From: Geminicoccaceae bacterium
Lineage (GTDB): Bacteria > Pseudomonadota > Alphaproteobacteria > Geminicoccales > Geminicoccaceae
DNA: 64,000 nucleotides
Reading direction: 5' to 3'
Assembly (NCBI GenBank): GCA_028279345.1
Contig: JANQNY010000069.1
Location: 1 to 64,000, forward strand
Shown: positions 1-64,000 of the stretch, piece after piece
Numbering within the stretch: the first letter of the stretch is position 1
How the letters are laid out: every line of letters starts with the position of its first letter
Notes under the pieces: model-generated
The model's database searches: none
The model's input: the letters and a program-made list of their open reading frames with translations, nothing else
What the model was told of the DNA's origin: nothing
Translations under genes and position numbers: made by a program

Positions 1-1
1 C

Positions 2-565
2 ATGGTGCTCCGGACCCGCCGGCGGGTGATCGCCTCGGGCCAGCCCGCGCCCGACGTCCGCCCGGCGATCGACCGATTGCTCGAGGCCGCCATCCCGCCC
101 GCGCCGCGGTCCACGAGCGCCTGGCCACCGCAGCAGCGCGTGATCGACGCCACCCACGCCGCCCGCCGCGCGGCCGCGACCGTCGCCGTCGCCGAGGCCG
201 CAGCGCTCCTGCCGGCAGCCGCCTTTCCTGACCGGCCGGCGGTCGAGCAGACCCGCGCGCGAGTCGTCCAGGCCTTCGACGGCGCCCTCGACGCGGCGAT
301 CGACGCCCGCGACGGCGCCGTCATGCGGGCGCTCGTCCCGGCGCAGACCCAGGCGCTCGACGTGCTCGCCACCGCCTTCGCCCGTGCGCCGGCGACGGTC
401 GTCCTCAGGAGCCCGCGCGCGGTGCCGGCGCTCTTCGTCGCCCAGCGCCTCTATGGCGACGACCCGTCGGCCGTCGTCGCCCGCGCCGCCGACCTCACCA
501 AGCGCGCAAAGGCGGCCCGTCCGCTGATGGTGGACCTCGAAGGTCTGGAGGTGCCGCGTGGGTAA
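2..565 (+). CDS. Mu gpN-like tail/DNA circularisation protein, C-terminal part
   Basis: C-terminal part of a protein whose reading frame is open to the left edge, so the true start is probably outside the window. The alanine-rich helical segment and the late motif 'VAQRLYGDD', followed by a short tail ending in 'LEGLEVPRG', resemble the end of phage Mu gpN (DNA circularisation/tail protein), which in Mu lies between the tape measure and the baseplate hub gene. The same order here (a gp44-like hub follows one gene later) supports the call. Its stop overlaps the GTG start of the next gene by 8 bases. The family assignment comes from a short motif plus synteny and is moderate. Confidence 0.55.
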   Translation: MVLRTRRRVIASGQPAPDVRPAIDRLLEAAIPPAPRSTSAWPPQQRVIDATHAARRAAATVAVAEAAALLPAAAFPDRPAVEQTRARVVQAFDGALDAAIDARDGAVMRALVPAQTQALDVLATAFARAPATVVLRSPRAVPALFVAQRLYGDDPSAVVARAADLTKRAKAARPLMVDLEGLEVPRG

Positions 566-1337
566 GGACAGCGCGATCGAGTGGACGCACCACAGCTTCA
601 ATCCCTGGGTCGGCTGCACCAAGGTCAGCTCTGCCTGCGACCACTGCTACGCCGAAAGCTGGGCCAAGCGGGCAGGCTCTCCCGAGCTCTGGACTGGCGA
701 TCGCCGGCGCACATCGGCCGCGAACTGGCGCCAGCCCCTCAAGTGGAACCGCGAGGCGGAGGCCGCCGGTGTCCGCGCCCGCGTCTTCTGTGCGTCCCTC
801 GCCGACGTCTTCGACAACCGGGTGCCGGCCGAATGGCGCGTCGATCTCTGGGCGCTCATCCAGGCGACAAGAGCGCTCGACTGGCTCCTGCTGACCAAGC
901 GGCCGCAGCTCATCGCGCGCATGCTTCCCGGCGAGTGGCGCGGTCACGGCTGGAGAAACGTTTGGCTCGGCGTGACGGCCGAGGACGCCGAGCAGTACCG
1001 GCGCCGCTGGCATCACCTCGCCGCGATCCCCACCGCGCTCCGCTTCTTGAGCTACGAGCCGGCGCTGGGCCCGATCGGGGATCTCGAGCTCTGGCGCGAG
1101 CGCGCTCCGGAGTGGATCATCTGCGGAGGCGAGAGCGGCCCCAAAGCCCGGCCGATGCAGCCGGGCTGGGCGCGTGATGTGCGCGCCCAATGTCGAGCGG
1201 CTGGGCGGCGCTTCTTCTTCAAGCAATGGGGCGGCCGGACCAGCAAGGCCGGCGGCCGCGAGCTCGACGGGCGCACGCACGACGATGTGCCGGTCTCGCC
1301 GGCCAAGATCGCCGCTCTGGCAGGCGTTGCGGTATGA
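558..1337 (+). CDS. Phage Gp37/Gp68 family protein (DUF5131), probable metal-cluster enzyme
   Basis: 259-residue protein starting at a GTG inside the end of the previous gene. The N-terminus has the family signature: 'WTHHSFNPWVGC', then a CX8CX2CYAE cysteine cluster, then later 'LLTKRP', 'GGESG' and C-terminal 'FFKQWG'. This is the DUF5131 (phage Gp37/Gp68) family, related to radical-SAM-type proteins because of its cysteine cluster; no substrate is established to my knowledge. It sits between the gpN-like and gp44-like tail genes, which is not a structural position in Mu itself, so it is probably a passenger in the tail operon. The downstream hub gene starts in its stop codon (ATGA overlap), so the two are translationally coupled. 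Confidence 0.8.
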   Translation: MGKDSAIEWTHHSFNPWVGCTKVSSACDHCYAESWAKRAGSPELWTGDRRRTSAANWRQPLKWNREAEAAGVRARVFCASLADVFDNRVPAEWRVDLWALIQATRALDWLLLTKRPQLIARMLPGEWRGHGWRNVWLGVTAEDAEQYRRRWHHLAAIPTALRFLSYEPALGPIGDLELWRERAPEWIICGGESGPKARPMQPGWARDVRAQCRAAGRRFFFKQWGGRTSKAGGRELDGRTHDDVPVSPAKIAALAGVAV

Positions 1338-2389
1338 CCGACCTTGCCCTCCTCATCGACGGCCGGCTCTGGAGCGGATGGACCGCGGTCGAGGTGACGC
1401 GGTCCTTGGAGCGGGGCGCGGGCGCCTTCCGGCTGGAGCTCACCGAGCGCTGGCTCGAGCCGGGCACCGGCCGGCTGGTGGAGCCCAGGCCGATCGTGCC
1501 GGGCACGAAGTGCGAGGTTCGGCTCGACGGCGACACGGTCGTCACCGGCTATGTCGACCTGGTCTCCGTCGACTACGACGCGCACCACCACCGGCTCACG
1601 TACCAGGGCCGCGACAAGCTCGCCGACGCCATCGACTCGGCGGCGGCCGTCGACGGTCCCTTCGAGTGGCAGGATCTCGACGTCCGGGAGATCGCCGAAC
1701 GCCTGCTCGGCCCCTTCGACATCGACGTGTGGCTCGGGGTCGGCGTCGGCCCAGGCGACCCGTTCGACACGTTCGCCATCCAGCCGGGCGAGACGGCCTT
1801 CGAGGCGCTGGAGCGGGCCTGCCGGCTGCGCCAGTTGCTGCCGCTCGCCAACGCCGCCGGCGAGGTGGTGCTCGCCCGCGTGGGCAGCCAGCGGGCCGCG
1901 GGCGCGCTGGTCTACGGCCGGAACATCCTCCAGGGCTCGATCGAGCGGACCTTCGCCGACCGGCACTCGCCGGTGGTCGTCCGCGGCCAGGGCGGGACGG
2001 TGGACGAGGTCGACGTCGAGGGCCGCGTCACCGACCCGGCGGTCGGGCGCCACCGGCCGCTCCTCCTGCTCGCCGAGGGGAAGGTCGACCGGGCGACGGC
2101 CGCGGCCCGCGCCCGCTGGCAGGCCAACGTCGCCCGCGGTCGGGCGCTGCGCGTCCGCTACCGGGTCCAGGGCTGGCGCGGCCCGAGCGGACTCTTGTGG
2201 GCGGTCAACACGCTCTGTGAGGTCGACGACCCGAGCCTCGACCTCACGGGCACGCTCCTAGTCTCGGGCGTCACCTTCCGCCGCGCGCGCGAAGGCACGA
2301 CGACCGAGCTCGAGCTCACCCACCCCGACGCCTACGCCCCGGAGCCGCCGGCACCCGAGGCGGCAACGCTGTCGGGAGTGGTGCCATGA
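1334..2389 (+). CDS. Mu gp44-like baseplate hub protein
   Basis: 351 residues from an ATG overlapping the previous stop. The protein opens 'MTDLALLIDGRLWSGWTAVEV', followed by 'GAGAFRLELTERW', the start of Mu gp44 (P)-type hub proteins, structurally related to T4 gp27 and P2 gpD. Later segments 'VVRGQG' and 'WQANVARGRALRVRY' are also hub-like. In the contractile tail it forms the ring between tube and spike. The open frame extends upstream to 1190, but that part lies inside the DUF5131 gene in another frame and is spurious. The next gene (spike) starts within its stop codon, as in Mu-like late operons. Confidence 0.85.
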   Translation: MTDLALLIDGRLWSGWTAVEVTRSLERGAGAFRLELTERWLEPGTGRLVEPRPIVPGTKCEVRLDGDTVVTGYVDLVSVDYDAHHHRLTYQGRDKLADAIDSAAAVDGPFEWQDLDVREIAERLLGPFDIDVWLGVGVGPGDPFDTFAIQPGETAFEALERACRLRQLLPLANAAGEVVLARVGSQRAAGALVYGRNILQGSIERTFADRHSPVVVRGQGGTVDEVDVEGRVTDPAVGRHRPLLLLAEGKVDRATAAARARWQANVARGRALRVRYRVQGWRGPSGLLWAVNTLCEVDDPSLDLTGTLLVSGVTFRRAREGTTTELELTHPDAYAPEPPAPEAATLSGVVP

Positions 2390-2907
2390 TGCTCGACCAG
2401 CTCCTCCATCGCCTCCACGGCCTCTTGGCCCGCGCGCGGGTGCTGCGGGTGGACGACGGCGGCCCGGTGCAGCGGCTGCAGCTGGCGGTCCTCGACAACG
2501 AGGTCCGGGACCGGGTGCCCCGGCCGCAGCCCTACGGGCTCACCAGCCGGCCGCACCCCGGCGCCGAGGCCGTGGTCCTTGCGGTGGGCGGCAACCGCGA
2601 CAACCCGATCGCCGTCGTCGTCGAGGACGGCCGCCACCGGCTCAAGGGGCTCGAAGCGGGCGAGGTCGCGCTCTACTCGAACCACGGCCAGGTGCTCAAG
2701 CTGAACAAGGACGGTGGGATCGAGTTGACATGCCCCGGCAATCTGGTTGTCGCCGCGGACGGATCGGTCACCATCCGCGGCTCTTCGGTTGACATCGATT
2801 CCGAGGACATCCGCCTCGCCGGCAATGACCGCGAGGTCGCACGCAAGGGCGACCCCGTCGCCGGCGGCGTCATCGCCGACGGCAGCGAGAAGGTGCGGGC
2901 CGGCTGA
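2386..2907 (+). CDS. Mu gp45-like baseplate assembly/spike protein
   Basis: 173 residues. The N-terminus (about 1-20) is an amphipathic helix ('LLHRLHGLLARARVLRVDD'), followed by an OB-fold region with 'QPYGLTSRPHPGAEAVVLAVGG' and a C-terminal beta repeat ('GNLVVAADGSVTIRGSSVDI') typical of the triangular beta-helix of contractile-tail spikes (Mu gp45, P2 gpV). It pierces the outer membrane at infection or firing. Two adjacent ATGs (2386, 2389) are possible starts. It overlaps the hub gene by 4 bases and the next gene by 1. Confidence 0.85.
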   Translation: MMLDQLLHRLHGLLARARVLRVDDGGPVQRLQLAVLDNEVRDRVPRPQPYGLTSRPHPGAEAVVLAVGGNRDNPIAVVVEDGRHRLKGLEAGEVALYSNHGQVLKLNKDGGIELTCPGNLVVAADGSVTIRGSSVDIDSEDIRLAGNDREVARKGDPVAGGVIADGSEKVRAG

Positions 2908-3383
2908 TGCTCACGATGCAGTTTCGCCGCGACCGGGGGATGATCGACCTGCAGGCGACCGCCGCTGGGCTCGAGCAGCCCGCGTCGCTCTACGACCGGC
3001 TCACGTCCGCCGTCGTTGTCTCGCTCTTCTCCGACCGCCGCGCCGCCGTCGACGACCCGCTGCCCGACCCAGCCGCGGATCGGCGCGGCTGGGTAGGAGA
3101 TGCGCTCTCTCCGGGCGCTACCGGCGCCGGGGGCGCCTACTTGAGCGCGGCTCGCTTGGGCTCGCGGCTCTGGCTCTTGAAGAGAGAAAAGCAGACCGAG
3201 GCGACCAGGCGCCGCGCCGAGGACTATGCGCGCGAGGCGCTCGCCTGGCTGGTCGAGGACGGCCACGCGACGGCGATCGACGTGACGGCCGCGTGGGTTC
3301 GACGCGGCGTGCTCGCCCTCCAGGTCGAGCTCACCCTCTCCACAACCGAACGCTACGTCCAGACCCTGGAGGTGACGCTTTGA
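2907..3383 (+). CDS. Mu gp46-like baseplate protein (gpW/gp25 family)
   Basis: 158 residues. Contains 'SLYDRLTSAVVVSLFSDRRA', then 'RRGWVGDA', 'GSRLWLL' and 'LAWLVEDG', the signature order of the Mu gp46 family, functionally like T4 gp25, a wedge component that initiates sheath assembly. Position between spike and gp47-like genes fits. The sequence ends 'QTLEVTL', as is usual for this family. Its stop overlaps a TTG start of a small gene. Confidence 0.85.
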   Translation: MLTMQFRRDRGMIDLQATAAGLEQPASLYDRLTSAVVVSLFSDRRAAVDDPLPDPAADRRGWVGDALSPGATGAGGAYLSAARLGSRLWLLKREKQTEATRRRAEDYAREALAWLVEDGHATAIDVTAAWVRRGVLALQVELTLSTTERYVQTLEVTL

Positions 3384-3604
3384 CCCGCGCTCAAGTAGGC
3401 GCCGGCATCGGCGCCGACAGCGCCGCAGAAAAGACCATCTGGGACCACCTGCTGGAGTACTACACCGAGGAGGAGGCCTATCGCTGGCTCTGCGCGCAGC
3501 ACCCGCAGCTCGACGGCGCAGTCCCGGCCGTCCTGCTCGCGCAAGGCCGCGAGGCTGAGGTCCGCCGTGTGCTCCAGCGGCTCGACGGAGACGGCTACCT
3601 ATGA
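3380..3604 (+). CDS. Small DUF2384/MbcA-ParS-like protein in tail operon
   Basis: 74 residues from a TTG that overlaps the stop of the gp46-like gene (TTGA); an upstream ORF extension is a shadow of that gene. The C-terminal 45 residues, 'AYRWLCAQHPQLDG' followed by 'PAVLLAQGREAEVRRVL', match the pattern of the DUF2384 / Xre-MbcA-ParS toxin-binding domain (W-L-x2-x-P-x-L-x-G ... P ... L ... G ... V ... L). The preceding 30 residues have no helix-turn-helix that I can see. In toxin-antitoxin loci this domain belongs to the antitoxin of RES/ParT toxins; no RES toxin is visible here. Function in a tail operon is unknown. Confidence 0.6.
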   Translation: MTRAQVGAGIGADSAAEKTIWDHLLEYYTEEEAYRWLCAQHPQLDGAVPAVLLAQGREAEVRRVLQRLDGDGYL

Positions 3605-3846
3605 GCGCCGCGCTCACCTCCGAGGAGCTTGCCTTCCTGCGCCAGCGCCAGGACGAGCGGCGACGGGCGGCCATCGTGCGGGAGTTCTACGACACGCTGC
3701 CGCTCGTCCACCTCGACCACGGGCGACGCCGGGTCGCGCGCACGTCGATCGCGCGGCTCCGCGAGATCGACGCCGAGCTCGGCGACGCGGAGCGCCTGGC
3801 GCTTGTGGAGGAGCTGGAGCAACGCGACCGGGAGATTGACGGATGA
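3601..3846 (+). CDS. Hypothetical small coiled protein in tail operon
   Basis: 81 residues, not recognised. Starts with ATGA overlap to the preceding gene and ends with the same overlap to the next, so it is embedded in the late operon. It is highly charged (many Arg/Glu) and probably helical, with a central 'FYDTLPLVHLDHGRRRVARTS' and a C-terminal helix 'ELGDAERLALVEELEQRDREI'. It lies in a three-gene insertion between the gp46-like and gp47-like genes, a place where Mu has no extra gene. Third-position GC matches the neighbours. Confidence 0.6.
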   Translation: MSAALTSEELAFLRQRQDERRRAAIVREFYDTLPLVHLDHGRRRVARTSIARLREIDAELGDAERLALVEELEQRDREIDG

Positions 3847-4124
3847 AGCCTTCGCCCGTTGCTGTGATGAGCAGCGCGCCTGGTCGCGACATCTGGGTCG
3901 TCTATTGGAGCCCGCTCGACCACCCCGGCAGGATCATCGCCCGGCGACATGTCACCTTCGCCGACGGCAGTTCTGAGCCCACCAACGACATGATCGCGAT
4001 GGACGTTCGCGAGTCGCCCAAGGACCAGCTCCGCTCCATGCGCACTGTACTCGCAGGCCGCTGCGACCTTGCCGTCACGCGTGATGCGGAAGACGAGCCG
4101 CAGATCGTGGAGACATGGATGTGA
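3843..4124 (+). CDS. Hypothetical protein in tail operon
   Basis: 93 residues, not recognised. Start is coupled to the previous stop. Predicted mixed alpha/beta: a beta-rich N-terminal half with 'IWVVYWSPLDHPGRIIARRHV', a middle 'EPTNDMIAMDVRESPKDQLRSMR' and an acidic C-terminus. No signal peptide or membrane segment. It is the third of three small genes between the gp46-like and gp47-like genes. Slightly lower GC than the flanking baseplate genes, compatible with a more recent insertion. Confidence 0.55.
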   Translation: MKPSPVAVMSSAPGRDIWVVYWSPLDHPGRIIARRHVTFADGSSEPTNDMIAMDVRESPKDQLRSMRTVLAGRCDLAVTRDAEDEPQIVETWM

Positions 4125-4132
4125 GCGCCTAG

Positions 4133-5194
4133 ATGCCGTTCATCCGCCCCACCCATGCCGAGCTCGCAGCGCGCAACCAGGCGGACCTGGAAGCGGCGCT
4201 GCCGGCCGCTGCGGCGCGGCTGCGGCACACGGCTGAGGGCGTCCTCGTGCGCCTCCAGGCGATGGGCGAGGCGGAACTCTACGGCTATGTCGACTGGGTC
4301 GCCGCCCAGGCGTTCGCCGACACGGCCGAGGCCGCAGGCCTGGCGCTGCATGCTGCCACCTGGGGGCTCGCACGGGTGGGCGCGACGCCGGCCGAGGGCA
4401 GCGTCACCTTCACGGGCGCCGACGGCACCGTCGTTCCCGCCGGCACCGAGCTCAGGCGCGCCGACGGCGTCCAGGTCAGCACCGACGCCCAGTCGACCGT
4501 CGCTGGCGGCACCGCAACCGCTGCCGTCACGGCCACCGAGGCGGGTGCTGCGGGCGACACGGCAGCGGGCACCGTCCTGGCGCTCACGGCACCCATCGCC
4601 GGGCTCGATGCCGCCGCCACCGTGGCCCCGGACGGCTCGGGGGGCGGGCTCACGGGCGGCGCCGACGCGGAGGACGACGAGCGCCTCCGGGCACGGCTCC
4701 TCGACCGCATCCGCCAGCCGCCGCACGGTGGCGCCGCGCACGACTATGTCGCCTGGGCACTCGCGGTGCCGGGCGTCTCGCACGCCTGGGTGCGGCCGCT
4801 CTGGATGGGCGCGGGCAGCGTCGGCGTGCTGCTGCTGGAGGACGGCGAGATCCCCGGCCAGGCGCTCCTCGACACGGTCGCGGCGGCGATCGACCCGGTC
4901 CGCCCGGTGACCGCGGAGGTCTATGTCGTGGCGCCCGTCCCGGCGCCGGTCGACCTGACGATCGAGCTGGGCGCCGCCGACACGCCGGCGATGCGCCAGG
5001 CGGTCGAGGCGGCGCTCGTCGCCACCTTCGCGCGCATCGCGGCGCCGGGTGCGTCGATCAAGCTCGCCGAGCTCGCCAACGCCGTGAACTTGACCATCGG
5101 CGAGGTGCACTACGCGCTCGCCGATCTGGGCGTCCAGGAGATCGCCCACGCGCCCGCCGAGCTGCCGCAGCTGGGGGCGATCACGTGGAGCTGA
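4133..5194 (+). CDS. Mu gp47-like baseplate J protein
   Basis: 353 residues. Baseplate J-like family (Mu gp47, P2 gpJ, T4 gp6): the N-terminal part has 'RPTHAELAARNQADLEAALP', a middle beta domain rich in Thr/Ala ('GTVVPAGTELRRADG', 'TATEAGAAGDTAAG'), then 'DDERLRARLLDRIRQPPHGG' and 'DYVAWALAVPGVSHAWVRP', the family hallmark. It forms the wedge of the contractile baseplate. The start at ATG 4133 follows the preceding stop by a few bases. The stop lies 10 bases inside the next gene. Confidence 0.9.
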   Translation: MPFIRPTHAELAARNQADLEAALPAAAARLRHTAEGVLVRLQAMGEAELYGYVDWVAAQAFADTAEAAGLALHAATWGLARVGATPAEGSVTFTGADGTVVPAGTELRRADGVQVSTDAQSTVAGGTATAAVTATEAGAAGDTAAGTVLALTAPIAGLDAAATVAPDGSGGGLTGGADAEDDERLRARLLDRIRQPPHGGAAHDYVAWALAVPGVSHAWVRPLWMGAGSVGVLLLEDGEIPGQALLDTVAAAIDPVRPVTAEVYVVAPVPAPVDLTIELGAADTPAMRQAVEAALVATFARIAAPGASIKLAELANAVNLTIGEVHYALADLGVQEIAHAPAELPQLGAITWS

Positions 5195-5787
5195 CGCGCA
5201 AGACCGCCGAGGAGTACGCCGAGCGGCTCATGACGCTCTTGCCGCCGGGGGATGCCTGGCGGCGCGACCCGGAGACGGTCACCGCCCAGGTCGTCCGCGG
5301 CCTGGCGCCGATGCTCGCGCGCATCGACGATGCCGCCACCTCCGTCCTCGAGCAGCTCGACCCGAGAGAGGCCGTCGAGCTGCTCGCCGAATGGGAGCGG
5401 CTCCTGGGTCTGCCCGACCCCTGCATGCCGGCGGATGCCACCCTCGCCGCCCGCCAGGCCGCCGCCCACGGCCGGCTCACCGCCACCGGCGGCGCCTCGC
5501 GCGCCTACTTCATCGGCCTCGCCGCGGCCGCCGGCTACGCGGTGACGATCGAGGAGTTCAAGCCGTTCCGTGCCGGCCGCGGCCGCGCGGGCGAGCGGGC
5601 TTTCGGCGTGCAGTGGGCGCACGCCTGGCGCGTCCGTGCGCCGGAGACGACGATCAGCCACTTCCGCGCCGGCCGCAGCACCGCCGGCGAGCGGCTGCGG
5701 CGCTGGGGCGACGAGCTCCTCGAATGCGTCGTCGGCCGCTGGCGGCCGGCCCACACCGTACTCATCATCGCCTACGGAGACGCCTGA
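5185..5787 (+). CDS. Mu gp48-like tail protein (DUF2313/YmfQ)
   Basis: 200 residues from a GTG start overlapping the gp47-like gene by 10 bases. Opens with 'AEEYAERLMTLLPPGDAWRR', followed by 'LLAEWERLLGLPDPCM' and 'RQAAAHGRLTATGGASRAYF', the hallmark of the DUF2313 / YmfQ (Mu gp48, P2 gpI-like) family, which links baseplate to tail fibre. The C-terminus includes 'RAPETTISHFRAGRSTAGERL', also conserved. Stop overlaps the start of the fibre gene (TGATG). Confidence 0.88.
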   Translation: MELTRKTAEEYAERLMTLLPPGDAWRRDPETVTAQVVRGLAPMLARIDDAATSVLEQLDPREAVELLAEWERLLGLPDPCMPADATLAARQAAAHGRLTATGGASRAYFIGLAAAAGYAVTIEEFKPFRAGRGRAGERAFGVQWAHAWRVRAPETTISHFRAGRSTAGERLRRWGDELLECVVGRWRPAHTVLIIAYGDA

Positions 5788-6458
5788 TGCATCGCACCGA
5801 CGGCGCTGGTGCCACCGCCGACAACAAGCACACCGGCGGCGACCCGCAAGCCGGCACCGAGGCCACCGTCGTCACCGCCGACTGGCTGAACGACGTCCAA
5901 GAGAACATCGCCGCGGTCATCGAGGCGGCCGGCATTGCGCTCACCAAGGGCCGCGCCGAGGATCTCCTGGACGCCATCCGCACGCTCGCCAGCGACGTCG
6001 CCGTGCTCGAGGTGGCGCACCGCACCTCAGGCGGCGAGAACGGCGGCACGCTCACGGGCGGCGCCTGGCGCACGCGGCCCCTGGAGCAGCGCGGCGCCGA
6101 CGGGATCGACGGGGCCAGCGTCGGCAGCAACCAGGTGATCCTCCCGGCCGGCACCTACGACGTCGAGGGCTGGCAGCTCTGCAACGGCGTCAACTCCTCC
6201 GCGGGCCGGCTCCAGAACGTCACGGCCGATGTCACCTTGGTCGAGGGGGCGACCGGCAACAGCACGGGACCGGGCTCGAGCGACGTCGTCCACGCGCTCC
6301 TGCCGATCGGCGGCCGGTTCACGGTCGACGCCGCCCAGGCTCTAGAGCTGCAGATTTACGGTAGCCAGACCCAGGCGGACATCGGGCTCGGCGGGGGGCT
6401 CTCCGGTGACAGCCTGGGCAACGTGTTCGCGTATGCTCGCTTCAAGAGGGTCAGTTGA
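5787..6458 (+). CDS. Tail fibre/receptor-binding protein
   Basis: 223 residues from the ATG in the overlapping stop of the gp48-like gene. The N-terminal third contains 'VTADWLNDVQENIAAVIEAAG', the short attachment segment common to Mu/P2-like tail fibres. The remainder is glycine/threonine/serine-rich beta sequence with 'NQVILPAGTYDVEGWQLCNG' and a C-terminal 'YARFKRVS', like small jelly-roll receptor-binding tips. It probably recognises the cell surface. Short compared with classical Mu gpS, but similar fibres occur in alphaproteobacterial Mu-like phages. Confidence 0.75.
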   Translation: MHRTDGAGATADNKHTGGDPQAGTEATVVTADWLNDVQENIAAVIEAAGIALTKGRAEDLLDAIRTLASDVAVLEVAHRTSGGENGGTLTGGAWRTRPLEQRGADGIDGASVGSNQVILPAGTYDVEGWQLCNGVNSSAGRLQNVTADVTLVEGATGNSTGPGSSDVVHALLPIGGRFTVDAAQALELQIYGSQTQADIGLGGGLSGDSLGNVFAYARFKRVS

Positions 6459-6988
6459 TGGACATCGCCCAAGCCGTCGAGCTCGTCACCCCTAAGGTTG
6501 CCTGGCGCGACGCCTCCACCTACGACCGCCTGGTCGCCACCTGGCCCGCCGACGCCGGCGACCCGCCGAGCGAGGCGGCGCTCCAGGCCGCCTGGGACGC
6601 GCACGAGCTGGCCACGGCCAAGGCGGCCAAGTCGGCCGAGCTCCGCGCCGCCTGCGAGGCCGCCATTACCGCCGGTGTCGAGGCGTCGGTCCTCGACGCG
6701 CCGCACACCTACCCCACCGACCGCGACAGCCAGATCAACCTCATCGGCCTCGCCATGCGCGCCCAGGTCGACGGTGACGCCGACCCGAGCTTCCCGGCCG
6801 CCTTCTGGTGCGGTGACGCGTCCGATCAATGGGCAAGACGAGCCCACACCGCTCAACAGCTAGTTGATTTGGGTCGTATTGTGATCGAGCACGTGAAGGC
6901 GCAGCAGACACTTTACGAAGACTTGCTGTCCCAGCTCGAAGCCGCCACGAATATTGCAGACACCCAAGCAATCGCCTGGCCCACCTGA
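6458..6988 (+). CDS. Tail fibre assembly-like protein (XkdW/DUF4376-like)
   Basis: 176 residues from the ATG at 6458 (a TTG one codon upstream is also open). The N-terminus 'WRDASTYDRLVATWP ... PSEAALQAAWDAH' matches the short XkdW-like domain found in fibre assembly proteins; the middle has a helical 'AAKSAELRAACEAAITAG' and 'YPTDRDSQINLIG', typical of DUF4376. From about residue 125 (base 6830 on) codon use shifts to lower GC and the sequence no longer resembles the family ('QLVDLGRIVIEHVKAQQ'), suggesting a swapped 3' end. It is the last gene of the tail module. Confidence 0.6.
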   Translation: MDIAQAVELVTPKVAWRDASTYDRLVATWPADAGDPPSEAALQAAWDAHELATAKAAKSAELRAACEAAITAGVEASVLDAPHTYPTDRDSQINLIGLAMRAQVDGDADPSFPAAFWCGDASDQWARRAHTAQQLVDLGRIVIEHVKAQQTLYEDLLSQLEAATNIADTQAIAWPT

Positions 6989-7483
6989 GACCGAAAGCGC
7001 CCCGCCGAGCCCCCTTCAAGAGCCCCTCAAACAGGCCTCCAACCATCACTTACCAACAGACTTGCCCACAGCCGCCGTTCATTAACCCCGCCAAAGCGAC
7101 CGTAAAACCCCGCCAAATCAATCGATTCGCTACACAAGCCGCCGAGCGCCGAACTATGAGGCGAAGGACAGTGATCCTAACACATCAGCACAGCCGGACT
7201 TCCGGACATGGCTGGCGCAGCGCTTCGACGAGCATCGATCGAGAGGTGCAGAAGTGTAGCCGAACCAATGGCCGCCGGCGCGCGTGTCTGCCGCCGCCGC
7301 GACAGCCGCCGCCCCACCTGACGCTCGCCCGGGTCAGGTCGTGCCCACGTGTGGCGGTGTAGGAGCGCGGGTTCTCGGTGAGCTTGGCGAGGCTTTCCAG
7401 GCTGAAGTAGCGGCGGCTGACGGTCCACTCGTCGGACGCCTTGAGCATCAGGGCGCCGCCCAGGCGGAAGATGGCGGCCTCGT
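6989..7483. other. Non-coding junction between phage module and polyol locus
   Basis: About 500 bases without an intact gene. The first 150 bases are lower in GC than the surroundings ('AACCCCGCCAAA'-type tracts) and carry no ORF I believe. The right part contains the IS256-type remnant described separately. No tRNA, direct repeat or clear attachment site was recognised, although this is where a prophage end would be expected. Confidence 0.5.
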
Positions 7484-7498
7484 TCAGGTGGAAAGTAC
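7367..7498 (-). mobile_element. IS256-family transposase 3' remnant
   Basis: On the minus strand the frame reads 'FHLNEAAIFRLGGALML', followed by 'DEWTVSRRYFSLESLAKL'. IS256-family transposases end with the pattern F-P-N-x-A-A-I-x-R-L-x-G-A ... N-D-E-W-x-x-x-R-R-Y-x-x-L-E, so this is their last roughly 45 residues. No catalytic DDE part is present and the frame continues into nonsense afterwards. The remnant directly abuts, and by a few bases overlaps, the stop codon of the SorC-type regulator. Inverted repeat ends were not recognised. Confidence 0.7.
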
Positions 7499-8476
7499 GG
7501 CAAGCGCGGTTGGCTCGTCCGTCACGACGGCCGTCGCTAGCCTTCCCGTGAGCGCCGCTTGGAGTGGCGCCACTTTTTGTGGGCCACAGCCGGCCACCAC
7601 GGTGGATCGTCTCGGCGGAACCTCGAGTGCCAAGCTTGCAACCCGCTCGGTCGACGCGGTTTGCAGGAGCTTTCCCTGAGCGTCGAAAGGCCAGCCGGTG
7701 ATCTCGCCGACCGCGCCGGCGTTGACGAGGTCCGCCACGTCGGCGTCGGACAAAAAACCGTCGACATGCATCGGCGCGCGCCAACCGATCTCGCCAATGC
7801 CGACGAAGCTTGCCGCCGCGCGGTCGCGAAGATCGCTGATCACGCGAAAGGCTCGCTGCTTCTGCAGGGCCTCGCGATCGGCGACGGTGTCGGTGACCGG
7901 TGGCGCGGGCATCGGGTAGCGCTCGGCCTGAACCTTGTCCCCGAGGCGCATCACCACATCGTAGGGACTTGCCGGCCCACCCGCCGCCATCGAGCCGACG
8001 AGCGACACGATCTTGTGCTGCGGCCGGTCGCGTTCGGGGAGCTGCTCGACCGTAGCCCGCATCGTCCTGCCCGTGCCGAGGCAGAGCACGACAGGCGCAC
8101 GGGTCGCGAGAAGCCGGTCCAGGCGCTCTGCTGCCGCGGCCGCGACACCGGTGACGAGGCCGGGCGCACCCGGATCACCGGGCATGACGTCGGCGAACTC
8201 CAGGTCGAAACGCGCGCACAGGCGATCGGCGAGTTCCATGCACGCCGCGATCGGGTGGTCGAGGCGGAACTTGATGAGCTTCTCCGCGACCGCGAACGCA
8301 ACGAGCCGCTGGACCGCCTGTCGCGACAGATCGAGTTGCCGGGCGATCTCGTCCTGCGTGCGCCCGGCGATGAAGTAGAGCCAGGCAGCGCGCGCAGCGT
8401 CGTCACGCCGTCGCGGCGATGCAACGGGCTCGCTCACCTCGTCGCCACTGAAGAGCTCGCCGTGCAACGTTGGCAA
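7484..8476 (-). CDS. SorC/DeoR-type sugar-responsive transcriptional regulator
   Basis: 330 residues. Residues about 25-75 form a helix-turn-helix ('ARAAWLYFIAGRTQDEIARQL' then 'SRQAVQRLVAFAVAEKLI'). The rest is a SorC sugar-phosphate-binding domain with 'LCLGTGRTMRATVEQLP', 'IVSLVGSM', 'GIGEIGWRAPMHVDGFLSDAD' and C-terminal 'AGCGPQKVAPLQAAL'. It is divergent from the polyol operon with about 210 bases between starts, so it very likely controls that operon in response to a polyol or its phosphate. A GTG about 13 codons in is an alternative start. Its stop codon lies in the IS256 remnant, so the last few residues may have been altered. Confidence 0.88.
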   Translation of the reverse strand: MPTLHGELFSGDEVSEPVASPRRRDDAARAAWLYFIAGRTQDEIARQLDLSRQAVQRLVAFAVAEKLIKFRLDHPIAACMELADRLCARFDLEFADVMPGDPGAPGLVTGVAAAAAERLDRLLATRAPVVLCLGTGRTMRATVEQLPERDRPQHKIVSLVGSMAAGGPASPYDVVMRLGDKVQAERYPMPAPPVTDTVADREALQKQRAFRVISDLRDRAAASFVGIGEIGWRAPMHVDGFLSDADVADLVNAGAVGEITGWPFDAQGKLLQTASTERVASLALEVPPRRSTVVAGCGPQKVAPLQAALTGRLATAVVTDEPTALAVLST

Positions 8477-8520
8477 GCTTGGGCGAAAGCTCGCATACGT
8501 TTGAGCTCCCCCTACGACCT

Positions 8521-8536
8521 TGGCCTCATCAGGCCA
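8521..8536. promoter_or_regulatory. Candidate operator, inverted repeat
   Basis: TGGCCT-CATC-AGGCCA, a perfect 6-base inverted repeat in the intergenic region between the divergent SorC-type regulator and the transporter operon. Position fits an operator for the regulator, but no experimental consensus for this protein is available and only one copy was seen. Confidence 0.3.
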
Positions 8537-8688
8537 GCACGCGTGGCGCTGTCTTCAACGCCCGTGGCTCAAGCCTTCTACTCATGCAAGCGCACTCGCG
8601 CAAATCATAGCGATTGACAGCAGCATGAACGCATGCGAGCAATTGCCCGCAAGCAGAGCAATAGCCCACCTATGTCAGGGAGGATCGC

Positions 8689-9999
8689 ATGGGCATTCGA
8701 AGCTTGAGCTTGGCCGTTGGCGCCTTGCTCGCGACGACCGCACTCGCCAGCGCCGAAACGTTGACCATCGCCACGGTCAACAATGGCGACATGATCCGGA
8801 TGCAGAAGCTCTCCGACGCCTTCACGTCCGAGCACCCGGACATCGATCTCGAATGGGTCGTGCTCGAGGAGAACGTGCTGCGCCAGCGCGTGACCACCGA
8901 CATCGCCACCAAGGGTGGCCAGTACGACATCATGACCATCGGCACGTACGAGGTGCCGATCTGGGCGAACCAGGACTGGCTTGTGGCACTCGATGACCTG
9001 GGCGACGACTACGACGTGGAGGACCTGCTGCCGCCGATCCGCGAAGGTCTCTCCGTGGACGGCACGCTCTATGCGGCGCCCTTCTACGGCGAGAGTTCGA
9101 TGGTCATGTACCGAACCGATCTCTTCGACGAGGCGGGCATCGAGATGCCCGACGCGCCGACCTGGTCCTTCATTGCCGACGCTGCGCGGCAGCTGACCGA
9201 CAAGGAGAACGAGCAGTTCGGCATCTGTCTCCGCGGCAAGGCCGGTTGGGGCGAGAACGCGGCGTTCTTGACGGCCACGGCAAACTCCTTTGGCGCGCGC
9301 TGGTTCGACATGGACTGGCAACCCCAGTTCGATAGCCCGGAGTGGAAGGAGACGCTGCAGTTCTACGTCGACCTCATGAACGACGCCGGCCCCCCAGGGG
9401 CGTCATCGAACGGCTTCAATGAGAACCTGGCGCTGTTCCAGTCGGGCAAATGCGCGATGTGGATCGACGCCACGGTGGCAGCCAGCTTCGTGACCGACCC
9501 TGACGAGAGCACCGTCGCCGACAGCGTCGGCTTCGCGTTGGCACCGGACACCGGCAAGGGTAAGCGCGGTAACTGGCTTTGGGCGTGGTCGCTCGCCGTT
9601 CCGGCGGGTAGCCAGAACGTCGATGCCGCCAAGACCTTTATCGCCTGGGCCACGAGCAAGGACTACCTGGCGCTCGTCGCCGAGAACGAGGGCTGGGCCA
9701 GCGTTCCGCCCGGCACGCGCACCTCGCTCTACGAGAACGAGGACTATCTCAAGGCGGCGCCGTTCGCGCAGATGACGCTCGACAGCATCATGTCTGCGGA
9801 TCCGAAGAACCCTGCGGTCGAGCCGGTGCCCTATGTTGGCGTCCAGTTCGTGGCGATCCCGGAATTTCAGGGGCTCGCTACGGCCATCGGCCAGCAGTTC
9901 TCCGCCGCTCTCGCTGGCACGACCTCGGTCGACCAGGCGCTCACGACCGCTCAGCAGCTGTCAGAACGCGAGATGCGCCGCGGCGGCTATCTGAACTAG
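8689..9999 (+). CDS. smoE: Sorbitol/mannitol ABC transporter substrate-binding protein
   Basis: 436 residues with an N-terminal signal peptide ('LSLAVGALLATTALASAET', cleavage about residue 23). Solute-binding protein of family 1 with 'NNGDMIRMQKLSDAFTSEHP', 'DIMTIGTYEVPIWANQDWL', 'FYGESSMVMYRTDLFDEAGI' and 'LFQSGKCAMWIDATVA', all characteristic of Rhodobacter SmoE-like polyol binders. A strong ribosome site (AGGGAGGA) precedes the ATG. First gene of smoEFGK-smoS-HAD-mtlK; linkage to both sorbitol and mannitol dehydrogenases supports polyol specificity. Confidence 0.92.
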   Translation: MGIRSLSLAVGALLATTALASAETLTIATVNNGDMIRMQKLSDAFTSEHPDIDLEWVVLEENVLRQRVTTDIATKGGQYDIMTIGTYEVPIWANQDWLVALDDLGDDYDVEDLLPPIREGLSVDGTLYAAPFYGESSMVMYRTDLFDEAGIEMPDAPTWSFIADAARQLTDKENEQFGICLRGKAGWGENAAFLTATANSFGARWFDMDWQPQFDSPEWKETLQFYVDLMNDAGPPGASSNGFNENLALFQSGKCAMWIDATVAASFVTDPDESTVADSVGFALAPDTGKGKRGNWLWAWSLAVPAGSQNVDAAKTFIAWATSKDYLALVAENEGWASVPPGTRTSLYENEDYLKAAPFAQMTLDSIMSADPKNPAVEPVPYVGVQFVAIPEFQGLATAIGQQFSAALAGTTSVDQALTTAQQLSEREMRRGGYLN

Positions 10000-10067
10000 G
10001 CATCCGCACGGTCCGTCCGCGCCCGCGGGCGGACCGATCGTCTCATCGGTCCAGGGAGGCGACCGTC

Positions 10068-10940
10068 ATGGCGACCTTGCACACGCGTGCGTCCGCGCGC
10101 GCGATGCTGAGCCCGGCTGTTCTGCTGTTGCTGGCCTGGATGCTCATCCCGCTCGGCATGACGATCTATTTCTCGCTCCTGCGCTACAACCTGCTGATGC
10201 CAGGGCTCGAAAGCTTCGTCGGCATCGAGAACTACCAGTACTTCCTGACCGATCCCGCCTTCTTCGACGCGATCTGGAACACGCTGCGGCTCGTCGGCGG
10301 CATCCTCCTCATCACGATTGTGGGCGGCACGCTCCTGGCACTCCTCCTGGATCAGCCGATCTGGGGTCAGGGCATCGTCCGGCTCCTCGTCATCGCCCCG
10401 TTCTTCGTCATGCCCACGGTCTCGGCCTTGGTCTGGAAGAACATGCTGATGCATCCGGTGAACGGGCTTTTCGCCTGGATCGCCGATATCTTCGGCATGC
10501 AGCCCATCGACTGGTTCGCCGAGGCGCCGATGCTGTCGGTGATTCTCATTGTCTCGTGGGGCTGGTTGCCTTTCGCCACATTGATCACGCTCACGGCGCT
10601 GCAGTCGCTGGACAGCGAGCAGCGCGAGGCGGCGGAGATGGATGGGGCAGGCCCGCTGTCGATCTTCTTCTACATCATCTTGCCACACATCAGCCGAGCG
10701 CTGACGGTGGTCGTCCTCATTGAGACGATCTTCTTGCTCTCGGTGTTCGCCGAGATTCTCGTCACCACCAATGGTGGGCCCGGGACGGCGACGACCAACC
10801 TCACCTTCCTCGTCTACGCCCAAGCGCTCTTGCAGTTCGACGTAGGCCTCGCGTCCGCCGGCGGCGTAGTCGCGATCGTCTTGGCCAATATCGTTGCGAT
10901 CTTCCTCCTCCGTCTCATCGGCAAGAACCTGGAGGCCTGA
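10068..10940 (+). CDS. smoF: Polyol ABC transporter permease 1
   Basis: 290 residues, six predicted membrane helices beginning 'AVLLLLAWMLIPLGMTIYF'. Contains the permease EAA loop 'EQREAAEMDGAGPLSIFFYIILPH', which docks on the ATPase. It is the MalF/UgpA-type partner of the next gene, with which it forms the inner-membrane channel. The start ATG at 10068 has an AGGGAGG ribosome site. Only 3 bases separate it from the second permease. Confidence 0.92.
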   Translation: MATLHTRASARAMLSPAVLLLLAWMLIPLGMTIYFSLLRYNLLMPGLESFVGIENYQYFLTDPAFFDAIWNTLRLVGGILLITIVGGTLLALLLDQPIWGQGIVRLLVIAPFFVMPTVSALVWKNMLMHPVNGLFAWIADIFGMQPIDWFAEAPMLSVILIVSWGWLPFATLITLTALQSLDSEQREAAEMDGAGPLSIFFYIILPHISRALTVVVLIETIFLLSVFAEILVTTNGGPGTATTNLTFLVYAQALLQFDVGLASAGGVVAIVLANIVAIFLLRLIGKNLEA

Positions 10941-10943
10941 GCC

Positions 10944-11774
10944 ATGGCGCGCGAACTCAGCCCCCGTCGCCGGGCCACGCTCACCACGGCGGCCTGGACC
11001 ATAGGCTTCCTCATCTTTTTCCCGGTACTCTGGACCTTCCTGACGAGCTTCAAGACCGAGGGCGAGGCGATCGCCATACCGCCGAGCTTCCTCTTCTTCG
11101 ACTGGACGCTCGAGAACTATTCCGAGGTACAGGAGCGCTCGAACTACCTCCGCCACGCGATGAACTCGGTGATCATCGCGTTCGGATCCACGTTCTTGGG
11201 TCTGCTGGTAGCCATCCCAGCCGCTTGGTCGATGGCCTTCTCACCAACCAAGAGCACGCGCGGCATTCTCATGTGGATGCTCAGCACGAAGATGCTTCCG
11301 CCGGTAGGCGCGCTCGTGCCGATCTACCTCATTTGCCGTGATCTTGGGCTCCTCGACACGCGCTCGGCGCTCGTCGTGATCCTGATGCTGATGAACCTAC
11401 CCATCATCGTCTGGATGCTCTTCACTTACTTCCGTGAGATCCCGGGCGACATCCTGGAAGCGGCGCGCATGGACGGCGCCTCGCTGAGGAAAGAGATCAC
11501 CTATGTCCTGGTGCCGATGGCGGTGCCGGGCATTGCTTCGACGCTACTCTTGAACGTGATCCTCGCCTGGAACGAAGCGTTTTGGACCCTCAACCTGACT
11601 GCTGATGACGCGGCTCCCCTGAGTGCCTTCATCGCCTCCTACTCCAGCCCCGAGGGGCTGTTTTGGGCGAAGCTCTCCGCCGCCTCGACACTCGCGATCG
11701 CGCCGATCCTCGTCCTCGGGTGGTTCAGCCAAAAGCAGCTGGTCCGCGGTCTGACCTTCGGTGCCGTGAAATAG
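10944..11774 (+). CDS. smoG: Polyol ABC transporter permease 2
   Basis: 276 residues, MalG-like with six helices; the first is '[21 protein letters not shown]'. EAA loop '[23 protein letters not shown]' near residues 170-195. A conserved tail motif '[13 protein letters not shown]' closes the protein. It heterodimerises with SmoF. The spacing of 3 bases upstream and 10 bases to smoK indicates a single operon. Confidence 0.92.
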
Positions 11775-11784
11775 GAGACGCACG

Positions 11785-12786
11785 ATGGGCGCTATCCAAC
11801 TCGAACAGGTCCTCAAGACCTTCGACGCGACGACCGTCATTCAAGGCGTCGACCTGGAGATCGAAGACGGCGCCTTCGTCGTCTTCGTGGGGCCCTCGGG
11901 CTGCGGCAAGTCCACGCTCTTGCGCCTCATCGCCGGGCTCGAGGATGTCTCCGGCGGGCGCATCGTGATCGACGGGCAGGACGCCACGAACGTGCCGCCG
12001 GCGAAACGAGAGCTAGCCATGGTCTTCCAGTCCTATGCGCTCTACCCGCATATGAGCGTCTATAGGAACATCGCGTTCCCGCTGAAGATGGGAGGCGTCG
12101 ACCAGGAGACGCAGCGACAGAAGGTCGAGGCGGCGGCCAAGACCCTCAACCTCACCGACTACCTGGATCGGCGGCCGGGACAGCTGTCGGGCGGCCAACG
12201 GCAGCGGGTCGCCATCGGGCGCGCCATCGTGCGCGAGCCCAAAGCGTTCCTGTTCGACGAGCCCTTGTCGAACCTCGACGCGGCGCTCAGGAGCGCCATG
12301 CGCCTGGAGCTCAGCGAGCTACACCAGAAGCTCGAAACGACGATGATCTACGTGACGCACGATCAGGTCGAAGCCATGACCATGGCAGACAAGATCGTCG
12401 TCCTGAACGGTGGCCGGATCGAGCAGGTGGGCTCGCCGCTCGACCTCTACCGCCGGCCCGACAACCTCTTCGTCGCAGGCTTCATCGGCTCGCCCAAGAT
12501 GAACATCGTCGATGGGGCTCACGCCGAAAAGCTCGGCGCGCCGACGATCGGCGTGCGGCCCGAGCATATCGCGCTCTCGACCGAGGCCGGCGACTGGTCC
12601 GGTGTCGTGGGCGTTGCCGAGCATCTGGGCTCGGACACCTTCCTCCACATCGAGACCGACGGCATCGGCAAGCTCACCGTCCGCGCGCCCGGCGACGTGC
12701 TCGTCTCGCACGGCGACCGCGTGTGGCTCACACCGATGGCCGACCACATCCACCGCTTCGATGCGGGAGGGAGAGCCGTTCGATGA
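11785..12786 (+). CDS. smoK: Polyol ABC transporter ATP-binding protein (MalK/UgpC type)
   Basis: 333 residues. Walker A 'GPSGCGKST' (about 38-46), Q-loop '[12 protein letters not shown]', signature '[15 protein letters not shown]', Walker B '[12 protein letters not shown]', switch His in '[14 protein letters not shown]', then a C-terminal OB-type regulatory domain ('[10 protein letters not shown]', '[17 protein letters not shown]') like MalK. It powers uptake through SmoFG. It is somewhat shorter than MalK (about 370) but typical of SmoK. Its last codons overlap the start of smoS by 4 bases. Confidence 0.93.
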
Positions 12787-13556
12787 AGCGGCTCGACGGC
12801 AAGGTCGCGATGATCACCGGCGCCGCGCGCGGCATCGGCCGCGTCTTCGCCGAGGCCTACGTGCAAGAGGGCGCCACCGTGGCGCTCGCCGACATCGACC
12901 TGCCCCGTGCCGAAGCCTCTGCCGCGGAGATGGGCGACCGCGCATTCGCCGTGAAGATGGACGTCACCGACCAGGCCTCCATCGACACCGCTATTGCCGA
13001 GGCGCAGCGCAGGGGCGGCAAGCTCGACATCCTCGTCAACAACGCCGCCCTGTTCGACGCCGCACCCATCGTCGAGATCACCCGTGAGAGCTACGACCGC
13101 CTCTTTGCCGTCAATGTCGCGGGCACGCTCTTTACGCTCCAAGCCGCAGCCAAGGCGATGATCGCCCAGGGCGACGGCGGCAGGATCATCAATATGGCGA
13201 GCCAGGCTGGTCGTCGCGGCGAGGCGCTCGTCGCCATCTACTGTGCGACCAAGGCTGCCATCATCAGCCTCACGCAATCGGCGGGTCTCGACCTCATCAA
13301 GCATCGCATCAACGTCAACGCCATCGCACCGGGGGTCGTCGACGGCGAGCACTGGGACGGCGTCGATGCGCTCTTCGCCAAACACGAGAACCGTCCACTC
13401 GGCGAAAAGAAGCGGCTCGTCGGCGAGGCTGTGCCCTACGGGCGCATGGGGACGGCGCAGGACCTCGTCGGCATGGCGATCTTCCTCGCGGGTCCCGAGA
13501 GCGAATACGTCGTCGCCCAGACCTACAACGTGGACGGCGGCAACTGGATGAGCTGA
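12783..13556 (+). CDS. smoS: Sorbitol dehydrogenase (SDR family, L-iditol 2-dehydrogenase)
   Basis: 257 residues from the ATG overlapping smoK's stop; the frame is open 20 codons upstream inside smoK but that is not used. NAD-binding 'TGAARGIG' (residues 12-19), 'NNAALFD', '[11 protein letters not shown]', catalytic 'YCATK' (Tyr and Lys near 153-157), and C-terminal 'GGNWMS' identical in style to Rhodobacter SmoS. It oxidises D-sorbitol to fructose and galactitol-type polyols to ketoses. Coupled genes before and after indicate cotranscription with the transporter. Confidence 0.92.
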
Positions 13557-14197
13557 TGCCCGCCGCCATCCTCTGGGACATGGACGGCACGCTCGTGGAC
13601 AGCGAGCCATTGCACGAGGCTGCGCTCGTCCAGGCGCTCGACAAGCTCGGTATCGAGGCACCCCCCGAGTTCCACGACCTCATCATCGGGCGAGACGCCC
13701 ATTCCATCCACGACTGGTGCGTCCACCACCTCGGCCTCGGGCTCGGGCTCAGCGACTGGCTTCGGCTCAAGTACCGCACCTACTTTGCCTCGCTGCATGC
13801 GCTCCAGCCGCGCGAGAACGCGGTCGACCTGTTCCTCGAGTTCGAGGCGCTGGGGTTCGCGCAAGCCGTCGTCTCCAATTCGGACAGGCTCGTCGTCCAG
13901 GCCAACCTGGAGGCGGCAGGCCTCGACGCGCCCGGTCGGATCAGCGTGAGCCGCAACGATGTCCGCCGCGGCAAGCCCGATCCGGAGGCCTATCTGCGCG
14001 CGGCCTGGCTACTGGAGGTCGAAGCGGGGTCCTGCATCGTCGTCGAGGATTCGGCGACAGGTGCGACGTCGGGGGCCGCCGCCGGCATGCGCACGCTGTT
14101 CTGGCCACAAGGTGACGCGACGACGCCCGCGGGCACGGAGCTGATCGACGACATGGCCGCTCTGGCGAGCGAGCTTCGAGGAGGACCCGGCCAATGA
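13556..14197 (+). CDS. HAD-superfamily hydrolase (beta-phosphoglucomutase/phosphatase-like)
   Basis: 213 residues. HAD motif I 'DMDGTLVDSEPLHEAAL', motif II 'VVSNSD', motif III/IV 'KPDPEAYLRAA' and 'IVVEDSATGATSGAAAGM'. A cap domain lies between motifs I and II, so it is subfamily I. The substrate is unknown; members near polyol loci may dephosphorylate sugar or polyol phosphates. Start codon shares a base with the smoS stop and the stop overlaps mtlK by 4 bases, so it is in the polyol operon. Confidence 0.85.
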   Translation: MPAAILWDMDGTLVDSEPLHEAALVQALDKLGIEAPPEFHDLIIGRDAHSIHDWCVHHLGLGLGLSDWLRLKYRTYFASLHALQPRENAVDLFLEFEALGFAQAVVSNSDRLVVQANLEAAGLDAPGRISVSRNDVRRGKPDPEAYLRAAWLLEVEAGSCIVVEDSATGATSGAAAGMRTLFWPQGDATTPAGTELIDDMAALASELRGGPGQ

Positions 14198-15690
14198 CCA
14201 AGCTCGCGCTCTCGACCTTAGGCGCGCTCGGCCCGGCGGTGGCCGTGCCGCAGTATGAACGCAGCGCGCTCAGGCCCGGCATCGTCCACGTCGGTGTCGG
14301 CAACTTCCACCGGGCGCACCAGGCGCTCTACCTCGATGACCTCTTCAACGCCGGTCGCGACCACGCCTGGGGCCTGGTCGGCGCAGGCGTCAGAGCGACC
14401 GATGCGGCGATGCGTGCGCGACTGGCGGCGCAGGACTGGCTCAGCACCGTGGTCGAGCTGGAGCCGGGCGCCAACACGGCACGGGTGACCGGCGCCAAGA
14501 TCGACTTCGTTGAGGTCGATCCCACCAACCGCCCGCTCATCGCGGCGATGGCCGATCCTCGCATTCGGATCGTCTCGCTGACCGTTACGGAAGGCGGCTA
14601 CTATCTGGATGCAGCATCGCACTTCGACCCGACCCATCCGGAGATCGTCGCGGATGCGAAAGCGCCGCGCGCACCCCGCACCGTGTTCGGCGCCATGATA
14701 CGGGCGCTCCGACAGCGCCGCGGAGCCGGAACGCCGCCCTTCACGATCATGTCCTGCGACAATCTTCCCAGCAACGGCCACGTGACGCGCGCCGCAGTCG
14801 TCGGCCTTGCGCGTCTCAGCGACCCCAATCTCGCCGACTGGATCGAAGACAACGTCGCCTTCCCGAACGGGATGGTCGATCGCATCACCCCCGCCGCCAC
14901 GGACGCGCACCGCCAACAGCTCCGCGACCGCTTCGGAATTGAGGACGAAGCACCGGTCGTCTGCGAGCCCTTCCGGCAGTGGGTGTTGGAGGACAACTTC
15001 CCGCTCGGGCGGCCCGCGTTCGAGGAGGTGGGCGTCACCTTCACCGACGCGATCGAAGCGTTTGAGCTCATGAAACTGCGTGTCCTCAACGGCGGTCATG
15101 CGCTGATCGCCTACGCCGCAGCATTGCTCGACATCGAGTATGCGCACGACGCGATGGACGACCCGCTCGTTGCGGGCTTCATGGACAAAGTCGAGCGCGA
15201 TGAGATCCTGCCGGTCGTGCCGCGAGTTCCGGGTACGTCGCTCGAGCTCTATCTCGACACAATCAAGGAGCGGTTCGCCAACCCCGACGTCGGCGACACC
15301 ATCGCGCGGCTCTGCCTCGATGGCTCCAATCGGCAGCCGAAGTTCATTCTACCGTCGACGCGTGACCGCCTCGCGCAGGGGCTTTCGGCGACTGGCCTGG
15401 CGCTGGCGAGTGCGCTTTGGTGCCGTTACCTCCACGGCGAGACGGAGACCGGCGCGCCCATCAAGATCGACGACGTGAACGGCGCGAGCCTGCGGGCCGC
15501 GGCGAAGCGCGCGCGGACCGAGCCGCAAGCCTTTCTCGACGCCCTTCCGGGTATCTTTGGGGACCTCACCGACGCCGCTCCCTTCCAGACCGCCTTCGCT
15601 CAAGCTCTAGGTCGGCTCTGGCGCGACGGCACGGCGCGGACGCTCGAGCGCTATCTGGCGCTGCCGCCTGGCGCTACTCTGGGGGTCTGA
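14194..15690 (+). CDS. mtlK: Mannitol 2-dehydrogenase (polyol-specific long-chain dehydrogenase)
   Basis: 498 residues. N-terminal Rossmann motif 'GIVHVGVGNFHRAHQALY', then 'WGLVGAGVR', a middle 'MSCDNLPSNGHVTR' and the catalytic-lysine block 'ELMKLRVLNGGHALIAY' shared with Pseudomonas and Rhodobacter mannitol dehydrogenases. It converts D-mannitol (and D-arabinitol) to the ketose with NAD. Full length for the family (about 490). It is coupled to the HAD gene. The FGGY kinase follows after 91 bases. Confidence 0.94.
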   Translation: MTKLALSTLGALGPAVAVPQYERSALRPGIVHVGVGNFHRAHQALYLDDLFNAGRDHAWGLVGAGVRATDAAMRARLAAQDWLSTVVELEPGANTARVTGAKIDFVEVDPTNRPLIAAMADPRIRIVSLTVTEGGYYLDAASHFDPTHPEIVADAKAPRAPRTVFGAMIRALRQRRGAGTPPFTIMSCDNLPSNGHVTRAAVVGLARLSDPNLADWIEDNVAFPNGMVDRITPAATDAHRQQLRDRFGIEDEAPVVCEPFRQWVLEDNFPLGRPAFEEVGVTFTDAIEAFELMKLRVLNGGHALIAYAAALLDIEYAHDAMDDPLVAGFMDKVERDEILPVVPRVPGTSLELYLDTIKERFANPDVGDTIARLCLDGSNRQPKFILPSTRDRLAQGLSATGLALASALWCRYLHGETETGAPIKIDDVNGASLRAAAKRARTEPQAFLDALPGIFGDLTDAAPFQTAFAQALGRLWRDGTARTLERYLALPPGATLGV

Positions 15691-15781
15691 AGACACCGCC
15701 TATCTTGGAGCGTGCGCGGTTCGGGGGAACTGACTAAGAGTCCTCCAACAGCGATGCACCGCAGGGAGGCGCGGATCAGCG

Positions 15782-17365
15782 ATGACGGGACGGGTGGTCG
15801 CCGTGGATGTCGGCACGGCGAGCGTGCGTGCTGCGGTGATCGACGAGCGAGGTGCCGTAGAAGGGCGCGGCCTGGTGTCCATCGCTTACCTCTCCACCGG
15901 GCCGGACCGCGCCGTCTACACGTCGACAGCGATCTGGGCTGCCGTCTGCGCTGCGGTGCGGGCCGCACTGGCCGAGGCTGCTGTCCCGCCGGACGGCATC
16001 GCCGCGATCGGCTTCGACGCCACCTGCTCGCTCGTTTTGCGGGACCGCAATGGGCGGTCGCTCGAGCTGGAGGCCGGGGCGGACACACTCGCCTGGTGCG
16101 ATCATCGGGCACGCGACGAAGCCGACGCGTGCACGGCGACAGGAAACGCCGCGCTCAGCTCGCTCGGCGGCGTGATGTCGCCCGAGATGCAATTGCCGAA
16201 GCTGCTGTGGCTCAAGCGTCATCGCCCGGACCTCTGGCCCCGGCTCGGTCTCGCCTTCGATCTCGCCGACTTCCTCACGTGGCGCGCCACGGGCGAGACC
16301 GCGCGATCCAGATGCACGCTGGCGAGCAAGTGGCTCTTCGACGCCGGCGAGACGGACGGCTGGCCGACCGAGTTCTTCGACCTGTTGGGTCTAGACGATC
16401 TTGTCGAGCGGTGCGGCCTACCCGCCAACGCGACCCCTGTCGGCAGCGACCTGGGCCCCTTGCTATCCGACAGCGCCGCAGAGCTGGGCCTGACGCCACA
16501 GTGCCGTGTCGCCGCCGGGCTCATCGACGCCCATGCCGGCGCGCTGGGCCTGCTCGGCACTACCGCTAGCGATGGGCACGCCGCACTCGTCGCGGGCACA
16601 TCGAGCTGCGTGATGGCGGTGTCTTCATCGCCGTCGCCGGGCGCGGGCCTTTGGGGACCGCACTGGGAGACCGTGCTGCCAGCGCGTTGGACCCTCGAGG
16701 GTGGTCAGTCCGCGAGCGGTGCGTTGCTCGACCACATCCTCTCAAGCTCCCGCTTCGACACCTGCCACGCGGCGGTCGTCGACCGCATCGAAGAGCTGCG
16801 CGGCCACGCTGGCCCCGATCTCGCTCCGCGCCTGCACATGGTGCCGGACTTCAAGGGCTGCCGCTCACCAATGGCGGACCCGCGGGCGCTGGGCGTGATC
16901 AGTGGTCTCGATCTGGACGGCTCCTTCGACAGCCTATGCCGTCTCTACTGGCGCGCGTGTGTCGCGATCGCGCTCGGCGTGCGCGACGTGCTCGAAGCGT
17001 TCGCCGCGACGGGACGAGAGGTCTCGGTGCTCCACGTCGCCGGCGGTCACGCGCGCAGCTCGCTCTTGCTGCAACTCTACGCGGATGCGACCGGGCGGCC
17101 GGTGCGCGCGGCGGCAGGCGAACCCGGCGACGCCATGCTGCGTGGCGGCGCCATAGGTGCCTCGGTCGCGGCTGGGTTCCATCGGACCGTTGCCGAGGCC
17201 GCTCACGGCATGGCAGCGCCAGCAGAAGAACGGAGGCCAAACCCTGCGGCGCGGGCGCGACTTGAGCGCGACTATCGGGTCCAGCGTCTGATGCGTGAGC
17301 ATCGGCGAGCGTTGGATGACATCTTGGCGGAACATGCGATGACAGCCCGTGTTGAGGCTTCGTAG
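15782..17365 (+). CDS. FGGY-family pentulose/hexulose kinase
   Basis: 527 residues. N-terminal phosphate motif 'VAVDVGTASVRAAVID', then 'IGFDATCSLV', 'MSPEMQLPKLLWLKRHRPDLW', 'DLADFLTWRATG' and 'CTLASKWLF', and the C-terminal adenosine motif 'VLHVAGGHARSSLLLQLYADATGRPV'. These are features of the D-ribulokinase-like (YDR109C-type) branch of FGGY kinases rather than xylulokinase. It probably phosphorylates the ketose made by the dehydrogenases, for example D-ribulose. It is separated from mtlK by 91 bases with a ribosome site (GGGAGG), so it may be in the same transcript. Confidence 0.85.
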   Translation: MTGRVVAVDVGTASVRAAVIDERGAVEGRGLVSIAYLSTGPDRAVYTSTAIWAAVCAAVRAALAEAAVPPDGIAAIGFDATCSLVLRDRNGRSLELEAGADTLAWCDHRARDEADACTATGNAALSSLGGVMSPEMQLPKLLWLKRHRPDLWPRLGLAFDLADFLTWRATGETARSRCTLASKWLFDAGETDGWPTEFFDLLGLDDLVERCGLPANATPVGSDLGPLLSDSAAELGLTPQCRVAAGLIDAHAGALGLLGTTASDGHAALVAGTSSCVMAVSSSPSPGAGLWGPHWETVLPARWTLEGGQSASGALLDHILSSSRFDTCHAAVVDRIEELRGHAGPDLAPRLHMVPDFKGCRSPMADPRALGVISGLDLDGSFDSLCRLYWRACVAIALGVRDVLEAFAATGREVSVLHVAGGHARSSLLLQLYADATGRPVRAAAGEPGDAMLRGGAIGASVAAGFHRTVAEAAHGMAAPAEERRPNPAARARLERDYRVQRLMREHRRALDDILAEHAMTARVEAS

Positions 17366-17398
17366 GACGAGGAACTGACGTTTGCGATCGAGTAGGTC

Positions 17399-17785
17399 AT
17401 GGCGATCCACAGACGCGTCGGTGTCGAGATCGAGTTCGCCGGTTCGGGTGTGGCCGACACAACGCAGGTCATAGCGGAGCTGTTCGGGGGCGAGGTCGAG
17501 GAGCAGACGCGTCACGTCGCTCGCGTCCGCGGAGCCTGGCGGAAGGCGCGCTCGACGTGGTCGAAGGCGTCCTTCCCGTCGAAGTGACAACTGCACCGAT
17601 GGCCCCTCGAGGGGATCGACGATCTCGATGACCTGCTGGTTCGTCTCGCGGCGGCGGGTGGAAAGGGCACGCTGCGCGGCCCGCCCCACCTCGTTCATCG
17701 GACGAGCGCCGGGCGAGCGAGCGTGCTCGAGGCGGCAGCCACTGGCCGGTTCGCCAACAAGTCCCTGCCGATTGGGCGTCGGTAG
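17399..17785 (+). pseudogene. Decayed amidoligase-family gene
   Basis: The frame from ATG 17399 begins 'RRVGVEIEFAGSGVADTTQV' and then 'IAELFGG', which is the N-terminus of putative amidoligase enzymes (PF12224 type, V-E-x-E-F motif). It then shifts frame: 'GALDVVEGVLPVEVTTAPM' continues in a second frame (about 17542-17601), and the first frame resumes after an in-frame TGA with 'PLEGIDDLDDLLVRLAAAGG' (17602-17661). Beyond that the conserved His/Asn block is absent and the frame ends near 17785. So there are at least two frame changes and a lost C-terminal part. Normal members are about 300 residues. Confidence 0.6.
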
Positions 17786-17997
17786 ACCGGCGCACGAGCG
17801 CCGTCGGGCGGCGCCGGACGCAAGCGCGGCGGTCCGACCGATCGCGGCCTTCGCCAACGCACCTTGTTCTCGAACACCTCGATCAACCATCCTGCGCCCC
17901 GCCGTCGAGCGGGCGGCCGTCTGGTCGCGCTACGTCGAAAACGAATGCGTGCGGGCCCAGTTTCAGCGACGGCGGACGAATGCCGGTCAAGGCTCGC

Positions 17998-18619
17998 TCA
18001 GCTCGCGGCTTTGGCCAAGCGTTCGAGCATGGCGTCGACAGCCGCTTGGTCGGCCGGCTCGTGGCATCGCTCGCGCAAACGGCGCAGCATGTGCTCGGCG
18101 TGCTCCTTCACCTGCGCATCGCGAGTGGCGTGCGGGGCGATCGGAACCAGCACGTGCTCGACGACCCCCGCCACGTCGGTCGAGACCCAGCAGACCTCGG
18201 CCGGCGGCTCGCCATAGCGCTGCGGCCCCCTCGGCCAGGCCTCGCTCGCGATGAACGCGAGCCCTTCGACGAGCCGGTTGATGCAGGCCATGGCCGTCCC
18301 GGGATCGTTCAAACCCGGCGAGAGGGCGCGGATGGGACCTTCCGAAAGCGCGCTGGCCTCGTAGAAAACGCCGCCCGTCGCCTCGCGCCGATTGCTCATG
18401 TCCAAGAGTCTCGCCAGGGCCAACGCGATGCCGCTGCGTTCGACGTCCGCGGTCGCTCGCGACCGCCTCAATCCACGGACGTGGCAGGTAGTTGAGCCCG
18501 AAGGCGACCAACAGGCCCGCCACGGACAAGGCGAACGGCACAGCCCAAAAGCCGTTCAAGAGCCGACGAACCGGCGCCGGGACCAGGCGGCGCAGACTTT
18601 GGTTCAGCCGTTGGATCAC
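17998..18619 (-). pseudogene. Decayed DUF2254 membrane protein
   Basis: From a GTG at 18619 (overlapping the mdoH stop) the frame reads 'RRLLNGFWAVPFALSVAGLL', the first transmembrane part of DUF2254 proteins, which normally have four helices and about 430 residues. After about 50 residues the frame is lost. The conserved C-terminal half appears in another frame downstream ('EGPIRALSPGLNDPGTAMAC', 'WVSTDVAGVVEHVL') and ends at 17998. At least one frameshift and a large internal deletion of the membrane and middle part have occurred. It was evidently the third gene of an mdoGH operon. Confidence 0.7.
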
Positions 18620-20781
18620 GGCTCCGCAGTCCGCGCGCCGCCCAGTTCGGTGGCGGCCGCCGCTGTCGATGGGCTGGACGCCGGCATCGACACGAGCGCC
18701 GTCAAGAGGGACGCGTCCCCGAGCACCGCTTCGCGTTCCGGCAGCGTCAGCCAGCCGAGCGCTTGGGAACGGGCCGATGCCGCAGCGATCTTCGCTGACG
18801 CCGTTAGCCGGTTGAGCGACAGGCGCTCATCGACGCCCCCAGTGGGCGTCGGCTCGAGCGTCGCCACATGCGCGGAGACGAGGTCCGCCTTTGCCGCGAG
18901 CGTGTCCATGTCGCGCGCGGCGACGCGCTCGAAAGCGTGCCCCAGACGTTCGGCGTCGCGCGCCGTCTCGGGCACTTCGCGGTCCTCCGGAATGTCGAGG
19001 AGACGCAAGGCAGCGAGCTTCGCCCCGGCACGAAGGTCACCGCTCCAGCGCGACAGCAGAGGTGCCAACGCCAGCCCGACCAGCACGGGCGACAGCCAGA
19101 AGACCAGCGCCGGCTGGAGAAGAGCCACGCCGAGCGTCAACCCGATACCGACCGCCGCGTGGGTGCCATGCGCCCTGAGTGCGTCGCCCCATCGCAGGCG
19201 CTGGCCCTCGCGCTGCTGCGCCATCCACCCCGAATCGCGACCGGCGAGGATCGAGACGACGTGACGCGTCTGCAGCAGCATCATGATCGGCGCGAGCAAG
19301 GTGGAGAGAACCACTTCGAAGACCGCACCCGTCATGATGCGCGGACCGCCGCCGAACCGGCGGCGACGGACACGGTCGACCAGTGCCGCGGCCAAGCCGA
19401 TGAGCTTCGGCAGGAAGAGCAGCAGCATCGTGCCGGCAAACACCCATCGCATGCGGACCACATCGAACTGCGGCCAGGTCGGGAAGAGCTGGACGCCGTC
19501 CGGGAAGTACTCCGGCAGCGTGAGGTTGGCCCTCACGGTGAGCACGAGACCGACGGTGAGCAGCGCCAGCCAGAGCGGCGATGCCAGGTACGAGCCGACG
19601 CCGATCAGGAAGTGCACCCGGTTCGGCCAGGCCAGCCGGCGCGCGCCCAACACCGCTAGGTGCTGGAAGTTGCCCTGGGCCCATCGGCGATCGCGCACCG
19701 AGGCATCGAGCAACGAGGGCGGCGCACCCTCGAAGCTACCGGCGAGATCCGGGTCCAGCCGAACCGCCCATCCGGCGCGCCTGAGGAACGCGGCCTCGAC
19801 AAAGTCGTGGCTCATGATGTTGCCGCCAAAGGGCCGGCGGCCGGGCAGGGTCGGCAGGCCGCAGCTCGAAGCGAACGCATGCACGCGGATGATGGCGTTG
19901 TGGCCCCAATAGTTCCCGTCCTCGCCCTGCCAGGCAGCGACGCCACGCGCGACCACCGGTCCGTAGAGCCGGCCGGCGAATTGCTGCAGGCGAGCGAACG
20001 GCGTCGTGCCGCCGATGAGCACCGGCAAGGTCTGCAACAGGCCGAGCTTGGGGTCCTGCTCCATCCGCCGCGCCATCTCGACGACCGTCTCGGGCGACAT
20101 CGCGCTGTCGGCATCGAGCACGAGCATGAAGTCGTAGCGCGCTCCCCACCGCTCCACGAAATCCTGAACATTGCCCGCCTTGCGTCCACGGTTCTCGCGG
20201 CGACGGCGATACCATGCGCGCATCTCCCCACCGAGCGCTTGGCGGAGACCGGCAAAGGCGGTGGTCTCGCGGCTCCAGGCATCCACGTCCCGACTGTCGG
20301 ACAGGATGAAGATCTCGAACGCGTCGCCATGGCCGGACGCGATGAGCCCGCGTCCGAGCGCCGCGAGCGTGCCTGCGCTCTTGGCCGCGTCCTCCTGGTA
20401 GATCGGCATGACGATCGCGGTCCGCGTGCTGAGCGGTCGACGCTCTGCGGGAACGGTACGTGGGGGAAGAAGGATGCCCGCGAGCGCCGAGGTGGCCGCA
20501 AGCGCGATCCAGGCGAACGTCACCGCGAACAGCGCCCGGAAGAGCCATTGCAAGGTGCTGAGCTCAGCGGTCTCGAAGACCTGGGTCATGTGCCAGGTAC
20601 CGAAGACGGTGAGCAGGGCTGCGCCGCCGAACGTCAATATCCTAGCGGCATGAACGCGCCGCGTTCGCGTCGGCCGCCACGGCTTGCCGGCGAAGGACTG
20701 CGTGGGCATCGCCAGCGGTGCATCTGGGGGCACGGGCGCTAGCTTGGGCTCGCTTCGCGACGGATCGGTCACCGTGTCCAT
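18616..20781 (-). CDS. mdoH: Glucans biosynthesis glucosyltransferase
   Basis: 721 residues from ATG 20781, which overlaps the mdoG stop by 13 bases; the open frame further upstream lies inside mdoG and is spurious. GT2-family inner-membrane enzyme: 'IVMPIYQEDAAKSAGTLAAL', nucleotide-sugar aspartates in 'LVLDADSAMS', a D-F-V-E-A-A acceptor motif ('SHDFVEAAFLRRAGW') and a product-channel 'RRWAQGNFQHL' (QxxRW-like region). Several membrane helices flank the catalytic domain. It makes the beta-1,2-glucan backbone of osmoregulated periplasmic glucans and exports it. MdoG acts with it in the periplasm. Confidence 0.93.
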   Translation of the reverse strand: MDTVTDPSRSEPKLAPVPPDAPLAMPTQSFAGKPWRPTRTRRVHAARILTFGGAALLTVFGTWHMTQVFETAELSTLQWLFRALFAVTFAWIALAATSALAGILLPPRTVPAERRPLSTRTAIVMPIYQEDAAKSAGTLAALGRGLIASGHGDAFEIFILSDSRDVDAWSRETTAFAGLRQALGGEMRAWYRRRRENRGRKAGNVQDFVERWGARYDFMLVLDADSAMSPETVVEMARRMEQDPKLGLLQTLPVLIGGTTPFARLQQFAGRLYGPVVARGVAAWQGEDGNYWGHNAIIRVHAFASSCGLPTLPGRRPFGGNIMSHDFVEAAFLRRAGWAVRLDPDLAGSFEGAPPSLLDASVRDRRWAQGNFQHLAVLGARRLAWPNRVHFLIGVGSYLASPLWLALLTVGLVLTVRANLTLPEYFPDGVQLFPTWPQFDVVRMRWVFAGTMLLLFLPKLIGLAAALVDRVRRRRFGGGPRIMTGAVFEVVLSTLLAPIMMLLQTRHVVSILAGRDSGWMAQQREGQRLRWGDALRAHGTHAAVGIGLTLGVALLQPALVFWLSPVLVGLALAPLLSRWSGDLRAGAKLAALRLLDIPEDREVPETARDAERLGHAFERVAARDMDTLAAKADLVSAHVATLEPTPTGGVDERLSLNRLTASAKIAAASARSQALGWLTLPEREAVLGDASLLTALVSMPASSPSTAAAATELGGARTAEP

Positions 20782-22328
20782 CGCATCATCCACGTCTCGG
20801 AAGCGAGCGCGTCTTCCGCGTCGAGCAAGGCCAAGCTCAACTCTGCAGCGTTGGCATCCGGCGGCCTGTAATCCAATGCTACGCGAACGCCATCCCGCTC
20901 GCCTGGAAGGTCGGCCACGGAAACATGGTCGATGCTGCCGGCGGAAGCGCGCACGACCGGACGTAGCTCTTCCGGCGCCTTTTCGGCGAACGCGAAGTCG
21001 ACCACGATCGTCCGGCGCTCGGGCGCATTGACCGTCGCGCCTTCGCGTGTGTCGACGACACGGGCCAGCGACGCCCCGTCGGGCGGCTGCTCGCCCCAGT
21101 AGAGCCGGTAGGAGAACCGCCACTCCTCGCCGGCCAGGAGTGGAATCTCCGGTTGCCAGAAGGCGACGATGTTGTCGTTGAACTCGTTGCCGGTGGGGAT
21201 CTCGACCAGGGTGACCGTACCGGGCCCCCAGTCGCCCAAAGGCTCGACCCAGGCCGACGGGCGCCGATCGTAGCGTGCCTCGGCGTCCTGGAAGTGGGTG
21301 AACGCCCGCGAGCGCTGCGCGAGCCCGAACCCTTGCGGGTTCCGGTCGACGAACTGCGAGACCTGCAGCGTGGTGGGATTGGCGAGCGGACGCCACAGGC
21401 GCTGCCCCCACCCGGTGACCATCTGCAGACCGGAGCTGTCGTGGACGGCTGGTCGGTAGTCGTCGACGGTCTCACGATGGCCGAACCAGTACATCGAGGT
21501 GAGCGGTGCTAGCCCGACCTCGGTGAGCTCGCGTCGGGGAAAGAGCGCGATCGTCGTCGTCATCGTGGTCTCGGCGCCGGGCCGGATGACGAACGCGCAG
21601 GCGCCCGCGACCGATGGACTGTCGAGCAGGCCGAACACCGTGACCTCGCCGGCGTTCGGCGCGGGCGACTGCAACCAGAACTCCTTGAAGACGGGGAACT
21701 CCTCACCGCCGGGCGTGGCCGTAGCGACCGCCAGCGCCCGGGCCGAGAGACCGAAGAGCTGACCGCGGCCGATGGCCCTGAAGTAGCTCGCTCCCTGGAA
21801 GACGGCGATCTCGTCCTCGATGTCCGGCTTGTTGATCGGAAAGCGGAGCCGAAAGCCACTCCAGGCGAGCCCCTCGGTCGCCCTTGCGGCGGCGGCGGTC
21901 GCCTCGTCGAAGTAGGTCGAGTGGAAGTCGAACGTGTTTGCGTCGAAAGGCACCTCGCGCGCGCCGGAATCGTCGACGACATGAATACGGACCGCATCGT
22001 GGAAGATCATCCCCGGCGGCAGGAGGTCGACGGTGAAGGGGCTCTCCTCTCCAGACCAGAGCCGGCTTTCCGGGCGGACGCGGATCGCGCGGTAGGCGTC
22101 GTAGTTGAGGTCGGCGAAGGGTCCCGTCAAATCCATCCGCGGGCTCTGATAGGAGCCCTCGGCAAGCGCCTTCGCCCGCTCGACCACCGTATCGAAACCG
22201 GCAAAGGGCGTGGGCGTCTCTGCGGCCCAAGCGCAGGCCGGCATAGCAGCCGCAGCCGCCGCTTGACCGACGAACGCTCGGCGCGTCAGCGCTGCCTGAC
22301 CAAACACTGTGAAAACCGACGACGACAT
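20769..22328 (-). CDS. mdoG: Periplasmic glucans biosynthesis protein G/D
   Basis: 519 residues from ATG 22328, chosen because GGAGG lies 9 bases upstream and a Tat-like signal follows ('LTRRAFVGQAAAAAAMPACAWA'). The frame is open a further 62 codons upstream but without a good ribosome site. Motifs 'YQSPRMDLTGPFADLNYDAYRAIR', 'SYFRAIGRGQLFGLSARALA', 'DYRPAVHDSSGLQM' and 'GRRLWRPL'-type 'GQRLWRPLANP' are typical of OpgG/OpgD. It is required for assembling or branching the periplasmic glucan made by MdoH. An EcfG-type promoter lies 250 bases upstream. Confidence 0.92.
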   Translation of the reverse strand: MSSSVFTVFGQAALTRRAFVGQAAAAAAMPACAWAAETPTPFAGFDTVVERAKALAEGSYQSPRMDLTGPFADLNYDAYRAIRVRPESRLWSGEESPFTVDLLPPGMIFHDAVRIHVVDDSGAREVPFDANTFDFHSTYFDEATAAAARATEGLAWSGFRLRFPINKPDIEDEIAVFQGASYFRAIGRGQLFGLSARALAVATATPGGEEFPVFKEFWLQSPAPNAGEVTVFGLLDSPSVAGACAFVIRPGAETTMTTTIALFPRRELTEVGLAPLTSMYWFGHRETVDDYRPAVHDSSGLQMVTGWGQRLWRPLANPTTLQVSQFVDRNPQGFGLAQRSRAFTHFQDAEARYDRRPSAWVEPLGDWGPGTVTLVEIPTGNEFNDNIVAFWQPEIPLLAGEEWRFSYRLYWGEQPPDGASLARVVDTREGATVNAPERRTIVVDFAFAEKAPEELRPVVRASAGSIDHVSVADLPGERDGVRVALDYRPPDANAAELSLALLDAEDALASETWMMRWTR

Positions 22329-22575
22329 GGGCCGAAGCCTCCAATACGACGCCGCGCTCAGGCGCGCCCCTTGAGCGCCGCGCGACATGAAGCCGAGCCG
22401 GGCGCAAAGGCCCCTGAGCAACGGCAGAAGACGAGCAACGGCCGAAACCACCTTCGCGGCAACCGCTGTGCCACCTAGAAGGACGACGACGAGCCGTCGG
22501 ACATCCAAGGCCAATGCAAAGCCGCCCGGACGCCGGTGGACGCGGACATGCTCTCTTTCACCTTGGCACCCAGTG
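22329..22575 (-). promoter_or_regulatory. Long mdoG leader
   Basis: About 240 bases between the EcfG-type promoter and the mdoG ATG. The mdoG frame remains open here back to 22514 and would encode a hydrophobic stretch ('RRLVVVLLGGTAVAAKVV'), but no convincing ribosome site precedes it. GC-rich inverted segments are present around 22351-22380; no known riboswitch was recognised. Confidence 0.3.
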
Positions 22576-22600
22576 AACGCGCCCAGCGCCGCGACGTTCC
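22576..22600 (-). promoter_or_regulatory. EcfG-type promoter for mdoGH
   Basis: On the minus strand GGAAC, 16 bases, CGTT, an exact match to the general stress (EcfG) consensus. It points towards mdoG. Confidence 0.65.
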
Positions 22601-22646
22601 TGACAGCGTTCGCGTCGGGACCTAGGCGCCGGACAGACCGGCCCGC

Positions 22647-23741
22647 TCAGGCAGTTTCAGGGTGCTCTTCGGGTGGCGTGTCGTCCGGGCCGATGTCGAC
22701 GTAGACGGCGCTTTCCGTATAGCGCGCCCAAGCCCAACGTGCCGCCGTTACGGCCACGGTCGTTCCCGGCAGCGCCAGCAACGCCCCTGTGAAGCCGAAC
22801 AGGCGGCCGCCGAGCAGCACGGCCGTGATCATCACGAGCGGATGCACGGCGATCTGTCGGCCGACCAACACCGGGACGAGGAAGAGGGTCTCGATGAGCT
22901 GGGCCGTGCCGTAGATCGCCAAGATGACGAAGAGCGGCCCGGCGCTTTCGAACTGAGCGACGGCGACGAGCAGTGCCACGCTCAGCATCACCGCGTTGCC
23001 GATGATCGGAATGACTGCGCTGGCACCGGTCAACAGACCGATGATGAAGCCGAACTGGAGGCCCAACAGCATCAGGCCGGTTGCGTGGAATACCGCCTGT
23101 ACGGAACAGACGAGGGCTTGGCCACGGAGGTAGTTGCCGAGACCGTCGCCGACCGTCAACGCGAGGTTGCGCGCGGGGTCCTGGTAACGCCGCGGCACGA
23201 GGGCCGCCGCGTTCTCGCGAAATACCCGCCCCTCCCTGAGGAAGAAGAAGAGGACGACGGGGACCAGACAGACAAAGAAGATCCAAGAGACCAGGAAACC
23301 GCCGACGTTCATGACGCTGCCCAGCGCCGGCGCCATCGCCTCGACCGACGGTGCGAGCTCGCGCACTTGATCTACCAAGGCCTCGTCGAGTGGCTGCAGG
23401 CCGGGCAGCCAGTGACCCCAGATCTCGCTCGCGCGGTCGAGCAGATTTCGCGCATTGGCAAGCAGTGTGTCGGCAAGATCCCGAATGTCGACGGCGAGCA
23501 CCGGGACGATCACCACCACCACCCCAATGGTCGCAAGCGTCATGGCCACCGTCGTCACGGCAGCCGCGGCCGAAGGCGACAGGCCGACGACCCGCAGGCG
23601 CCGGTGGGCGGGATGCAGAAGCAACGCCAGCAACAGCGCCACGATGAACGGCAACATGACGGCGCCCGCGGTGATCACCGCGAGCACGGCGAACGCAACC
23701 GTCGCCACCAGGGCCAAGCGTTGGCGGACGTCGAGCGACAT
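22647..23741 (-). CDS. AI-2E family transporter (PerM/TqsA-like)
   Basis: 364 residues from ATG 23741, selected because of a GGAAGGGA ribosome site and because an EcfG-type promoter overlaps the longer frame (to 23816). Seven to eight membrane helices, starting 'ALVATVAFAVLAVITAGAVMLPFIVALLLA', with the family features 'FFFLREGRVFRENAAALVP', 'YLRGQALVCSVQAVFH' and 'GFIIGLLTGASAVIPIIGNAV'. The family exports small molecules (TqsA, AI-2) or exchanges ions; the substrate here is unknown. It is divergent from the cardiolipin synthase-like gene. Confidence 0.88.
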   Translation of the reverse strand: MSLDVRQRLALVATVAFAVLAVITAGAVMLPFIVALLLALLLHPAHRRLRVVGLSPSAAAAVTTVAMTLATIGVVVVIVPVLAVDIRDLADTLLANARNLLDRASEIWGHWLPGLQPLDEALVDQVRELAPSVEAMAPALGSVMNVGGFLVSWIFFVCLVPVVLFFFLREGRVFRENAAALVPRRYQDPARNLALTVGDGLGNYLRGQALVCSVQAVFHATGLMLLGLQFGFIIGLLTGASAVIPIIGNAVMLSVALLVAVAQFESAGPLFVILAIYGTAQLIETLFLVPVLVGRQIAVHPLVMITAVLLGGRLFGFTGALLALPGTTVAVTAARWAWARYTESAVYVDIGPDDTPPEEHPETA

Positions 23742-23768
23742 CGATCCCTTCCGTGGTGTCACCTGCCC

Positions 23769-23793
23769 AACGGCGTCACGGCCCGGAAGTTCC
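23769..23793 (-). promoter_or_regulatory. EcfG-type promoter for AI-2E family transporter
   Basis: Minus-strand GGAAC-N16-CGTT, exact, with the -10 element ending 28 bases before the chosen ATG. Confidence 0.7.
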
Positions 23794-23873
23794 GCTTCGA
23801 TGCCCATCGACCGCAACGATCCGCGCGCCCACGCATTGTGCAGTCAGGCACTTACTCCCCGCAGAGACCGCCG

Positions 23874-25076
23874 ATGACGTCGGGTCCCGACGTGTCCACC
23901 TCGCCGACGCCCCACCAGTCGCACGACCTCGGTTCCGACGCGGAGGCACGCTTCGCCCGGCTGTTCGGCCATGGGTTCGTGGCGGGAAACAGCGTGGTCC
24001 GTCTGAAAAACGGTGATGCAATCTTCGAGGCGATGCTCGATGCGATCGCCAACGCAGAGCGCGAGGTCAACTTCACCACCTTCATCTACGGCAAGGGTGA
24101 CGTGGCGGAAGCGTTCGCCGATGCGTTCGCCGAGCGCGCCCGCGCCGGCGTCACGGTCCGCGTGCTTCTCGATGCCGCCGGCCGCTGGTCGATGGAGGCT
24201 CGGCTCGACCAGCAGATGCGGGATGCTGGCGTTCACGTGAAGTCGTTCCGGCCGATGCGGCCCTGGCACCTCCGACGCTCGCTCAAGCGCACCCACAGGA
24301 AGGTGCTCGTCGTCGACAACCGCGTCGCCTTCACGGGCGGCGTCGGCATTGCATGGCCCTGGCAGGGCGCCGCGCGCAATCCCGACGAGTGGCGCGACAG
24401 CCAGTTCCGCTTCGAAGGGCCGGTCGTTGTCGGGCTCGAGAGCGCATTCTGGTCGAACTGGCTCGAGGTGGAACAGCTTCCGCTAAGAGCGATCTCCGCT
24501 CGGCCAATCCCCGACGCGGCGGGCAACGCCGCCTGCCTGTGCCTTGGGCCCAAGGCTGCCGAAGGTTGGAGCGACGCGGCGTCGCTGCTGTGGGGTCTGT
24601 GCGAGACCGCCCAACGCCGGCTTACGATCAGCACGCCCTACTTTGCGCCGCCCATGGCAAGCCTGCAGGCGATTGAGCGGGCCGCCGATCGGGGCGTCGA
24701 GGTCGACATCCTCATTCCAGGCCCCCATGCCGACAAGCACGTTTCCAACTGGGTCGCGGCAGATGCTCAAGAACGGCTGATCGGTCGGGGCGTGCGGCTC
24801 TGGGAGTACGCGCCGACGATGCTCCATCTGAAGCAGGTGCTCGTCGACGACGATCTGAGCTGCGTCGGTTCGGTGAATGTCAACGCGCGGTCGACGCGCC
24901 GCGACGACGAGGTCGCGGTGATCGTCAAGGACGCCGCCCTTGCCGCCACCTTGGCGAGCGACTTCGCCCAGGACTTGGCCGCAGCCGAGCAGGTCTCGGC
25001 CACGACCATCGCCCGACGTCGCGTCTGGCGCCGTCCACTCGGTGCTGCGCTACGGGTCCTTCGTCACGACGTCTAG
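23874..25076 (+). CDS. Cardiolipin synthase-like phospholipase D protein
   Basis: 400 residues from ATG 23874; the much longer open frame upstream is antisense to the AI-2E gene. Two HKD motifs: 'THRKVLVVDNRVAFTGGVGI' (about residues 140-160) and 'LHLKQVLVDDDLSCVGSVNVN' (about 319-339), preceded by 'AEREVNFTTFIYGKGDVAEAF'. No N-terminal membrane helices are visible, so it resembles ClsB-type soluble or peripheral enzymes. It would join phosphatidylglycerols or PG and PE into cardiolipin; other PLD reactions are possible. Confidence 0.87.
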   Translation: MTSGPDVSTSPTPHQSHDLGSDAEARFARLFGHGFVAGNSVVRLKNGDAIFEAMLDAIANAEREVNFTTFIYGKGDVAEAFADAFAERARAGVTVRVLLDAAGRWSMEARLDQQMRDAGVHVKSFRPMRPWHLRRSLKRTHRKVLVVDNRVAFTGGVGIAWPWQGAARNPDEWRDSQFRFEGPVVVGLESAFWSNWLEVEQLPLRAISARPIPDAAGNAACLCLGPKAAEGWSDAASLLWGLCETAQRRLTISTPYFAPPMASLQAIERAADRGVEVDILIPGPHADKHVSNWVAADAQERLIGRGVRLWEYAPTMLHLKQVLVDDDLSCVGSVNVNARSTRRDDEVAVIVKDAALAATLASDFAQDLAAAEQVSATTIARRRVWRRPLGAALRVLRHDV

Positions 25077-25084
25077 GAAACAGC

Positions 25085-25114
25085 GACGCCCCCCGAACGA
25101 GCTCGGAGGGCGTC
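25085..25114. terminator. Bidirectional terminator hairpin
   Basis: GACGCCC ... GGGCGTC with an inner CCGA/TCGG stem, located between the converging cardiolipin synthase-like and csbD genes. It lacks a clear T-run. Confidence 0.5.
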
Positions 25115-25138
25115 CGCGGTCGTCTCGTTGCCTCGACG

Positions 25139-25336
25139 TCAGACCTTCTTTTCCCACTCGCTCACCTGGCGGTCCGCTTCCTCGCGCTCGATCCCGTAGC
25201 GCTCCTGGACGCGCCCAACGAGCTCTTCGCGGTGACCGCCGATCTGCTCGAGGTCATCATCGGTCAGCTTGCCCCATTGTTGGCGCGCCTGACCCGTCAT
25301 CTACTGCCACTTCCCTTTGATCTGATCCCAGTTCAC
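25139..25336 (-). pseudogene. csbD: CsbD-family stress protein interrupted by amber codon
   Basis: From GTG 25336 (ribosome site AGGGAG 9 bases upstream) the frame reads 'VNWDQIKGKWQ', then TAG (25301-25303), then immediately ATG and 'TGQARQQWGKLTDDDLEQIG' ... 'RYGIEREEADRQVSEWEKKV' to the stop at 25139. CsbD proteins normally read N-W-D-x-I-x-G-x-W-K-x-x-x-G-x-x-x-x-x-W-G without a break. Thus a single amber codon splits an otherwise intact 65-residue protein. Either it is a recent point-mutant pseudogene, or a 53-residue product restarts at the ATG following the TAG. An exact EcfG promoter is upstream. Confidence 0.8.
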
Positions 25337-25376
25337 GTTCGCGTACTCCCTCTGATTGCCGTGGCCACGCCAGGCA

Positions 25377-25401
25377 AACGGCGGCGAGGGTGACGGGTTC
25401 C
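25377..25401 (-). promoter_or_regulatory. EcfG-type promoter for csbD
   Basis: Minus-strand GGAAC-N16-CGTT, exact, ending about 40 bases before the GTG start of csbD. Confidence 0.7.
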
Positions 25402-25460
25402 CTCTCGAAGCCAAAGGCCACGGGCGGCGCGTCGAGAGCTGGCGTTGGTGCGGTAGGCTC

Positions 25461-25640
25461 CTAGATATGCCCTTTGAGAAGCGCCCGGCCATCAGCGACG
25501 ACCGGGCCGAGCGTGTCGTCGTCGAGGCTCGACAGCTGCTTGTCGAGAACCGCAAGTCCCTGGCTCTCCAACGCGTGCGCGTTGATCAAGGCCGTTTTCA
25601 GGCGCTCGCGAACGTCCGCGTGTTCGTGCTCCTCCGTCAT
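25461..25640 (-). CDS. Small helical protein, possible truncated DUF892-like ferritin-fold
   Basis: 59 residues from ATG 25640, with GGGAG 10 bases upstream. Predicted helical: 'RERLKTALINAHALESQGLA' followed by 'VLDKQLSSLDDDTLGPVVAD' and the stop. The phrase 'AHALE' followed by 'VLDKQL' recalls the first helix of DUF892/YciE-type ferritin-like proteins, which are usually about 160 residues and lie in stress clusters, so it may be a truncated relative. The similarity is weak. No EcfG promoter was found directly upstream. Confidence 0.4.
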   Translation of the reverse strand: MTEEHEHADVRERLKTALINAHALESQGLAVLDKQLSSLDDDTLGPVVADGRALLKGHI

Positions 25641-25845
25641 CAGCGTCGTCTCCCGTCATAAGCACTTATTGGTGGGAAACGACGCCATGGCGGAAGCGCG
25701 GCAGCGGAAATCCTCTACCGGAAAGAGAAAGCGGCCAGTCGGTCGACCGGCCGCCAAAGTGAACTTGGGAGAACAACACACGGAGTTGCGATTGCAGCCC
25801 TGTGCACCTGATCAGACGGTCCTGGACTGCGCTTCTTCCGTCTTG

Positions 25846-26868
25846 TCAGGGGCTGAGGAACAGGCTCGCGACAGCAGCGGCGTAGATGGCCAAGATCGCG
25901 ACGCTCTCGAAACCGATGCCCGCCGGACCTTGGCGATCGCGCTTGAGCATGCCCAGGATGAGCAGGCTGGTCATGAGGATGGCCAAGGCGATCAGGAACA
26001 GGTGCTGGTCGGTGAAGGCGTGGTAAATGCTGCCTTCGCGGTACGCTGCGTCGCTGAACGCCAGGAACAGCACATCGTAGGCATTGCCCCCGATGATCCA
26101 GCCGACGGCCAGCTGAAGCGCCCCCCGGCGCACCGCGGCGACGGACGTCACGAGCTCGGGTAGCGAGGTGATCACCGCGGTCAGCGCCACGCCGATGGCG
26201 GTCGTCGAGATGCCGGTGCGCGCGCTGAGGTCAGTCGCGACCTCGCCAAGCGCAAACCCGGTTGTCGCGGCAACCAGCGCGAGCAGCGCGAAGGCGCCCC
26301 AAGGGGCCCGGTCCGGCATCTCCTCATCGCGTTTCTCGGGAGCGTCGCTGCCGGGCGCCTTCTGCCACATCGGCCGCCGTTCGGCGTGATCGATCAGCCG
26401 GAGGCCGAAGATGTAGCCCGCCACGAGAACAACGCTCACGGGATGCACCGAAAGCACGGTCATCGCCGGCTGGCCCATGGCAATCAACGGCAGCGCCAGA
26501 AGGCCGACGAGCAGCGCCGCCTGCATGAGGGTCGAGATCGATGCCGCCGCGTGCTCCAGATTGCCGCGCCGGTAGGCGAGGTCCGCGATCGCCAGGAACG
26601 CGGTCTGCGCCGTGATGCCGCCGATCGCGTTGCTGATCGCCAGATCTGCGTCACCCTGCCAGGCTGCGCTCACCGAGAGCACCGTGCCTGGAAGCGATGT
26701 CGTAGCCCCGAGCAGGAGCGCACCAACCAGCGCTGCGGACAGGCCCGTCGCTTCGGCGATCTCGTCCGCGCGCCTCGTCAGCGCCGTTCCGGCGACGAGG
26801 ATGACCAGCGCAAGCAACGCAGTCGCCGCGAGGAGGAGGGAAAGCGACCACGTCGCAGGATCCAGCAC
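25846..26868 (-). CDS. Sodium/calcium exchanger family membrane protein (CaCA)
   Basis: 340 residues with about ten membrane helices in two homologous halves. The alpha repeats are visible as 'LLLGATTSLPGTVLSVSAAW' with 'SNAIGGI' (about 52-86) and 'GVALTAVITSLPELVTSVAA' with 'GWIIGGNAYDVLFLAFSD' (about 225-275). The first repeat has Thr-Ser-Leu-Pro-Gly instead of the usual acidic P-E, so ion selectivity may differ from classic Ca exchangers. It is downstream of the FNT gene by 11 bases, last in a three-gene operon. Confidence 0.85.
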   Translation of the reverse strand: MLDPATWSLSLLLAATALLALVILVAGTALTRRADEIAEATGLSAALVGALLLGATTSLPGTVLSVSAAWQGDADLAISNAIGGITAQTAFLAIADLAYRRGNLEHAAASISTLMQAALLVGLLALPLIAMGQPAMTVLSVHPVSVVLVAGYIFGLRLIDHAERRPMWQKAPGSDAPEKRDEEMPDRAPWGAFALLALVAATTGFALGEVATDLSARTGISTTAIGVALTAVITSLPELVTSVAAVRRGALQLAVGWIIGGNAYDVLFLAFSDAAYREGSIYHAFTDQHLFLIALAILMTSLLILGMLKRDRQGPAGIGFESVAILAIYAAAVASLFLSP

Positions 26869-26879
26869 GAGGGATGGTC

Positions 26880-27737
26880 TCAGCCGGCGTCGGGCGCGTT
26901 GTCGGTCATCTCCTCGCGGACCTGGGCGTAGGAGAGGACGGCAAAGAGCGCCGTTCCGCCCAGGATGTTGCCGGCGAGCGTCGGCAAGAAGAACCGGAAC
27001 GCTCCGTCGACCGCACTGATCTCACCCATGCTGATGAGAAACGCGGCCTCGACCGACCCAACGATCACGTGGGTGAGGTCGCCGACCGCCATGAGGTAGG
27101 TGATGAGGATGATCATCAGCGGCGCGTTGTCTTCCGCTGCCGGCAGGACCCAAACCAGCGTCGCCACCAGCCAGCCGGCGATGATGCCACGCCAGAACAT
27201 CCCCGCGGCATCCAACTCAAAGAGATGACGCGAAGCATCGGCGATGCCGAGATGCACATCCGGCGGCACCAGTGGCAGGGTCGCGAGCGCCGCGCCTGCG
27301 GCACCTGCGCCTAGAACATTGCCGACGAGTACGATGGCCCACAGGCGACCCATGCGCGCCAAGACCGGAAGTCTCGGCGCTGCCATGACCGGCAGCACTG
27401 CAGTCAGTGTGTTCTCGGTGAAGAGTTGCTGTCGGCCCAGTATGACGAAAAGAAAGCCGAAACTATAGCCGAACGACGTGATCAACGACGCCCATCCGAC
27501 GTCGGGCATCAAGGCGACCAGCGTGCCAATCGCGACGACGGACATCGAGATGCTGAGCCCAGCGGCGATGCCGGACCAAAAGAGCGAGGCCGCCGGGCGG
27601 GCGAGCTCTCGATCACCCTCCCGGCGGACGATCTCGTAGAGCAGCGCCGCGCTCGGCCTGAGCCGCTGGTGGAGGCTCAGATGCTCCTGATGCGTGAGCT
27701 CGGCCTTGAGGCCGCCTGCGCTCTGCTGGTCCGCCAT
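26880..27737 (-). CDS. Formate/nitrite transporter family protein (YfdC-like)
   Basis: 285 residues with six membrane helices. N-terminal cytoplasmic part 'ALLYEIVRREGDRELARPAASLFWSGIAAGL', then the family motifs 'LGRQQLFTENTLTAVLPV' and 'GNVLGAGAAGAAL', and 'GSVEAAFLISMG' in the second half. It belongs to the YfdC-like branch of the FNT channel family, whose substrate is unsettled; formate and nitrite transport should not be assumed. It starts 7 bases after the DUF1328 gene and is followed by the CaCA exchanger. Confidence 0.87.
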   Translation of the reverse strand: MADQQSAGGLKAELTHQEHLSLHQRLRPSAALLYEIVRREGDRELARPAASLFWSGIAAGLSISMSVVAIGTLVALMPDVGWASLITSFGYSFGFLFVILGRQQLFTENTLTAVLPVMAAPRLPVLARMGRLWAIVLVGNVLGAGAAGAALATLPLVPPDVHLGIADASRHLFELDAAGMFWRGIIAGWLVATLVWVLPAAEDNAPLMIILITYLMAVGDLTHVIVGSVEAAFLISMGEISAVDGAFRFFLPTLAGNILGGTALFAVLSYAQVREEMTDNAPDAG

Positions 27738-27744
27738 CAGCGCG

Positions 27745-27921
27745 TCACAGCCCTTTGGAGCGACCGCGCACCAGATGCAGGATCAGGCTGACGACCAAGA
27801 GAACCAGAAAGACGAAGAAGATGATCTGCGCGATGCCGGCAGACGCCGACGCGATCCCACCGAAACCGAAGATGGCCGCGACGATCGCCACGACCAGAAA
27901 GATGAGGGCCCATTGCAGCAT
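27745..27921 (-). CDS. DUF1328 small membrane protein
   Basis: 58 residues, opening '[20 protein letters not shown]' and continuing '[20 protein letters not shown]', exactly the pattern of the DUF1328 (YtjA) family of two-helix membrane proteins. The function is unknown, but members are commonly stress-induced. It is the first gene of an operon with the FNT and CaCA genes; a longer frame in this region is a shadow. The leader contains a strong hairpin and an exact EcfG promoter. Confidence 0.85.
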
Positions 27922-27941
27922 GAGGTCTACTCCTGTTCACA

Positions 27942-27962
27942 GGCGCCGCACTGTGCGGCGCC
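27942..27962 (-). promoter_or_regulatory. Perfect hairpin in the DUF1328 leader
   Basis: GGCGCCGCA-CTG-TGCGGCGCC, a 9-base perfect stem with a 3-base loop, lying between the EcfG promoter and the ribosome site. It could attenuate, stabilise or mark the transcript. Confidence 0.45.
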
Positions 27963-27970
27963 GGAAGGTG

Positions 27971-27995
27971 AACGCGGAATCGACACTCCTGTTCC
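27971..27995 (-). promoter_or_regulatory. EcfG-type promoter for DUF1328-FNT-CaCA operon
   Basis: Minus-strand GGAAC-N16-CGTT, exact, 50 bases before the ATG. Confidence 0.75.
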
Positions 27996-28082
27996 AAGCA
28001 GGCGCTTGGCCGACCAGACCCATCTCCTCATCAGGGTGTAAGGAGCCGCTGGGCGCTGGTCGCCCGCAACGACACGTCATAG

Positions 28083-28097
28083 GGCAACGACGTTGCC
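28083..28097. terminator. Short hairpin downstream of dps
   Basis: GGCAAC-GAC-GTTGCC, about 115 bases beyond the dps stop on the minus strand, followed by no clear T-run. Possible weak terminator. Confidence 0.25.
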
Positions 28098-28211
28098 TCT
28101 AGCGCGCCATGGCCTCCGAAAATGCACCGGCTGCGAAACACTGCGCCAGACGCTGGTTCGCGCCCACGCTGCGACGCCCTCGGTGATGCTCGACCAGCCC
28201 TAGGGGCCGCG

Positions 28212-28721
28212 TCACCGCGGCAGGCACGCCCTCAGCATCCAGGCATTGCCGTCGTGTGCGGCGATCCGTGCGTTCATGAGGTCTTCAGTCGCGGTGTCGT
28301 CATTGTCGTCGCAGACTTCCTCTACCTCTCGACAGAGGCGGGCGAGCGCCTCGTTCGCTGCCGTGAGCATCTTGAGCATCGCCTCTGCGTCGTTCGCGGT
28401 CTGGTCGACCTCGATCGTCGCCTCCGCCGCCATGGCAGCGAAGTTCGCCGGCGCGAAATAGCCGAGCGCGCGGATGCGCTCCGCGATGTCGTCGATGGCG
28501 TTGAACAGGTCCTTGTACTGCTTCTCGAAGAGTTCGTGCAATCCGGGGAACTGCGGCCCGACGACGTTCCAATGGCAGCCATGGGTGCTGGCCATCAACA
28601 CGTAGCTGTTGGCGAGCACGCGGCTGAGGTTCTGCGCGACGGCGCGCCGCTGCTCGTCGTCCATGCCGATGTCGTTGCGCATCGGCGCGTCGGAGCGCTC
28701 GAGCGTGAAAGCGGTAGACAT
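28212..28721 (-). CDS. dps: Dps-family DNA-binding ferritin
   Basis: 169 residues. Ferroxidase residues appear in 'STHGCHWNVVGPQFPGLHEL' (conserved His) and 'FNAIDDIAERIRALGYFAP' (Asp/Glu), as in Dps. The N-terminal 25 residues carry few lysines, so DNA binding may be weak. It stores iron and detoxifies peroxide in a dodecamer. An EcfG-type promoter with a 17-base spacer lies 50 bases upstream, matching general stress control of dps in alphaproteobacteria. Confidence 0.92.
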   Translation of the reverse strand: MSTAFTLERSDAPMRNDIGMDDEQRRAVAQNLSRVLANSYVLMASTHGCHWNVVGPQFPGLHELFEKQYKDLFNAIDDIAERIRALGYFAPANFAAMAAEATIEVDQTANDAEAMLKMLTAANEALARLCREVEEVCDDNDDTATEDLMNARIAAHDGNAWMLRACLPR

Positions 28722-28768
28722 GAAGATCTCCTCGGTTCAACCGCCGGAAGGATTGCCGACTGGTGCGC

Positions 28769-28794
28769 AACGCGCTGTTCGCGGAAGCTGTTCC
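28769..28794 (-). promoter_or_regulatory. EcfG-type promoter for dps (17-base spacer)
   Basis: Minus-strand GGAAC-N17-CGTT. Spacer is one base longer than the other sites in this island. Confidence 0.6.
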
Positions 28795-28829
28795 GGTGTC
28801 CTAGGTTATCAAGAGCGAGCGTAGCGGCT

Positions 28830-28854
28830 GGAACGCGAGCGACCGACGTGCGTT
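28830..28854 (+). promoter_or_regulatory. EcfG-type promoter for entericidin-like lipoprotein
   Basis: Plus-strand GGAAC-N16-CGTT, exact, 37 bases before the ATG at 28891. Confidence 0.75.
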
Positions 28855-28890
28855 GTCGTGCTATGCGCCAGTGACATGAGGAGCTGCACC

Positions 28891-29061
28891 ATGATCCACT
28901 CTACGACCACTCGATCGGACCGAGCCGGCCTCGCGCGGATGGCGGCATTGCTGGCCGTGCTCGCACTGCTTGGCGCCTGCAACACCGTCCGCGGCGTCGG
29001 CCAGGATGTCGAATCGGCCGGTGAGGCGATTTCCGACACGGCTGAGGAAGCGCAGAACTGA
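28891..29061 (+). CDS. Entericidin A/B-like small lipoprotein
   Basis: 56 residues from ATG 28891 (GAGGAG ribosome site). The signal 'RMAALLAVLALLGAC' ends in a lipobox (LGAC), and the mature part 'NTVRGVGQDVESAGEAISDTA' is the entericidin signature. It is an outer or inner membrane anchored small lipoprotein; in Escherichia coli EcnB is a stress-induced toxin-like lipoprotein, and entericidin-like genes are frequent GSR targets. The upstream ATG at 28858 is less likely. Confidence 0.85.
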   Translation: MIHSTTTRSDRAGLARMAALLAVLALLGACNTVRGVGQDVESAGEAISDTAEEAQN

Positions 29062-29090
29062 TCCCAGCTTCGCCAATAGGCAGGGCGGAG

Positions 29091-29115
29091 GCAGTCGGCG
29101 GCACCTGCCGACTGC
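29091..29115 (+). terminator. Terminator hairpin after entericidin-like gene
   Basis: GCAGTCGGC-N7-GCCGACTGC, a perfect 9-base stem, between the converging lipoprotein and histidine kinase genes. No T-run. Confidence 0.5.
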
Positions 29116-29259
29116 GCTCTCATATGCACGCGCGACGTGCGGTGCCGTAGCAAGCCAGCTACGTCGACCCTAGGCCTCGCTGCGCCTGCGACATGATGGC
29201 TGGCGATCGACGATGCCGCCATGTCGGGCGGTACGAATACCCGACGCTCCCGAGGTCCA

Positions 29260-30429
29260 CTAGCTCTCGTCTGCCGATTGCGCGGCATCGAGCGCTCGGC
29301 GCAGTTGCCCGGCGAGCGCCCGCAGCCGAAACGGTTTCGGGACGATCTGGACGCTGGGATCGGCGAGTTTCACCCGCTGGTCGCCCGACATCGCAATGAG
29401 CACGAGCTTGCTGCAGCGCTCGCGCAGCTCCGCGATGAGTTCGTCGCCCTGCGGAGAGCCGTTCAGGCGGATGTCGACGAGCGCGAGATCGATCGCTTCG
29501 CCGCAGTCGAAGATCGACAACGCGGTGTCGCCGTCGACCGCTTCGAGTACGTCGTAGCCCAGATCGCTCAGATACTGCGCCACCATCTCGCGCACGGCCG
29601 TCTCATTCTCCACGATCAGCAGCCGTTCCGTGCCGCCGCCGCGATCCGAGCGCGGCAGTGTCTGCGGCCGACCGTCGATGTCACTCGGATCGCCGGCAGG
29701 TAGATAGAGCCTCACGGCCGTTCCTTCGTTGTTGCTCGAGGCAACTTCCAAGCGCCCGCCGGAACGTTCCGCAAAGTCGGCGACCGTCGAGAGGCCCAGC
29801 CCGCTGCCCTGGCCCTCACGCTTGGTGGTGAAAAAGGGCTTGGTCGCTTGGCGCAGCACGTCCGGCGCCATCCCCACCCCGCTGTCGACGATCTCTATCA
29901 AGACCTCGTCCTCGTTTGCGTCGGAAGACCCGGGGGCTGCGACGCGGCTCGTCCGCACCTCCACACGTCCCCCATCGGGCATCGCGTCGCGAGCGTTCAC
30001 GGTGAGGTTCAGGAGTGCTGCGCGCAGTTGGCCGGGGTCGACATAGGCGACACACGCGCTTGCCGTGCTCGACAGTGAGACAGTGTTCAAGCGGCCAACG
30101 CTCGTCTGCAGCAGCGTTCGAGAGCGTTGCAGGAGCCCGTGCACGTCGACATGGTTCGGCCGGAGCGGCTTGTGACGGGTGAGCGTCACGAGCTGCTCGG
30201 TGAGGACGCTGCCGCTTTCCGCAGCTTCGATCGATGCCTCGACATAGCGACGCAACGGCGATTCTAGAGCGAGATCGCTGAGCAGGATCTCGAGATTGCC
30301 ACCGATGACCGTGAAAAGGTTGTTGAAATCGTGCGCGACGCCGCCGGCCAGCGCGCCCAGCGCCTCGAGCTGTTGGATGTGGTCCTCCATCGCCTCCGCA
30401 TGTTCCGATTCCGAATGATTGGCATCCAT
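29260..30429 (-). CDS. Hybrid sensor histidine kinase/response regulator
   Basis: 389 residues from ATG 30429. Short N-terminus, then HisKA 'GALAGGVAHDFNNLFTVIGGN' (phosphoryl His about residue 33), HATPase_c with 'LNLTVNARDAMPDGG' (N box), 'IVDSGVGM' (G1) and 'GQGSGLGLSTV' (G2), and a C-terminal receiver domain with 'LALVDIRLNG' (acceptor Asp) and a 'VPKPFRL' Lys. There is no transmembrane or PAS domain, so it is cytosolic with no evident sensor. It is not an HWE/HisKA_2 kinase, the usual PhyR partner. An exact EcfG promoter precedes it. Confidence 0.9.
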   Translation of the reverse strand: MDANHSESEHAEAMEDHIQQLEALGALAGGVAHDFNNLFTVIGGNLEILLSDLALESPLRRYVEASIEAAESGSVLTEQLVTLTRHKPLRPNHVDVHGLLQRSRTLLQTSVGRLNTVSLSSTASACVAYVDPGQLRAALLNLTVNARDAMPDGGRVEVRTSRVAAPGSSDANEDEVLIEIVDSGVGMAPDVLRQATKPFFTTKREGQGSGLGLSTVADFAERSGGRLEVASSNNEGTAVRLYLPAGDPSDIDGRPQTLPRSDRGGGTERLLIVENETAVREMVAQYLSDLGYDVLEAVDGDTALSIFDCGEAIDLALVDIRLNGSPQGDELIAELRERCSKLVLIAMSGDQRVKLADPSVQIVPKPFRLRALAGQLRRALDAAQSADES

Positions 30430-30484
30430 GATCGCGAACCCCGTTGCATGCGCGTGGGAGGTGCACCCTCGCACGCCTCTACCC

Positions 30485-30509
30485 AACGCCGTCGGGTGCC
30501 GGCCGTTCC
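30485..30509 (-). promoter_or_regulatory. EcfG-type promoter for hybrid histidine kinase
   Basis: Minus-strand GGAAC-N16-CGTT, exact, about 55 bases before ATG 30429. Confidence 0.7.
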
Positions 30510-30619
30510 CATCAGATGCCAGCTCGTGTCGATCAGGTGAAGCGCCATCGCGGGATCGTGCGCTCCGGCGGCGCCTGCGCCCTGCTCAAGTCGGCCTTCT
30601 GTAAGTTGTGTAACGGTAG

Positions 30620-30644
30620 GCAACTGTCGCTCGTCTCGCCCGTT
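30620..30644 (+). promoter_or_regulatory. Near-consensus EcfG-type promoter for PRC-barrel gene
   Basis: GCAAC-N16-CGTT, one mismatch in the -35 element, 45 bases before the ATG at 30690. Confidence 0.45.
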
Positions 30645-30689
30645 GTCTGGTGGTGACGACCCTTTGACAACAAATATTGAGGTGACACG

Positions 30690-31178
30690 ATGAAGTTGGA
30701 TTTCCGAATGCTAACGGCGAGCCTGGCCCTGCTTGGCTTGGGGAGCGGTGCTGTGCTGGCGCAGCAGGCTTCTTCGGATACCGACGCCACGAAGACCGAG
30801 AGCAGCGAGACCGCCGAGGCGACGCAGCAGGACGGAGAGCGCTACGGCTCGTTCGAAGCGACGAGGGACGCGTTCTCCGGCTCAGTCGCCGGCGACTACA
30901 CTGCCGAAGAGCTGATCGGCCGGGATGTCGTCGGCCCAGAGGACGAGCACGTCGCCACGATCGGTGACCTGCTGATCGGCCACGACGATTCGGTCGAGAA
31001 GGTCGTGCTCGACGTTGGCGGCTTTCTCGGCATCGGGGCGAAGCCCGTAGCCGTCGACATTGCCGACCTCAAGAAGCCCGCAGAGCAGGACGGCGCATTT
31101 CAGATCTCGATGACGCGCGACGAGCTGGAGGAGATGCCCCAGTTCGAGCGTGAGGGCGACACCTGGATGATGATGTAG
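30690..31178 (+). CDS. Secreted PRC-barrel domain protein
   Basis: 162 residues. Signal peptide 'ASLALLGLGSGAVLAQQ' (cleavage about residue 25), an acidic Ser/Thr/Glu-rich linker (about 26-55), then a PRC-barrel fold 'YTAEELIGRDVVGPEDEHVATIGDLLI' and 'VVLDVGGFLGIGAKPVAVDI'. Exported PRC-barrel proteins of this type are common in alphaproteobacterial stress regulons; the ligand is unknown. It converges with the OmpR-type regulator gene across a strong hairpin. Confidence 0.85.
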   Translation: MKLDFRMLTASLALLGLGSGAVLAQQASSDTDATKTESSETAEATQQDGERYGSFEATRDAFSGSVAGDYTAEELIGRDVVGPEDEHVATIGDLLIGHDDSVEKVVLDVGGFLGIGAKPVAVDIADLKKPAEQDGAFQISMTRDELEEMPQFEREGDTWMMM

Positions 31179-31187
31179 TCACCCGAT

Positions 31188-31218
31188 CGCGTGGCTCGGT
31201 AGTCTGCCGAGCCACGCG
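31188..31218. terminator. Bidirectional terminator hairpin
   Basis: CGCGTGGCTCGG-N7-CCGAGCCACGCG, a perfect 12-base stem between the converging PRC-barrel and response regulator genes. Confidence 0.65.
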
Positions 31219-31941
31219 CTACCGGGACTCGTCGGGGACCAGCATGTAGCCCTCGTTGCGCACGGTAATGATGATGCGCGGGTGCTTCGGATTGGCCTCG
31301 ATGCGCGCCCGCAGCCGGGCGATGAGGACATCGATGGCGCGCACCATCGGGTCCCACGCAACGTTGCGCACCTGCTCCGACAGGGTGTCGCGTCCGACCG
31401 GGCTGCCGGCTGCGGCAGCGAGCGCTTGCCAAAGACGCGCTTCCTTTGCGGTCAGCGCTTCGACGCGCCCATCGGCGTGGACGAGTTCCCCGCGCTCCTC
31501 CTCCAACGTCCAACCGCCGAAGACGTGGCCAGTCTCGCTCGATAGAGCACGGCCGGGCTGGAGGCGTCGCAGCAGAGCACGCACCCGGCTCGTCACCTCG
31601 CGTAGGGCGAACGGTTTGCCGACATAGTCATCGGCGCCGACGTCCAGGGCCTCGCTGCGATCCTCCGGATCGTCCTGGACGGTCAACATCACGATACCGA
31701 GGTCACCGGCTGCGCGGAGCGCAGGGACCAAGTGCGTGCCGTTGCCGTCGGGAAGGTTGACGTCGAGCAGCACGACGTCCGGCCAGTCGCGCTCGAGCTG
31801 CTTCCACATCGCCCCGATCGTGGGTGCCGTCGCGACGTCGAAACCCTCTCTCGTCAAGTGCTCGGCCAGCAACTGGGCCACGTCGACATCGTCATCCACG
31901 ACGAGTAGCGAGCGGCCCTGGTGGCCTTTAGCGTCGGCCAT
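31219..31941 (-). CDS. OmpR/PhoB-type response regulator
   Basis: 240 residues from ATG 31941. The receiver domain has 'LLVVDDDVDVAQLLAEHL' (acidic pair), 'VVLLDVNLPDGNG' (acceptor Asp about 58), 'MLTVQD' and 'VGKPFAL' (Lys). The C-terminal winged helix has 'LTAKEARLWQALAAAAGSPV' and 'RAIDVLIARLRARIE' with 'ITVRNEGYML'. It lies about 160 bases downstream of the PhyR-like gene in the same orientation. A histidine kinase partner could be the hybrid kinase 800 bases away, but that is inference. Confidence 0.9.
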   Translation of the reverse strand: MADAKGHQGRSLLVVDDDVDVAQLLAEHLTREGFDVATAPTIGAMWKQLERDWPDVVLLDVNLPDGNGTHLVPALRAAGDLGIVMLTVQDDPEDRSEALDVGADDYVGKPFALREVTSRVRALLRRLQPGRALSSETGHVFGGWTLEEERGELVHADGRVEALTAKEARLWQALAAAAGSPVGRDTLSEQVRNVAWDPMVRAIDVLIARLRARIEANPKHPRIIITVRNEGYMLVPDESR

Positions 31942-32100
31942 CGGAACTTCCCCGTGCGTGCTCGCACCTCGACCATGCCAGACGACAACGGACGTTGCGC
32001 TGTGGCCACGCAACGCGCGAGCACGAGTCTGCGCGTTTAAGCGTATGCGCTCAACGCAGCCGTCGGCAATGAGAACAAGCGTTGGCGCGAAAAGTGAGCC

Positions 32101-32655
32101 CTACATGGAGCTCCAGGCCGCCAAGTAACGCCGCGCGCGCGACCGCTGGCGTGCTGGCCCGTCGAACTCGCGCAGCCGATCGTCCGGCGGGCCCACGAGC
32201 ACAGGGCCCGCGCCATCGACGAACGCCTCGTCGATGGCGCAGCCAGCCGGCATTGGCTCCATGGTCGGCTCATTCAGGAAACGCGTTGCCCGCACGAGCG
32301 CGCGGGCCGCAGCGGCCGGCTCTACACCCATGACCTGGGCCGACGCCTCGATGTCGAGTCCTTCGACCTCCTTCAGCACGAAGACCTGCCGCTCCTCCGT
32401 GGCGAGCCCGGCCAGAGGATCGTCAGGCTCCGGTGCCGTCCGCAGCATGACGAGCAAGGGCTCGGCCGCCTGATGCGTGAGCTGCACCAACCGAAGGTCG
32501 AGCGGAAGGTCCGTCGCGAGCACGTCGGGCTCCAGGTCGATGAGTTCCATGACCAGCCACACGCACGCGGTCCCGGCGGGCTTCGAGCCAAGTAGCACGC
32601 TGGCGTGCGCGCGCAGCCTCGGAACGCTAGAGAGCAACGAGGTGGAAGGGCTCAT
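32101..32655 (-). CDS. PhyR-like sigma-mimic protein lacking the receiver domain
   Basis: 184 residues from ATG 32655. Residues 1-125 match the sigma-like domain of PhyR: 'VPRLRAHASVLLGSKPAGTA' ('PxxRxYAxxLTGxxxxGD'), 'DLRLVQLTHQAAEPL', and the sigma4-like 'LATEERQVFVLKEVEGLDIE' then 'ASAQVMGVEPAAAARALVR'. PhyR then has a 120-residue receiver; here only 'GPVLVGPPDDRL' hints at its first strand, the phospho-acceptor Asp is absent and the frame stops. The 160 bases to the next gene hold no hidden receiver. It is divergent from nepR-ecfG, and so probably binds NepR without phospho-control. Confidence 0.75.
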   Translation of the reverse strand: MSPSTSLLSSVPRLRAHASVLLGSKPAGTACVWLVMELIDLEPDVLATDLPLDLRLVQLTHQAAEPLLVMLRTAPEPDDPLAGLATEERQVFVLKEVEGLDIEASAQVMGVEPAAAARALVRATRFLNEPTMEPMPAGCAIDEAFVDGAGPVLVGPPDDRLREFDGPARQRSRARRYLAAWSSM

Positions 32656-32700
32656 CGTCGATACTCTCGAAAGGCGGTACATGAGGAAGTGGAAGCGCCG

Positions 32701-32725
32701 GGAACTCGAAGCGCGCACGCGCGTT
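32701..32725 (+). promoter_or_regulatory. EcfG-type promoter for nepR-ecfG
   Basis: GGAAC-N16-CGTT, exact, 22 bases before ATG 32748. This implies autoregulation of the locus. Confidence 0.8.
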
Positions 32726-32747
32726 GCAACGACATCGAGGGACGAGA

Positions 32748-32972
32748 ATGGCTGATCCACGCGGCGACAGTGAAGGCCCTTCGGCGGGTTTGCCCGGCGA
32801 TGATGCCAGCAGCGGAAGCGAGGCGGACGAAGTCCGTCGACGCCTGCGTGCCCTCTATCAGAGCATCGAAAGCGAGCCCTTGCCCGACGACCTCCGAGCG
32901 CTCGCGGAGCGGCTGCAGCGCGAGGGAACCTCGGCCAAGTCCGGATCGCTGCCCGACGACGACGCGGGTTGA
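32748..32972 (+). CDS. nepR: Anti-sigma factor NepR
   Basis: 74 residues from ATG 32748. The only recognisable part is the conserved core 'EVRRRLRALYQSIESEPLPD', preceded by an acidic/Ser-rich N-terminus and followed by 'LRALAERLQ', the two-helix NepR core that clamps EcfG and is captured by PhyR. ecfG starts one codon after its stop. It holds EcfG inactive in unstressed cells. The flanking acidic tails are disordered, as usual for NepR. Confidence 0.85.
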   Translation: MADPRGDSEGPSAGLPGDDASSGSEADEVRRRLRALYQSIESEPLPDDLRALAERLQREGTSAKSGSLPDDDAG

Positions 32973-32975
32973 GTG

Positions 32976-33494
32976 ATGGAGCACGGCAGCGATGACACGT
33001 TCTCTGAGCAGGTGCTCGCGCTGCTGCCCCGCCTTCGCGCCTACGCCCGCTCGCTCTCCAGAGATGCCACGTTCGCCGACGATCTGGTTCAGGACGCGGT
33101 TGTGCGCGCTTGGGCGGCTCGCGACCGATTCGTGCCCGGTTCGAACATGGAGGCGTGGCTCGTCACGATCCTGCGCAACGCGTTCTTGAGCGACCGTCGC
33201 AAACGAAGCAGGGAGGTCGAGGACCCCGAGGGCGCGCACACGGCGACGCTCACCGTGCACGCCTCGCAACCGTCGACCATGGAGTTTCAGGACACGCTCG
33301 CGGCGCTGCAGCGTCTGCCGTTCGAGCAACGCGAGGCACTGCTGCTCGTCGCCGCGTCGGGTTTCTCCTACCAAGAGGCTGCGACCATCTGCGGGGTCGC
33401 CGAAGGCACGATCAAGAGCAGGGTTTCGCGAGCGCGCGCACACCTCGAAGAGCTCTTGGCACATGCTGAGCGCCCCGCCCCAGGCGGTGCGTAG
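32976..33494 (+). CDS. ecfG: General stress ECF sigma factor EcfG
   Basis: 172 residues from ATG 32976 (a GTG one codon before is equally possible). Sigma2 region 'LPRLRAYARSLSRDATFADDLVQDAVVRAW' and 'NMEAWLVTILRNAFLSDRRK'; sigma4 region 'ALQRLPFEQREALLLVAASGFSYQEAA' with 'VAEGTIKSRVSRARAHL'. These match EcfG (ECF15) sigmas. It recognises GGAAC/CGTT promoters such as those around it. Coupled to nepR and presumably expressed from the promoter upstream of nepR. Confidence 0.93.
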   Translation: MEHGSDDTFSEQVLALLPRLRAYARSLSRDATFADDLVQDAVVRAWAARDRFVPGSNMEAWLVTILRNAFLSDRRKRSREVEDPEGAHTATLTVHASQPSTMEFQDTLAALQRLPFEQREALLLVAASGFSYQEAATICGVAEGTIKSRVSRARAHLEELLAHAERPAPGGA

Positions 33495-33846
33495 CCTCCT
33501 CCCGACGGGTATTGCTTGTACGGCTTGCACGGCGGTTATCCGTTGTTGCTTGACTTGGTGCCCACATTAGGCAGCACCACGATATCGCAGACGTGGGCAC
33601 CCGACGAACCCGCAACAGCGGTTTACTACAAATCTTACAAACGCAACGATTGTAACTATTCGCCAGTTCACTGCAGACGCCCGACTGCCAATACAAACGA
33701 ATCTTCGCCAGGCCACGTGACATGGCAGAACTGAGCGCACGCACGAGGCTAAAAGTACTTTCTTACACAGTCTTTTGCGGAGTTGTTACTTTGCAGTGTC
33801 GGCAGAATACGGCCGTTGCAAAGCGGACCAGCGGGAGAGCGCAACC
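33495..33846. other. AT-richer intergenic region after ecfG
   Basis: About 350 bases, clearly poorer in GC than the flanks. Contains an 8-base inverted repeat GTGCCCAC ... GTGGGCAC at 33558-33565 and 33593-33600 separated by 27 bases. A 72-codon TTG-started frame (33516-33734) is not convincing. No EcfG promoter was found for the following HD gene. Confidence 0.4.
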
Positions 33847-34695
33847 ATGATCGACGTACCGGAATTGCTGCTAGGCGCCTTGCGCCAGCGGCTGTGGAAC
33901 GAGAGCTACCGCCATCTGGGCGGGGCCGCCGAAGGTCTGCGTCCGGCACTCGACACCGCAACCCGCATGGCGGTCGAGCGGCTGGCGACGAGCGACGCGC
34001 TCTACCACAATGTCGAGCACACCGTGAACGTGACGCTCGTCGGCATCGACATCCTCCGCGGCCGTGATCTCGATGAGGAGATCAACGCGGACACATGGCT
34101 GCACTTCTGCGTCGCGCTGCTCCTACACGACATCGGCTATGTCCGCGGGGTCTGTCGCGGCGACACGGCGGACCGCGCCGTGATCGCCGCCGACGGGAGT
34201 ACCGTCGCCCTGCCGCGGGGCGCATCGGATGCCTGGCTTCAGCCCTACCATGTCGAGCGTGCCAAAGTGTTCGTCCGCGAGCGTGCCGCCGCCATCGATA
34301 CGCGCCTCGATGCGGGGCGGATCGCAAGCTGGATCGAACTCACCCGCTTTCCCGTGCCGCACGATTCCGATCATGCCGGCACGGAGGACGAGGCCGGCCT
34401 CCTGCGCGCGGCAGATCTGATCGGACAGCTCGCCGACCCCTACTATCTTCGCCGCCACGGCGCGCTGTTCGCCGAGTTCGACGAGATCGGCGCAGCCACC
34501 GAACTCGGCTTCGAGACCCCGGCCGATCTAGCCCGCGGCTACCCCTCCTTCTTCTGGCGCAGCGTCGAACCCTATATCGGCCCCGCCCTCCGGCACCTGG
34601 CGCGCACCGCCTCGGGTCGACAGTGGGTCGCCAATCTTTACGCGCACGTCTTCGAGTTGGAACGGAACCGCCAGCTGATGGGGCCGCAGCAGTAG
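33847..34695 (+). CDS. HD-domain metal-dependent phosphohydrolase
   Basis: 282 residues from ATG 33847 (GGGAGAG upstream). Metal-binding pattern: 'YHNVEHTVNVTLVGIDIL' (His), 'HFCVALLLHDIGYVRGVCRGD' (HD), later 'HVERAKVFVRERA' and 'LIGQLADPYYLRR', so all HD-superfamily ligands are present. It resembles a group of stand-alone HD metalloproteins of unknown substrate found in cyanobacteria and proteobacteria. It lies between ecfG and a DUF883 gene. Cytosolic, no membrane segment. Confidence 0.8.
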   Translation: MIDVPELLLGALRQRLWNESYRHLGGAAEGLRPALDTATRMAVERLATSDALYHNVEHTVNVTLVGIDILRGRDLDEEINADTWLHFCVALLLHDIGYVRGVCRGDTADRAVIAADGSTVALPRGASDAWLQPYHVERAKVFVRERAAAIDTRLDAGRIASWIELTRFPVPHDSDHAGTEDEAGLLRAADLIGQLADPYYLRRHGALFAEFDEIGAATELGFETPADLARGYPSFFWRSVEPYIGPALRHLARTASGRQWVANLYAHVFELERNRQLMGPQQ

Positions 34696-34741
34696 AGGCG
34701 CGGTCTCGCGGCCGCCATGCGGGCCGAGCGCAACACGTGCG

Positions 34742-34766
34742 GGAACCGGTCGGGCCGCCGGGCGTT
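34742..34766 (+). promoter_or_regulatory. EcfG-type promoter for DUF883 gene
   Basis: GGAAC-N16-CGTT, exact, 28 bases before ATG 34794. Confidence 0.75.
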
Positions 34767-34793
34767 CTGTTGTCGACGAAACAGGAGAGACTG

Positions 34794-35108
34794 ATGAACA
34801 CGAAGGCCTCGACCACGGCCGACGACGAACTTCGCGAGCAGCTGAAGGCGCTCCGTAGCGACCTAGACAAGCTCAGCAAGCTGGTCGTCCGCTCTTCGAG
34901 CGAGCACGGGCCACGGCTCGTCGATGACGCCCGCGCGACCGGCGAGTCGGTGCTCGACGAGGCGATGAAGTCCGTCGATGCGGGGCGCGAGCTGGGCGAG
35001 CAGCAGATCGAAAGCGCCGAGCGCTGGATTCGGAAGAACCCCTTCGTCGCCATCCTCTGCGCAATCGGTGCCGGATTCGTGCTGGCGCAGTTCAGGTCCC
35101 GGAACTAG
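34794..35108 (+). CDS. DUF883 (ElaB/YqjD-like) membrane-anchored protein
   Basis: 104 residues. N-terminal coiled-coil 'ADDELREQLKALRSDLDKLSKL' and a single C-terminal helix 'NPFVAILCAIGAGFVLAQF' ending 'RSRN', the layout of YqjD/ElaB proteins that tether to the inner membrane and bind ribosomes in stationary phase in E. coli. It is followed after 17 bases by a YqjE-like gene, as in enterobacteria. EcfG promoter upstream. Confidence 0.85.
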   Translation: MNTKASTTADDELREQLKALRSDLDKLSKLVVRSSSEHGPRLVDDARATGESVLDEAMKSVDAGRELGEQQIESAERWIRKNPFVAILCAIGAGFVLAQFRSRN

Positions 35109-35125
35109 CACCGAAGCGAGCATCG

Positions 35126-35422
35126 ATGGAGCACACCATCCAGCGCGTGAGCCTCAAGGTCCTGGCCGGCATTCTGTTTGTGGCGGCCACGGGCTTCCTC
35201 GTCGCCGGGGCCACGATCGCGTTGGCGCAGGCGGTCGGCACACCGCTCGCGTGCGCCCTCGTCGCCATCGTGCTGGCCCTCGTCGGTGGCGGCATCCTCC
35301 TCGGCATGCGCCACGCGCCACGACGCCGTACGCCACCCGCATCGGCGGAGGCGCTCGTCACAAGCGCGCTCGGCCGCGTGGCCGCCATCGTGATCATCCG
35401 CATGCTCCGGCCGAGGTCGTAG
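35126..35422 (+). CDS. Small membrane protein (holin-X/YqjE-like)
   Basis: 98 residues with two membrane helices ('LKVLAGILFVAATGFLVAGA' and 'GTPLACALVAIVLALVGGGI') and a basic C-terminus. Size, topology and its position after the YqjD-like gene suggest the YqjE / 'phage holin family' group (not a real phage holin). Function unknown. It shares the transcript with the DUF883 gene. Confidence 0.7.
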   Translation: MEHTIQRVSLKVLAGILFVAATGFLVAGATIALAQAVGTPLACALVAIVLALVGGGILLGMRHAPRRRTPPASAEALVTSALGRVAAIVIIRMLRPRS

Positions 35423-35829
35423 GCTTGCGGTGTCAGGGAAGCCCGTAGGTCCCGGCGCTTCGCCGGAATGCCGCGCCCTGATGGGCCGGCCCGGCTGGAG
35501 CGCGGGGCCGAGCGGTCATGTCTCGAACTCCGGCGCTCCGGCTATCGCAGCTACTGCACCAGTTGAAAGCTGCCGTTGCCCATGTCCGCCGCACGCGAGC
35601 GCTTGCCAAAAACGCCGATTTGCGCTGCGACTTTTTTCCTTGATACATATTGCTCGATTTAATCAGCGTTCGATCTGCAATAATCTAACATCCGAACAAT
35701 AAGCACCAAGCACGCAACGGCGAGTTAGTCGTTTTCGCGAGCATCGCGGCATCTACAGTCTGCTGCGCCCGATGTGAATTTCGTAGAGTTCTTGTGTCTC
35801 GCCGAGAAGTTCGCACAGGGAGGCGCATA
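35423..35829. other. Intergenic region upstream of the hydrogenase operon
   Basis: About 400 bases. A CCGGCG-CTT-CGCCGG hairpin (35452-35466) after the preceding operon may be its terminator. From 35600 to 35700 it is AT-rich (for example around 'TTGATACATATTGC'), the likely promoter zone of hupS. No sigma54 site (TGGCAC-N5-TTGC) and no clear HoxA/HupR or NtrC-like site was recognised. Confidence 0.45.
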
Positions 35830-36948
35830 ATGCTTGCGCGCGAGACGTTCTACGACGTCATCCGCCGACAGGGCATCAGCAGGCGCAGTTTCGCCAAATT
35901 CTGCACACTGACTGCCGCATCCATGGGGTTGGGCGAGGCGCATGCCGCCACCATAGCCCACGCCATGGAGACCAAACCGCGCATTCCCGTACTTTGGCTG
36001 CATGGGCTCGAGTGCACGTGTTGCTCCGAGAGCTTCATCCGCTCGGCGCATCCGCTGGTGCGAGACGTCGTCCTGTCGATGATCTCGCTCGACTACAACG
36101 ACACGCTGATGGCCGCCGCCGGCCACCAGGCGGAGGCAATCCTCGACGAGATCCGGGAAGAGTACAAAGGCAACTACATCGCCGCGGTCGAGGGCAACCC
36201 ACCTCTGAACGAGGATGGGATGTACTGCATATCGGGCGGCAGACCCTTCGTCGAGAAGCTCAAGGAGGTCTGCGGCGACGCCAAGGCGGTGATCTCGTGG
36301 GGTTCCTGTGCGTCATGGGGATGCGTGCAGGCGGCCCGCCCGAACCCGACCCAGGCGACGCCCGTCCACAAGGTCATCACCGACAAGCCGGTCATCAAGG
36401 TTCCCGGCTGCCCGCCGATCGCCGAAGTCATGACCGGCGTCATCACCTACATCGTCACCTTCGATCGCCTGCCGACGCTCGATGCGCAGGGCCGGCCGCT
36501 GATGTTCTACAGCCAGCGCGTGCACGACAAGTGCTATCGGCGACCACACTTCAACGCCGGGCAATTTGCCGAGACCTTCGACGACGAGGGAGCACGAAAG
36601 GGCTACTGCCTCTACAAGGTCGGCTGCCGCGGCCCAACGACCTACAACGCCTGTTCCACGGTGCGCTGGAACGAGGGCGTCTCGTTCCCGATCCAGTCCG
36701 GCCACGGCTGCGTGGGCTGCTCGGAAGATGCCTTCTGGGACAACGGGCCGTTCTATGACCGCCTCGCCAAGGTCGGCGCCTTCGGCATCGAATCGAACGC
36801 CGACCGGATCGGCCTCGCCGCTGCCGGCGTCGTGACCGCGGGGATCGCCGCGCACGCGGCTCTGAGCGCGGTGAAGCGGATGGTCCACAAGCCGGGTGTC
36901 GGTGCCGAGGACAAGAATCTGGCCAGCCTCGACGGAGAGCCGAAGTGA
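35830..36948 (+). CDS. hupS: Uptake [NiFe]-hydrogenase small subunit
   Basis: 372 residues from ATG 35830 (CAGGGAGG upstream). Tat signal 'RRSFAKF' (Arg at 18-19), then iron-sulfur ligands starting with '[20 protein letters not shown]' and 'CGVGCSED'-type '[21 protein letters not shown]', and '[10 protein letters not shown]'. The C-terminal helix '[16 protein letters not shown]' anchors it to the membrane cytochrome. It transfers electrons from HupL through three FeS clusters. First gene of the operon; hupL starts within its last codon. Confidence 0.96.
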
Positions 36949-38738
36949 GCGCGCTCCGCACAGCGAACGGCTTCGAGCTCGACAATTCGGGCCGCCGCAT
37001 CGTCGTCGATCCGGTCACCCGGATCGAGGGTCATCTGCGGATCGAGGTCAATGTCGACGACGACAACGTCATCCGGAACGCCGTTTCCACCGGCGCGATG
37101 TGGCGTGGGCTCGAGGTAATCTTGAAAGGCCGGGACCCGCGCGATGCGTGGGCGTTCACGCAGCGCATCTGCGGCGTCTGCACCGGAACGCACGCGCTCA
37201 CGTCGGTGCGCGCGGTCGAGGACGCGCTGGGCATCATGATCCCGGAGAACGCCAACACCATCCGCAACATGATGCAGTTGGCGCAGTACGTGCAGGACCA
37301 CCTGATCCACTTCTACCACCTGCACGCGCTCGACTGGGTCGACGTGGTGAGCGCCTTGAACGCAGACCCGCAGGCGACGTCGGCACTCCAGCAGTCGCTG
37401 TCGCCCTGGCCGCTGTCGTCGCCAGGCTATTTCCGAGACTTGCAGAACCGCTTGCAGCGCTTCGTCGACAGCGGCCAGCTCGGTCCGTTCCGCAACGGCT
37501 ATTGGGGTCACCCCGCCTACAGGCTGCCACCCGAAGCGAACCTCATGGCGGTCGCGCATTATCTGGAAGCGCTCGACTTCCAAAAAGAGATCGCCAAGAT
37601 CCACACGATCTTTGGCGGCAAGAACCCTCATCCGAACTGGCTCGTGGGTGGCGTTCCCTCACCGCTCAATCTCGATGGTGTCGGCGCCGTCGGCGGCGTC
37701 AACATGGAGCGCCTGAACCTCGTCAAGAAGGTCATCGACGACAGCATTGTCTTTACTGAACAAGTCTATCTGCCCGACCTCATCGCCATCGCCTCGTTCT
37801 ACAAGGACTGGACCTACGGCGGCGGCATCAGTGCGCAGAACCTCTTGTCCTACGGCGATATTCCGGCGCGGGCGAACGATTACACAGCGAACGGCCTCTT
37901 GCTGCCACGCGGCGCGATCATCGACGGCAAGCTGGACGAGGTCCATGAGGTCGATCTGAAGCAACGCGACGACATCCAGGAGTTCGTCAGCCACGCTTGG
38001 TACAGCTACGCCGACGAGAGCCAGGGCCTCCACCCCTTCGACGGGGTGACCGAAGCCAATTTCGTGCTCGGTCCCAACACCCAGGGGTCCAAGACCCGGA
38101 TCGAGGCGGTCGACGAGGCCGCCAAGTATTCCTGGATCAAGTCGCCGCGGTGGCGCGGCCGCCCGATGGAGGTCGGACCACTCGCGCGCTTCGTGATCGG
38201 CTACGCCCAGGGCAAGCCCGAGTTCAAGGAGCCGGTCGACAAGACGCTCACCGATTTGGGCCTGCCGCTACCGGCCCTCTTCTCGACGCTGGGGCGCACT
38301 GCGGCGCGGGGCTTGGAGGCGCAGTGGGCCGCGCATACGCTTCTGGACTTTCACGAGAAGCTCATCGCGCGCATCCAGAACGGTGACCTTACCACGGCCA
38401 GCAGCCTCAAATGGTCGCCGGACACATGGCCCGAGACAGCCGAGGGTGCCGGTTTCACCGAGGCACCGCGCGGGGCGCTGGGTCACTGGGTCCGTATCGA
38501 GCAAGGCAAGATCGCGAACTACCAGGCGATCGTGCCGACCACGTGGAACGCGGGTCCGCGCGATGCGCAGGGCAATATCGGCCCCTACGAGGCGAGCCTG
38601 CTCGACACGCCGATGGCCGACCCGGAGCAGCCGCTCGAGATCCTGCGCACGCTCCACAGCTTCGATCCCTGTCTTGCCTGCGCGACGCATGTCTTGGACG
38701 CGGAGGGCAGCACCCGCAGCGCGGTCCAGGTTCGCTGA
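36945..38738 (+). CDS. hupL: Uptake [NiFe]-hydrogenase large subunit
   Basis: 597 residues from GTG 36945. Nickel ligands are visible as N-terminal '[17 protein letters not shown]' and C-terminal '[10 protein letters not shown]', with a 15-residue tail ('[15 protein letters not shown]') removed by HupD after His on maturation. Other signatures: '[13 protein letters not shown]' and '[17 protein letters not shown]'. It contains the Ni-Fe(CN)2CO active site and oxidises H2 in the periplasm. It overlaps hupS by 4 bases. Confidence 0.97.
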
Positions 38739-38757
38739 CGAGGGAGGAGCGGATCGA

Positions 38758-39588
38758 ATGAGCACCCTGCCTCGCGCACCAGCCGACGGGCTGCACGAGA
38801 GCGCCTCGGCGCCCGATTTCCTGACGCCCGCCACCGCGCCCGGCAGCGCCGGCGTCGTCGCCCCGAAAGACCTGCGCGGCGTCGCTGACCTCCCGACCGA
38901 CGAGAGGCCGGTCGGGGCAAAGCAGACGGCCATCTACGTCTACGACATGCCCGTCCGCGCCTGGCATTGGGTCAACGCGCTGTGCATCGTCGTGCTGGCC
39001 ATCACCGGCTACCTGATCGCCAACCCGCCTGCCGCGGCGCCCGGCGAAGCGTTCGAGCGCTCGCTCATGGGCAACATTCGTCTCATCCATTTCACTGCCG
39101 GACAAATCCTTGCGATCGCGCTGCTGGCGCGCTTCGTTTGGATGTTTTTTGGTAATCGGTATGCCCACCAGCTCTTCTGCCCGCCCATCTGGCGTCGCCA
39201 GTGGTGGGCGGAAGTCTGGTTTGAGGCGAAATGGTATGCGTTCCTCGTCAGGGATCCTAAGAAGTATATTGGGCACAATCCATTCGCCGCGTTGATGATG
39301 TTTGCCTTCTTTGTATTGCCTTGTGTCTTTATGGTATTGTCAGGAATGGCGCTGTATTCGATGGGAACTGGCGTTGACAGTTGGCAGCATGCCGCCTTCG
39401 GGTGGATGCTGACGCTGTTCGGGAACCCGATGACCCTGCAGACCCTGCACCACCTCGGGATGTGGGTCCTGGTGATCTTCTCGATTCTCCATATCTACGC
39501 GGCGATCCACGAGGAGATGTGGAGCCGCCAGTCCATGATCAGCACGATCGTGAGCGGCTGGCGCATGTTCCGGGATAACGCACGGTGA
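38758..39588 (+). CDS. hupC: Hydrogenase cytochrome b subunit
   Basis: 276 residues from ATG 38758, the strongest ribosome site (GGGAGGAGC). The family core begins 'IYVYDMPVRAWHWVNALCIV'; four helices with conserved His in 'RLIHFTAGQ', 'HHLGMWVLVIFSILHIY' bind two hemes and pass electrons to quinone. About 57 extra N-terminal residues rich in Pro/Ala precede the core. Bases 39120-39370 are notably AT-richer than the rest of the operon. hupD overlaps its stop. Confidence 0.95.
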   Translation: MSTLPRAPADGLHESASAPDFLTPATAPGSAGVVAPKDLRGVADLPTDERPVGAKQTAIYVYDMPVRAWHWVNALCIVVLAITGYLIANPPAAAPGEAFERSLMGNIRLIHFTAGQILAIALLARFVWMFFGNRYAHQLFCPPIWRRQWWAEVWFEAKWYAFLVRDPKKYIGHNPFAALMMFAFFVLPCVFMVLSGMALYSMGTGVDSWQHAAFGWMLTLFGNPMTLQTLHHLGMWVLVIFSILHIYAAIHEEMWSRQSMISTIVSGWRMFRDNAR

Positions 39589-40202
39589 CCGCGTCCGCCA
39601 CATCGGTGCTCGGCGTCGGCAATATCCTCTGGGCCGATGAGGGCTTCGGCGTCCGGTGCGTCGAGACGCTCGAACGCGACTTCGAGCTCGACGAACAGGT
39701 GACGCTCGTCGACGGCGGCACGCGCGGTCTCGCGCTGCTCGAACCGCTCGCCGCGGCTGGGCGGCTGATCCTCCTCGATGCCATCGCCTTCGGCGGCGCA
39801 CCCGGCGAACTCGTCGTCGTGCGCAACGCCGATGTTCCGCGCTTCGTCGGGCAGAAGGCCATGAGCCTGCACCAGACGGGGATGCAGGAGGTCCTGGCGC
39901 TCGCCGAGCTGCAGGGGCGGCTGCCCAAGGAACTCGTGTGCATCGGCGTCGAGCCGGTGACACTCGAAGACTATGGCGGCGGCCTGTCGTCTCTTGTCGC
40001 GGCGCAGATCGAGCCGGCGGTCGCGTTGGCGGTCGATCAGCTCCGGAACTGGGGCCACCACGTCACCCGCCGGACGCGGCCCTTGGCCGAGGTCACGGTC
40101 AACGTGGGCGCCCTGCAGCGCGAGCCTTACGAGCGTGGGCGACCGAGCGCCGCGGATGCGTGCCGGATCGGTGACGCTCGCTTCATGCAGCGGTCGGCGT
40201 GA
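39585..40202 (+). CDS. hupD: Hydrogenase large-subunit maturation protease
   Basis: 205 residues from GTG 39585. Opening 'VLGVGNILWADEGFGVRCVETLE' (nickel-sensing Glu/Asp), 'LVDGGTRGL', 'LLDAIAFGGAPGELVVV' and 'MSLHQTGMQEVLALAEL' (His) are the HyaD/HupD motifs. It cleaves the C-terminal peptide of HupL after Ni insertion. The tail of about 25 residues after 'TVNVGALQREPYERG' is longer than in E. coli HyaD. Confidence 0.95.
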   Translation: MTASATSVLGVGNILWADEGFGVRCVETLERDFELDEQVTLVDGGTRGLALLEPLAAAGRLILLDAIAFGGAPGELVVVRNADVPRFVGQKAMSLHQTGMQEVLALAELQGRLPKELVCIGVEPVTLEDYGGGLSSLVAAQIEPAVALAVDQLRNWGHHVTRRTRPLAEVTVNVGALQREPYERGRPSAADACRIGDARFMQRSA

Positions 40203-40205
40203 ACG

Positions 40206-40508
40206 ATGTGCATCGGCGCCCCCCGCAAGCTCGCCAGCGTCGACGGACACGTGGCCCGGTCGGTCGAAGGGCTGGTCCTGGACGTTTCGTTGCTCGCGGG
40301 GGACGTAGCGGCTGGTGACTGGGTGCTCGTCCACGTAGGGACCGCGGTCCGCCGGCTGGAGGAGCAGGAAGCGCTCGCCGTGCGCGACGCCCTAGCGGCC
40401 GCAGACGCGGCCGCACGCGGGCTGCCGTTCGAGCACCTGCTTGCCGACCTGATCGAGCGGGAGCCGACGCTCCCACCGCATCTGGCGGCAGAGGAGGGCC
40501 AGCAATGA
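40206..40508 (+). CDS. hupF: HypC-family chaperone HupF
   Basis: 100 residues starting 'MCIGAPRKLASVDGHVA', the HypC signature whose Cys2 is functional, plus 'AAGDWVLVHVGTAVRRLEEQEAL'. Larger than HypC because of a C-terminal helix rich in Ala/Glu. HupF protects HupL under oxygen in rhizobial-type systems and is specific to uptake hydrogenases. A second HypC gene (46699) is in the same operon. Confidence 0.92.
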   Translation: MCIGAPRKLASVDGHVARSVEGLVLDVSLLAGDVAAGDWVLVHVGTAVRRLEEQEALAVRDALAAADAAARGLPFEHLLADLIEREPTLPPHLAAEEGQQ

Positions 40509-40876
40509 GATCGCCAGCCGTCGCCCAACTTTTGGAGGACCCCCGCACGGTCGCGGTCGACATCGATGGATTGCCGGGCTTCGTCGCCGGCTCCGGGCCG
40601 GTGCTGGCCGTCCTGACGGGAGCGCCCGGGCGACGGCCGCAGAGCGAGGACCTCGCGGTCGTCGTACGCGAGTTCCTGCGCGATCCGCAGAGCCGGCTGC
40701 GCGTGGCCGTCGTCGAAGGCGCCTGGAACGCCGAGGCGAAGGAGCGCTGGGGGGTGCGGATCGAGCCCAGCCTGCTCATCGCCCGAGACGGCGCCGTTCT
40801 CGAAATCATCCCAGGCATTCGCGACTGGGCGGTCTACGCCGATCGCATCGGTCGCCTTGTTGAAAGGGCTGCATGA
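40505..40876 (+). CDS. hupG: HupG/HyaE thioredoxin-fold chaperone
   Basis: 123 residues. Matches the HupG/HyaE family by 'AVDIDGLPGFVAGSGPVLAVLTG' and 'RWGVRIEPSLLIARDGAVLEIIPGI', a thioredoxin-like fold without an active CXXC. It binds the Tat signal of the small subunit HupS before export. Overlaps hupF and hupH by 4 bases each. Confidence 0.88.
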   Translation: MRSPAVAQLLEDPRTVAVDIDGLPGFVAGSGPVLAVLTGAPGRRPQSEDLAVVVREFLRDPQSRLRVAVVEGAWNAEAKERWGVRIEPSLLIARDGAVLEIIPGIRDWAVYADRIGRLVERAA

Positions 40877-41763
40877 TGGAGATCTTCCGCCATCCAAAGA
40901 CCAACGGCTCGGCGCATGCCGAGGAAGCGGCGGCTCCCGCCTTCTTTCAGGACCAGGGCAGCGACGCGCTCGCCCGGATCGACATGCCGAGCGGGCTCGC
41001 TCGCCCGTCTTGGAGCGTGAGAGCGTCGCTGGAGCGCGCCGACGGCAAGGTACGGCGCTCGCTGGAAGTGCTGCGGTCCGCGCTGCAGATGGTGGGACAG
41101 GGCGGCAGCGGTCGCGTCGTGTCGCTTGCGGGACTGACGGTCGAGCAGCGGGCGCTGCTCGCGGACATCTTGGGCACGGGCGAGGTCGAGATCCGGATCG
41201 GCGGGGCCCCCACCTACGCGATCGAAGAGACGGCGTTCGCCGGGCTTTGGCGCGGGCAGCTCCGCGACGCCGGTGCAGGCGTCGTCGCCGAATGGCTGGA
41301 AGTCGCCGACGTGCCCGAGACCGTGCGGACGGCCATCAAGCGCTTCACCGTGACCGATCTGCCGATGCCGACCAACGTGCCAGAGGGCTGCATGAACGTC
41401 TTGCCCCTGCTGCACGAGCTCAAGACGCGCATGCTCGCGTGGCGCCCCGGCGTGCCCAACCACGTGATGAGCCTCTCCTTGTTCCCGCTGTCGCCGGCAG
41501 ATGCCGCGACGCTCACCTACACGCTCGGCCAAGCGCCGATCGACATGCGCTCGAAGGGCTATGGGTCCTGCCGGGTCGTGCCGACTTGGCGCCGCCACAT
41601 CTGGGGCGTCCAGTACTTCAACGTGATGGATACGGTCATTCTCGACACGCTCGAGGTCGGCGATGTGCCGGCGGCGATCCTCGCAGGTCGCGAGGATTTC
41701 GAAGATTCGGCGCGGCGCTTAGGCGAGATGCTGGACGCCGAGTCGGAGGGAGTGGCCGCGTGA
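40873..41763 (+). CDS. hupH: Hydrogenase expression protein HupH/HyaF
   Basis: 296 residues; ATG at 40873 or 40876. Family features: 'RPSWSVRASLERADGKVRRSLEVLRSAL', 'VLGTGEVEIRIG'-type 'DILGTGEVEIRIGGAPTYAIEET', 'PTNVPEGCMNVLPLLHELKTRM' and 'SKGYGSCRVVPTWRRHIWGVQYFN'. HupH/HyaF assists maturation of the small subunit. It overlaps the next gene by one base. Confidence 0.92.
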   Translation: MMEIFRHPKTNGSAHAEEAAAPAFFQDQGSDALARIDMPSGLARPSWSVRASLERADGKVRRSLEVLRSALQMVGQGGSGRVVSLAGLTVEQRALLADILGTGEVEIRIGGAPTYAIEETAFAGLWRGQLRDAGAGVVAEWLEVADVPETVRTAIKRFTVTDLPMPTNVPEGCMNVLPLLHELKTRMLAWRPGVPNHVMSLSLFPLSPADAATLTYTLGQAPIDMRSKGYGSCRVVPTWRRHIWGVQYFNVMDTVILDTLEVGDVPAAILAGREDFEDSARRLGEMLDAESEGVAA

Positions 41764-42458
41764 TGCCCGCCGTGCATCCCGCCTCGGGTGAGCGGCGCGA
41801 GGCGGGCGGTTGCGCCGACCATGCACGGCACGAGTGCGGCATCTGCTGGTGGGTCTACGATCCGGCGGTCGGCGACGCGCGCGGCCAGGTGCCGGCGGGC
41901 GTGGCGTTCGCCGACGTGCCCGCCCACTGGCGTTGCCCGGAGTGCGATGCCGAGCCGGCCAAGTTCCTCGCCATCGGCCTGAGGGACCGCATGGGCGACG
42001 CGCCAGCGCCGCCCACGGCCAACGAGCCGCCCGGCGATCTGACCGCGCGCCTCGTCGAAGCCTACCGAGCGCGCGACCATGAGCTGCGCGGCCTCCCTGT
42101 GCATCACCCGATGCTGGATGTCGAAGCGGTCGGATTCCAACGCGTCGGCGACGCCGTCATCGGCATTGTCATCACGCCCTGGTGCATGAACCTCGTGCGG
42201 ATCAGCGCGGACGCTGCCGGGCACGCGGAGGGTGAGGCTCACGAGTATGCGCTGCCGGCGGGCACCGTCCTGTTTCACTCAGGCGACCTGCCGGGCTTCG
42301 GCGCGCTGGAGCAGGCTTCGCTGTTTTCACCGATGGCGGAGTTCGCCGATCAGGCGGCAGCGCGGGCGGTCGCCGAGGAGGCGCTTCGCCTCGTCCTCAC
42401 ACCCGTCACCACGTCACGGCGCGAGCTGCTGACCGGGGGCAGCGCCGGTGTACGCTGA
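41763..42458 (+). CDS. hupIJ: HupI-HupJ fusion: rubredoxin plus HybE-type chaperone
   Basis: 231 residues. Residues about 25-60 are a rubredoxin with 'CGICWWVYDPAVGD' and 'VPAHWRCPECDAEPAKF' (four Cys). Residues about 90-225 match HybE/HupJ assembly chaperones: 'GLPVHHPMLDVEAVGFQRVG', 'IGIVITPWCMNLVRI' and 'LFHSGDLPGFGALEQASLFSPM'. In rhizobia and Rhodobacter hupI and hupJ are separate genes; here they are one reading frame without stop or frameshift. It protects or delivers electrons for HupS iron-sulfur assembly under oxygen. It lies between hupH and hupK. Confidence 0.9.
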   Translation: MPAVHPASGERREAGGCADHARHECGICWWVYDPAVGDARGQVPAGVAFADVPAHWRCPECDAEPAKFLAIGLRDRMGDAPAPPTANEPPGDLTARLVEAYRARDHELRGLPVHHPMLDVEAVGFQRVGDAVIGIVITPWCMNLVRISADAAGHAEGEAHEYALPAGTVLFHSGDLPGFGALEQASLFSPMAEFADQAAARAVAEEALRLVLTPVTTSRRELLTGGSAGVR

Positions 42459-43326
42459 GGCTGGGCACGTTCGACTGAAACCCGGCGCGCGAGGCTGGAT
42501 CGTCGACTATGCGCGACCGCAATGGTCGGGCCTGCTGGTCGGCCAGCCACTCTCAGAGGCCGAGCTTCGCGTCGGCCGCGTGCACGGGCTTTGCGGCATG
42601 GCGCATCGTATCGCGCTCACGCGTGCCGCGGAGGGCGGCGCACCCATCGCCCCGGAGCGCGCGGCGGCCAGGGAACTTCTGCTGCGCGTCGAGCAGGTGG
42701 AGGCCATGGCGCGGCGGGCAGCGCTGGAGTTCACGACGGCTCTGCGACTGCCGCCTGCGCCCGGCATGGCCGCCCCAGTGCTGAAGGCGGCGGGCCGTGC
42801 GCGCGCCGCCCTCGGGCTCTCTTCCGCACTTGGCCCGCTCGCTCCCGCTGCCACGCTCGGATCGGCGTTCGCCGACCTCAGGGAGGCGTTCGCCCAAGCG
42901 GTGGAGTGTTGCCCGAAGCTCCCACGCGACCGGCTCAGGGTCTTCCGGCCAAGCTTGGTGATGCTGGTAACGCAGGCGTGGGCAGCGCCGGCAAAGCTGC
43001 TGGGCGAGCTTACCACCGCGATCGCCGAGCTCGTGCCCGCCGTCGGCGCGGCGGCGGCCGAGCCGGAACTCGTCGAGGGTCGCGGCAGGGGTATCGCTGC
43101 GACGCACCGGGGCCTGCTCACCTACGACGTGACGGTCGTCTCAGGCCGCGTCGAGCGTGCCGGTTCGACGACGCCGACTGACCTTCGGTTTGGCGGGGAA
43201 GGGACCGCACGCCATATCCTAGCCGATCTCGACCGGCAAGTCGTCGCCGAGGGCAGCCTCACGATCGCGATGTGTGCGCTCGATCCCTGCGTCCCCTGGT
43301 CGGTCGAGGAGCACGTCGATGCATGA
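42448..43326 (+). CDS. hupK: Hydrogenase maturation protein HupK (large-subunit-like)
   Basis: 292 residues from GTG 42448 overlapping the previous gene. HupK proteins are degenerate relatives of the large subunit: here 'RVHGLCGMAHRIALTRA' stands in place of RxCGxC, and 'CALDPCVPWSVEEHV' in place of DPCxxCxxH, so only single cysteines remain of each pair. It probably scaffolds NiFe cofactor assembly. The middle is Ala/Pro-rich helical. hypA starts in its last codons. Confidence 0.9.
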   Translation: MYAEAGHVRLKPGARGWIVDYARPQWSGLLVGQPLSEAELRVGRVHGLCGMAHRIALTRAAEGGAPIAPERAAARELLLRVEQVEAMARRAALEFTTALRLPPAPGMAAPVLKAAGRARAALGLSSALGPLAPAATLGSAFADLREAFAQAVECCPKLPRDRLRVFRPSLVMLVTQAWAAPAKLLGELTTAIAELVPAVGAAAAEPELVEGRGRGIAATHRGLLTYDVTVVSGRVERAGSTTPTDLRFGGEGTARHILADLDRQVVAEGSLTIAMCALDPCVPWSVEEHVDA

Positions 43327-43660
43327 GATGGCACTCGGTCAGGGGCTCGTCGACGCGCTGGTCGAGCAAAGCCGCGTCCACGGGTTCGCCGAGGTCCGGG
43401 CGGTGAAGCTGGCGGTCGGCGCGCTCGGGCACGTCGAGCCCGACGCTCTGGCGTTCTGCTTCGATGTCGTCAGCGCCGGTACGCTCGCGGAAGGCGCGGT
43501 GCTGGAGATCGAGAGGCCGGAGGGCACAGCCCACTGCATGGGGTGCGGAAGCGACGTGACGATCATGAGCCGCGTCGATCCGTGCCCGCTGTGCGGCGGC
43601 TTTCGGCTGATGATCACCGGCGGCGAAGACATGAAGATCAGGGAGTTGGAGGTCCGATAA
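43319..43660 (+). CDS. hypA: Nickel insertion protein HypA
   Basis: 113 residues from ATG 43319, starting '[18 protein letters not shown]' (Ni-binding His2 and Glu3). Zinc site as two CXXC pairs 'CMGCG' and 'CPLCGG'. It hands nickel to the large subunit together with HypB, the next gene, whose ATG shares the final base of its stop codon. Confidence 0.95.
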
Positions 43661-44430
43661 TGTGCGGGTCCTGCGGTTGCGGCTCGGAGAGCCAACTCAC
43701 CACAGCGAGTGGGCACAGCCATAGTCATCCTCACGCGCACGGCGAACACGACCACGGCGCGGCCGCCCGCGTCCTGTCCCTCGAGCTCGATCTGCTGGCG
43801 AAAAACAACGCCATCGCGGCAGCCAACCGGACACGCCTACAGGCGCAAGGAACGCTGGCCTTGAACCTCATGTCGAGCCCAGGCGCCGGCAAGACGACGC
43901 TGCTCGTCGCCACGGTCGAGGCCCTCGCCGACCGCTTGCCGATCGCCGTCGTCGAAGGCGACCAGGCAACCGACAACGACGCTCTGCGCATTCGCGCCAC
44001 AGGCGCGCCGGCCATCCAGGTCAACACCGGCAAGGGCTGCCATCTCGACGCGGGCATGATCGCCCATGCGCTCGATCACGGCATCGCGCCCGAAAGCGGC
44101 ATCCTGTTCATCGAGAATGTCGGCAACCTTGTCTGCCCCGCCGGCTTCGACCTCGGCGAGGCGAAGAAGGTCGTCGTCGTGTCGGTGACCGAAGGGGAGG
44201 ACAAGCCGCTCAAATACCCGGACATGTTCGCGGTCGCCGACCTCGTGCTGGTGAGCAAGCGCGATCTGCTCCCGCACCTCCGGTTCGACATGGACGCGCT
44301 CGTGGCCAATGCGCGGCGCGCCCGCCCCACGGTCGAGATCTTGACCGTCAGTGGGGAGACCGGTGCCGGGATGGACGTCTGGCTCGCTTGGATCGAGCGC
44401 ACGCGCGCGCAACTGCCAGACGCCGCTTGA
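43660..44430 (+). CDS. hypB: Nickel-binding GTPase HypB
   Basis: 256 residues. N-terminal Ni site 'MCGSCGCG', a histidine-rich stretch '[15 protein letters not shown]' (metal storage), then GTPase motifs '[12 protein letters not shown]' (G1), '[14 protein letters not shown]', '[20 protein letters not shown]' and '[11 protein letters not shown]' (G4). It drives nickel insertion with HypA. The His-rich domain is shorter than in Bradyrhizobium HypB. hypF follows in 3 bases. Confidence 0.96.
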
Positions 44431-44433
44431 GCG

Positions 44434-46695
44434 ATGGACGCGCTCCGCTCGCATGAGCCAGCGGCCGTTACTGCGCGCCTTCGCGTGCGGGTTCGCGGGC
44501 TCGTCCAAGGCGTCGGCTTCAGGCCACGGGTCTACACGCTGGCCCAAAGGCACGCGCTCACCGGCTGGGTCCGAAACGACGGCGAGGGCGTATTGCTGGA
44601 GGTCGAAGGTAGAGCCACGCGGGCCTTCCTCGCCGACCTCGCCCATGCTCCACCGCCGCTCGCGCGGATCGATGCCATCGAGCACGATCCGATCCCGACG
44701 CAAGGCGAGCAGGCCTTCCGGATCGACCCGAGCAGCGCCGGGGCGGCTACGACGCGCATCGGCCCTGACACGGTTGTGTGCGACGGCTGCCTCGAAGAGC
44801 TGTTCGATCCGACGGACCGTCGCTGGCGCTACCCGTTCCTCAACTGCACCCATTGCGGGCCGCGCTACACGATCACGCGAGGCCTGCCCTATGACCGCCC
44901 GCGCACGGCGATGGCCCCCTTCTCGATGTGCGAAGCGTGCGCGCGCGAATATGCCGATCCGCTGGACCGCCGCTTTCACGCGCAACCCACGGCGTGCCCG
45001 GACTGCGGCCCACAGCTCTCCGTGCCGATCGAGACCGTCGTCACTGCGCTCGCCGCAGGCGCCATCGTGGCCATCAAGGGCCTAGGTGGATATCAGCTCG
45101 CCTGCGACGCCCGCGACAGCAGCGTCGTGGAACGTCTGCGCCGCCGTAAGCACCGAGACGCGAAGCCCTTTGCGGTGATGGTGGCGAGCTTGGCGGCAGC
45201 GTCCCGGATCGCGCATGTCGACGACCAGGCGGCGGCCCTCCTCGCCGCGCGCGAGCGGCCCATCGTGCTGCTGCCGCGCCGCGAGGACAGCGGCCTCAGC
45301 GACGCCCTGGCACCCGGCCTCGACACCGTAGGTGTCATGCTTCCAGCAGCGCCGCTGCACTACCTGCTCTTCCACGAAGTCGCAGGGCGACCCTCGGGCA
45401 CGGCCTGGCTCGATGCGCCTCCCGATGTGGCCTGGGTGATGACCAGTGCGAACCCCGCCGGGCAGCCGCTCGTGATCGACGACGACGAGGCGCGCGCGTC
45501 GCTGGGCGGCATTGCCGACCTCATCGTGAGCCACGACCGCGGAGTCCTCGTCCGCAATGATGACAGCGTGGTGCAGGCCGACCGCCGCGGACCCGTCTTC
45601 GTGCGTCGCGCGCGCGGCTACGTGCCCACGCCGATCCACCTCGACCGCGACCGTCCTCCGGTGCTGGCGCTCGGCGGCTACCTCAAAACCACCATCTGCG
45701 TCACCCGCGGCCGCGAGGCGTACCTCTCGCAACACGTCGGTGATCTAGACGACCACGCCACAAGACGGTTTCACGACGAGGTTCGAGAGCACCTGCTGGC
45801 TCTCGTCCAGAGCACACCCATAGCGGTCGCGCATGATCTGCATCCCGACTTCCCTTCGACCCGCGCGGCGCGGTCGGTGGGCCTGCCGACAGTCGCCGTG
45901 CAGCACCACCACGCGCATCTGGCCGCCGTAGCGGCGGAACATCGGCATACGGGCCCGCTCTTGGGTCTGGCGCTGGACGGGGTCGGCTACGGCCCGGACG
46001 GCACGATCTGGGGCGGGGAGCTGCTCGACATCGACGGTGCCCGCTACGAGCGGCTCGCGCGGTTGGCGCCGCTCCGGCAGCCCGGAGGCGACCGCGCCGC
46101 CTTGGAGCCTTGGCGCATGGCCGCGGCGGCGCTGTGGGCGCTCGGGCGCGGCGAGGAGATCGAATCGCGCTTCCCCGCAGAACGAAGCGCGCCCGCGATC
46201 GCCAGCGTGATCGAGCGCCGGCTCAACACACCTGAGACGTCGAGCCTGGGCCGGATGTTCGACGCCGCCGCAGCGCTGCTCGGCGTCGCGACGACCAGCG
46301 CCTACGAGGGCGAGGCGGCGATGCGCCTCGAAGCCCTGGTTCGCCGGCCGGTGACATCGGAGGCGTTCGGCTTCACGCCTGAAGGAGAGCTCGATCTCCG
46401 TCCGCTGTTCGAACGGCTCGCGGGAGTGGACGCGCAGACCGGCGCCGAGCTGTTCCACGGCACGCTGATCCATGCCCTAGCCGGGTGGCTCGAGGACCAC
46501 GCGCACGGTCGCGGCCGCTCGACCGTGGCGCTCGGCGGCGGCTGCCTCCTGAACCGGGTGCTCCGCCAGGGGCTCGTCGAAACCCTCGAGGCAAGCGGAC
46601 TGACCGTGCTCACGCCTCGACTTGCGCCCCCCGGCGATGGCGGCCTCAGCCTCGGTCAAGCCTGGGTCGCCGCACACACCGTCGAAGGGAGTTGA
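44434..46695 (+). CDS. hypF: Carbamoyltransferase HypF
   Basis: 753 residues, full length. Acylphosphatase domain 'GLVQGVGFRPRVYTLAQ' (about 18-35), two zinc-finger-like CXXC blocks ('CDGCLEELFDP', 'CTHCGPRYTITRGLPYDRP', 'CEACAREYADP', 'CPDCGPQL'), YrdC-type domain ('AAGAIVAIKGLGGYQLACDA') and a Kae1-like C-terminal domain with 'VQHHHAHLAAVAAEH' and 'LGGGCLLNRVLR'. It makes thiocarboxamide on HypE from carbamoyl phosphate, the source of CN ligands. Confidence 0.96.
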   Translation: MDALRSHEPAAVTARLRVRVRGLVQGVGFRPRVYTLAQRHALTGWVRNDGEGVLLEVEGRATRAFLADLAHAPPPLARIDAIEHDPIPTQGEQAFRIDPSSAGAATTRIGPDTVVCDGCLEELFDPTDRRWRYPFLNCTHCGPRYTITRGLPYDRPRTAMAPFSMCEACAREYADPLDRRFHAQPTACPDCGPQLSVPIETVVTALAAGAIVAIKGLGGYQLACDARDSSVVERLRRRKHRDAKPFAVMVASLAAASRIAHVDDQAAALLAARERPIVLLPRREDSGLSDALAPGLDTVGVMLPAAPLHYLLFHEVAGRPSGTAWLDAPPDVAWVMTSANPAGQPLVIDDDEARASLGGIADLIVSHDRGVLVRNDDSVVQADRRGPVFVRRARGYVPTPIHLDRDRPPVLALGGYLKTTICVTRGREAYLSQHVGDLDDHATRRFHDEVREHLLALVQSTPIAVAHDLHPDFPSTRAARSVGLPTVAVQHHHAHLAAVAAEHRHTGPLLGLALDGVGYGPDGTIWGGELLDIDGARYERLARLAPLRQPGGDRAALEPWRMAAAALWALGRGEEIESRFPAERSAPAIASVIERRLNTPETSSLGRMFDAAAALLGVATTSAYEGEAAMRLEALVRRPVTSEAFGFTPEGELDLRPLFERLAGVDAQTGAELFHGTLIHALAGWLEDHAHGRGRSTVALGGGCLLNRVLRQGLVETLEASGLTVLTPRLAPPGDGGLSLGQAWVAAHTVEGS

Positions 46696-46698
46696 TCG

Positions 46699-46944
46699 AT
46701 GTGTCTCGCGGTTCCGGCGCAGGTGACGAGGCTGATCGACGACGAGTGGTGCGTCGTGGACCTCGGCGGCGTGCGGAAGGAGGTCTCGACGGCACTCGTC
46801 GAGGACGTCCGCGAGGGCGAGTACCTCATCATCCACGTCGGCTACGCGCTCGGGCGCATCGACACGGCCGAGGCCGAGCAGACGCTGGCGATGCTCGAGC
46901 TACAGGCGGAGGCGCGTCAGGAACTCGAAGAGCATGCGCCATGA
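46699..46944 (+). CDS. hypC: Hydrogenase assembly chaperone HypC
   Basis: 81 residues starting 'MCLAVPAQVTRLIDDEWCVV' (functional Cys2), then 'VEDVREGEYLIIHVGYALGRIDTAEAEQTL'. It forms the scaffold with HypD on which Fe(CN)2CO is built. The start lies 3 bases after hypF. hypD begins in its stop codon. Confidence 0.95.
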   Translation: MCLAVPAQVTRLIDDEWCVVDLGGVRKEVSTALVEDVREGEYLIIHVGYALGRIDTAEAEQTLAMLELQAEARQELEEHAP

Positions 46945-48077
46945 AGTATGTCGACGAGTTCCGGGACGGACGCCTCGCCAAAGCGGTCCGTGCGCAGCTG
47001 CATGCGGAAGCCGACCCCGGTCGCTCCTACCGGCTCATGGAGTTCTGCGGCGGCCATACGCACGCCATCTTCCGCTACGGCGTCCAGGATTTGCTGCCCG
47101 CCTCGGTCGAGATGGTGCACGGGCCCGGCTGTCCGGTCTGCGTCCTTCCGGTCAGTCGGCTCGACATGGCGATCGAGATCGCGGAGCGCACCGAGGTCAT
47201 CCTCTGCTCCTACGGCGATATGCTGCGCGTACCCGGCTCGAAGCGGCGGTCGCTCCTGAAGGCCAAGGCCGACGGCGCGGATGTCCGGATGGTCTATTCC
47301 GCCGCCGATGCGCTCGCACTCGCGCGCGCCAACCCCGACCGTGAGGTCGTCTTCTTCGCCATCGGCTTCGAGACGACGACGCCGCCCACGGCCGTCGCGT
47401 TGAAGCGCGCGGTCGACGAGGGCCTCACCAACTTCAGCGTCTTCTGCAACCACGTGCTCACGCCCGCCGCCATCGCCTCGATCCTCGAGAGCCCGGAGGT
47501 GCGCGAGATCGGCACGGTCGGCATCGACGGCTTTCTTGGGCCCGCGCATGTGAGCGTCGTGATCGGCTCGGAACCTTACGAGTTCTTCGCCGAGGAGTAC
47601 GCCAAGCCGGTGGTCATCGCCGGCTTCGAGCCGCTCGATGTGCTGCAGTCGATCCTCATGCTGGTCCGCCAGCTCAACGAGGGACGCGCCTCTGTCGAGA
47701 ATCAATACACCCGCGCCGTGACACGTGAGGGCAACCTTCGCGCGCAAGCGCTGGTGGCCGAGCTGTTCGAACTCAGGAAGGACTTCGAATGGCGAGGTCT
47801 TGGCCGGGTCGCCTACAGTGCCCTACGCATCAAGGAGCACTTCGCCGCATTTGACGCCGAGGCGAAGTTCGCGCCCGCCGAGCGCAAGGCACGCGAGAAC
47901 CGCGAGTGCAAGTGCCCGCAGATCCTCCGCGGCGCCGCCAAGCCCCACGACTGCAAGCTCTTCGGCACCGTGTGCGTGCCCGAGAACCCGATCGGCTCGT
48001 GCATGGTCTCCGCGGAAGGAGCTTGCGCCGCCTATTGGACCTATCGCCGGCACGAGACGATGCGCCGGATCGCATGA
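46941..48077 (+). CDS. hypD: Fe-S protein HypD
   Basis: 378 residues from ATG 46941; the longer frame upstream is spurious. Motifs 'RLMEFCGGHTHAIFRYG', 'HGPGCPVCVLP', 'GFETTTPPTA' and the C-terminal cluster ligands 'ENRECKCPQILRG' and 'CKLFGTVCVPENPIGSCMVS'. It assembles the Fe(CN)2CO unit with HypC. hypE overlaps its stop by 4 bases. Confidence 0.96.
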   Translation: MKYVDEFRDGRLAKAVRAQLHAEADPGRSYRLMEFCGGHTHAIFRYGVQDLLPASVEMVHGPGCPVCVLPVSRLDMAIEIAERTEVILCSYGDMLRVPGSKRRSLLKAKADGADVRMVYSAADALALARANPDREVVFFAIGFETTTPPTAVALKRAVDEGLTNFSVFCNHVLTPAAIASILESPEVREIGTVGIDGFLGPAHVSVVIGSEPYEFFAEEYAKPVVIAGFEPLDVLQSILMLVRQLNEGRASVENQYTRAVTREGNLRAQALVAELFELRKDFEWRGLGRVAYSALRIKEHFAAFDAEAKFAPAERKARENRECKCPQILRGAAKPHDCKLFGTVCVPENPIGSCMVSAEGACAAYWTYRRHETMRRIA

Positions 48078-49105
48078 GCAGCGCCGTTTTCGATTTCGGG
48101 GCCGAACGGGTCGAGCTGGCCCACGGTGCGGGTGGCCGCTCGATGGCGGACCTCATCGACGGGCTGTTCAAGCGTCATCTCGCCAACGCGTGGCTCGACC
48201 GCGGCGAGGACAGCGCGGTTCTCGACCGCCCGCGCGGGCGGATCGCCGTCACGACCGACAGCTACGTGATCAGCCCGTTCGTCTTTCCGGGCGGCGACAT
48301 CGGCTCGCTCGCCGTCCACGGCACGATCAACGACCTGGCGATGGTCGGCGCACGACCCAGGGCGCTCACGGCGGGCTTCATCCTCGAGGAGGGCTTGGCA
48401 CTCACCGACCTCGACCGCATCGCTGCGTCGATGGCGGCGGCGGCGGTTGGCGCCGGCGTCGCTGTGGTCAGCGGCGACACGAAGGTGGTCGAACGCGGCA
48501 AAGGGGACGGCCTCTTCATCACGACCACCGGCTTGGGCGAGATCGCCCCCGGCGTCGAGCTGGCGATCGACCGTATCGCCGTCGGTGATGCCGTCATCGT
48601 CAGCGGCACGCTCGGCGACCACGGCGTCGCCGTCATGTCCAGGCGTGCGGGGATCGCCTTCGAGACCGAGATCCTCTCGGACAGCGCCCCGCTCCACGAC
48701 CTGGTGGCGACGATGCTGGAGGCTGTCCCCGACCTCCGAGCCTTGCGCGACCCCACCCGCGGCGGCGTGGCCGCGACGTTGAACGAAATCGCAGCCGCAC
48801 GCGGCATCGCCATCGAGCTTCAGGCCGATCGGCTACCCGTCCGCGAGGGCGTCAAAGGCGCCTGCGAGCTGCTCGGTCTCGACCCGCTCTACGTCGCGAA
48901 TGAAGGTAAGCTCGTCGCCTTCTGCCCGCCCGACGCGGCGGATGTGCTCGTCGCCGCCATGCGTGCGCATCCGCTCGGTCGCGACGCCTGCGTTATGGGC
49001 AGCGTGATGGACGGTCCTCCGGGGCTCGTCGAGCTGGAGACGGGCTTCGGCGGACGCAGGGTCGTCGACTGGCTCGCGGGTGATCAGCTACCGCGCATCT
49101 GCTGA
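48074..49105 (+). CDS. hypE: Hydrogenase maturation protein HypE
   Basis: 343 residues from ATG 48074. ATP-dependent dehydratase of the PurM/ThiL fold: 'LAHGAGGRSMADLIDGLF', 'TDSYVISPFVFPGGDIGSLAVHGTINDLAM', 'SGDTKVVERG' and 'RDPTRGGVAATLNEIA'. It ends in 'PRIC', the C-terminal cysteine that HypF carbamoylates and HypE converts to thiocyanate. hypX follows 8 bases later. Confidence 0.97.
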   Translation: MSSAVFDFGAERVELAHGAGGRSMADLIDGLFKRHLANAWLDRGEDSAVLDRPRGRIAVTTDSYVISPFVFPGGDIGSLAVHGTINDLAMVGARPRALTAGFILEEGLALTDLDRIAASMAAAAVGAGVAVVSGDTKVVERGKGDGLFITTTGLGEIAPGVELAIDRIAVGDAVIVSGTLGDHGVAVMSRRAGIAFETEILSDSAPLHDLVATMLEAVPDLRALRDPTRGGVAATLNEIAAARGIAIELQADRLPVREGVKGACELLGLDPLYVANEGKLVAFCPPDAADVLVAAMRAHPLGRDACVMGSVMDGPPGLVELETGFGGRRVVDWLAGDQLPRIC

Positions 49106-49113
49106 GCGGACGG

Positions 49114-50838
49114 ATGCGCATCCTCCTCCTCACCCGCAGCTTCAACAGCCTCACCCAACGGCTGTTCGTCGAACTCGAAGCCCTGGGCCATGAGCTTTCG
49201 GTCGAGTTCGACGTCAACGCACCGGTGATGGAGGAGGCCGTCGAGCTGTTCGACCCGCGTCTCGTCCTGTGCCCCTATCTCACACGGCGCTTGCCGGAGA
49301 CGATCTGGCGACGCGTGCCGACGTTGATCGTCCATCCGGGCATCGTCGGCGATCGTGGGCCATCGGCGCTCGACTGGGCGATCATGGAGGGCGTGGACGA
49401 GTGGGGCGTGACGCTGCTCCAGGCCGACGCCGAGCTGGATGCCGGAGACATCTGGGCGGAACGCCGCTTTCCCATGCGCACCGCTTCGAAGAGCAGTCTC
49501 TATCGTGAGGAGGTCACCGAAGCCGCAGTTGCCTGCGTCCTCGAAACGGTGACGCAGGTCGCGGCCGGCGGCGTCGAGCCGGTGCCGCTGGCCCGACATC
49601 CGCGCGCGGACGGCCGGCTTCGCCCACGGATGACACAATCCGACCGCGCCATCGATTGGCAGCGCGATCCGACGTCGACCGTCGTCACGAGGATCAACGC
49701 CGCCGACGGCCAGCCCGGCGTGCGTACGCGCCTCGCGGGGCGCCAGCTCTACGCCTACGACGCTCGTCTCGAGGATCGGCTGGGCGGGCCGCCCGGCGCG
49801 CTGCTGGCGCGACGGCATGAGGCGGTGTGCGTCGGCACCATCGACGGCGCGCTGTGGCTTGGCCAGCTGCGCGCGGTCCCCGCCGACGAAGGTGAGCCGA
49901 CGGTCAAGCTGCCGGCGACCGCCGTGCTCGCCGACGTCGTCACCGATCTGCCTGCCTCGCCACTGCCGCTGAGGGCCACGACCGCGCGCACCTGGCAGGA
50001 TATCCGTTACCGCGAGGCGGATGGCATCGGTTGGCTGCGCTTCGACTTTGCGGGCGGCGGCATGAGCACCGCTCAGTGTCGTCGGCTGCTACGCGCCTTG
50101 AACCACGCCCGCAAGCAACCCTGTCGGGTGCTCGTCCTCGAAGGCGGTCGCGCGTTCTGGTCGAACGGCATGCACCTCCCCATCATCGAGACGGCCGCCA
50201 GCCCGGCGGAGGCGAGCTGGTCCAACATCAACGCGCTCGACGATCTGGCAACTGCCCTCGTCGAGACGACCGACAAGCTCGTCATCGCCGCGCTGCGGGG
50301 CAATGCCGGCGCCGGCGGGGTGTTCCTCGCGCTCGCCGCCGATCGGGTGCTCGCCCGCCGATCGGTCGTGCTGAACCCACACTACAAGAACATGGGGAAC
50401 CTCTACGGCTCGGAACTCTGGACCTACACCCTGCCGCGACGGATGTCGGCGGCTGAGCGAGAGGCGCTGATGGCGCGGCGCACGCCCATGGGCGCAGCGG
50501 AAGCCCTGCGGCTCGGTCTGGTCGACGAGCTGCTTGCTACCGATCGTCGTAAAGCTGCGAGGGAGGTCCACGCCTACGCGCTAGCGCTCGCGCAGGACCC
50601 GCACCTCAAGGCGCTTTTGGCGGCGAAGGCGGCGGCTCGATGCTCGGACGAGGCGGTGCAGCCGCTCGCCGCCTATCGCGACCTAGAGCTCGAGCGGATG
50701 CACAAGGCGTTCTTCGGCTTCGACTCGAGCTATCACGTCGCCCGCCACCGCTTCGTGCACAAGATCCCCGCCGCCCGCACACCGCTGCATTTGGCCCGAC
50801 ACCGGCAGACCACAAAGGCACGACAAGCCCGACCCTGA
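49114..50838 (+). CDS. hypX: HypX/HoxX, aerobic CO-ligand synthesis protein
   Basis: 574 residues, two domains. The N-terminal half resembles N10-formyl-THF transferases ('LIVHPGIVGDRGPSALDWAI', 'WGVTLLQADAELDAGDIWAE', 'RPRMTQSDRAIDW'). The C-terminal half is a crotonase fold ('RALNHARKQPCRVLVLEGG', 'LRGNAGAGGVFLALAADRV', 'NPHYKNMGNLYGSELWTYTLP'). HypX makes the active-site CO from formyl-CoA under aerobic conditions, so its presence points to H2 oxidation with oxygen. Last gene of the operon; about 160 bases separate it from the next gene. Confidence 0.95.
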   Translation: MRILLLTRSFNSLTQRLFVELEALGHELSVEFDVNAPVMEEAVELFDPRLVLCPYLTRRLPETIWRRVPTLIVHPGIVGDRGPSALDWAIMEGVDEWGVTLLQADAELDAGDIWAERRFPMRTASKSSLYREEVTEAAVACVLETVTQVAAGGVEPVPLARHPRADGRLRPRMTQSDRAIDWQRDPTSTVVTRINAADGQPGVRTRLAGRQLYAYDARLEDRLGGPPGALLARRHEAVCVGTIDGALWLGQLRAVPADEGEPTVKLPATAVLADVVTDLPASPLPLRATTARTWQDIRYREADGIGWLRFDFAGGGMSTAQCRRLLRALNHARKQPCRVLVLEGGRAFWSNGMHLPIIETAASPAEASWSNINALDDLATALVETTDKLVIAALRGNAGAGGVFLALAADRVLARRSVVLNPHYKNMGNLYGSELWTYTLPRRMSAAEREALMARRTPMGAAEALRLGLVDELLATDRRKAAREVHAYALALAQDPHLKALLAAKAAARCSDEAVQPLAAYRDLELERMHKAFFGFDSSYHVARHRFVHKIPAARTPLHLARHRQTTKARQARP

Positions 50839-50997
50839 CATCTCGGAACAGCTCACGTCCTACTCGTCCTGGCCGCGCAGCTCTTGTTCGTCCTCTCGGC
50901 GCGCCAAGACGTCAGTCGTGATCCTCCCAATCGGCTTGACGTGGTTCGGCCGCTACGGCCGGATGGAGGCGGTCGACCTGAGAGGACACCTGGTCCC

Positions 50998-51876
50998 GTG
51001 GAAAGCTACAGCACCTCGAACCCTCGCGTCCCCTACCGCATGATGCACGAGCAGCCGGCGTTGCCGCCGCTCAGGGGCAAACGCCTGCTCGTGCATGTGG
51101 CGGTCAACGTCGAGTTCTGGCCCTTCGACCAGAGCATGCCGCGGGCCATCCTGCCGGCGCCGCACGGCCAGAGCCCGATCCCCGATGTCGGCAATTTCGC
51201 CTGGGTCGAGTACGGCATGCGCAACGGCATGTCGCGGCTACTCCACGTTCTGGGAGAGCGCGGCATCGAGGCGAGCGCGCTCCTGAACGCCGCCTGCTGC
51301 GATGTCTACCCGCAATGTGCCGACGCCATGCTGGCGGCGGGCTGGGAGTTCGTGGGGCATGGCTGGCTGCAGCGCTCGCTGCAGCGCGAGGCCGACGAAG
51401 AGGCCGTCATCGTGCGGAGCCTGGAGCGCTTGCGCTCGTTCTCGGGCCAGCCGGTGCGTGGCTGGCTCGGGCCCGGGCTCGGTCAGACCTTCGACACGCC
51501 CGATCTCTTGAAGAAGCATGGCGTCGACTGGGTTTCCGACTGGTACGTCGACGACGTCCCGTGCTGGCTGGAGACGCAACACGGCCGCATGGTCGCGATG
51601 CCCTACACGGTCGAGCTCAACGATGTGCCGATCTGGGTCATCGAGAAGCAGAAGTCGGACGAGATGCACCGACGTGTCGAGGCCACGCTCGAGGTCTATG
51701 ACCACGAGCTCCAGCACAACCCGCGGGTGCTCACGCTCGCACTACATCCACACGTTATCGGTGTGCCGCACCGCATGGCCTGGTTCACACGGACGCTCGA
51801 CCTGCTGCTCGCGCGCGACGATACGCTGTTCGTGACCGGTTCCGAGATCTGCGACTGGTTCATTGCCGCCGCCTGA
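50998..51876 (+). CDS. Polysaccharide-deacetylase-fold hydrolase (PuuE/allantoinase-like)
   Basis: 292 residues from GTG 50998, chosen because related proteins start shortly before 'STSNPRVPYRM'. Motifs 'LLVHVAVNVEFWPFDQSMP', 'DVGNFAWVEYGMRNGMSRLL', 'WEFVGHGWLQRSL', 'VRGWLGPGLGQTFDTPDLL' and 'LALHPHVIGVPHRM' are typical of the PuuE-like branch of NodB-type enzymes that open cyclic amides such as allantoin or hydroxyhydantoins. Substrate unknown. It converges with the TRAP operon only 16 bases away. An ATG at 51040 is an alternative start. Confidence 0.78.
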   Translation: MESYSTSNPRVPYRMMHEQPALPPLRGKRLLVHVAVNVEFWPFDQSMPRAILPAPHGQSPIPDVGNFAWVEYGMRNGMSRLLHVLGERGIEASALLNAACCDVYPQCADAMLAAGWEFVGHGWLQRSLQREADEEAVIVRSLERLRSFSGQPVRGWLGPGLGQTFDTPDLLKKHGVDWVSDWYVDDVPCWLETQHGRMVAMPYTVELNDVPIWVIEKQKSDEMHRRVEATLEVYDHELQHNPRVLTLALHPHVIGVPHRMAWFTRTLDLLLARDDTLFVTGSEICDWFIAAA

Positions 51877-51892
51877 CCAGCCGGCCCGGGCT

Positions 51893-53197
51893 TCAGCCGC
51901 GCGTCATCAACGAGGGCAAGAACGTCGCGACACCGGGCACAGCAATCAGAATGAGCGTCGCAAGGACCAGCACGAGGAAGAACGGGAAGGCGGCCCAGGC
52001 CACATAGAGGAGGTCGTGCCGCGTCATCGACTGGAGGATGAAGAGGTTGATGCCGACGGGCGGCGTGATCTGGGACATCTCGATGACGACGACGAGGTAG
52101 ATGCCGAACCAGATGAGGTCGATCCCGGCGGCCTCGACCATCGGCATGATCACCGATGCGGTGAGCACGACGATGGAAATGCCGTCGAGGAAGCAGCCCA
52201 TGACAACGAAGAGCAAGGTGAGCGCTAGGAGGAGCTGAAACGCGCTGAGGTCGAACGAGCCGACCCATGACGCGAGCTGTCGTGGGATGCCGGTAAACCC
52301 CATCGAGACGGAGAGGAACGCCGCACCGGCGAGGATCAAGGTCACCATGCAGGTGGTCTTGGTGGCGCCGCCGACGCTCTCCTTGAACGAGGTCCAGTTG
52401 AGGGAACCGGATAAGAGCGACAAGACGAGCGCCCCGAGCACCCCGACCGCGGCGGCCTCGGTGGCGGTCGCAAAGCCCGTGTAGATCGAGCCGATCACCA
52501 CGATGATCAGCCCGATGATCGGAATGAGCCGCCCGGTCGCCTTGACCCGTTGGAAGAATGGGACGGACGGCTCCGCGGGCGGCATCCGCCGCGGATGCAG
52601 GGCCGACCAGATCGCGATGTAGCTCATGAAGAGGACCACGAGCATCAGGCCGGGCAGGATACCGGCGATGAACAGGCGGCTGATCGAAACGTCCGCCGCC
52701 ACGCCGTAGACGATCAGAATGATCGACGGCGGGATGAGGAAGCCGAGGGTCGCCGAGCCCGCGAGCGTGCCCACCACCATGCGCTCGTCATAGCGGCGCT
52801 GCTGAAGTTCGGGGATGGTGATGCGGCCGATCGTTGCCGTCGTCGCCGCCGAAGAACCCGAAACGGCTGCGAAGAGACCGCACGAAGCCACGTTGACGTG
52901 CAGCAGGCGGCCGGGAAGGGGTGCCAGCCATGGCGCGAGGCCGCGGAACATTTCGGACGCAAGGCGCGTGCGGAAGAGGATCTCGCCCATCCAGATGAAG
53001 AGCGGCAACGCGGTCAGCGCCCAAGACCAGGACTGGCCCCAAATGGTGGTCGCCATGATCGCGCCCGCGGGCGCGCCGGAGAACAGGACGATCCCCAGAT
53101 AGCCGACCGTCATGAGGGTCAGGGCCACCCAGACGCCGGCCGCCAGGAACACGAACAGCGTCGCGATGAGGAAGACGGAGACGAATGCCGGGTCCAT
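51893..53197 (-). CDS. TRAP transporter large permease (DctM type)
   Basis: 434 residues from ATG 53197, about twelve membrane helices. Features 'LFIWMGEILFRTRLASEMFRGLAPWLAPLPGRLLHVNVASCGLFAAVSGSSAAT' (split here: the G-L-F-A-A-V-S-G-S-S-A-A-T block), 'PPSIILIVYGV' and 'TPPVGINLFIL'. It forms the transport channel with DctQ. The long extension to 53359 overlaps dctQ and is not used. Last gene of the TRAP operon. Confidence 0.93.
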   Translation of the reverse strand: MDPAFVSVFLIATLFVFLAAGVWVALTLMTVGYLGIVLFSGAPAGAIMATTIWGQSWSWALTALPLFIWMGEILFRTRLASEMFRGLAPWLAPLPGRLLHVNVASCGLFAAVSGSSAATTATIGRITIPELQQRRYDERMVVGTLAGSATLGFLIPPSIILIVYGVAADVSISRLFIAGILPGLMLVVLFMSYIAIWSALHPRRMPPAEPSVPFFQRVKATGRLIPIIGLIIVVIGSIYTGFATATEAAAVGVLGALVLSLLSGSLNWTSFKESVGGATKTTCMVTLILAGAAFLSVSMGFTGIPRQLASWVGSFDLSAFQLLLALTLLFVVMGCFLDGISIVVLTASVIMPMVEAAGIDLIWFGIYLVVVIEMSQITPPVGINLFILQSMTRHDLLYVAWAAFPFFLVLVLATLILIAVPGVATFLPSLMTRG

Positions 53198-53202
53198 GCG
53201 TC

Positions 53203-53739
53203 CTACCGTGGCTCGTCGGCGATGCTGTCGGTCTTCTGCTGATCGCTCTCGCCGCCGGCGAAGATTGGCTGCCCGCCACGCAGGACGCGCACCAGGTCTT
53301 CGATGATCGCGAGCGCAAACAGGACGACACCGATGGCCATGCCGAGCTGCGGCAGCCAAAGCGGCAACGGGACGAGGCCGGAGGTGACTTCGCCGCGCCA
53401 GAAGTTCTGCCCGACCATCAAGACGGTGTGCCAGGCGAACAGACTGGTGACCGCGGTGGCAACCGCGAGCGCCACGACGAGCAGTACCCGGGCGACGGCA
53501 CCGCGCAGCCGCTGGACGAACAACGTGACGCGGATGTGGCTGCCGGCGCGAAACGCGTAGGCGAGACCCAAAAACGAGGTCGCCGCCAGGCAGAAGCCCG
53601 CGAACTCATCGGCCGAAGGCAGCATCCTGTCGAAGAGCCGCGCCACGATCTGCGCGGTGACGATCACCGCAATGGCGACGAGGAAGACGCCTGCCAGAAC
53701 CCCCGCGGTGCGGTAGGCGAAGTCGAGGGCCCGCGTCAT
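53203..53739 (-). CDS. TRAP transporter small permease (DctQ type)
   Basis: 178 residues from ATG 53739, four membrane helices, the first 'TAGVLAGVFLVAIAVIVTAQ'. Contains 'DEFAGFCLAATSFLGLAYAF' and 'SHIRVTLFVQRL', the usual DctQ motif. It ends 5 bases before the large permease start. Partner of the large permease and the binding protein upstream. Confidence 0.9.
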   Translation of the reverse strand: MTRALDFAYRTAGVLAGVFLVAIAVIVTAQIVARLFDRMLPSADEFAGFCLAATSFLGLAYAFRAGSHIRVTLFVQRLRGAVARVLLVVALAVATAVTSLFAWHTVLMVGQNFWRGEVTSGLVPLPLWLPQLGMAIGVVLFALAIIEDLVRVLRGGQPIFAGGESDQQKTDSIADEPR

Positions 53740-53795
53740 GTCGCGGACCCTCGTCGTCGTCGGAAAGCCCCCATGTCGGCCGCTGGCCCTGGGGA

Positions 53796-54770
53796 TCAGT
53801 TGATGGAGTCTAGGATGCGCTGACCGTCTTCGCCGGTTTGCTCCGCCCATTCCGCAGCCATCGTCTGCCCGATGGCCTCGAGCTCGGTGCGCAACGCGTC
53901 ATCGGCCTCGTGGACGGTCATATTCTGGCCCAGCTCCTCGACGGTGCTGGCTGAAACCTCCTGGCTCATCTGCCAACCGCGCTCTTCCGCCGCCGCTGCA
54001 GCCTCAAGGATCGCCGTCTGCTGATCTTCCGGCAGGGCCTGAAAGGCGCGCTCGTTAACGATCACCATGTTCTTCGGCAGCCACGCATAGAGATCGTAGA
54101 AGTGGTTGGTGAAGTCCCAGGCCTTGGTACGCACGCCGGTCGCCGCCGACGTCACCATCGCCTCGACCACGCCCGTGGAGAAGGCCTGCGGGATCTCGAC
54201 CGCTTCCACCGTCGTCGGCACCGCACCGAGCAGTTCCGCCATGCGCGACGTGGTCGCGTTGTAGGTGCGGAAGCTGGCGTTGTTGAGGTCTTCGACGCTC
54301 GCGATCTCGTCGTTCGTGTAGAAGCCCTGGCCAGGCCACGGCACGGTGTAGAGCAAGATAATACCGTCATCGGCAAGCCGCTCCTCCACCATCGGCCGCT
54401 GGGTCTCCCACAGCGCCTCTGCGCTGTCGTAGTCCGTCGCGACGAACGGGATGTTGTCGGCGCCGAAGATCGGGTCCTCGTTGAACAGGTTCGCCATCAG
54501 CACCTCGCCGATGGGCACGAGCTGGTTCTGTACCGAACGCTTGATCTCGGGGTGCTTGAAGAGCGATTGCCCGGAATGAACCGTGATCTGCAGCTCGCCG
54601 TCGGTCGCCTCGGCCACATCTTCGACGAACAAGCGGACGTTCTGGGTGTGGAACTCGGCATCGGGATAGGGCGTCGCCATGTCCCACGTCGTCTGGGCAA
54701 AAGCCGGCAGTGCCAGCGTCCACCCGGCAGCGACCGCAACGGCAACGATCCGAGGGCGTTTGGTCATCAT
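53796..54770 (-). CDS. TRAP transporter solute-binding protein (DctP type)
   Basis: 324 residues with signal peptide 'AVAVAAGWTLALPAFAQTT' (cleavage near residue 25). DctP-family features: 'FVEDVAEATDGELQITVHSGQSLFKHPEI', 'RTYNATTSRMAELLGAVPTTVE', 'IPQAFSTGVVEAMVTSAAT' with the conserved Arg in the first of these. It delivers an organic acid anion. Being in an operon with an enoyl-CoA hydratase suggests a carboxylic acid that is activated to a CoA ester; the exact substrate is unknown. Confidence 0.92.
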   Translation of the reverse strand: MMTKRPRIVAVAVAAGWTLALPAFAQTTWDMATPYPDAEFHTQNVRLFVEDVAEATDGELQITVHSGQSLFKHPEIKRSVQNQLVPIGEVLMANLFNEDPIFGADNIPFVATDYDSAEALWETQRPMVEERLADDGIILLYTVPWPGQGFYTNDEIASVEDLNNASFRTYNATTSRMAELLGAVPTTVEAVEIPQAFSTGVVEAMVTSAATGVRTKAWDFTNHFYDLYAWLPKNMVIVNERAFQALPEDQQTAILEAAAAAEERGWQMSQEVSASTVEELGQNMTVHEADDALRTELEAIGQTMAAEWAEQTGEDGQRILDSIN

Positions 54771-54812
54771 GTCTCTCCCAAGTTTCTTAGGTCTTCGGTC
54801 ACCGCCGGCCGG

Positions 54813-55610
54813 TCAGCAACCCTTGAACTGCGGCTGGCGTTTCTCAGTGAACGCCTGTGTCGCTTCCCGGTAGTCTTCGCTAGCCATCGCCTTGTCGCAG
54901 GCGGCCTCGATGCAGGTCGCGCGTTCGGGAGTCTCCCCTGCGATCAGCGCCTCGAGCACGAGCTTGGTGCCGGCGATCGACAAGGGCGCCGACGACGCGA
55001 GCGCGCCTGCCCGCTCGAGCGCGGTATTGAGCGCGTCGCCTTCGGCAAGCTCCGTGGCCAGGCCGATCGCCAACGCGTCCGCCGCACCGTAGACGCGACC
55101 CGTGAAGAGCAGCTCCTTGGCGCCCACCAAACCGACCGCGAGGTAGACGAGGCGGGTTTCCTCGACGCCGCAGACGAGGCCGCGCCGCGCGGCGGGGATC
55201 GCGAAGCTTGCTCCTGTGTCGGCAATGCGGAAGTCGCAGGCGACGGCGAGCGCGCAGCCGCCACCGAAGGCAGGCCCGGAGATGGCCGCGAACGTCGCCT
55301 TCGGGCAACGCGAAATGGATAAGAGCGCCCGTTCGACAGCCTCGGCATAGACGCGCGCATCTTCAGGCGTGCTTCGCACTTCGCCGAACTCGGTGATGTC
55401 GGCACCGGCGCAGAAGGAACAGTTCGCACCCGCCAGGACGATGCTACGCAATTCACGCGCTTCGCCGAGCGCTTCGAAGAGCTCGGCGAGACGACTCCAC
55501 ATAGCGAGTGTCAGCGCATTGCGCCGCTCCGGGCGGTTGATGGTGACGAGCGCAACGTCAGCGGACGGGCGGCTGACACGCAACAACGTGGAGAGGTCGG
55601 GAGCCGACAT
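54813..55610 (-). CDS. Enoyl-CoA hydratase/isomerase family protein
   Basis: 265 residues from ATG 55610; ATG 55661 (17 more residues) is also possible. Crotonase fold: 'VTINRPERRNALTLAMWSRL', oxyanion-hole regions 'FCAGADITEFGEV' and 'AISGPAFGGGCALAVACDFRIA'. C-terminal 'EDYREATQAFTEKRQPQFKG'. It hydrates or isomerises an enoyl-CoA. Transcribed just ahead of the TRAP genes and divergent from the CoA-transferase, hence likely part of one acid-degradation route. Confidence 0.88.
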   Translation of the reverse strand: MSAPDLSTLLRVSRPSADVALVTINRPERRNALTLAMWSRLAELFEALGEARELRSIVLAGANCSFCAGADITEFGEVRSTPEDARVYAEAVERALLSISRCPKATFAAISGPAFGGGCALAVACDFRIADTGASFAIPAARRGLVCGVEETRLVYLAVGLVGAKELLFTGRVYGAADALAIGLATELAEGDALNTALERAGALASSAPLSIAGTKLVLEALIAGETPERATCIEAACDKAMASEDYREATQAFTEKRQPQFKGC

Positions 55611-55785
55611 CTTTGCGCTGGATGTCCGGCGTTCCTCGGTCAGGCTTACGTCGCTCGTCATCGCCACCCATCTGTGGGGCTGCACGCCGGAATGCACTTC
55701 CAGCATAGTCGGCGGGACAAGTGCAACAGAGGTCTTCGCAAACTGCGCACGCGAGGCCCGGCACACGCTTTTCAGGGGACACGCT

Positions 55786-56985
55786 ATGGACGTAAGCGAG
55801 CAAGTGCAACCGGCGGCGCTGTCCGGTATCCGCGTGCTCGATCTCACGCGGGTCCGCGCTGGACCGACCTGCTGTCGGATCTTCGCCGACTACGGCGCCG
55901 ACGTCATCAAGGTCGAGATGCCCGCGGGCATGGACCCGAACGAGACGATCAGCGGTCCGCGCGACGGTTCGGACATGCAGAACCTGCACAGGTCGAAGCG
56001 CTCGCTCAGCCTCAATCTCAAGACCGAGAAAGGACGGGCGATCTTCGAGAAGCTCGTGGCAACGGCGGACGTGGTCGTCGAGAACTACCGGCCCGACGTG
56101 AAGTATCGCCTGGGCGTTGACTACGAGACACTCGCCGCCATCAATCCCCGGATCATCCTCGCCTCGATCTCCGGGTTCGGTCAGGACGGCCCCTACGTGA
56201 AGCGGCCAGGGTTCGATCAGATCGCGCAGGGACTTGGCGGGCTGATGGCCGTGACCGGACTGCCCGGCCAGGGCCCGGTCCGCGCCGGAGCCGCCGTCGC
56301 CGACATCGGTGCCGGCGTGTTCGGCGCCGTCGGCGTGCTCACCGCGCTGATCGAGCGGGAGCGCTCCGGGCGCGGCCAATGGATCCAGACCTCGCTGCTC
56401 GAAGCCCAGATCGCGATCATGGACTTCCAGGCCGCCCGCTACCTGGTCGAAGGCGACGTGCCCGACCAGGCCGGCAACGATCACCCCGTCGCGACGCCGA
56501 TGGGTGTCGTCGAGACCGCCGACGGCCATCTCAATCTCGGCGTCGGCGGCGACGGCCAATGGCGCGATCTCTGTAGGGAGCTTGGCCGACCCGAGCTGGG
56601 CGAGGCACCCGAGTTCGCAACCGTGGCCGCACGCCTCCAGAACCGGCCGAAGGTGTGGGAGGCCATTGCGCCCATCTTCCGCACCGAGACGACCGCACGC
56701 TGGCTCGAACGGCTGGAAGCGGCGAGCGTCCCGGCAGGCCCGATCTATCGCATGGACGACGTCTTCGCCGACCCGCAGGTCCAGCACACAGGCATGGCGC
56801 AGGAAGTCGAGCATGCGCGCCGCGGACCCATCCGCCTCGTCGGCACCCCGGTGCGCCTCTCGCGCACGCCGCCGCGCATCTCCGGCCCCGCCCCGGACAT
56901 CGGCGACCACACGGACGAGGTTCTGGCGGAGATCGGCATCTCGGAGAGCGAGATCGGAACGCTGCGCGAAGACGGCATCGTCTGA
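55786..56985 (+). CDS. Class III CoA-transferase (CaiB/BaiF family)
   Basis: 399 residues from ATG 55786 (CAGGGGA upstream). 'GIRVLDLTRVRAGPTCCRIFADYGADVIKVE' is the family opening (given in parts), followed by 'RSKRSLSLNLKTEKGRAIF', 'VVENYRPDVKYRLGVDY' with 'SISGFGQDGPY'. The catalytic Asp of the family lies in 'GSDMQNLHRSK' near residue 62. It moves CoA between carboxylic acids to activate the imported substrate. The open frame upstream to 55369 is antisense to the hydratase gene. Confidence 0.9.
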   Translation: MDVSEQVQPAALSGIRVLDLTRVRAGPTCCRIFADYGADVIKVEMPAGMDPNETISGPRDGSDMQNLHRSKRSLSLNLKTEKGRAIFEKLVATADVVVENYRPDVKYRLGVDYETLAAINPRIILASISGFGQDGPYVKRPGFDQIAQGLGGLMAVTGLPGQGPVRAGAAVADIGAGVFGAVGVLTALIERERSGRGQWIQTSLLEAQIAIMDFQAARYLVEGDVPDQAGNDHPVATPMGVVETADGHLNLGVGGDGQWRDLCRELGRPELGEAPEFATVAARLQNRPKVWEAIAPIFRTETTARWLERLEAASVPAGPIYRMDDVFADPQVQHTGMAQEVEHARRGPIRLVGTPVRLSRTPPRISGPAPDIGDHTDEVLAEIGISESEIGTLREDGIV

Positions 56986-57023
56986 CTGGCTTAACGACGT
57001 CCTCGGACTGCCGCGTCGCGGGC

Positions 57024-58376
57024 TCAGCGCACGGCATCGAGCTGCAGTGCAAGGACTTCGGCAAGATCGAGCAGCCAGTGCTCGCTCCACGAAGGTCCCA
57101 ACAATTGGATGCTCGCGGGCAGCGCGCCATCCGTGGTCCGGACCGGTATCGCCACGGCCGGGCAGCCGGCCAAGTTGGCGAGCGCGGTGAGATCGGCTTG
57201 ATCGACGGGCGGCGGCGTGCCGTGGAGGAAGCTGCGGTGCGGCGTGGTCGGCAGAAGAAGGACATCGACCTCGGCGAAGGCACGTAGCACCGCGGCCGCC
57301 GTCGCTCTGACGGTTGCATAGGCCCGAGCAAGCCTTGGTGCCTCGAGTCGTCGGCCGTAGTCCACAAGCTTGAGGAACGTCGCGCCGAAGCGGTCCGGCT
57401 CGGCCGCGATCTCCTCGCCGAGGGCTGCTGCGACCTCGGCCTCAACGACCAGAAACCCGGCACGCCCGGCCCGCGCGGGGTGCCACCCCTCGATCGCGAT
57501 CGGACGGACCCGTGCACCACCCGCGGCGAGAGCGTCGACCGCAAGCGCGAGGGCATCGTCGATAGCGCCCTCCAGCGCGACGCCGTCGAGGTTGACGACA
57601 CCGACCGTGAGAGGGTCCGAGCGCGCTCGTGGCGCGCCAATGCTGCGCAGACTGGGCGGCACCGAGGCTAGGTCTTCGGGGTCGTAGCCCGACAGGATGT
57701 CGTAGGCGAGGCGCAAATCCGGCACCGAACGGCCGATCGGGCCTGCGCTGTCCAGGCTCTCGGCGAGCGGTGCCAGGCCCGAGCGGCCGATGGCGCCTCG
57801 CGTCGGCTTCAGCGCGAACAGACCGCAGTACGATGCCGGAATGCGCACCGAGCCCAACGTGTCGCTGCCGAGGGCCAGCGGCACGATCCCCGCAGCGACC
57901 GCCGCCGCCGAACCGCCGCTCGATCCTCCCGGCGTGTGTCCGTCGGCGAGTGGATTGATCGAGCGGCCGTGATGGGGATTGTCGGTGACGGCGCCGAGTG
58001 CGCCCTCGTCGAGGTTCGTCTTGCCGATGATGACCGCACCCGCTGCGATGAGCCTTGCGACGGCGTGAGCGTCGAGCTCATCTGCCGACAGGCTGTCCGC
58101 CCGATGGCCACGCGTCGTTACCATCCCCGCTGCGCTGAAATTGTCCTTCACGGCCACGGGAATGCCGTCGAGCGGCCCGAGCGGGAGGCGACGCGCATCC
58201 GCTCTCCGCGCTGCTTGGCGAGCACCTTCGGGGTTCAGCGATACAAAGGCGTTGAGGGCGGCGCTCTCCTGGGCCGAAGCAAGCGCGGTTTGAGTGAGCG
58301 CCGAGGCGGTGGTCTCGCCACGGGCGAGCCCGCGCCGCAGTGCAAGGATATCCGGCTGGCACGCAGCCATTCGCAA
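57024..58376 (-). CDS. Amidase signature family protein
   Basis: 450 residues. Ser-cisSer-Lys triad visible: Lys in '[18 protein letters not shown]', serines in '[21 protein letters not shown]' (GGSSGGS) with '[22 protein letters not shown]'. No membrane segment or signal peptide, cytosolic. It hydrolyses an amide or acts like a Gln/Asn amidotransferase; the substrate is not readable. Convergent with the CoA-transferase and divergent from the Lrp-type regulator by about 90 bases. A second Met is three codons in. Confidence 0.87.
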
Positions 58377-58466
58377 AGCTCCCCTACCGCACCCGGTAGC
58401 GCCTACCCGGGTTCGGATCGAGCCCCTCCATCAGCCCTGCCGTCTTCGTCCGTCAAGCAGCCGAAC

Positions 58467-58919
58467 TCAGCCGACCGGGTAGGCCGTCGTGGACTTGATC
58501 CGCTGCATGGCGAACCGCGACGTGACGTTCTTGAGCGGCACGGCGGTGATGAGGCGCTGGTAGAAGGCATCGTAGGCTGCGGCGTCGGCGACGACCACGC
58601 GCAGCATGTAGTCGACCTCGCCGGCCAAACGGTAGAAGTCCATGACTTCCGGCATCGCGGTCACCGTCTCGGCGAAGCGCTCGAGCCATTTCTGCGAATG
58701 GTCATGCGCCTCGACGGCGACGAACACCGTGAGCCCGAGACCTATGGCCTCCGGCACGAGCAGCGCCACCCGCCCGACGATGACCCCGTTGGCCTCGAGC
58801 TTCTTGATCCGGTTCCAGCACGGTGTCGGGGACAGGTTGACCTGCTGCGAGATCTCGGCGACGGAGAGTGTCGCGTCCTCCTGCAGGAGCGCCAAAATCT
58901 TCCGGTCGATCTTGTCCAA
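58467..58919 (-). CDS. Lrp/AsnC-family transcriptional regulator
   Basis: 150 residues from TTG 58919, preceded by GGAAGGGGC; upstream frame (to 59147) has no ribosome site and no similarity. Helix-turn-helix 'DRKILALLQEDATLSVAEISQQVNLSPTPCWNRIKKLE' in parts, then 'EVMDFYRLAGEVDYMLRVVV' of the RAM ligand domain. Nearest targets are the adjacent amidase and CoA-transferase genes, but this is inference. Confidence 0.9.
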   Translation of the reverse strand: MDKIDRKILALLQEDATLSVAEISQQVNLSPTPCWNRIKKLEANGVIVGRVALLVPEAIGLGLTVFVAVEAHDHSQKWLERFAETVTAMPEVMDFYRLAGEVDYMLRVVVADAAAYDAFYQRLITAVPLKNVTSRFAMQRIKSTTAYPVG

Positions 58920-59356
58920 GCCCCTTCCCCGCGCGGCCGACGTGACCGCTAACGTCCTACAGGCGGTGATCCCAACGCTCCGGCTCCGTCGATCGCAACA
59001 AGCCCAAGGGCGCACCGAGGCCGTCACGTACCGCCAAGGCCAACGACACGCCAAGTCGGCCTGATGTCCACTCGACCTGAGCCACCCACCGACCGAACAG
59101 ACCCGCGCCAACACTGAGACTTCATCGCGTCGGTGCGTTCGAACCAATCAAACGAGCGTCTCGGCCGGCAGGTGGACTCGTCCACGTTGTTCCTTGCTCC
59201 GTCCCACACGGGCGGCCATATTCGACTAAAGCATACTGATTTCGCACGCGGCTTCAGACGGGCTATTCGCCAGGGCACGCCGCTCGCCTGGCCAGCCATG
59301 CTGAACGCCTTCCTGAACAAAACCGTCGGTAGGACGCGAAAGAAAGGGGTCGTGAC
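58920..59356. other. Intergenic region before glutaminase gene
   Basis: About 440 bases, somewhat AT-richer in its right half. A 94-codon frame (59133-59417) looks random. No promoter was identified with confidence. Confidence 0.4.
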
Positions 59357-61519
59357 ATGCCCGGCAGACGCGAGCAAAACACGCCAAGAGTTGCATCTAG
59401 CCTTGCGAGTGCAATAAGCGCGTCGCCCGATGTGAGGAATGGCGGCCACGCATCGGCCGATGCGTGGCCAATCGGCGTCGATCTACGTGAAGAACGCCTT
59501 TTCCGCGCGCTTGATGACGACAACGATCAAGCAGTCCGGCTGCGTGATTTCGAGCGTGTTTTTGCCGAAGTCGGCTTAAAGTCACATGACAAGCGTTTGC
59601 ACGACAGCCTCGGCTTATTGAAGCATCGAATTGAGACAGCACGTCAAGTAACAGACGAAATCACGCTAAAAATTTCACGCACCGATTTTTATCAAGCCAT
59701 TCGTCATAACATCCTGCTGATCGAGCGTGCCGTCCAAGGAAGGATGGTTATCCCTGATTTCCAGGGTTTTGCCAATGAGCTCGAACGAATCTTCGAACAG
59801 GTTCGTCAGAACAAGGCTGGCGCACCCGCCGACTACATACCGCAGCTGAACTTGCAGGGAGCGGCTGCTGACAGCTTCGGCATGGCGCTATGCTCGATCG
59901 ACGGGCAGCGCCTCAGCTTGGGCGACGCTAAAGAGTTTTTCTCAGTACAATCGACGTCAAAGCCGATCAGTTATTGTATCGCCCTTGAGGAGCATGGGGC
60001 CGAGACTGTTCATCGTTTCGTGGGCCGCGAACCGAGTGGCGCAGGCTTCAACGAGATTGCGCTCGACAAGGCGGATCGGCCCCACAATCCGATGATCAAC
60101 GCTGGTGCGATCATGACCTGCGCGCTGATCGGCTTGGGTGACAAAGAGACGCTGTCGCCTGGCAGCCACGATGGGCTCGCCGATGCCCGCGGCTGGTCCG
60201 GCCGGCGTTTTGACAACGTGATGAAGCGCTGGGCAAAACTCTGTGGCAACGACCTGCCACGTTTTTCAACGTCCGTGTTTCTCTCGGAGCGCGAAACGGC
60301 TGACAGAAACTATGCGTTGGCCTATTTCATGCGCGAGAAGAATGCCTTTCCGAATAACGTCGACATTCATGACGTCCTTGAGTTTTACATGCAATGTTGC
60401 GCGATCGAACTCAACTGTGAGCTGATGTCGATCGTCGCGGCGACGCTCGCAAACGGCGGGATTTGTCCGGTAACGGGCGAGAGGGTGTTCAGAACAGAGA
60501 CAGTGCGAAACTGCCTGTCGCTGATGTCGAGTTGCGGCATGTACGATTTCTCCGGCGAATTCGCATTCACCATCGGGCTGCCGGCCAAGAGTGGCGTCTC
60601 CGGCGCTGTCATGGTCGTGGTCCCCAACGTGGCTGGCTTTTGTATCTGGTCGCCGAGGCTCGACGAGCTTGGTAACAGCGTGCGGGGTATTGATTTTTGT
60701 CAGCGACTAGTCAACGCCTTCAATTTTCATAGTCTCGATGACTTGAGCTGGCATTCATCCAAGAAAGACCCACGGATGAATCCGATACAAGTAAAAGCAA
60801 GGCAAGTCAATGAGTTGATCTGGGCAGCTAGTAAAGGTGATCTCGGTGCAATTCAATCACAGCTACAACGAGACGTCGATGCAGCCTGTGCGGACTATGA
60901 CCTTCGAACACCCTTGCACCTGGCTGCGGCGGAAGACCAGCGTCACGTTGTGCAATTCTTTATTGACGAGGCTACGCACCAGGGCCGCAACCTCGATCTG
61001 AATCCAAAGGACCGATGGGGCGGCACGCCTCTGGACGATGCGTATTTGCAAGGGCATGCGAGCCTGATCGAGCTACTCGAAAAGGCTGGCGCGATTCGTG
61101 GCGACGGGACATACGGAAATTCTGACGACGCCGCAGGAGCGAAAGCGCAAGCGCTCCTGGACTCACCCAAGACCGACGAACTCATCTGGGCTGCAAGTCT
61201 CGGCGACATTGTCGCGGTTCGGCGACTCGCAGCACAGGGCATTCCGCTGGAGACAGCGGACTACGATTACCGTACGGCGCTGCATCTTGCGGCGGCTGAG
61301 GGCCACCTGGAGGTTGTTTGCTACATCATCGCGCATGGCGTTCCCGTCAATCCGACCGACCGTTGGGGCAATACGCCACTGAATGATGCTATCCGGCACG
61401 GCCACGACGAGGTCGCCGAGGTGCTGCGGACGCACGGCGGAGCGTGTCGAGAAGAGGAAACGTCGATGATGCGGGCGAAGACTGATCCGGCCGAAGCTAG
61501 AATGGCGGCCGAACGTTAG
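59357..61519 (+). CDS. Animal-type glutaminase with EF-hand-like and ankyrin domains
   Basis: 720 residues. N-terminal part with an EF-hand-like loop (about 53-64, D-x-D-x-D but Gln for Gly), as in animal kidney-type glutaminase. The core (about 170-450) has 'VQSTSKPISYCIALE' (catalytic Ser of SxxK), 'PHNPMINAGAIMTCALI', 'SERETADRNYALAYFM', 'LANGGICPVTGERV', 'SCGMYDFSGEFAFTIGLPAK' and 'GNSVRGIDFC'. The C-terminal part has two pairs of ankyrin-like repeats ('TPLHLAAAEDQRHV', 'TALHLAAAEGHLEV'). It hydrolyses glutamine to glutamate. GC is lower than in neighbouring genes. Confidence 0.9.
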   Translation: MPGRREQNTPRVASSLASAISASPDVRNGGHASADAWPIGVDLREERLFRALDDDNDQAVRLRDFERVFAEVGLKSHDKRLHDSLGLLKHRIETARQVTDEITLKISRTDFYQAIRHNILLIERAVQGRMVIPDFQGFANELERIFEQVRQNKAGAPADYIPQLNLQGAAADSFGMALCSIDGQRLSLGDAKEFFSVQSTSKPISYCIALEEHGAETVHRFVGREPSGAGFNEIALDKADRPHNPMINAGAIMTCALIGLGDKETLSPGSHDGLADARGWSGRRFDNVMKRWAKLCGNDLPRFSTSVFLSERETADRNYALAYFMREKNAFPNNVDIHDVLEFYMQCCAIELNCELMSIVAATLANGGICPVTGERVFRTETVRNCLSLMSSCGMYDFSGEFAFTIGLPAKSGVSGAVMVVVPNVAGFCIWSPRLDELGNSVRGIDFCQRLVNAFNFHSLDDLSWHSSKKDPRMNPIQVKARQVNELIWAASKGDLGAIQSQLQRDVDAACADYDLRTPLHLAAAEDQRHVVQFFIDEATHQGRNLDLNPKDRWGGTPLDDAYLQGHASLIELLEKAGAIRGDGTYGNSDDAAGAKAQALLDSPKTDELIWAASLGDIVAVRRLAAQGIPLETADYDYRTALHLAAAEGHLEVVCYIIAHGVPVNPTDRWGNTPLNDAIRHGHDEVAEVLRTHGGACREEETSMMRAKTDPAEARMAAER

Positions 61520-61569
61520 AACATTTGTGGATACGCCGAACGGCGACCGATACCGCCCCAACCGCCTTT

Positions 61570-61607
61570 GGCCGGAGGTGCGCGACAGACTTCGCGCACC
61601 TCCGGCC
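61570..61607. terminator. Long bidirectional terminator hairpin
   Basis: GGCCGGAGGTGCGCG-N8-CGCGCACCTCCGGCC, a perfect 15-base stem between the converging glutaminase and sulfurtransferase genes. Confidence 0.7.
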
Positions 61608-61624
61608 TCGCCAGACCGAAATGA

Positions 61625-62539
61625 TCAGCGGCCGGTCCAGACGGTGCCGGCAAGGTTCGTCACGGGCACGCCGACGGCGTTGCCGTACTCCGTCCACGAC
61701 CCGTCATAGTTGACGACGTCATAGCCGAGCAGCTTGGAGAGCGCGAACCAGGTGTGGCTGGAGCGCTCGCCGATCCGGCAATAGGTGATGACGGGCTTCG
61801 TGCCGTCGACGCCGAGCTCGGCATAGAGCGCCTTCAACTCGTCAGCGGGCTTGAAGCGTCCATCCTCCTGCACCGCTTGGCCCCAGGGGATGTTGACCGC
61901 ACCCGTCACATGGCCGGCGCGGATCGCCGTCTCCTTCAAGCCCGGAGGTGCGATGATCGTGCCCGAGTACTCGTCGGGCGAGCGGATATCGACGATGACG
62001 TGCGAGCCGCTCTCCGATGCGCCGACGACGTCGGCGAGACGCGCCCGGTGGCGCTCGTCGGCTTCGGCGAGCGTGATCTCGCCCGGCTCCGCGACAACCG
62101 GCGTGGTCACGAGCGGGCGGCCTTCCGCCTCCCAGAGCTTGCGACCGCCGTCCAGGAGCTTGGCGTCGACCCCGTAGACGTCGAAGACCCACGCCCCCCA
62201 CGCCGCGAACCAGTTGTTCGTGTCGCCATAGAGGACGATCGTGTCGCCGTCGTCGACGCCCGCGGCGCGCAACCCGGTCTCCAAGGCCTCGCGGCTCACG
62301 ATGTCGCGGCGGACCGGATCGACGAGGTCGGTGTGCCAAACCAAGTTGGCGGCACCCGGAATGTGCCCGCTCTCGTAGACCTCCGGATCGACGCTCACCT
62401 CGAGGATCCGGACCGACGGGTCGTCGAGCCGCGCTTCCAGCCACTCGGTGGTCACCAGCGGTCCGTCGGCGGCAGCGGCCGGCCCCGTCAGGACCATGGC
62501 CACGGCAAGGCTGCCGAGCAGCCCCTGAAGCTTGTCCAT
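61625..62539 (-). CDS. Exported thiosulfate/3-mercaptopyruvate sulfurtransferase
   Basis: 304 residues with a signal peptide ('SLAVAMVLTGPAAAADG', cleavage about residue 24), so periplasmic. Two rhodanese domains: the first with 'VSVDPEVYESGHIPGAANL' and an inactive site ('LYGDTNNWFAAW'), the second with catalytic 'YCRIGERSSHTWF' (CRIGER loop), typical of thiosulfate sulfurtransferases. Preceded by 'RILEV' and 'DIRSPDEYSG'. It transfers sulfur from thiosulfate to cyanide or other acceptors. Confidence 0.92.
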   Translation of the reverse strand: MDKLQGLLGSLAVAMVLTGPAAAADGPLVTTEWLEARLDDPSVRILEVSVDPEVYESGHIPGAANLVWHTDLVDPVRRDIVSREALETGLRAAGVDDGDTIVLYGDTNNWFAAWGAWVFDVYGVDAKLLDGGRKLWEAEGRPLVTTPVVAEPGEITLAEADERHRARLADVVGASESGSHVIVDIRSPDEYSGTIIAPPGLKETAIRAGHVTGAVNIPWGQAVQEDGRFKPADELKALYAELGVDGTKPVITYCRIGERSSHTWFALSKLLGYDVVNYDGSWTEYGNAVGVPVTNLAGTVWTGR

Positions 62540-62569
62540 GTCGTCTCCATCCCGTGTGTGGGAACGTTT

Positions 62570-62821
62570 CTAGAGTCGTACGAATCTATCGACTTCCTTG
62601 CGCTGCAGAAGGCGCCGGCGTCCTAATCGTCGGCGCTCGAGGAGAATGGACGTTTCGAAGTGCCGCCCTGCAAAGGATGAGCATTCCGCGAGGGACGCCA
62701 ACCGACGTTGATCGTGGCCCAGGGCATCGCCGGTTTCGAGGATCGGGCGACCGGCCAGCCGGACGGCCGCCTCGTCGCGCCGAACGAGCAGCAAAGCAGC
62801 TATGTCGTGGGCATGTAGCAT
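62570..62821 (-). CDS. Hypothetical small protein
   Basis: 83 residues from ATG 62821, in the 405-base gap (62540-62944). Not recognised. The sequence 'MLHAHDIAALLLVRRDEAAV' then 'RLAGRPILETGDALGHDQRR' is acidic/basic mixed and has GC-rich third positions, which is why it was kept. A GGAG is close (3 bases) to the ATG. It may be a spurious frame; the rest of the gap shows nothing recognised. Confidence 0.3.
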   Translation of the reverse strand: MLHAHDIAALLLVRRDEAAVRLAGRPILETGDALGHDQRRLASLAECSSFAGRHFETSILLERRRLGRRRLLQRKEVDRFVRL

Positions 62822-62944
62822 GCACTCCGATTGGCCTTGTTCTTTCGCGCACGCGCCATGTATGCGTAGAGGTCTAACCATTGGCGGACCGCGATACGCG
62901 CAGGTTCGCGGCGATCAGGAAGGCAATCTAGGTGGGGCGCGGGC

Positions 62945-64000
62945 ATGCATGGTGCGCCGCAAGACCGATCGATCGAGGAGACGCTCACGCCGCGCTCTGT
63001 TGCGGTCATCGGTGCCTCCGAGGACCTCACCAAGTTCGGCGGCCGGATTCTCAAGTCGTTGATCCAGCATGGGTTCGAGGGCGCGATCTACCCAATCAAC
63101 CCGCAACGCGAGAGCTTGCGCGGGCTCGCCTGCTACCCGTCGGTGCAGCGCACGCCGGCGCCACCCGACATGGCCATCATGGCCGTCCCGCCCGACGCGG
63201 TGCGAGAGACGGTCGCCGCCTGTGCCGAAGCGGGAATCAAGGCTGCCATCATCGTCACCGCGAAGTTCTCGGAAGCCGGCGACGAGGGTGCTGCCCGCGA
63301 GCGTGAGGTCGTTGAGGTGGCTCGCCGCCATGGCATGCGGATCATCGGGCCCAACTGCCTGGGGCTGATCAGCCCGGTGAACAACCTGGCGCTCTGTGCC
63401 TCACCCGCTTTGTTCGTGCCGGAGCTGCCGCCCGGCGAGATCGGCTTTGTGAGCCAGAGCGGCGCGCTCATGGCGACCGTGTTCGACCGCGCGATCACGC
63501 GTGGCATCGGCTTCTCGCACTGCTTTTCGATCGGCAATCAGGCCGACCTCGAACTGTGCGACTTCGTCGAGTTTCTGGTCGCGGACCCGCACACCAAGGT
63601 GATCTGCAGCTATCTCGAGGGCGTGAAGGACGCCACACGCTTCGTGGCAACCGCGAGGCGGGTGCACGACGCCGGGAAGCGCTGGATCATCGTCAAGGCC
63701 GGTCGCTCGGAGGCGGGCGCCGCGGCCGCCTTCTCCCATACGGCGAGCCTCGCCGGCAGCTTCGAGGCCTTCGCGGCCGCCTGCCGTGCGGCCGGCGTGC
63801 TCGTCATGGACGACACCGACGCAATGACCCTGCTGGCGGCCTTGCTCGGCCGTTTTCCGGAGACCGATCCTCGCAGCACGGCGATCGTCACGACATCGGG
63901 CGGCAGCGGCGCAATCGCGGCCGACCGGCTCACCGACGGTAGCGTTCCGCTCGCTTCGTTCGCCCCAACGACTGTGACCGCGCTGCAGGTGCACTACCCA
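62945..64000 (+). CDS. NDP-forming acyl-CoA synthetase, N-terminal part
   Basis: 352 residues from ATG 62945 to the window edge; the gene continues beyond it. The N-terminal CoA-binding domain has 'RSVAVIGASEDLTKFGGRIL' and 'YPINPQRESLRGLACYPSV', followed by 'GMRIIGPNCLGLISPVNNLAL' and the succinyl-CoA ligase-like 'SQSGALMATVFDRAITRGIGFS' and 'GRSEAGAAAAFSHTASLAGS' (phospho-His candidate in 'FSHTASL'). These are acetyl-CoA synthetase (ADP-forming)-type ligases that activate short-chain acids with ATP. The absence of a stop agrees with a full gene of about 700 residues. Confidence 0.85.
   Translation, partial: MHGAPQDRSIEETLTPRSVAVIGASEDLTKFGGRILKSLIQHGFEGAIYPINPQRESLRGLACYPSVQRTPAPPDMAIMAVPPDAVRETVAACAEAGIKAAIIVTAKFSEAGDEGAAREREVVEVARRHGMRIIGPNCLGLISPVNNLALCASPALFVPELPPGEIGFVSQSGALMATVFDRAITRGIGFSHCFSIGNQADLELCDFVEFLVADPHTKVICSYLEGVKDATRFVATARRVHDAGKRWIIVKAGRSEAGAAAAFSHTASLAGSFEAFAAACRAAGVLVMDDTDAMTLLAALLGRFPETDPRSTAIVTTSGGSGAIAADRLTDGSVPLASFAPTTVTALQVHYP

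Follow-up and report, generated by a model that had tools for sequence, protein, structure and literature searches.

A gene lying divergent from the general stress response pair nepR-ecfG in a Geminicoccaceae bacterium encodes a 184-residue protein in which the sigma-like (SL) domain of PhyR is complete (residues 1-130) and is followed by a tail, with no receiver domain, and neither a canonical PhyR nor an HWE/HisKA_2 kinase was found in the 97%-complete draft genome. Receiver-less proteins of the same design occur in a second lineage, the genus g150, in which they are under purifying selection. Taken together, these observations make it probable, in our view, that the protein is a stand-alone NepR antagonist, set by its own amount, in a general stress response without a phosphorelay. 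Coordinates below refer to the window, i.e., the whole stretch of 64,000 nucleotides that was analysed.

A sigma-like domain without a receiver

The gene runs from an ATG start to a TAG stop. On a PhyR profile of 266 positions, built from the full-length PhyRs of relatives, residues 4-128 of its product match positions 5-137, which correspond to the SL domain (28 bits), and nothing in the protein matches positions 138-266, which correspond to the receiver. Pfam reports Sigma70_r4_2 (29 bits) and does not report PhyR_sigma2, and the PhyR_sigma-like score (22.7 bits) stays below the cut-off of 27 because the protein is very divergent; its identity to canonical SL domains is 21-26%. The AlphaFold2 model has pLDDT values mostly >90 in the SL helices and mostly <66 from about residue 130 to 165, a low-confidence part of the tail (131-165) that is followed by a short predicted helix (166-183). 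Foldseek places PhyR crystal structures at the top of the matches of this model. With VIA-align, NepR-bound 4QIC is the highest-scoring PhyR chain (Z 16.7, rmsd 2.2 over 122 residues) and free PhyR chains reach Z 12.5-14.4, which is a weak hint only toward the NepR-bound form; several sigma factors score about equal to the PhyR chains, so that this comparison speaks to the fold and not to function. The profile, the fold model and the PDB matches agree on the PhyR sigma-like domain that the first-pass annotation had read from the letters alone. The EcfG profile gives the protein 10 bits, compared with 25-41 on PhyR profiles, and it is not filed with the ECF sigma factors; in the tree, a branch with full support sets it apart from EcfG and places it with PhyR. 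By its lack of the defining receiver, it is filed as an SL-only relative rather than as a PhyR, and its mode of action is most likely that of a permanently active PhyR.

The same annotation had held that the receiver is absent and that the stretch before the next gene could not encode one, and a frameshift restoring the receiver was looked for as a possible refutation. A six-frame scan of 29.0-34.0 kb with the PhyR receiver profile reveals no receiver remnant, its sole matches being the receivers of two neighbours, the OmpR-type regulator and a histidine kinase. The receiver-less gene and the OmpR-type regulator (31219-32655, minus strand) share a frame, with only one TAG and 53 codons between them. 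Through the receiver-less gene, codon usage is that of coding sequence, weaker in the last ~30 codons; in the 53 codons after the stop, which are yet free of further stops, it turns non-coding. Since a coding frame is followed by non-coding codons, it is unlikely that a frameshift or nonsense mutation conceals a receiver, and the absence of the receiver is upheld. A fusion of the SL protein and the regulator across the amber stop was likewise rejected: the frame is the same, but the intervening codons look non-coding. Open-frame length counted stop to stop is a poor test of receiver loss, the window gene itself scoring 353.

The nepR-ecfG locus and its promoters

The divergent arrangement described at first pass is as stated, with an intact nepR-ecfG (32748-33494) opposite the receiver-less gene. 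NepR carries the core helix motif, as reflected in its PF18557 score above the cut-off, and EcfG is 40-54% identical to EcfG of other Alphaproteobacteria and has the features of this group (ECF15), namely sigma regions 2 and 4, a position downstream of nepR, and an autoregulatory GGAAC-N16/17-CGTT promoter. Nine exact sites of this type lie within 12.2 kb (22576-34766), whereas ~0.14 would be expected from a reversed-pattern control (Poisson ~4e-14; shuffles were also run), and each points to a plausible start codon 20-90 bases on (Table 1), the genes behind them being of a kind typical of stress responses. Genome-wide, 59 exact sites are found versus 50 for the control, which is hardly above background, so that the recognisable excess of the EcfG regulon sits in the cluster around ecfG. 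Judged from these sites, EcfG seems to be functional and its regulon compact, grouped around ecfG. Within this cluster, the reading frame of the csbD-like gene contains an amber codon near codon 12 (25301-25303) with an ATG directly after it, for which a nonsense mutation, re-initiation and a sequencing error are candidate explanations. A hydrogenase small-subunit-like gene (35794-36948, plus strand) starts just beyond the stress-gene cluster.

Table 1. Features of the window around the receiver-less gene, with EcfG-type promoter sites, and promoter sites at g150 loci
Feature	Coordinates	Strand	EcfG-type promoter	Evidence
Receiver-less phyR-like gene	32101..32655	-		PhyR profile, fold model, PDB matches, coding signal
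EcfG-type promoter GGAAC-N16-CGTT, upstream of nepR-ecfG	32701..32725	+		Perfect motif match
nepR, anti-sigma factor, 74 aa	32748..32972	+		PF18557 30.5 bits, cut-off 25.7
ecfG, general stress response sigma factor	32976..33494	+		Sigma70_r2 62 bits, Sigma70_r4_2 62 bits
OmpR-family response regulator, next gene downstream of phyR-like gene	31219..31941	-		Response_reg, Trans_reg_C
Soluble histidine kinase, HisKA class, C-terminal receiver	29260..30426	-	30485-30509	Pfam
Entericidin-like lipoprotein gene	28858..29061	+	28830-28854	PF08085
Dps/ferritin-like gene	28212..28721	-	28769-28794	PF00210
Small membrane protein, DUF1328-like (own reading)	27745..27921	-	27971-27995	
Gene of a family that we take to be csbD-like	25139..25336	-	25377-25401	
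AI-2E family transporter	22647..23741	-	23769-23793	PF01594
Glucan biosynthesis gene, MdoG family, start codon uncertain	20769..22514	-	22576-22600	PF04349
DUF883/ElaB-like small protein (own reading, no Pfam match)	34794..35108	+	34742-34766	
g150 small membrane protein (own loci)			L164 4546-4571, L165 4550-4575, L166 4629-4654, L173 1291-1315	

Upstream of the receiver-less gene, no EcfG site with fewer than two mismatches was found, and searches near it for sigma-70 promoters, terminators and Rfam families returned none. Typically, phyR is transcribed from an EcfG promoter (PMC8103513). An exact site is present within 100 bases before 10 of the 26 canonical phyR genes examined and before none of the Geminicoccaceae ones among them, so the missing site before the window gene is not diagnostic.

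Two signalling proteins are encoded next door, an OmpR-type regulator, whose receiver is not PhyR-like (just 15 bits on the PhyR receiver profile), and an EcfG-promoted histidine kinase, which does not belong to the HWE/HisKA_2 type. With such a neighbour, the protein could be conceived as a repurposed sigma mimic, which would no longer, or not only, antagonise NepR but have another partner (e.g., by acting positively or negatively on EcfG or RNA polymerase), or would depend on a receiver in trans, such as that of the downstream regulator. A divergent surface, and a regulator on the same strand and in the same frame past a single amber stop, are what such a protein might show, but we regard this as improbable, as a gene divergent from nepR is in the context of PhyR, the 53 codons between the two genes look non-coding, the receiver encoded downstream is of OmpR type and barely matches that of PhyR, and the window and g150 lineages have the receiver loss in common but not the OmpR-type neighbour.

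Relatives, kinases and a second receiver-less lineage

A canonical PhyR elsewhere in the genome (4.4 Mb, 97.16% complete, 87 contigs) was searched for with the full PhyR profile, a check that the first-pass annotation had proposed, and none was found: the matches are sigma factors, unrelated receivers and the receiver-less gene only. The same profile recovers the divergent canonical PhyRs of the relatives G010, G012 and G025 and is therefore sensitive enough for an absence call. At E<=1e-5, the Pfam PhyR_sigma-like model does not pick up these three proteins (L206 in G010, L207 in G025 and L209 in G012), and a negative result with that model by itself does not show that PhyR is lacking. On this criterion (PF22233, E<=1e-5), family members seemed to have nepR-ecfG without PhyR; it was accordingly dropped, G010, G012 and G025 having canonical PhyR by the full profile. 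Relatives of the same family, Geminicoccaceae, carry canonical PhyR with its receiver, as does the one other genome of the window's genus (L082). No orthologue of the window protein exists among 31 family genomes, and no close relatives of it were found on plasmids. Within the family, the receiver-less state is thus confined to the window's lineage.

The loss extends to the kinases. Searches with PF07536 and PF07568 (HWE_HK and HisKA_2, E<=1e-5) gave 0/0 in each of the three genomes whose sole PhyR is receiver-less, i.e., the window genome (G000), G164 and G264. On the other hand, in the six genomes with canonical PhyR that were used for comparison, either model finds 2-11 kinases (HWE_HK/HisKA_2 counts: G001 2/2, G014 3/2, G019 11/9, G042 7/3, and, in the two g150 genomes with both PhyR forms, G345 2/3 and G412 2/3). 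Canonical general stress response signalling runs on HWE/HisKA_2 kinases (PMC12148442), and HRXXN kinases act in this response (PMC8103513). The receiver-less-only genomes have none of the HWE/HisKA_2 kinases, which means that another form of control must act on their general stress response. Across three genomes, representing at most two independent losses, this is the pattern that would be expected if the phosphorelay had been dismantled and the partner switch kept. It also bears on a possible artefact, whether from faulty assembly or sequencing or because canonical PhyR and kinases reside in the missing 3% of the genome. The assembly is indeed an incomplete draft in many contigs, yet no receiver remnant appears in any frame, a coding tail precedes the stop with non-coding DNA after it, and the joint lack of PhyR receiver and HWE/HisKA_2 kinases recurs in G164 and G264, both 98% complete; we consider an artefact very improbable.

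When 385 alphaproteobacterial genomes were scanned with an SL profile, genus g150 of another family, f135, stood out, and all genomes of it in the scan (n=4) were examined. In all four (L164, L165, L166 and L173), a receiver-less PhyR of about 181-185 aa lies divergent from nepR-ecfG. Its SL part is well conserved and its tail is not, and dN/dS in two close pairs is about 0.12-0.25, so that the protein is under purifying selection and maintained as such. Exact EcfG sites precede nepR-ecfG at all four g150 loci and none precedes the receiver-less gene; counting the window, all five receiver-less loci have the EcfG promoter on nepR-ecfG and no exact one on phyR. Just downstream of the receiver-less phyR, all four genomes encode a small, conserved membrane protein, PLDc_N-like by eye, whose gene has an exact EcfG promoter of its own (Table 1). 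G345 and G412 keep canonical PhyR and kinases besides the receiver-less form; their canonical but very divergent PhyRs (L168 and L170, respectively) stand at separate loci, that of L168 having a gene for an EcfG-like sigma factor nearby and possibly one resembling nepR, and these loci are possibly a second, phosphorylation-controlled module. G075 was dropped as a further receiver-less case, since the gene runs into a contig end.

The window protein resembles the g150 proteins more closely than any canonical PhyR tested: it scores 40.9 bits on a profile of the four g150 proteins, compared with 25-32 on profiles of canonical PhyR and 10 on that of EcfG, and blastp reaches up to 57 bits at 32-34% identity. 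It groups with them in the tree (100/100), and its monophyly with the PhyRs of its own family is marginally rejected (p-AU 0.043); the window EcfG does not group with that of g150. The terminal branch of the window protein, at 3.8-4.9 changes per column, is so long that common descent of the two kinds of receiver-less protein is no more than possible. The functional argument is carried by the g150 proteins; the window copy alone would not suffice.

Probable control by amount instead of phosphorylation

NepR is bound by the SL domain of PhyR, which the receiver keeps covered until it is phosphorylated (PMC4598750, PMC8103513). The window protein shares with canonical PhyR (PDB 4QIC, 3N0R, 4G97) the SL domain, with its sigma2-like and sigma4-like parts, and the gene position divergent from nepR-ecfG; it differs in having neither a receiver nor a phospho-acceptor Asp, and its genome in having no HWE/HisKA_2 kinase and no EcfG promoter before the phyR-like gene. 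The PhyR_SL-NepR complexes 2LFW and 3T0Y likewise contain an SL domain without a receiver, there bound to NepR, but as laboratory constructs, whereas the window gene is natural. Phosphorylation-independent action has been proposed for RT-PhyR' of Rubellimicrobium thermophilum (PMC12148442), as it is here; unlike the window protein, RT-PhyR' keeps a folded receiver with its Asp, and R. thermophilum has a kinase and a second, conventional PhyR (PMC12148442). The closest counterparts are the g150 proteins, alike in length, SL-only content, divergent gene and promoter placement, although their SL domains are less divergent, their tails are unrelated in sequence to that of the window protein, and two of the four genomes, unlike the window genome, keep the canonical module elsewhere.

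The NepR-binding half of PhyR would here be used alone. In canonical PhyR, the receiver masks the SL domain until an HWE/HisKA_2 kinase phosphorylates it; with both receiver and kinases gone, the SL domain would always be exposed, and the protein, whenever present, would take NepR away from EcfG. EcfG activity may then be set by the ratio of SL-only protein to NepR, i.e., by transcription or turnover of the SL-only protein. Since the EcfG promoter sits on nepR-ecfG and not on the phyR-like gene, EcfG would raise its own inhibitor, NepR, rather than its own de-repressor, whose level would be determined by something external to the loop. Candidates for this role are two neighbours, the OmpR-type regulator and the EcfG-promoted kinase. 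If the amount of such a constantly active antagonist were not limited in some way, the response would stay on.

Constitutive binding to NepR, or control by synthesis, had been suggested at first pass, and we infer the same as the best reading. It has gained from the lack of any canonical PhyR or HWE/HisKA_2 kinase and from a g150 counterpart under purifying selection; on the other hand, the window copy has lost SL residues invariant in the aligned canonical PhyRs (the R16, R19 and D29 columns). This loss and the fast evolution of the protein may mean that it has adapted to its own NepR, or that it is decaying. The latter is the chief competing explanation, given how divergent the window copy is: kinases and then the receiver would have been lost, leaving a relic gene, with EcfG held off by NepR or controlled through NepR turnover. 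The very long branch, the lost invariant residues, the lack of an orthologue among the family genomes and the amber codon in a neighbouring csbD-like target would all suit a relic. It is nonetheless unlikely in our estimation, for the frame of 184 codons is intact, with coding codon usage and a confidently predicted SL fold, nepR, ecfG and the nine EcfG-type promoters look intact, and selection maintains the receiver-less form in g150.

In the general stress response of Alphaproteobacteria, PhyR phosphorylation is regarded as the input that defines the system. No description of a receiver-less PhyR was found in the literature searched, a scope that most subscription journals lie outside. If the preferred reading, a NepR antagonist governed by its amount, is true, nepR and ecfG together with a conserved SL-only antagonist, and with neither receiver nor kinases, would amount to a partner switch uncoupled from two-component signalling. 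The SL-only genes would be natural counterparts of the receiver-deleted constructs from structural work, and the genomes that carry them would make it directly testable whether amount alone runs the partner switch.
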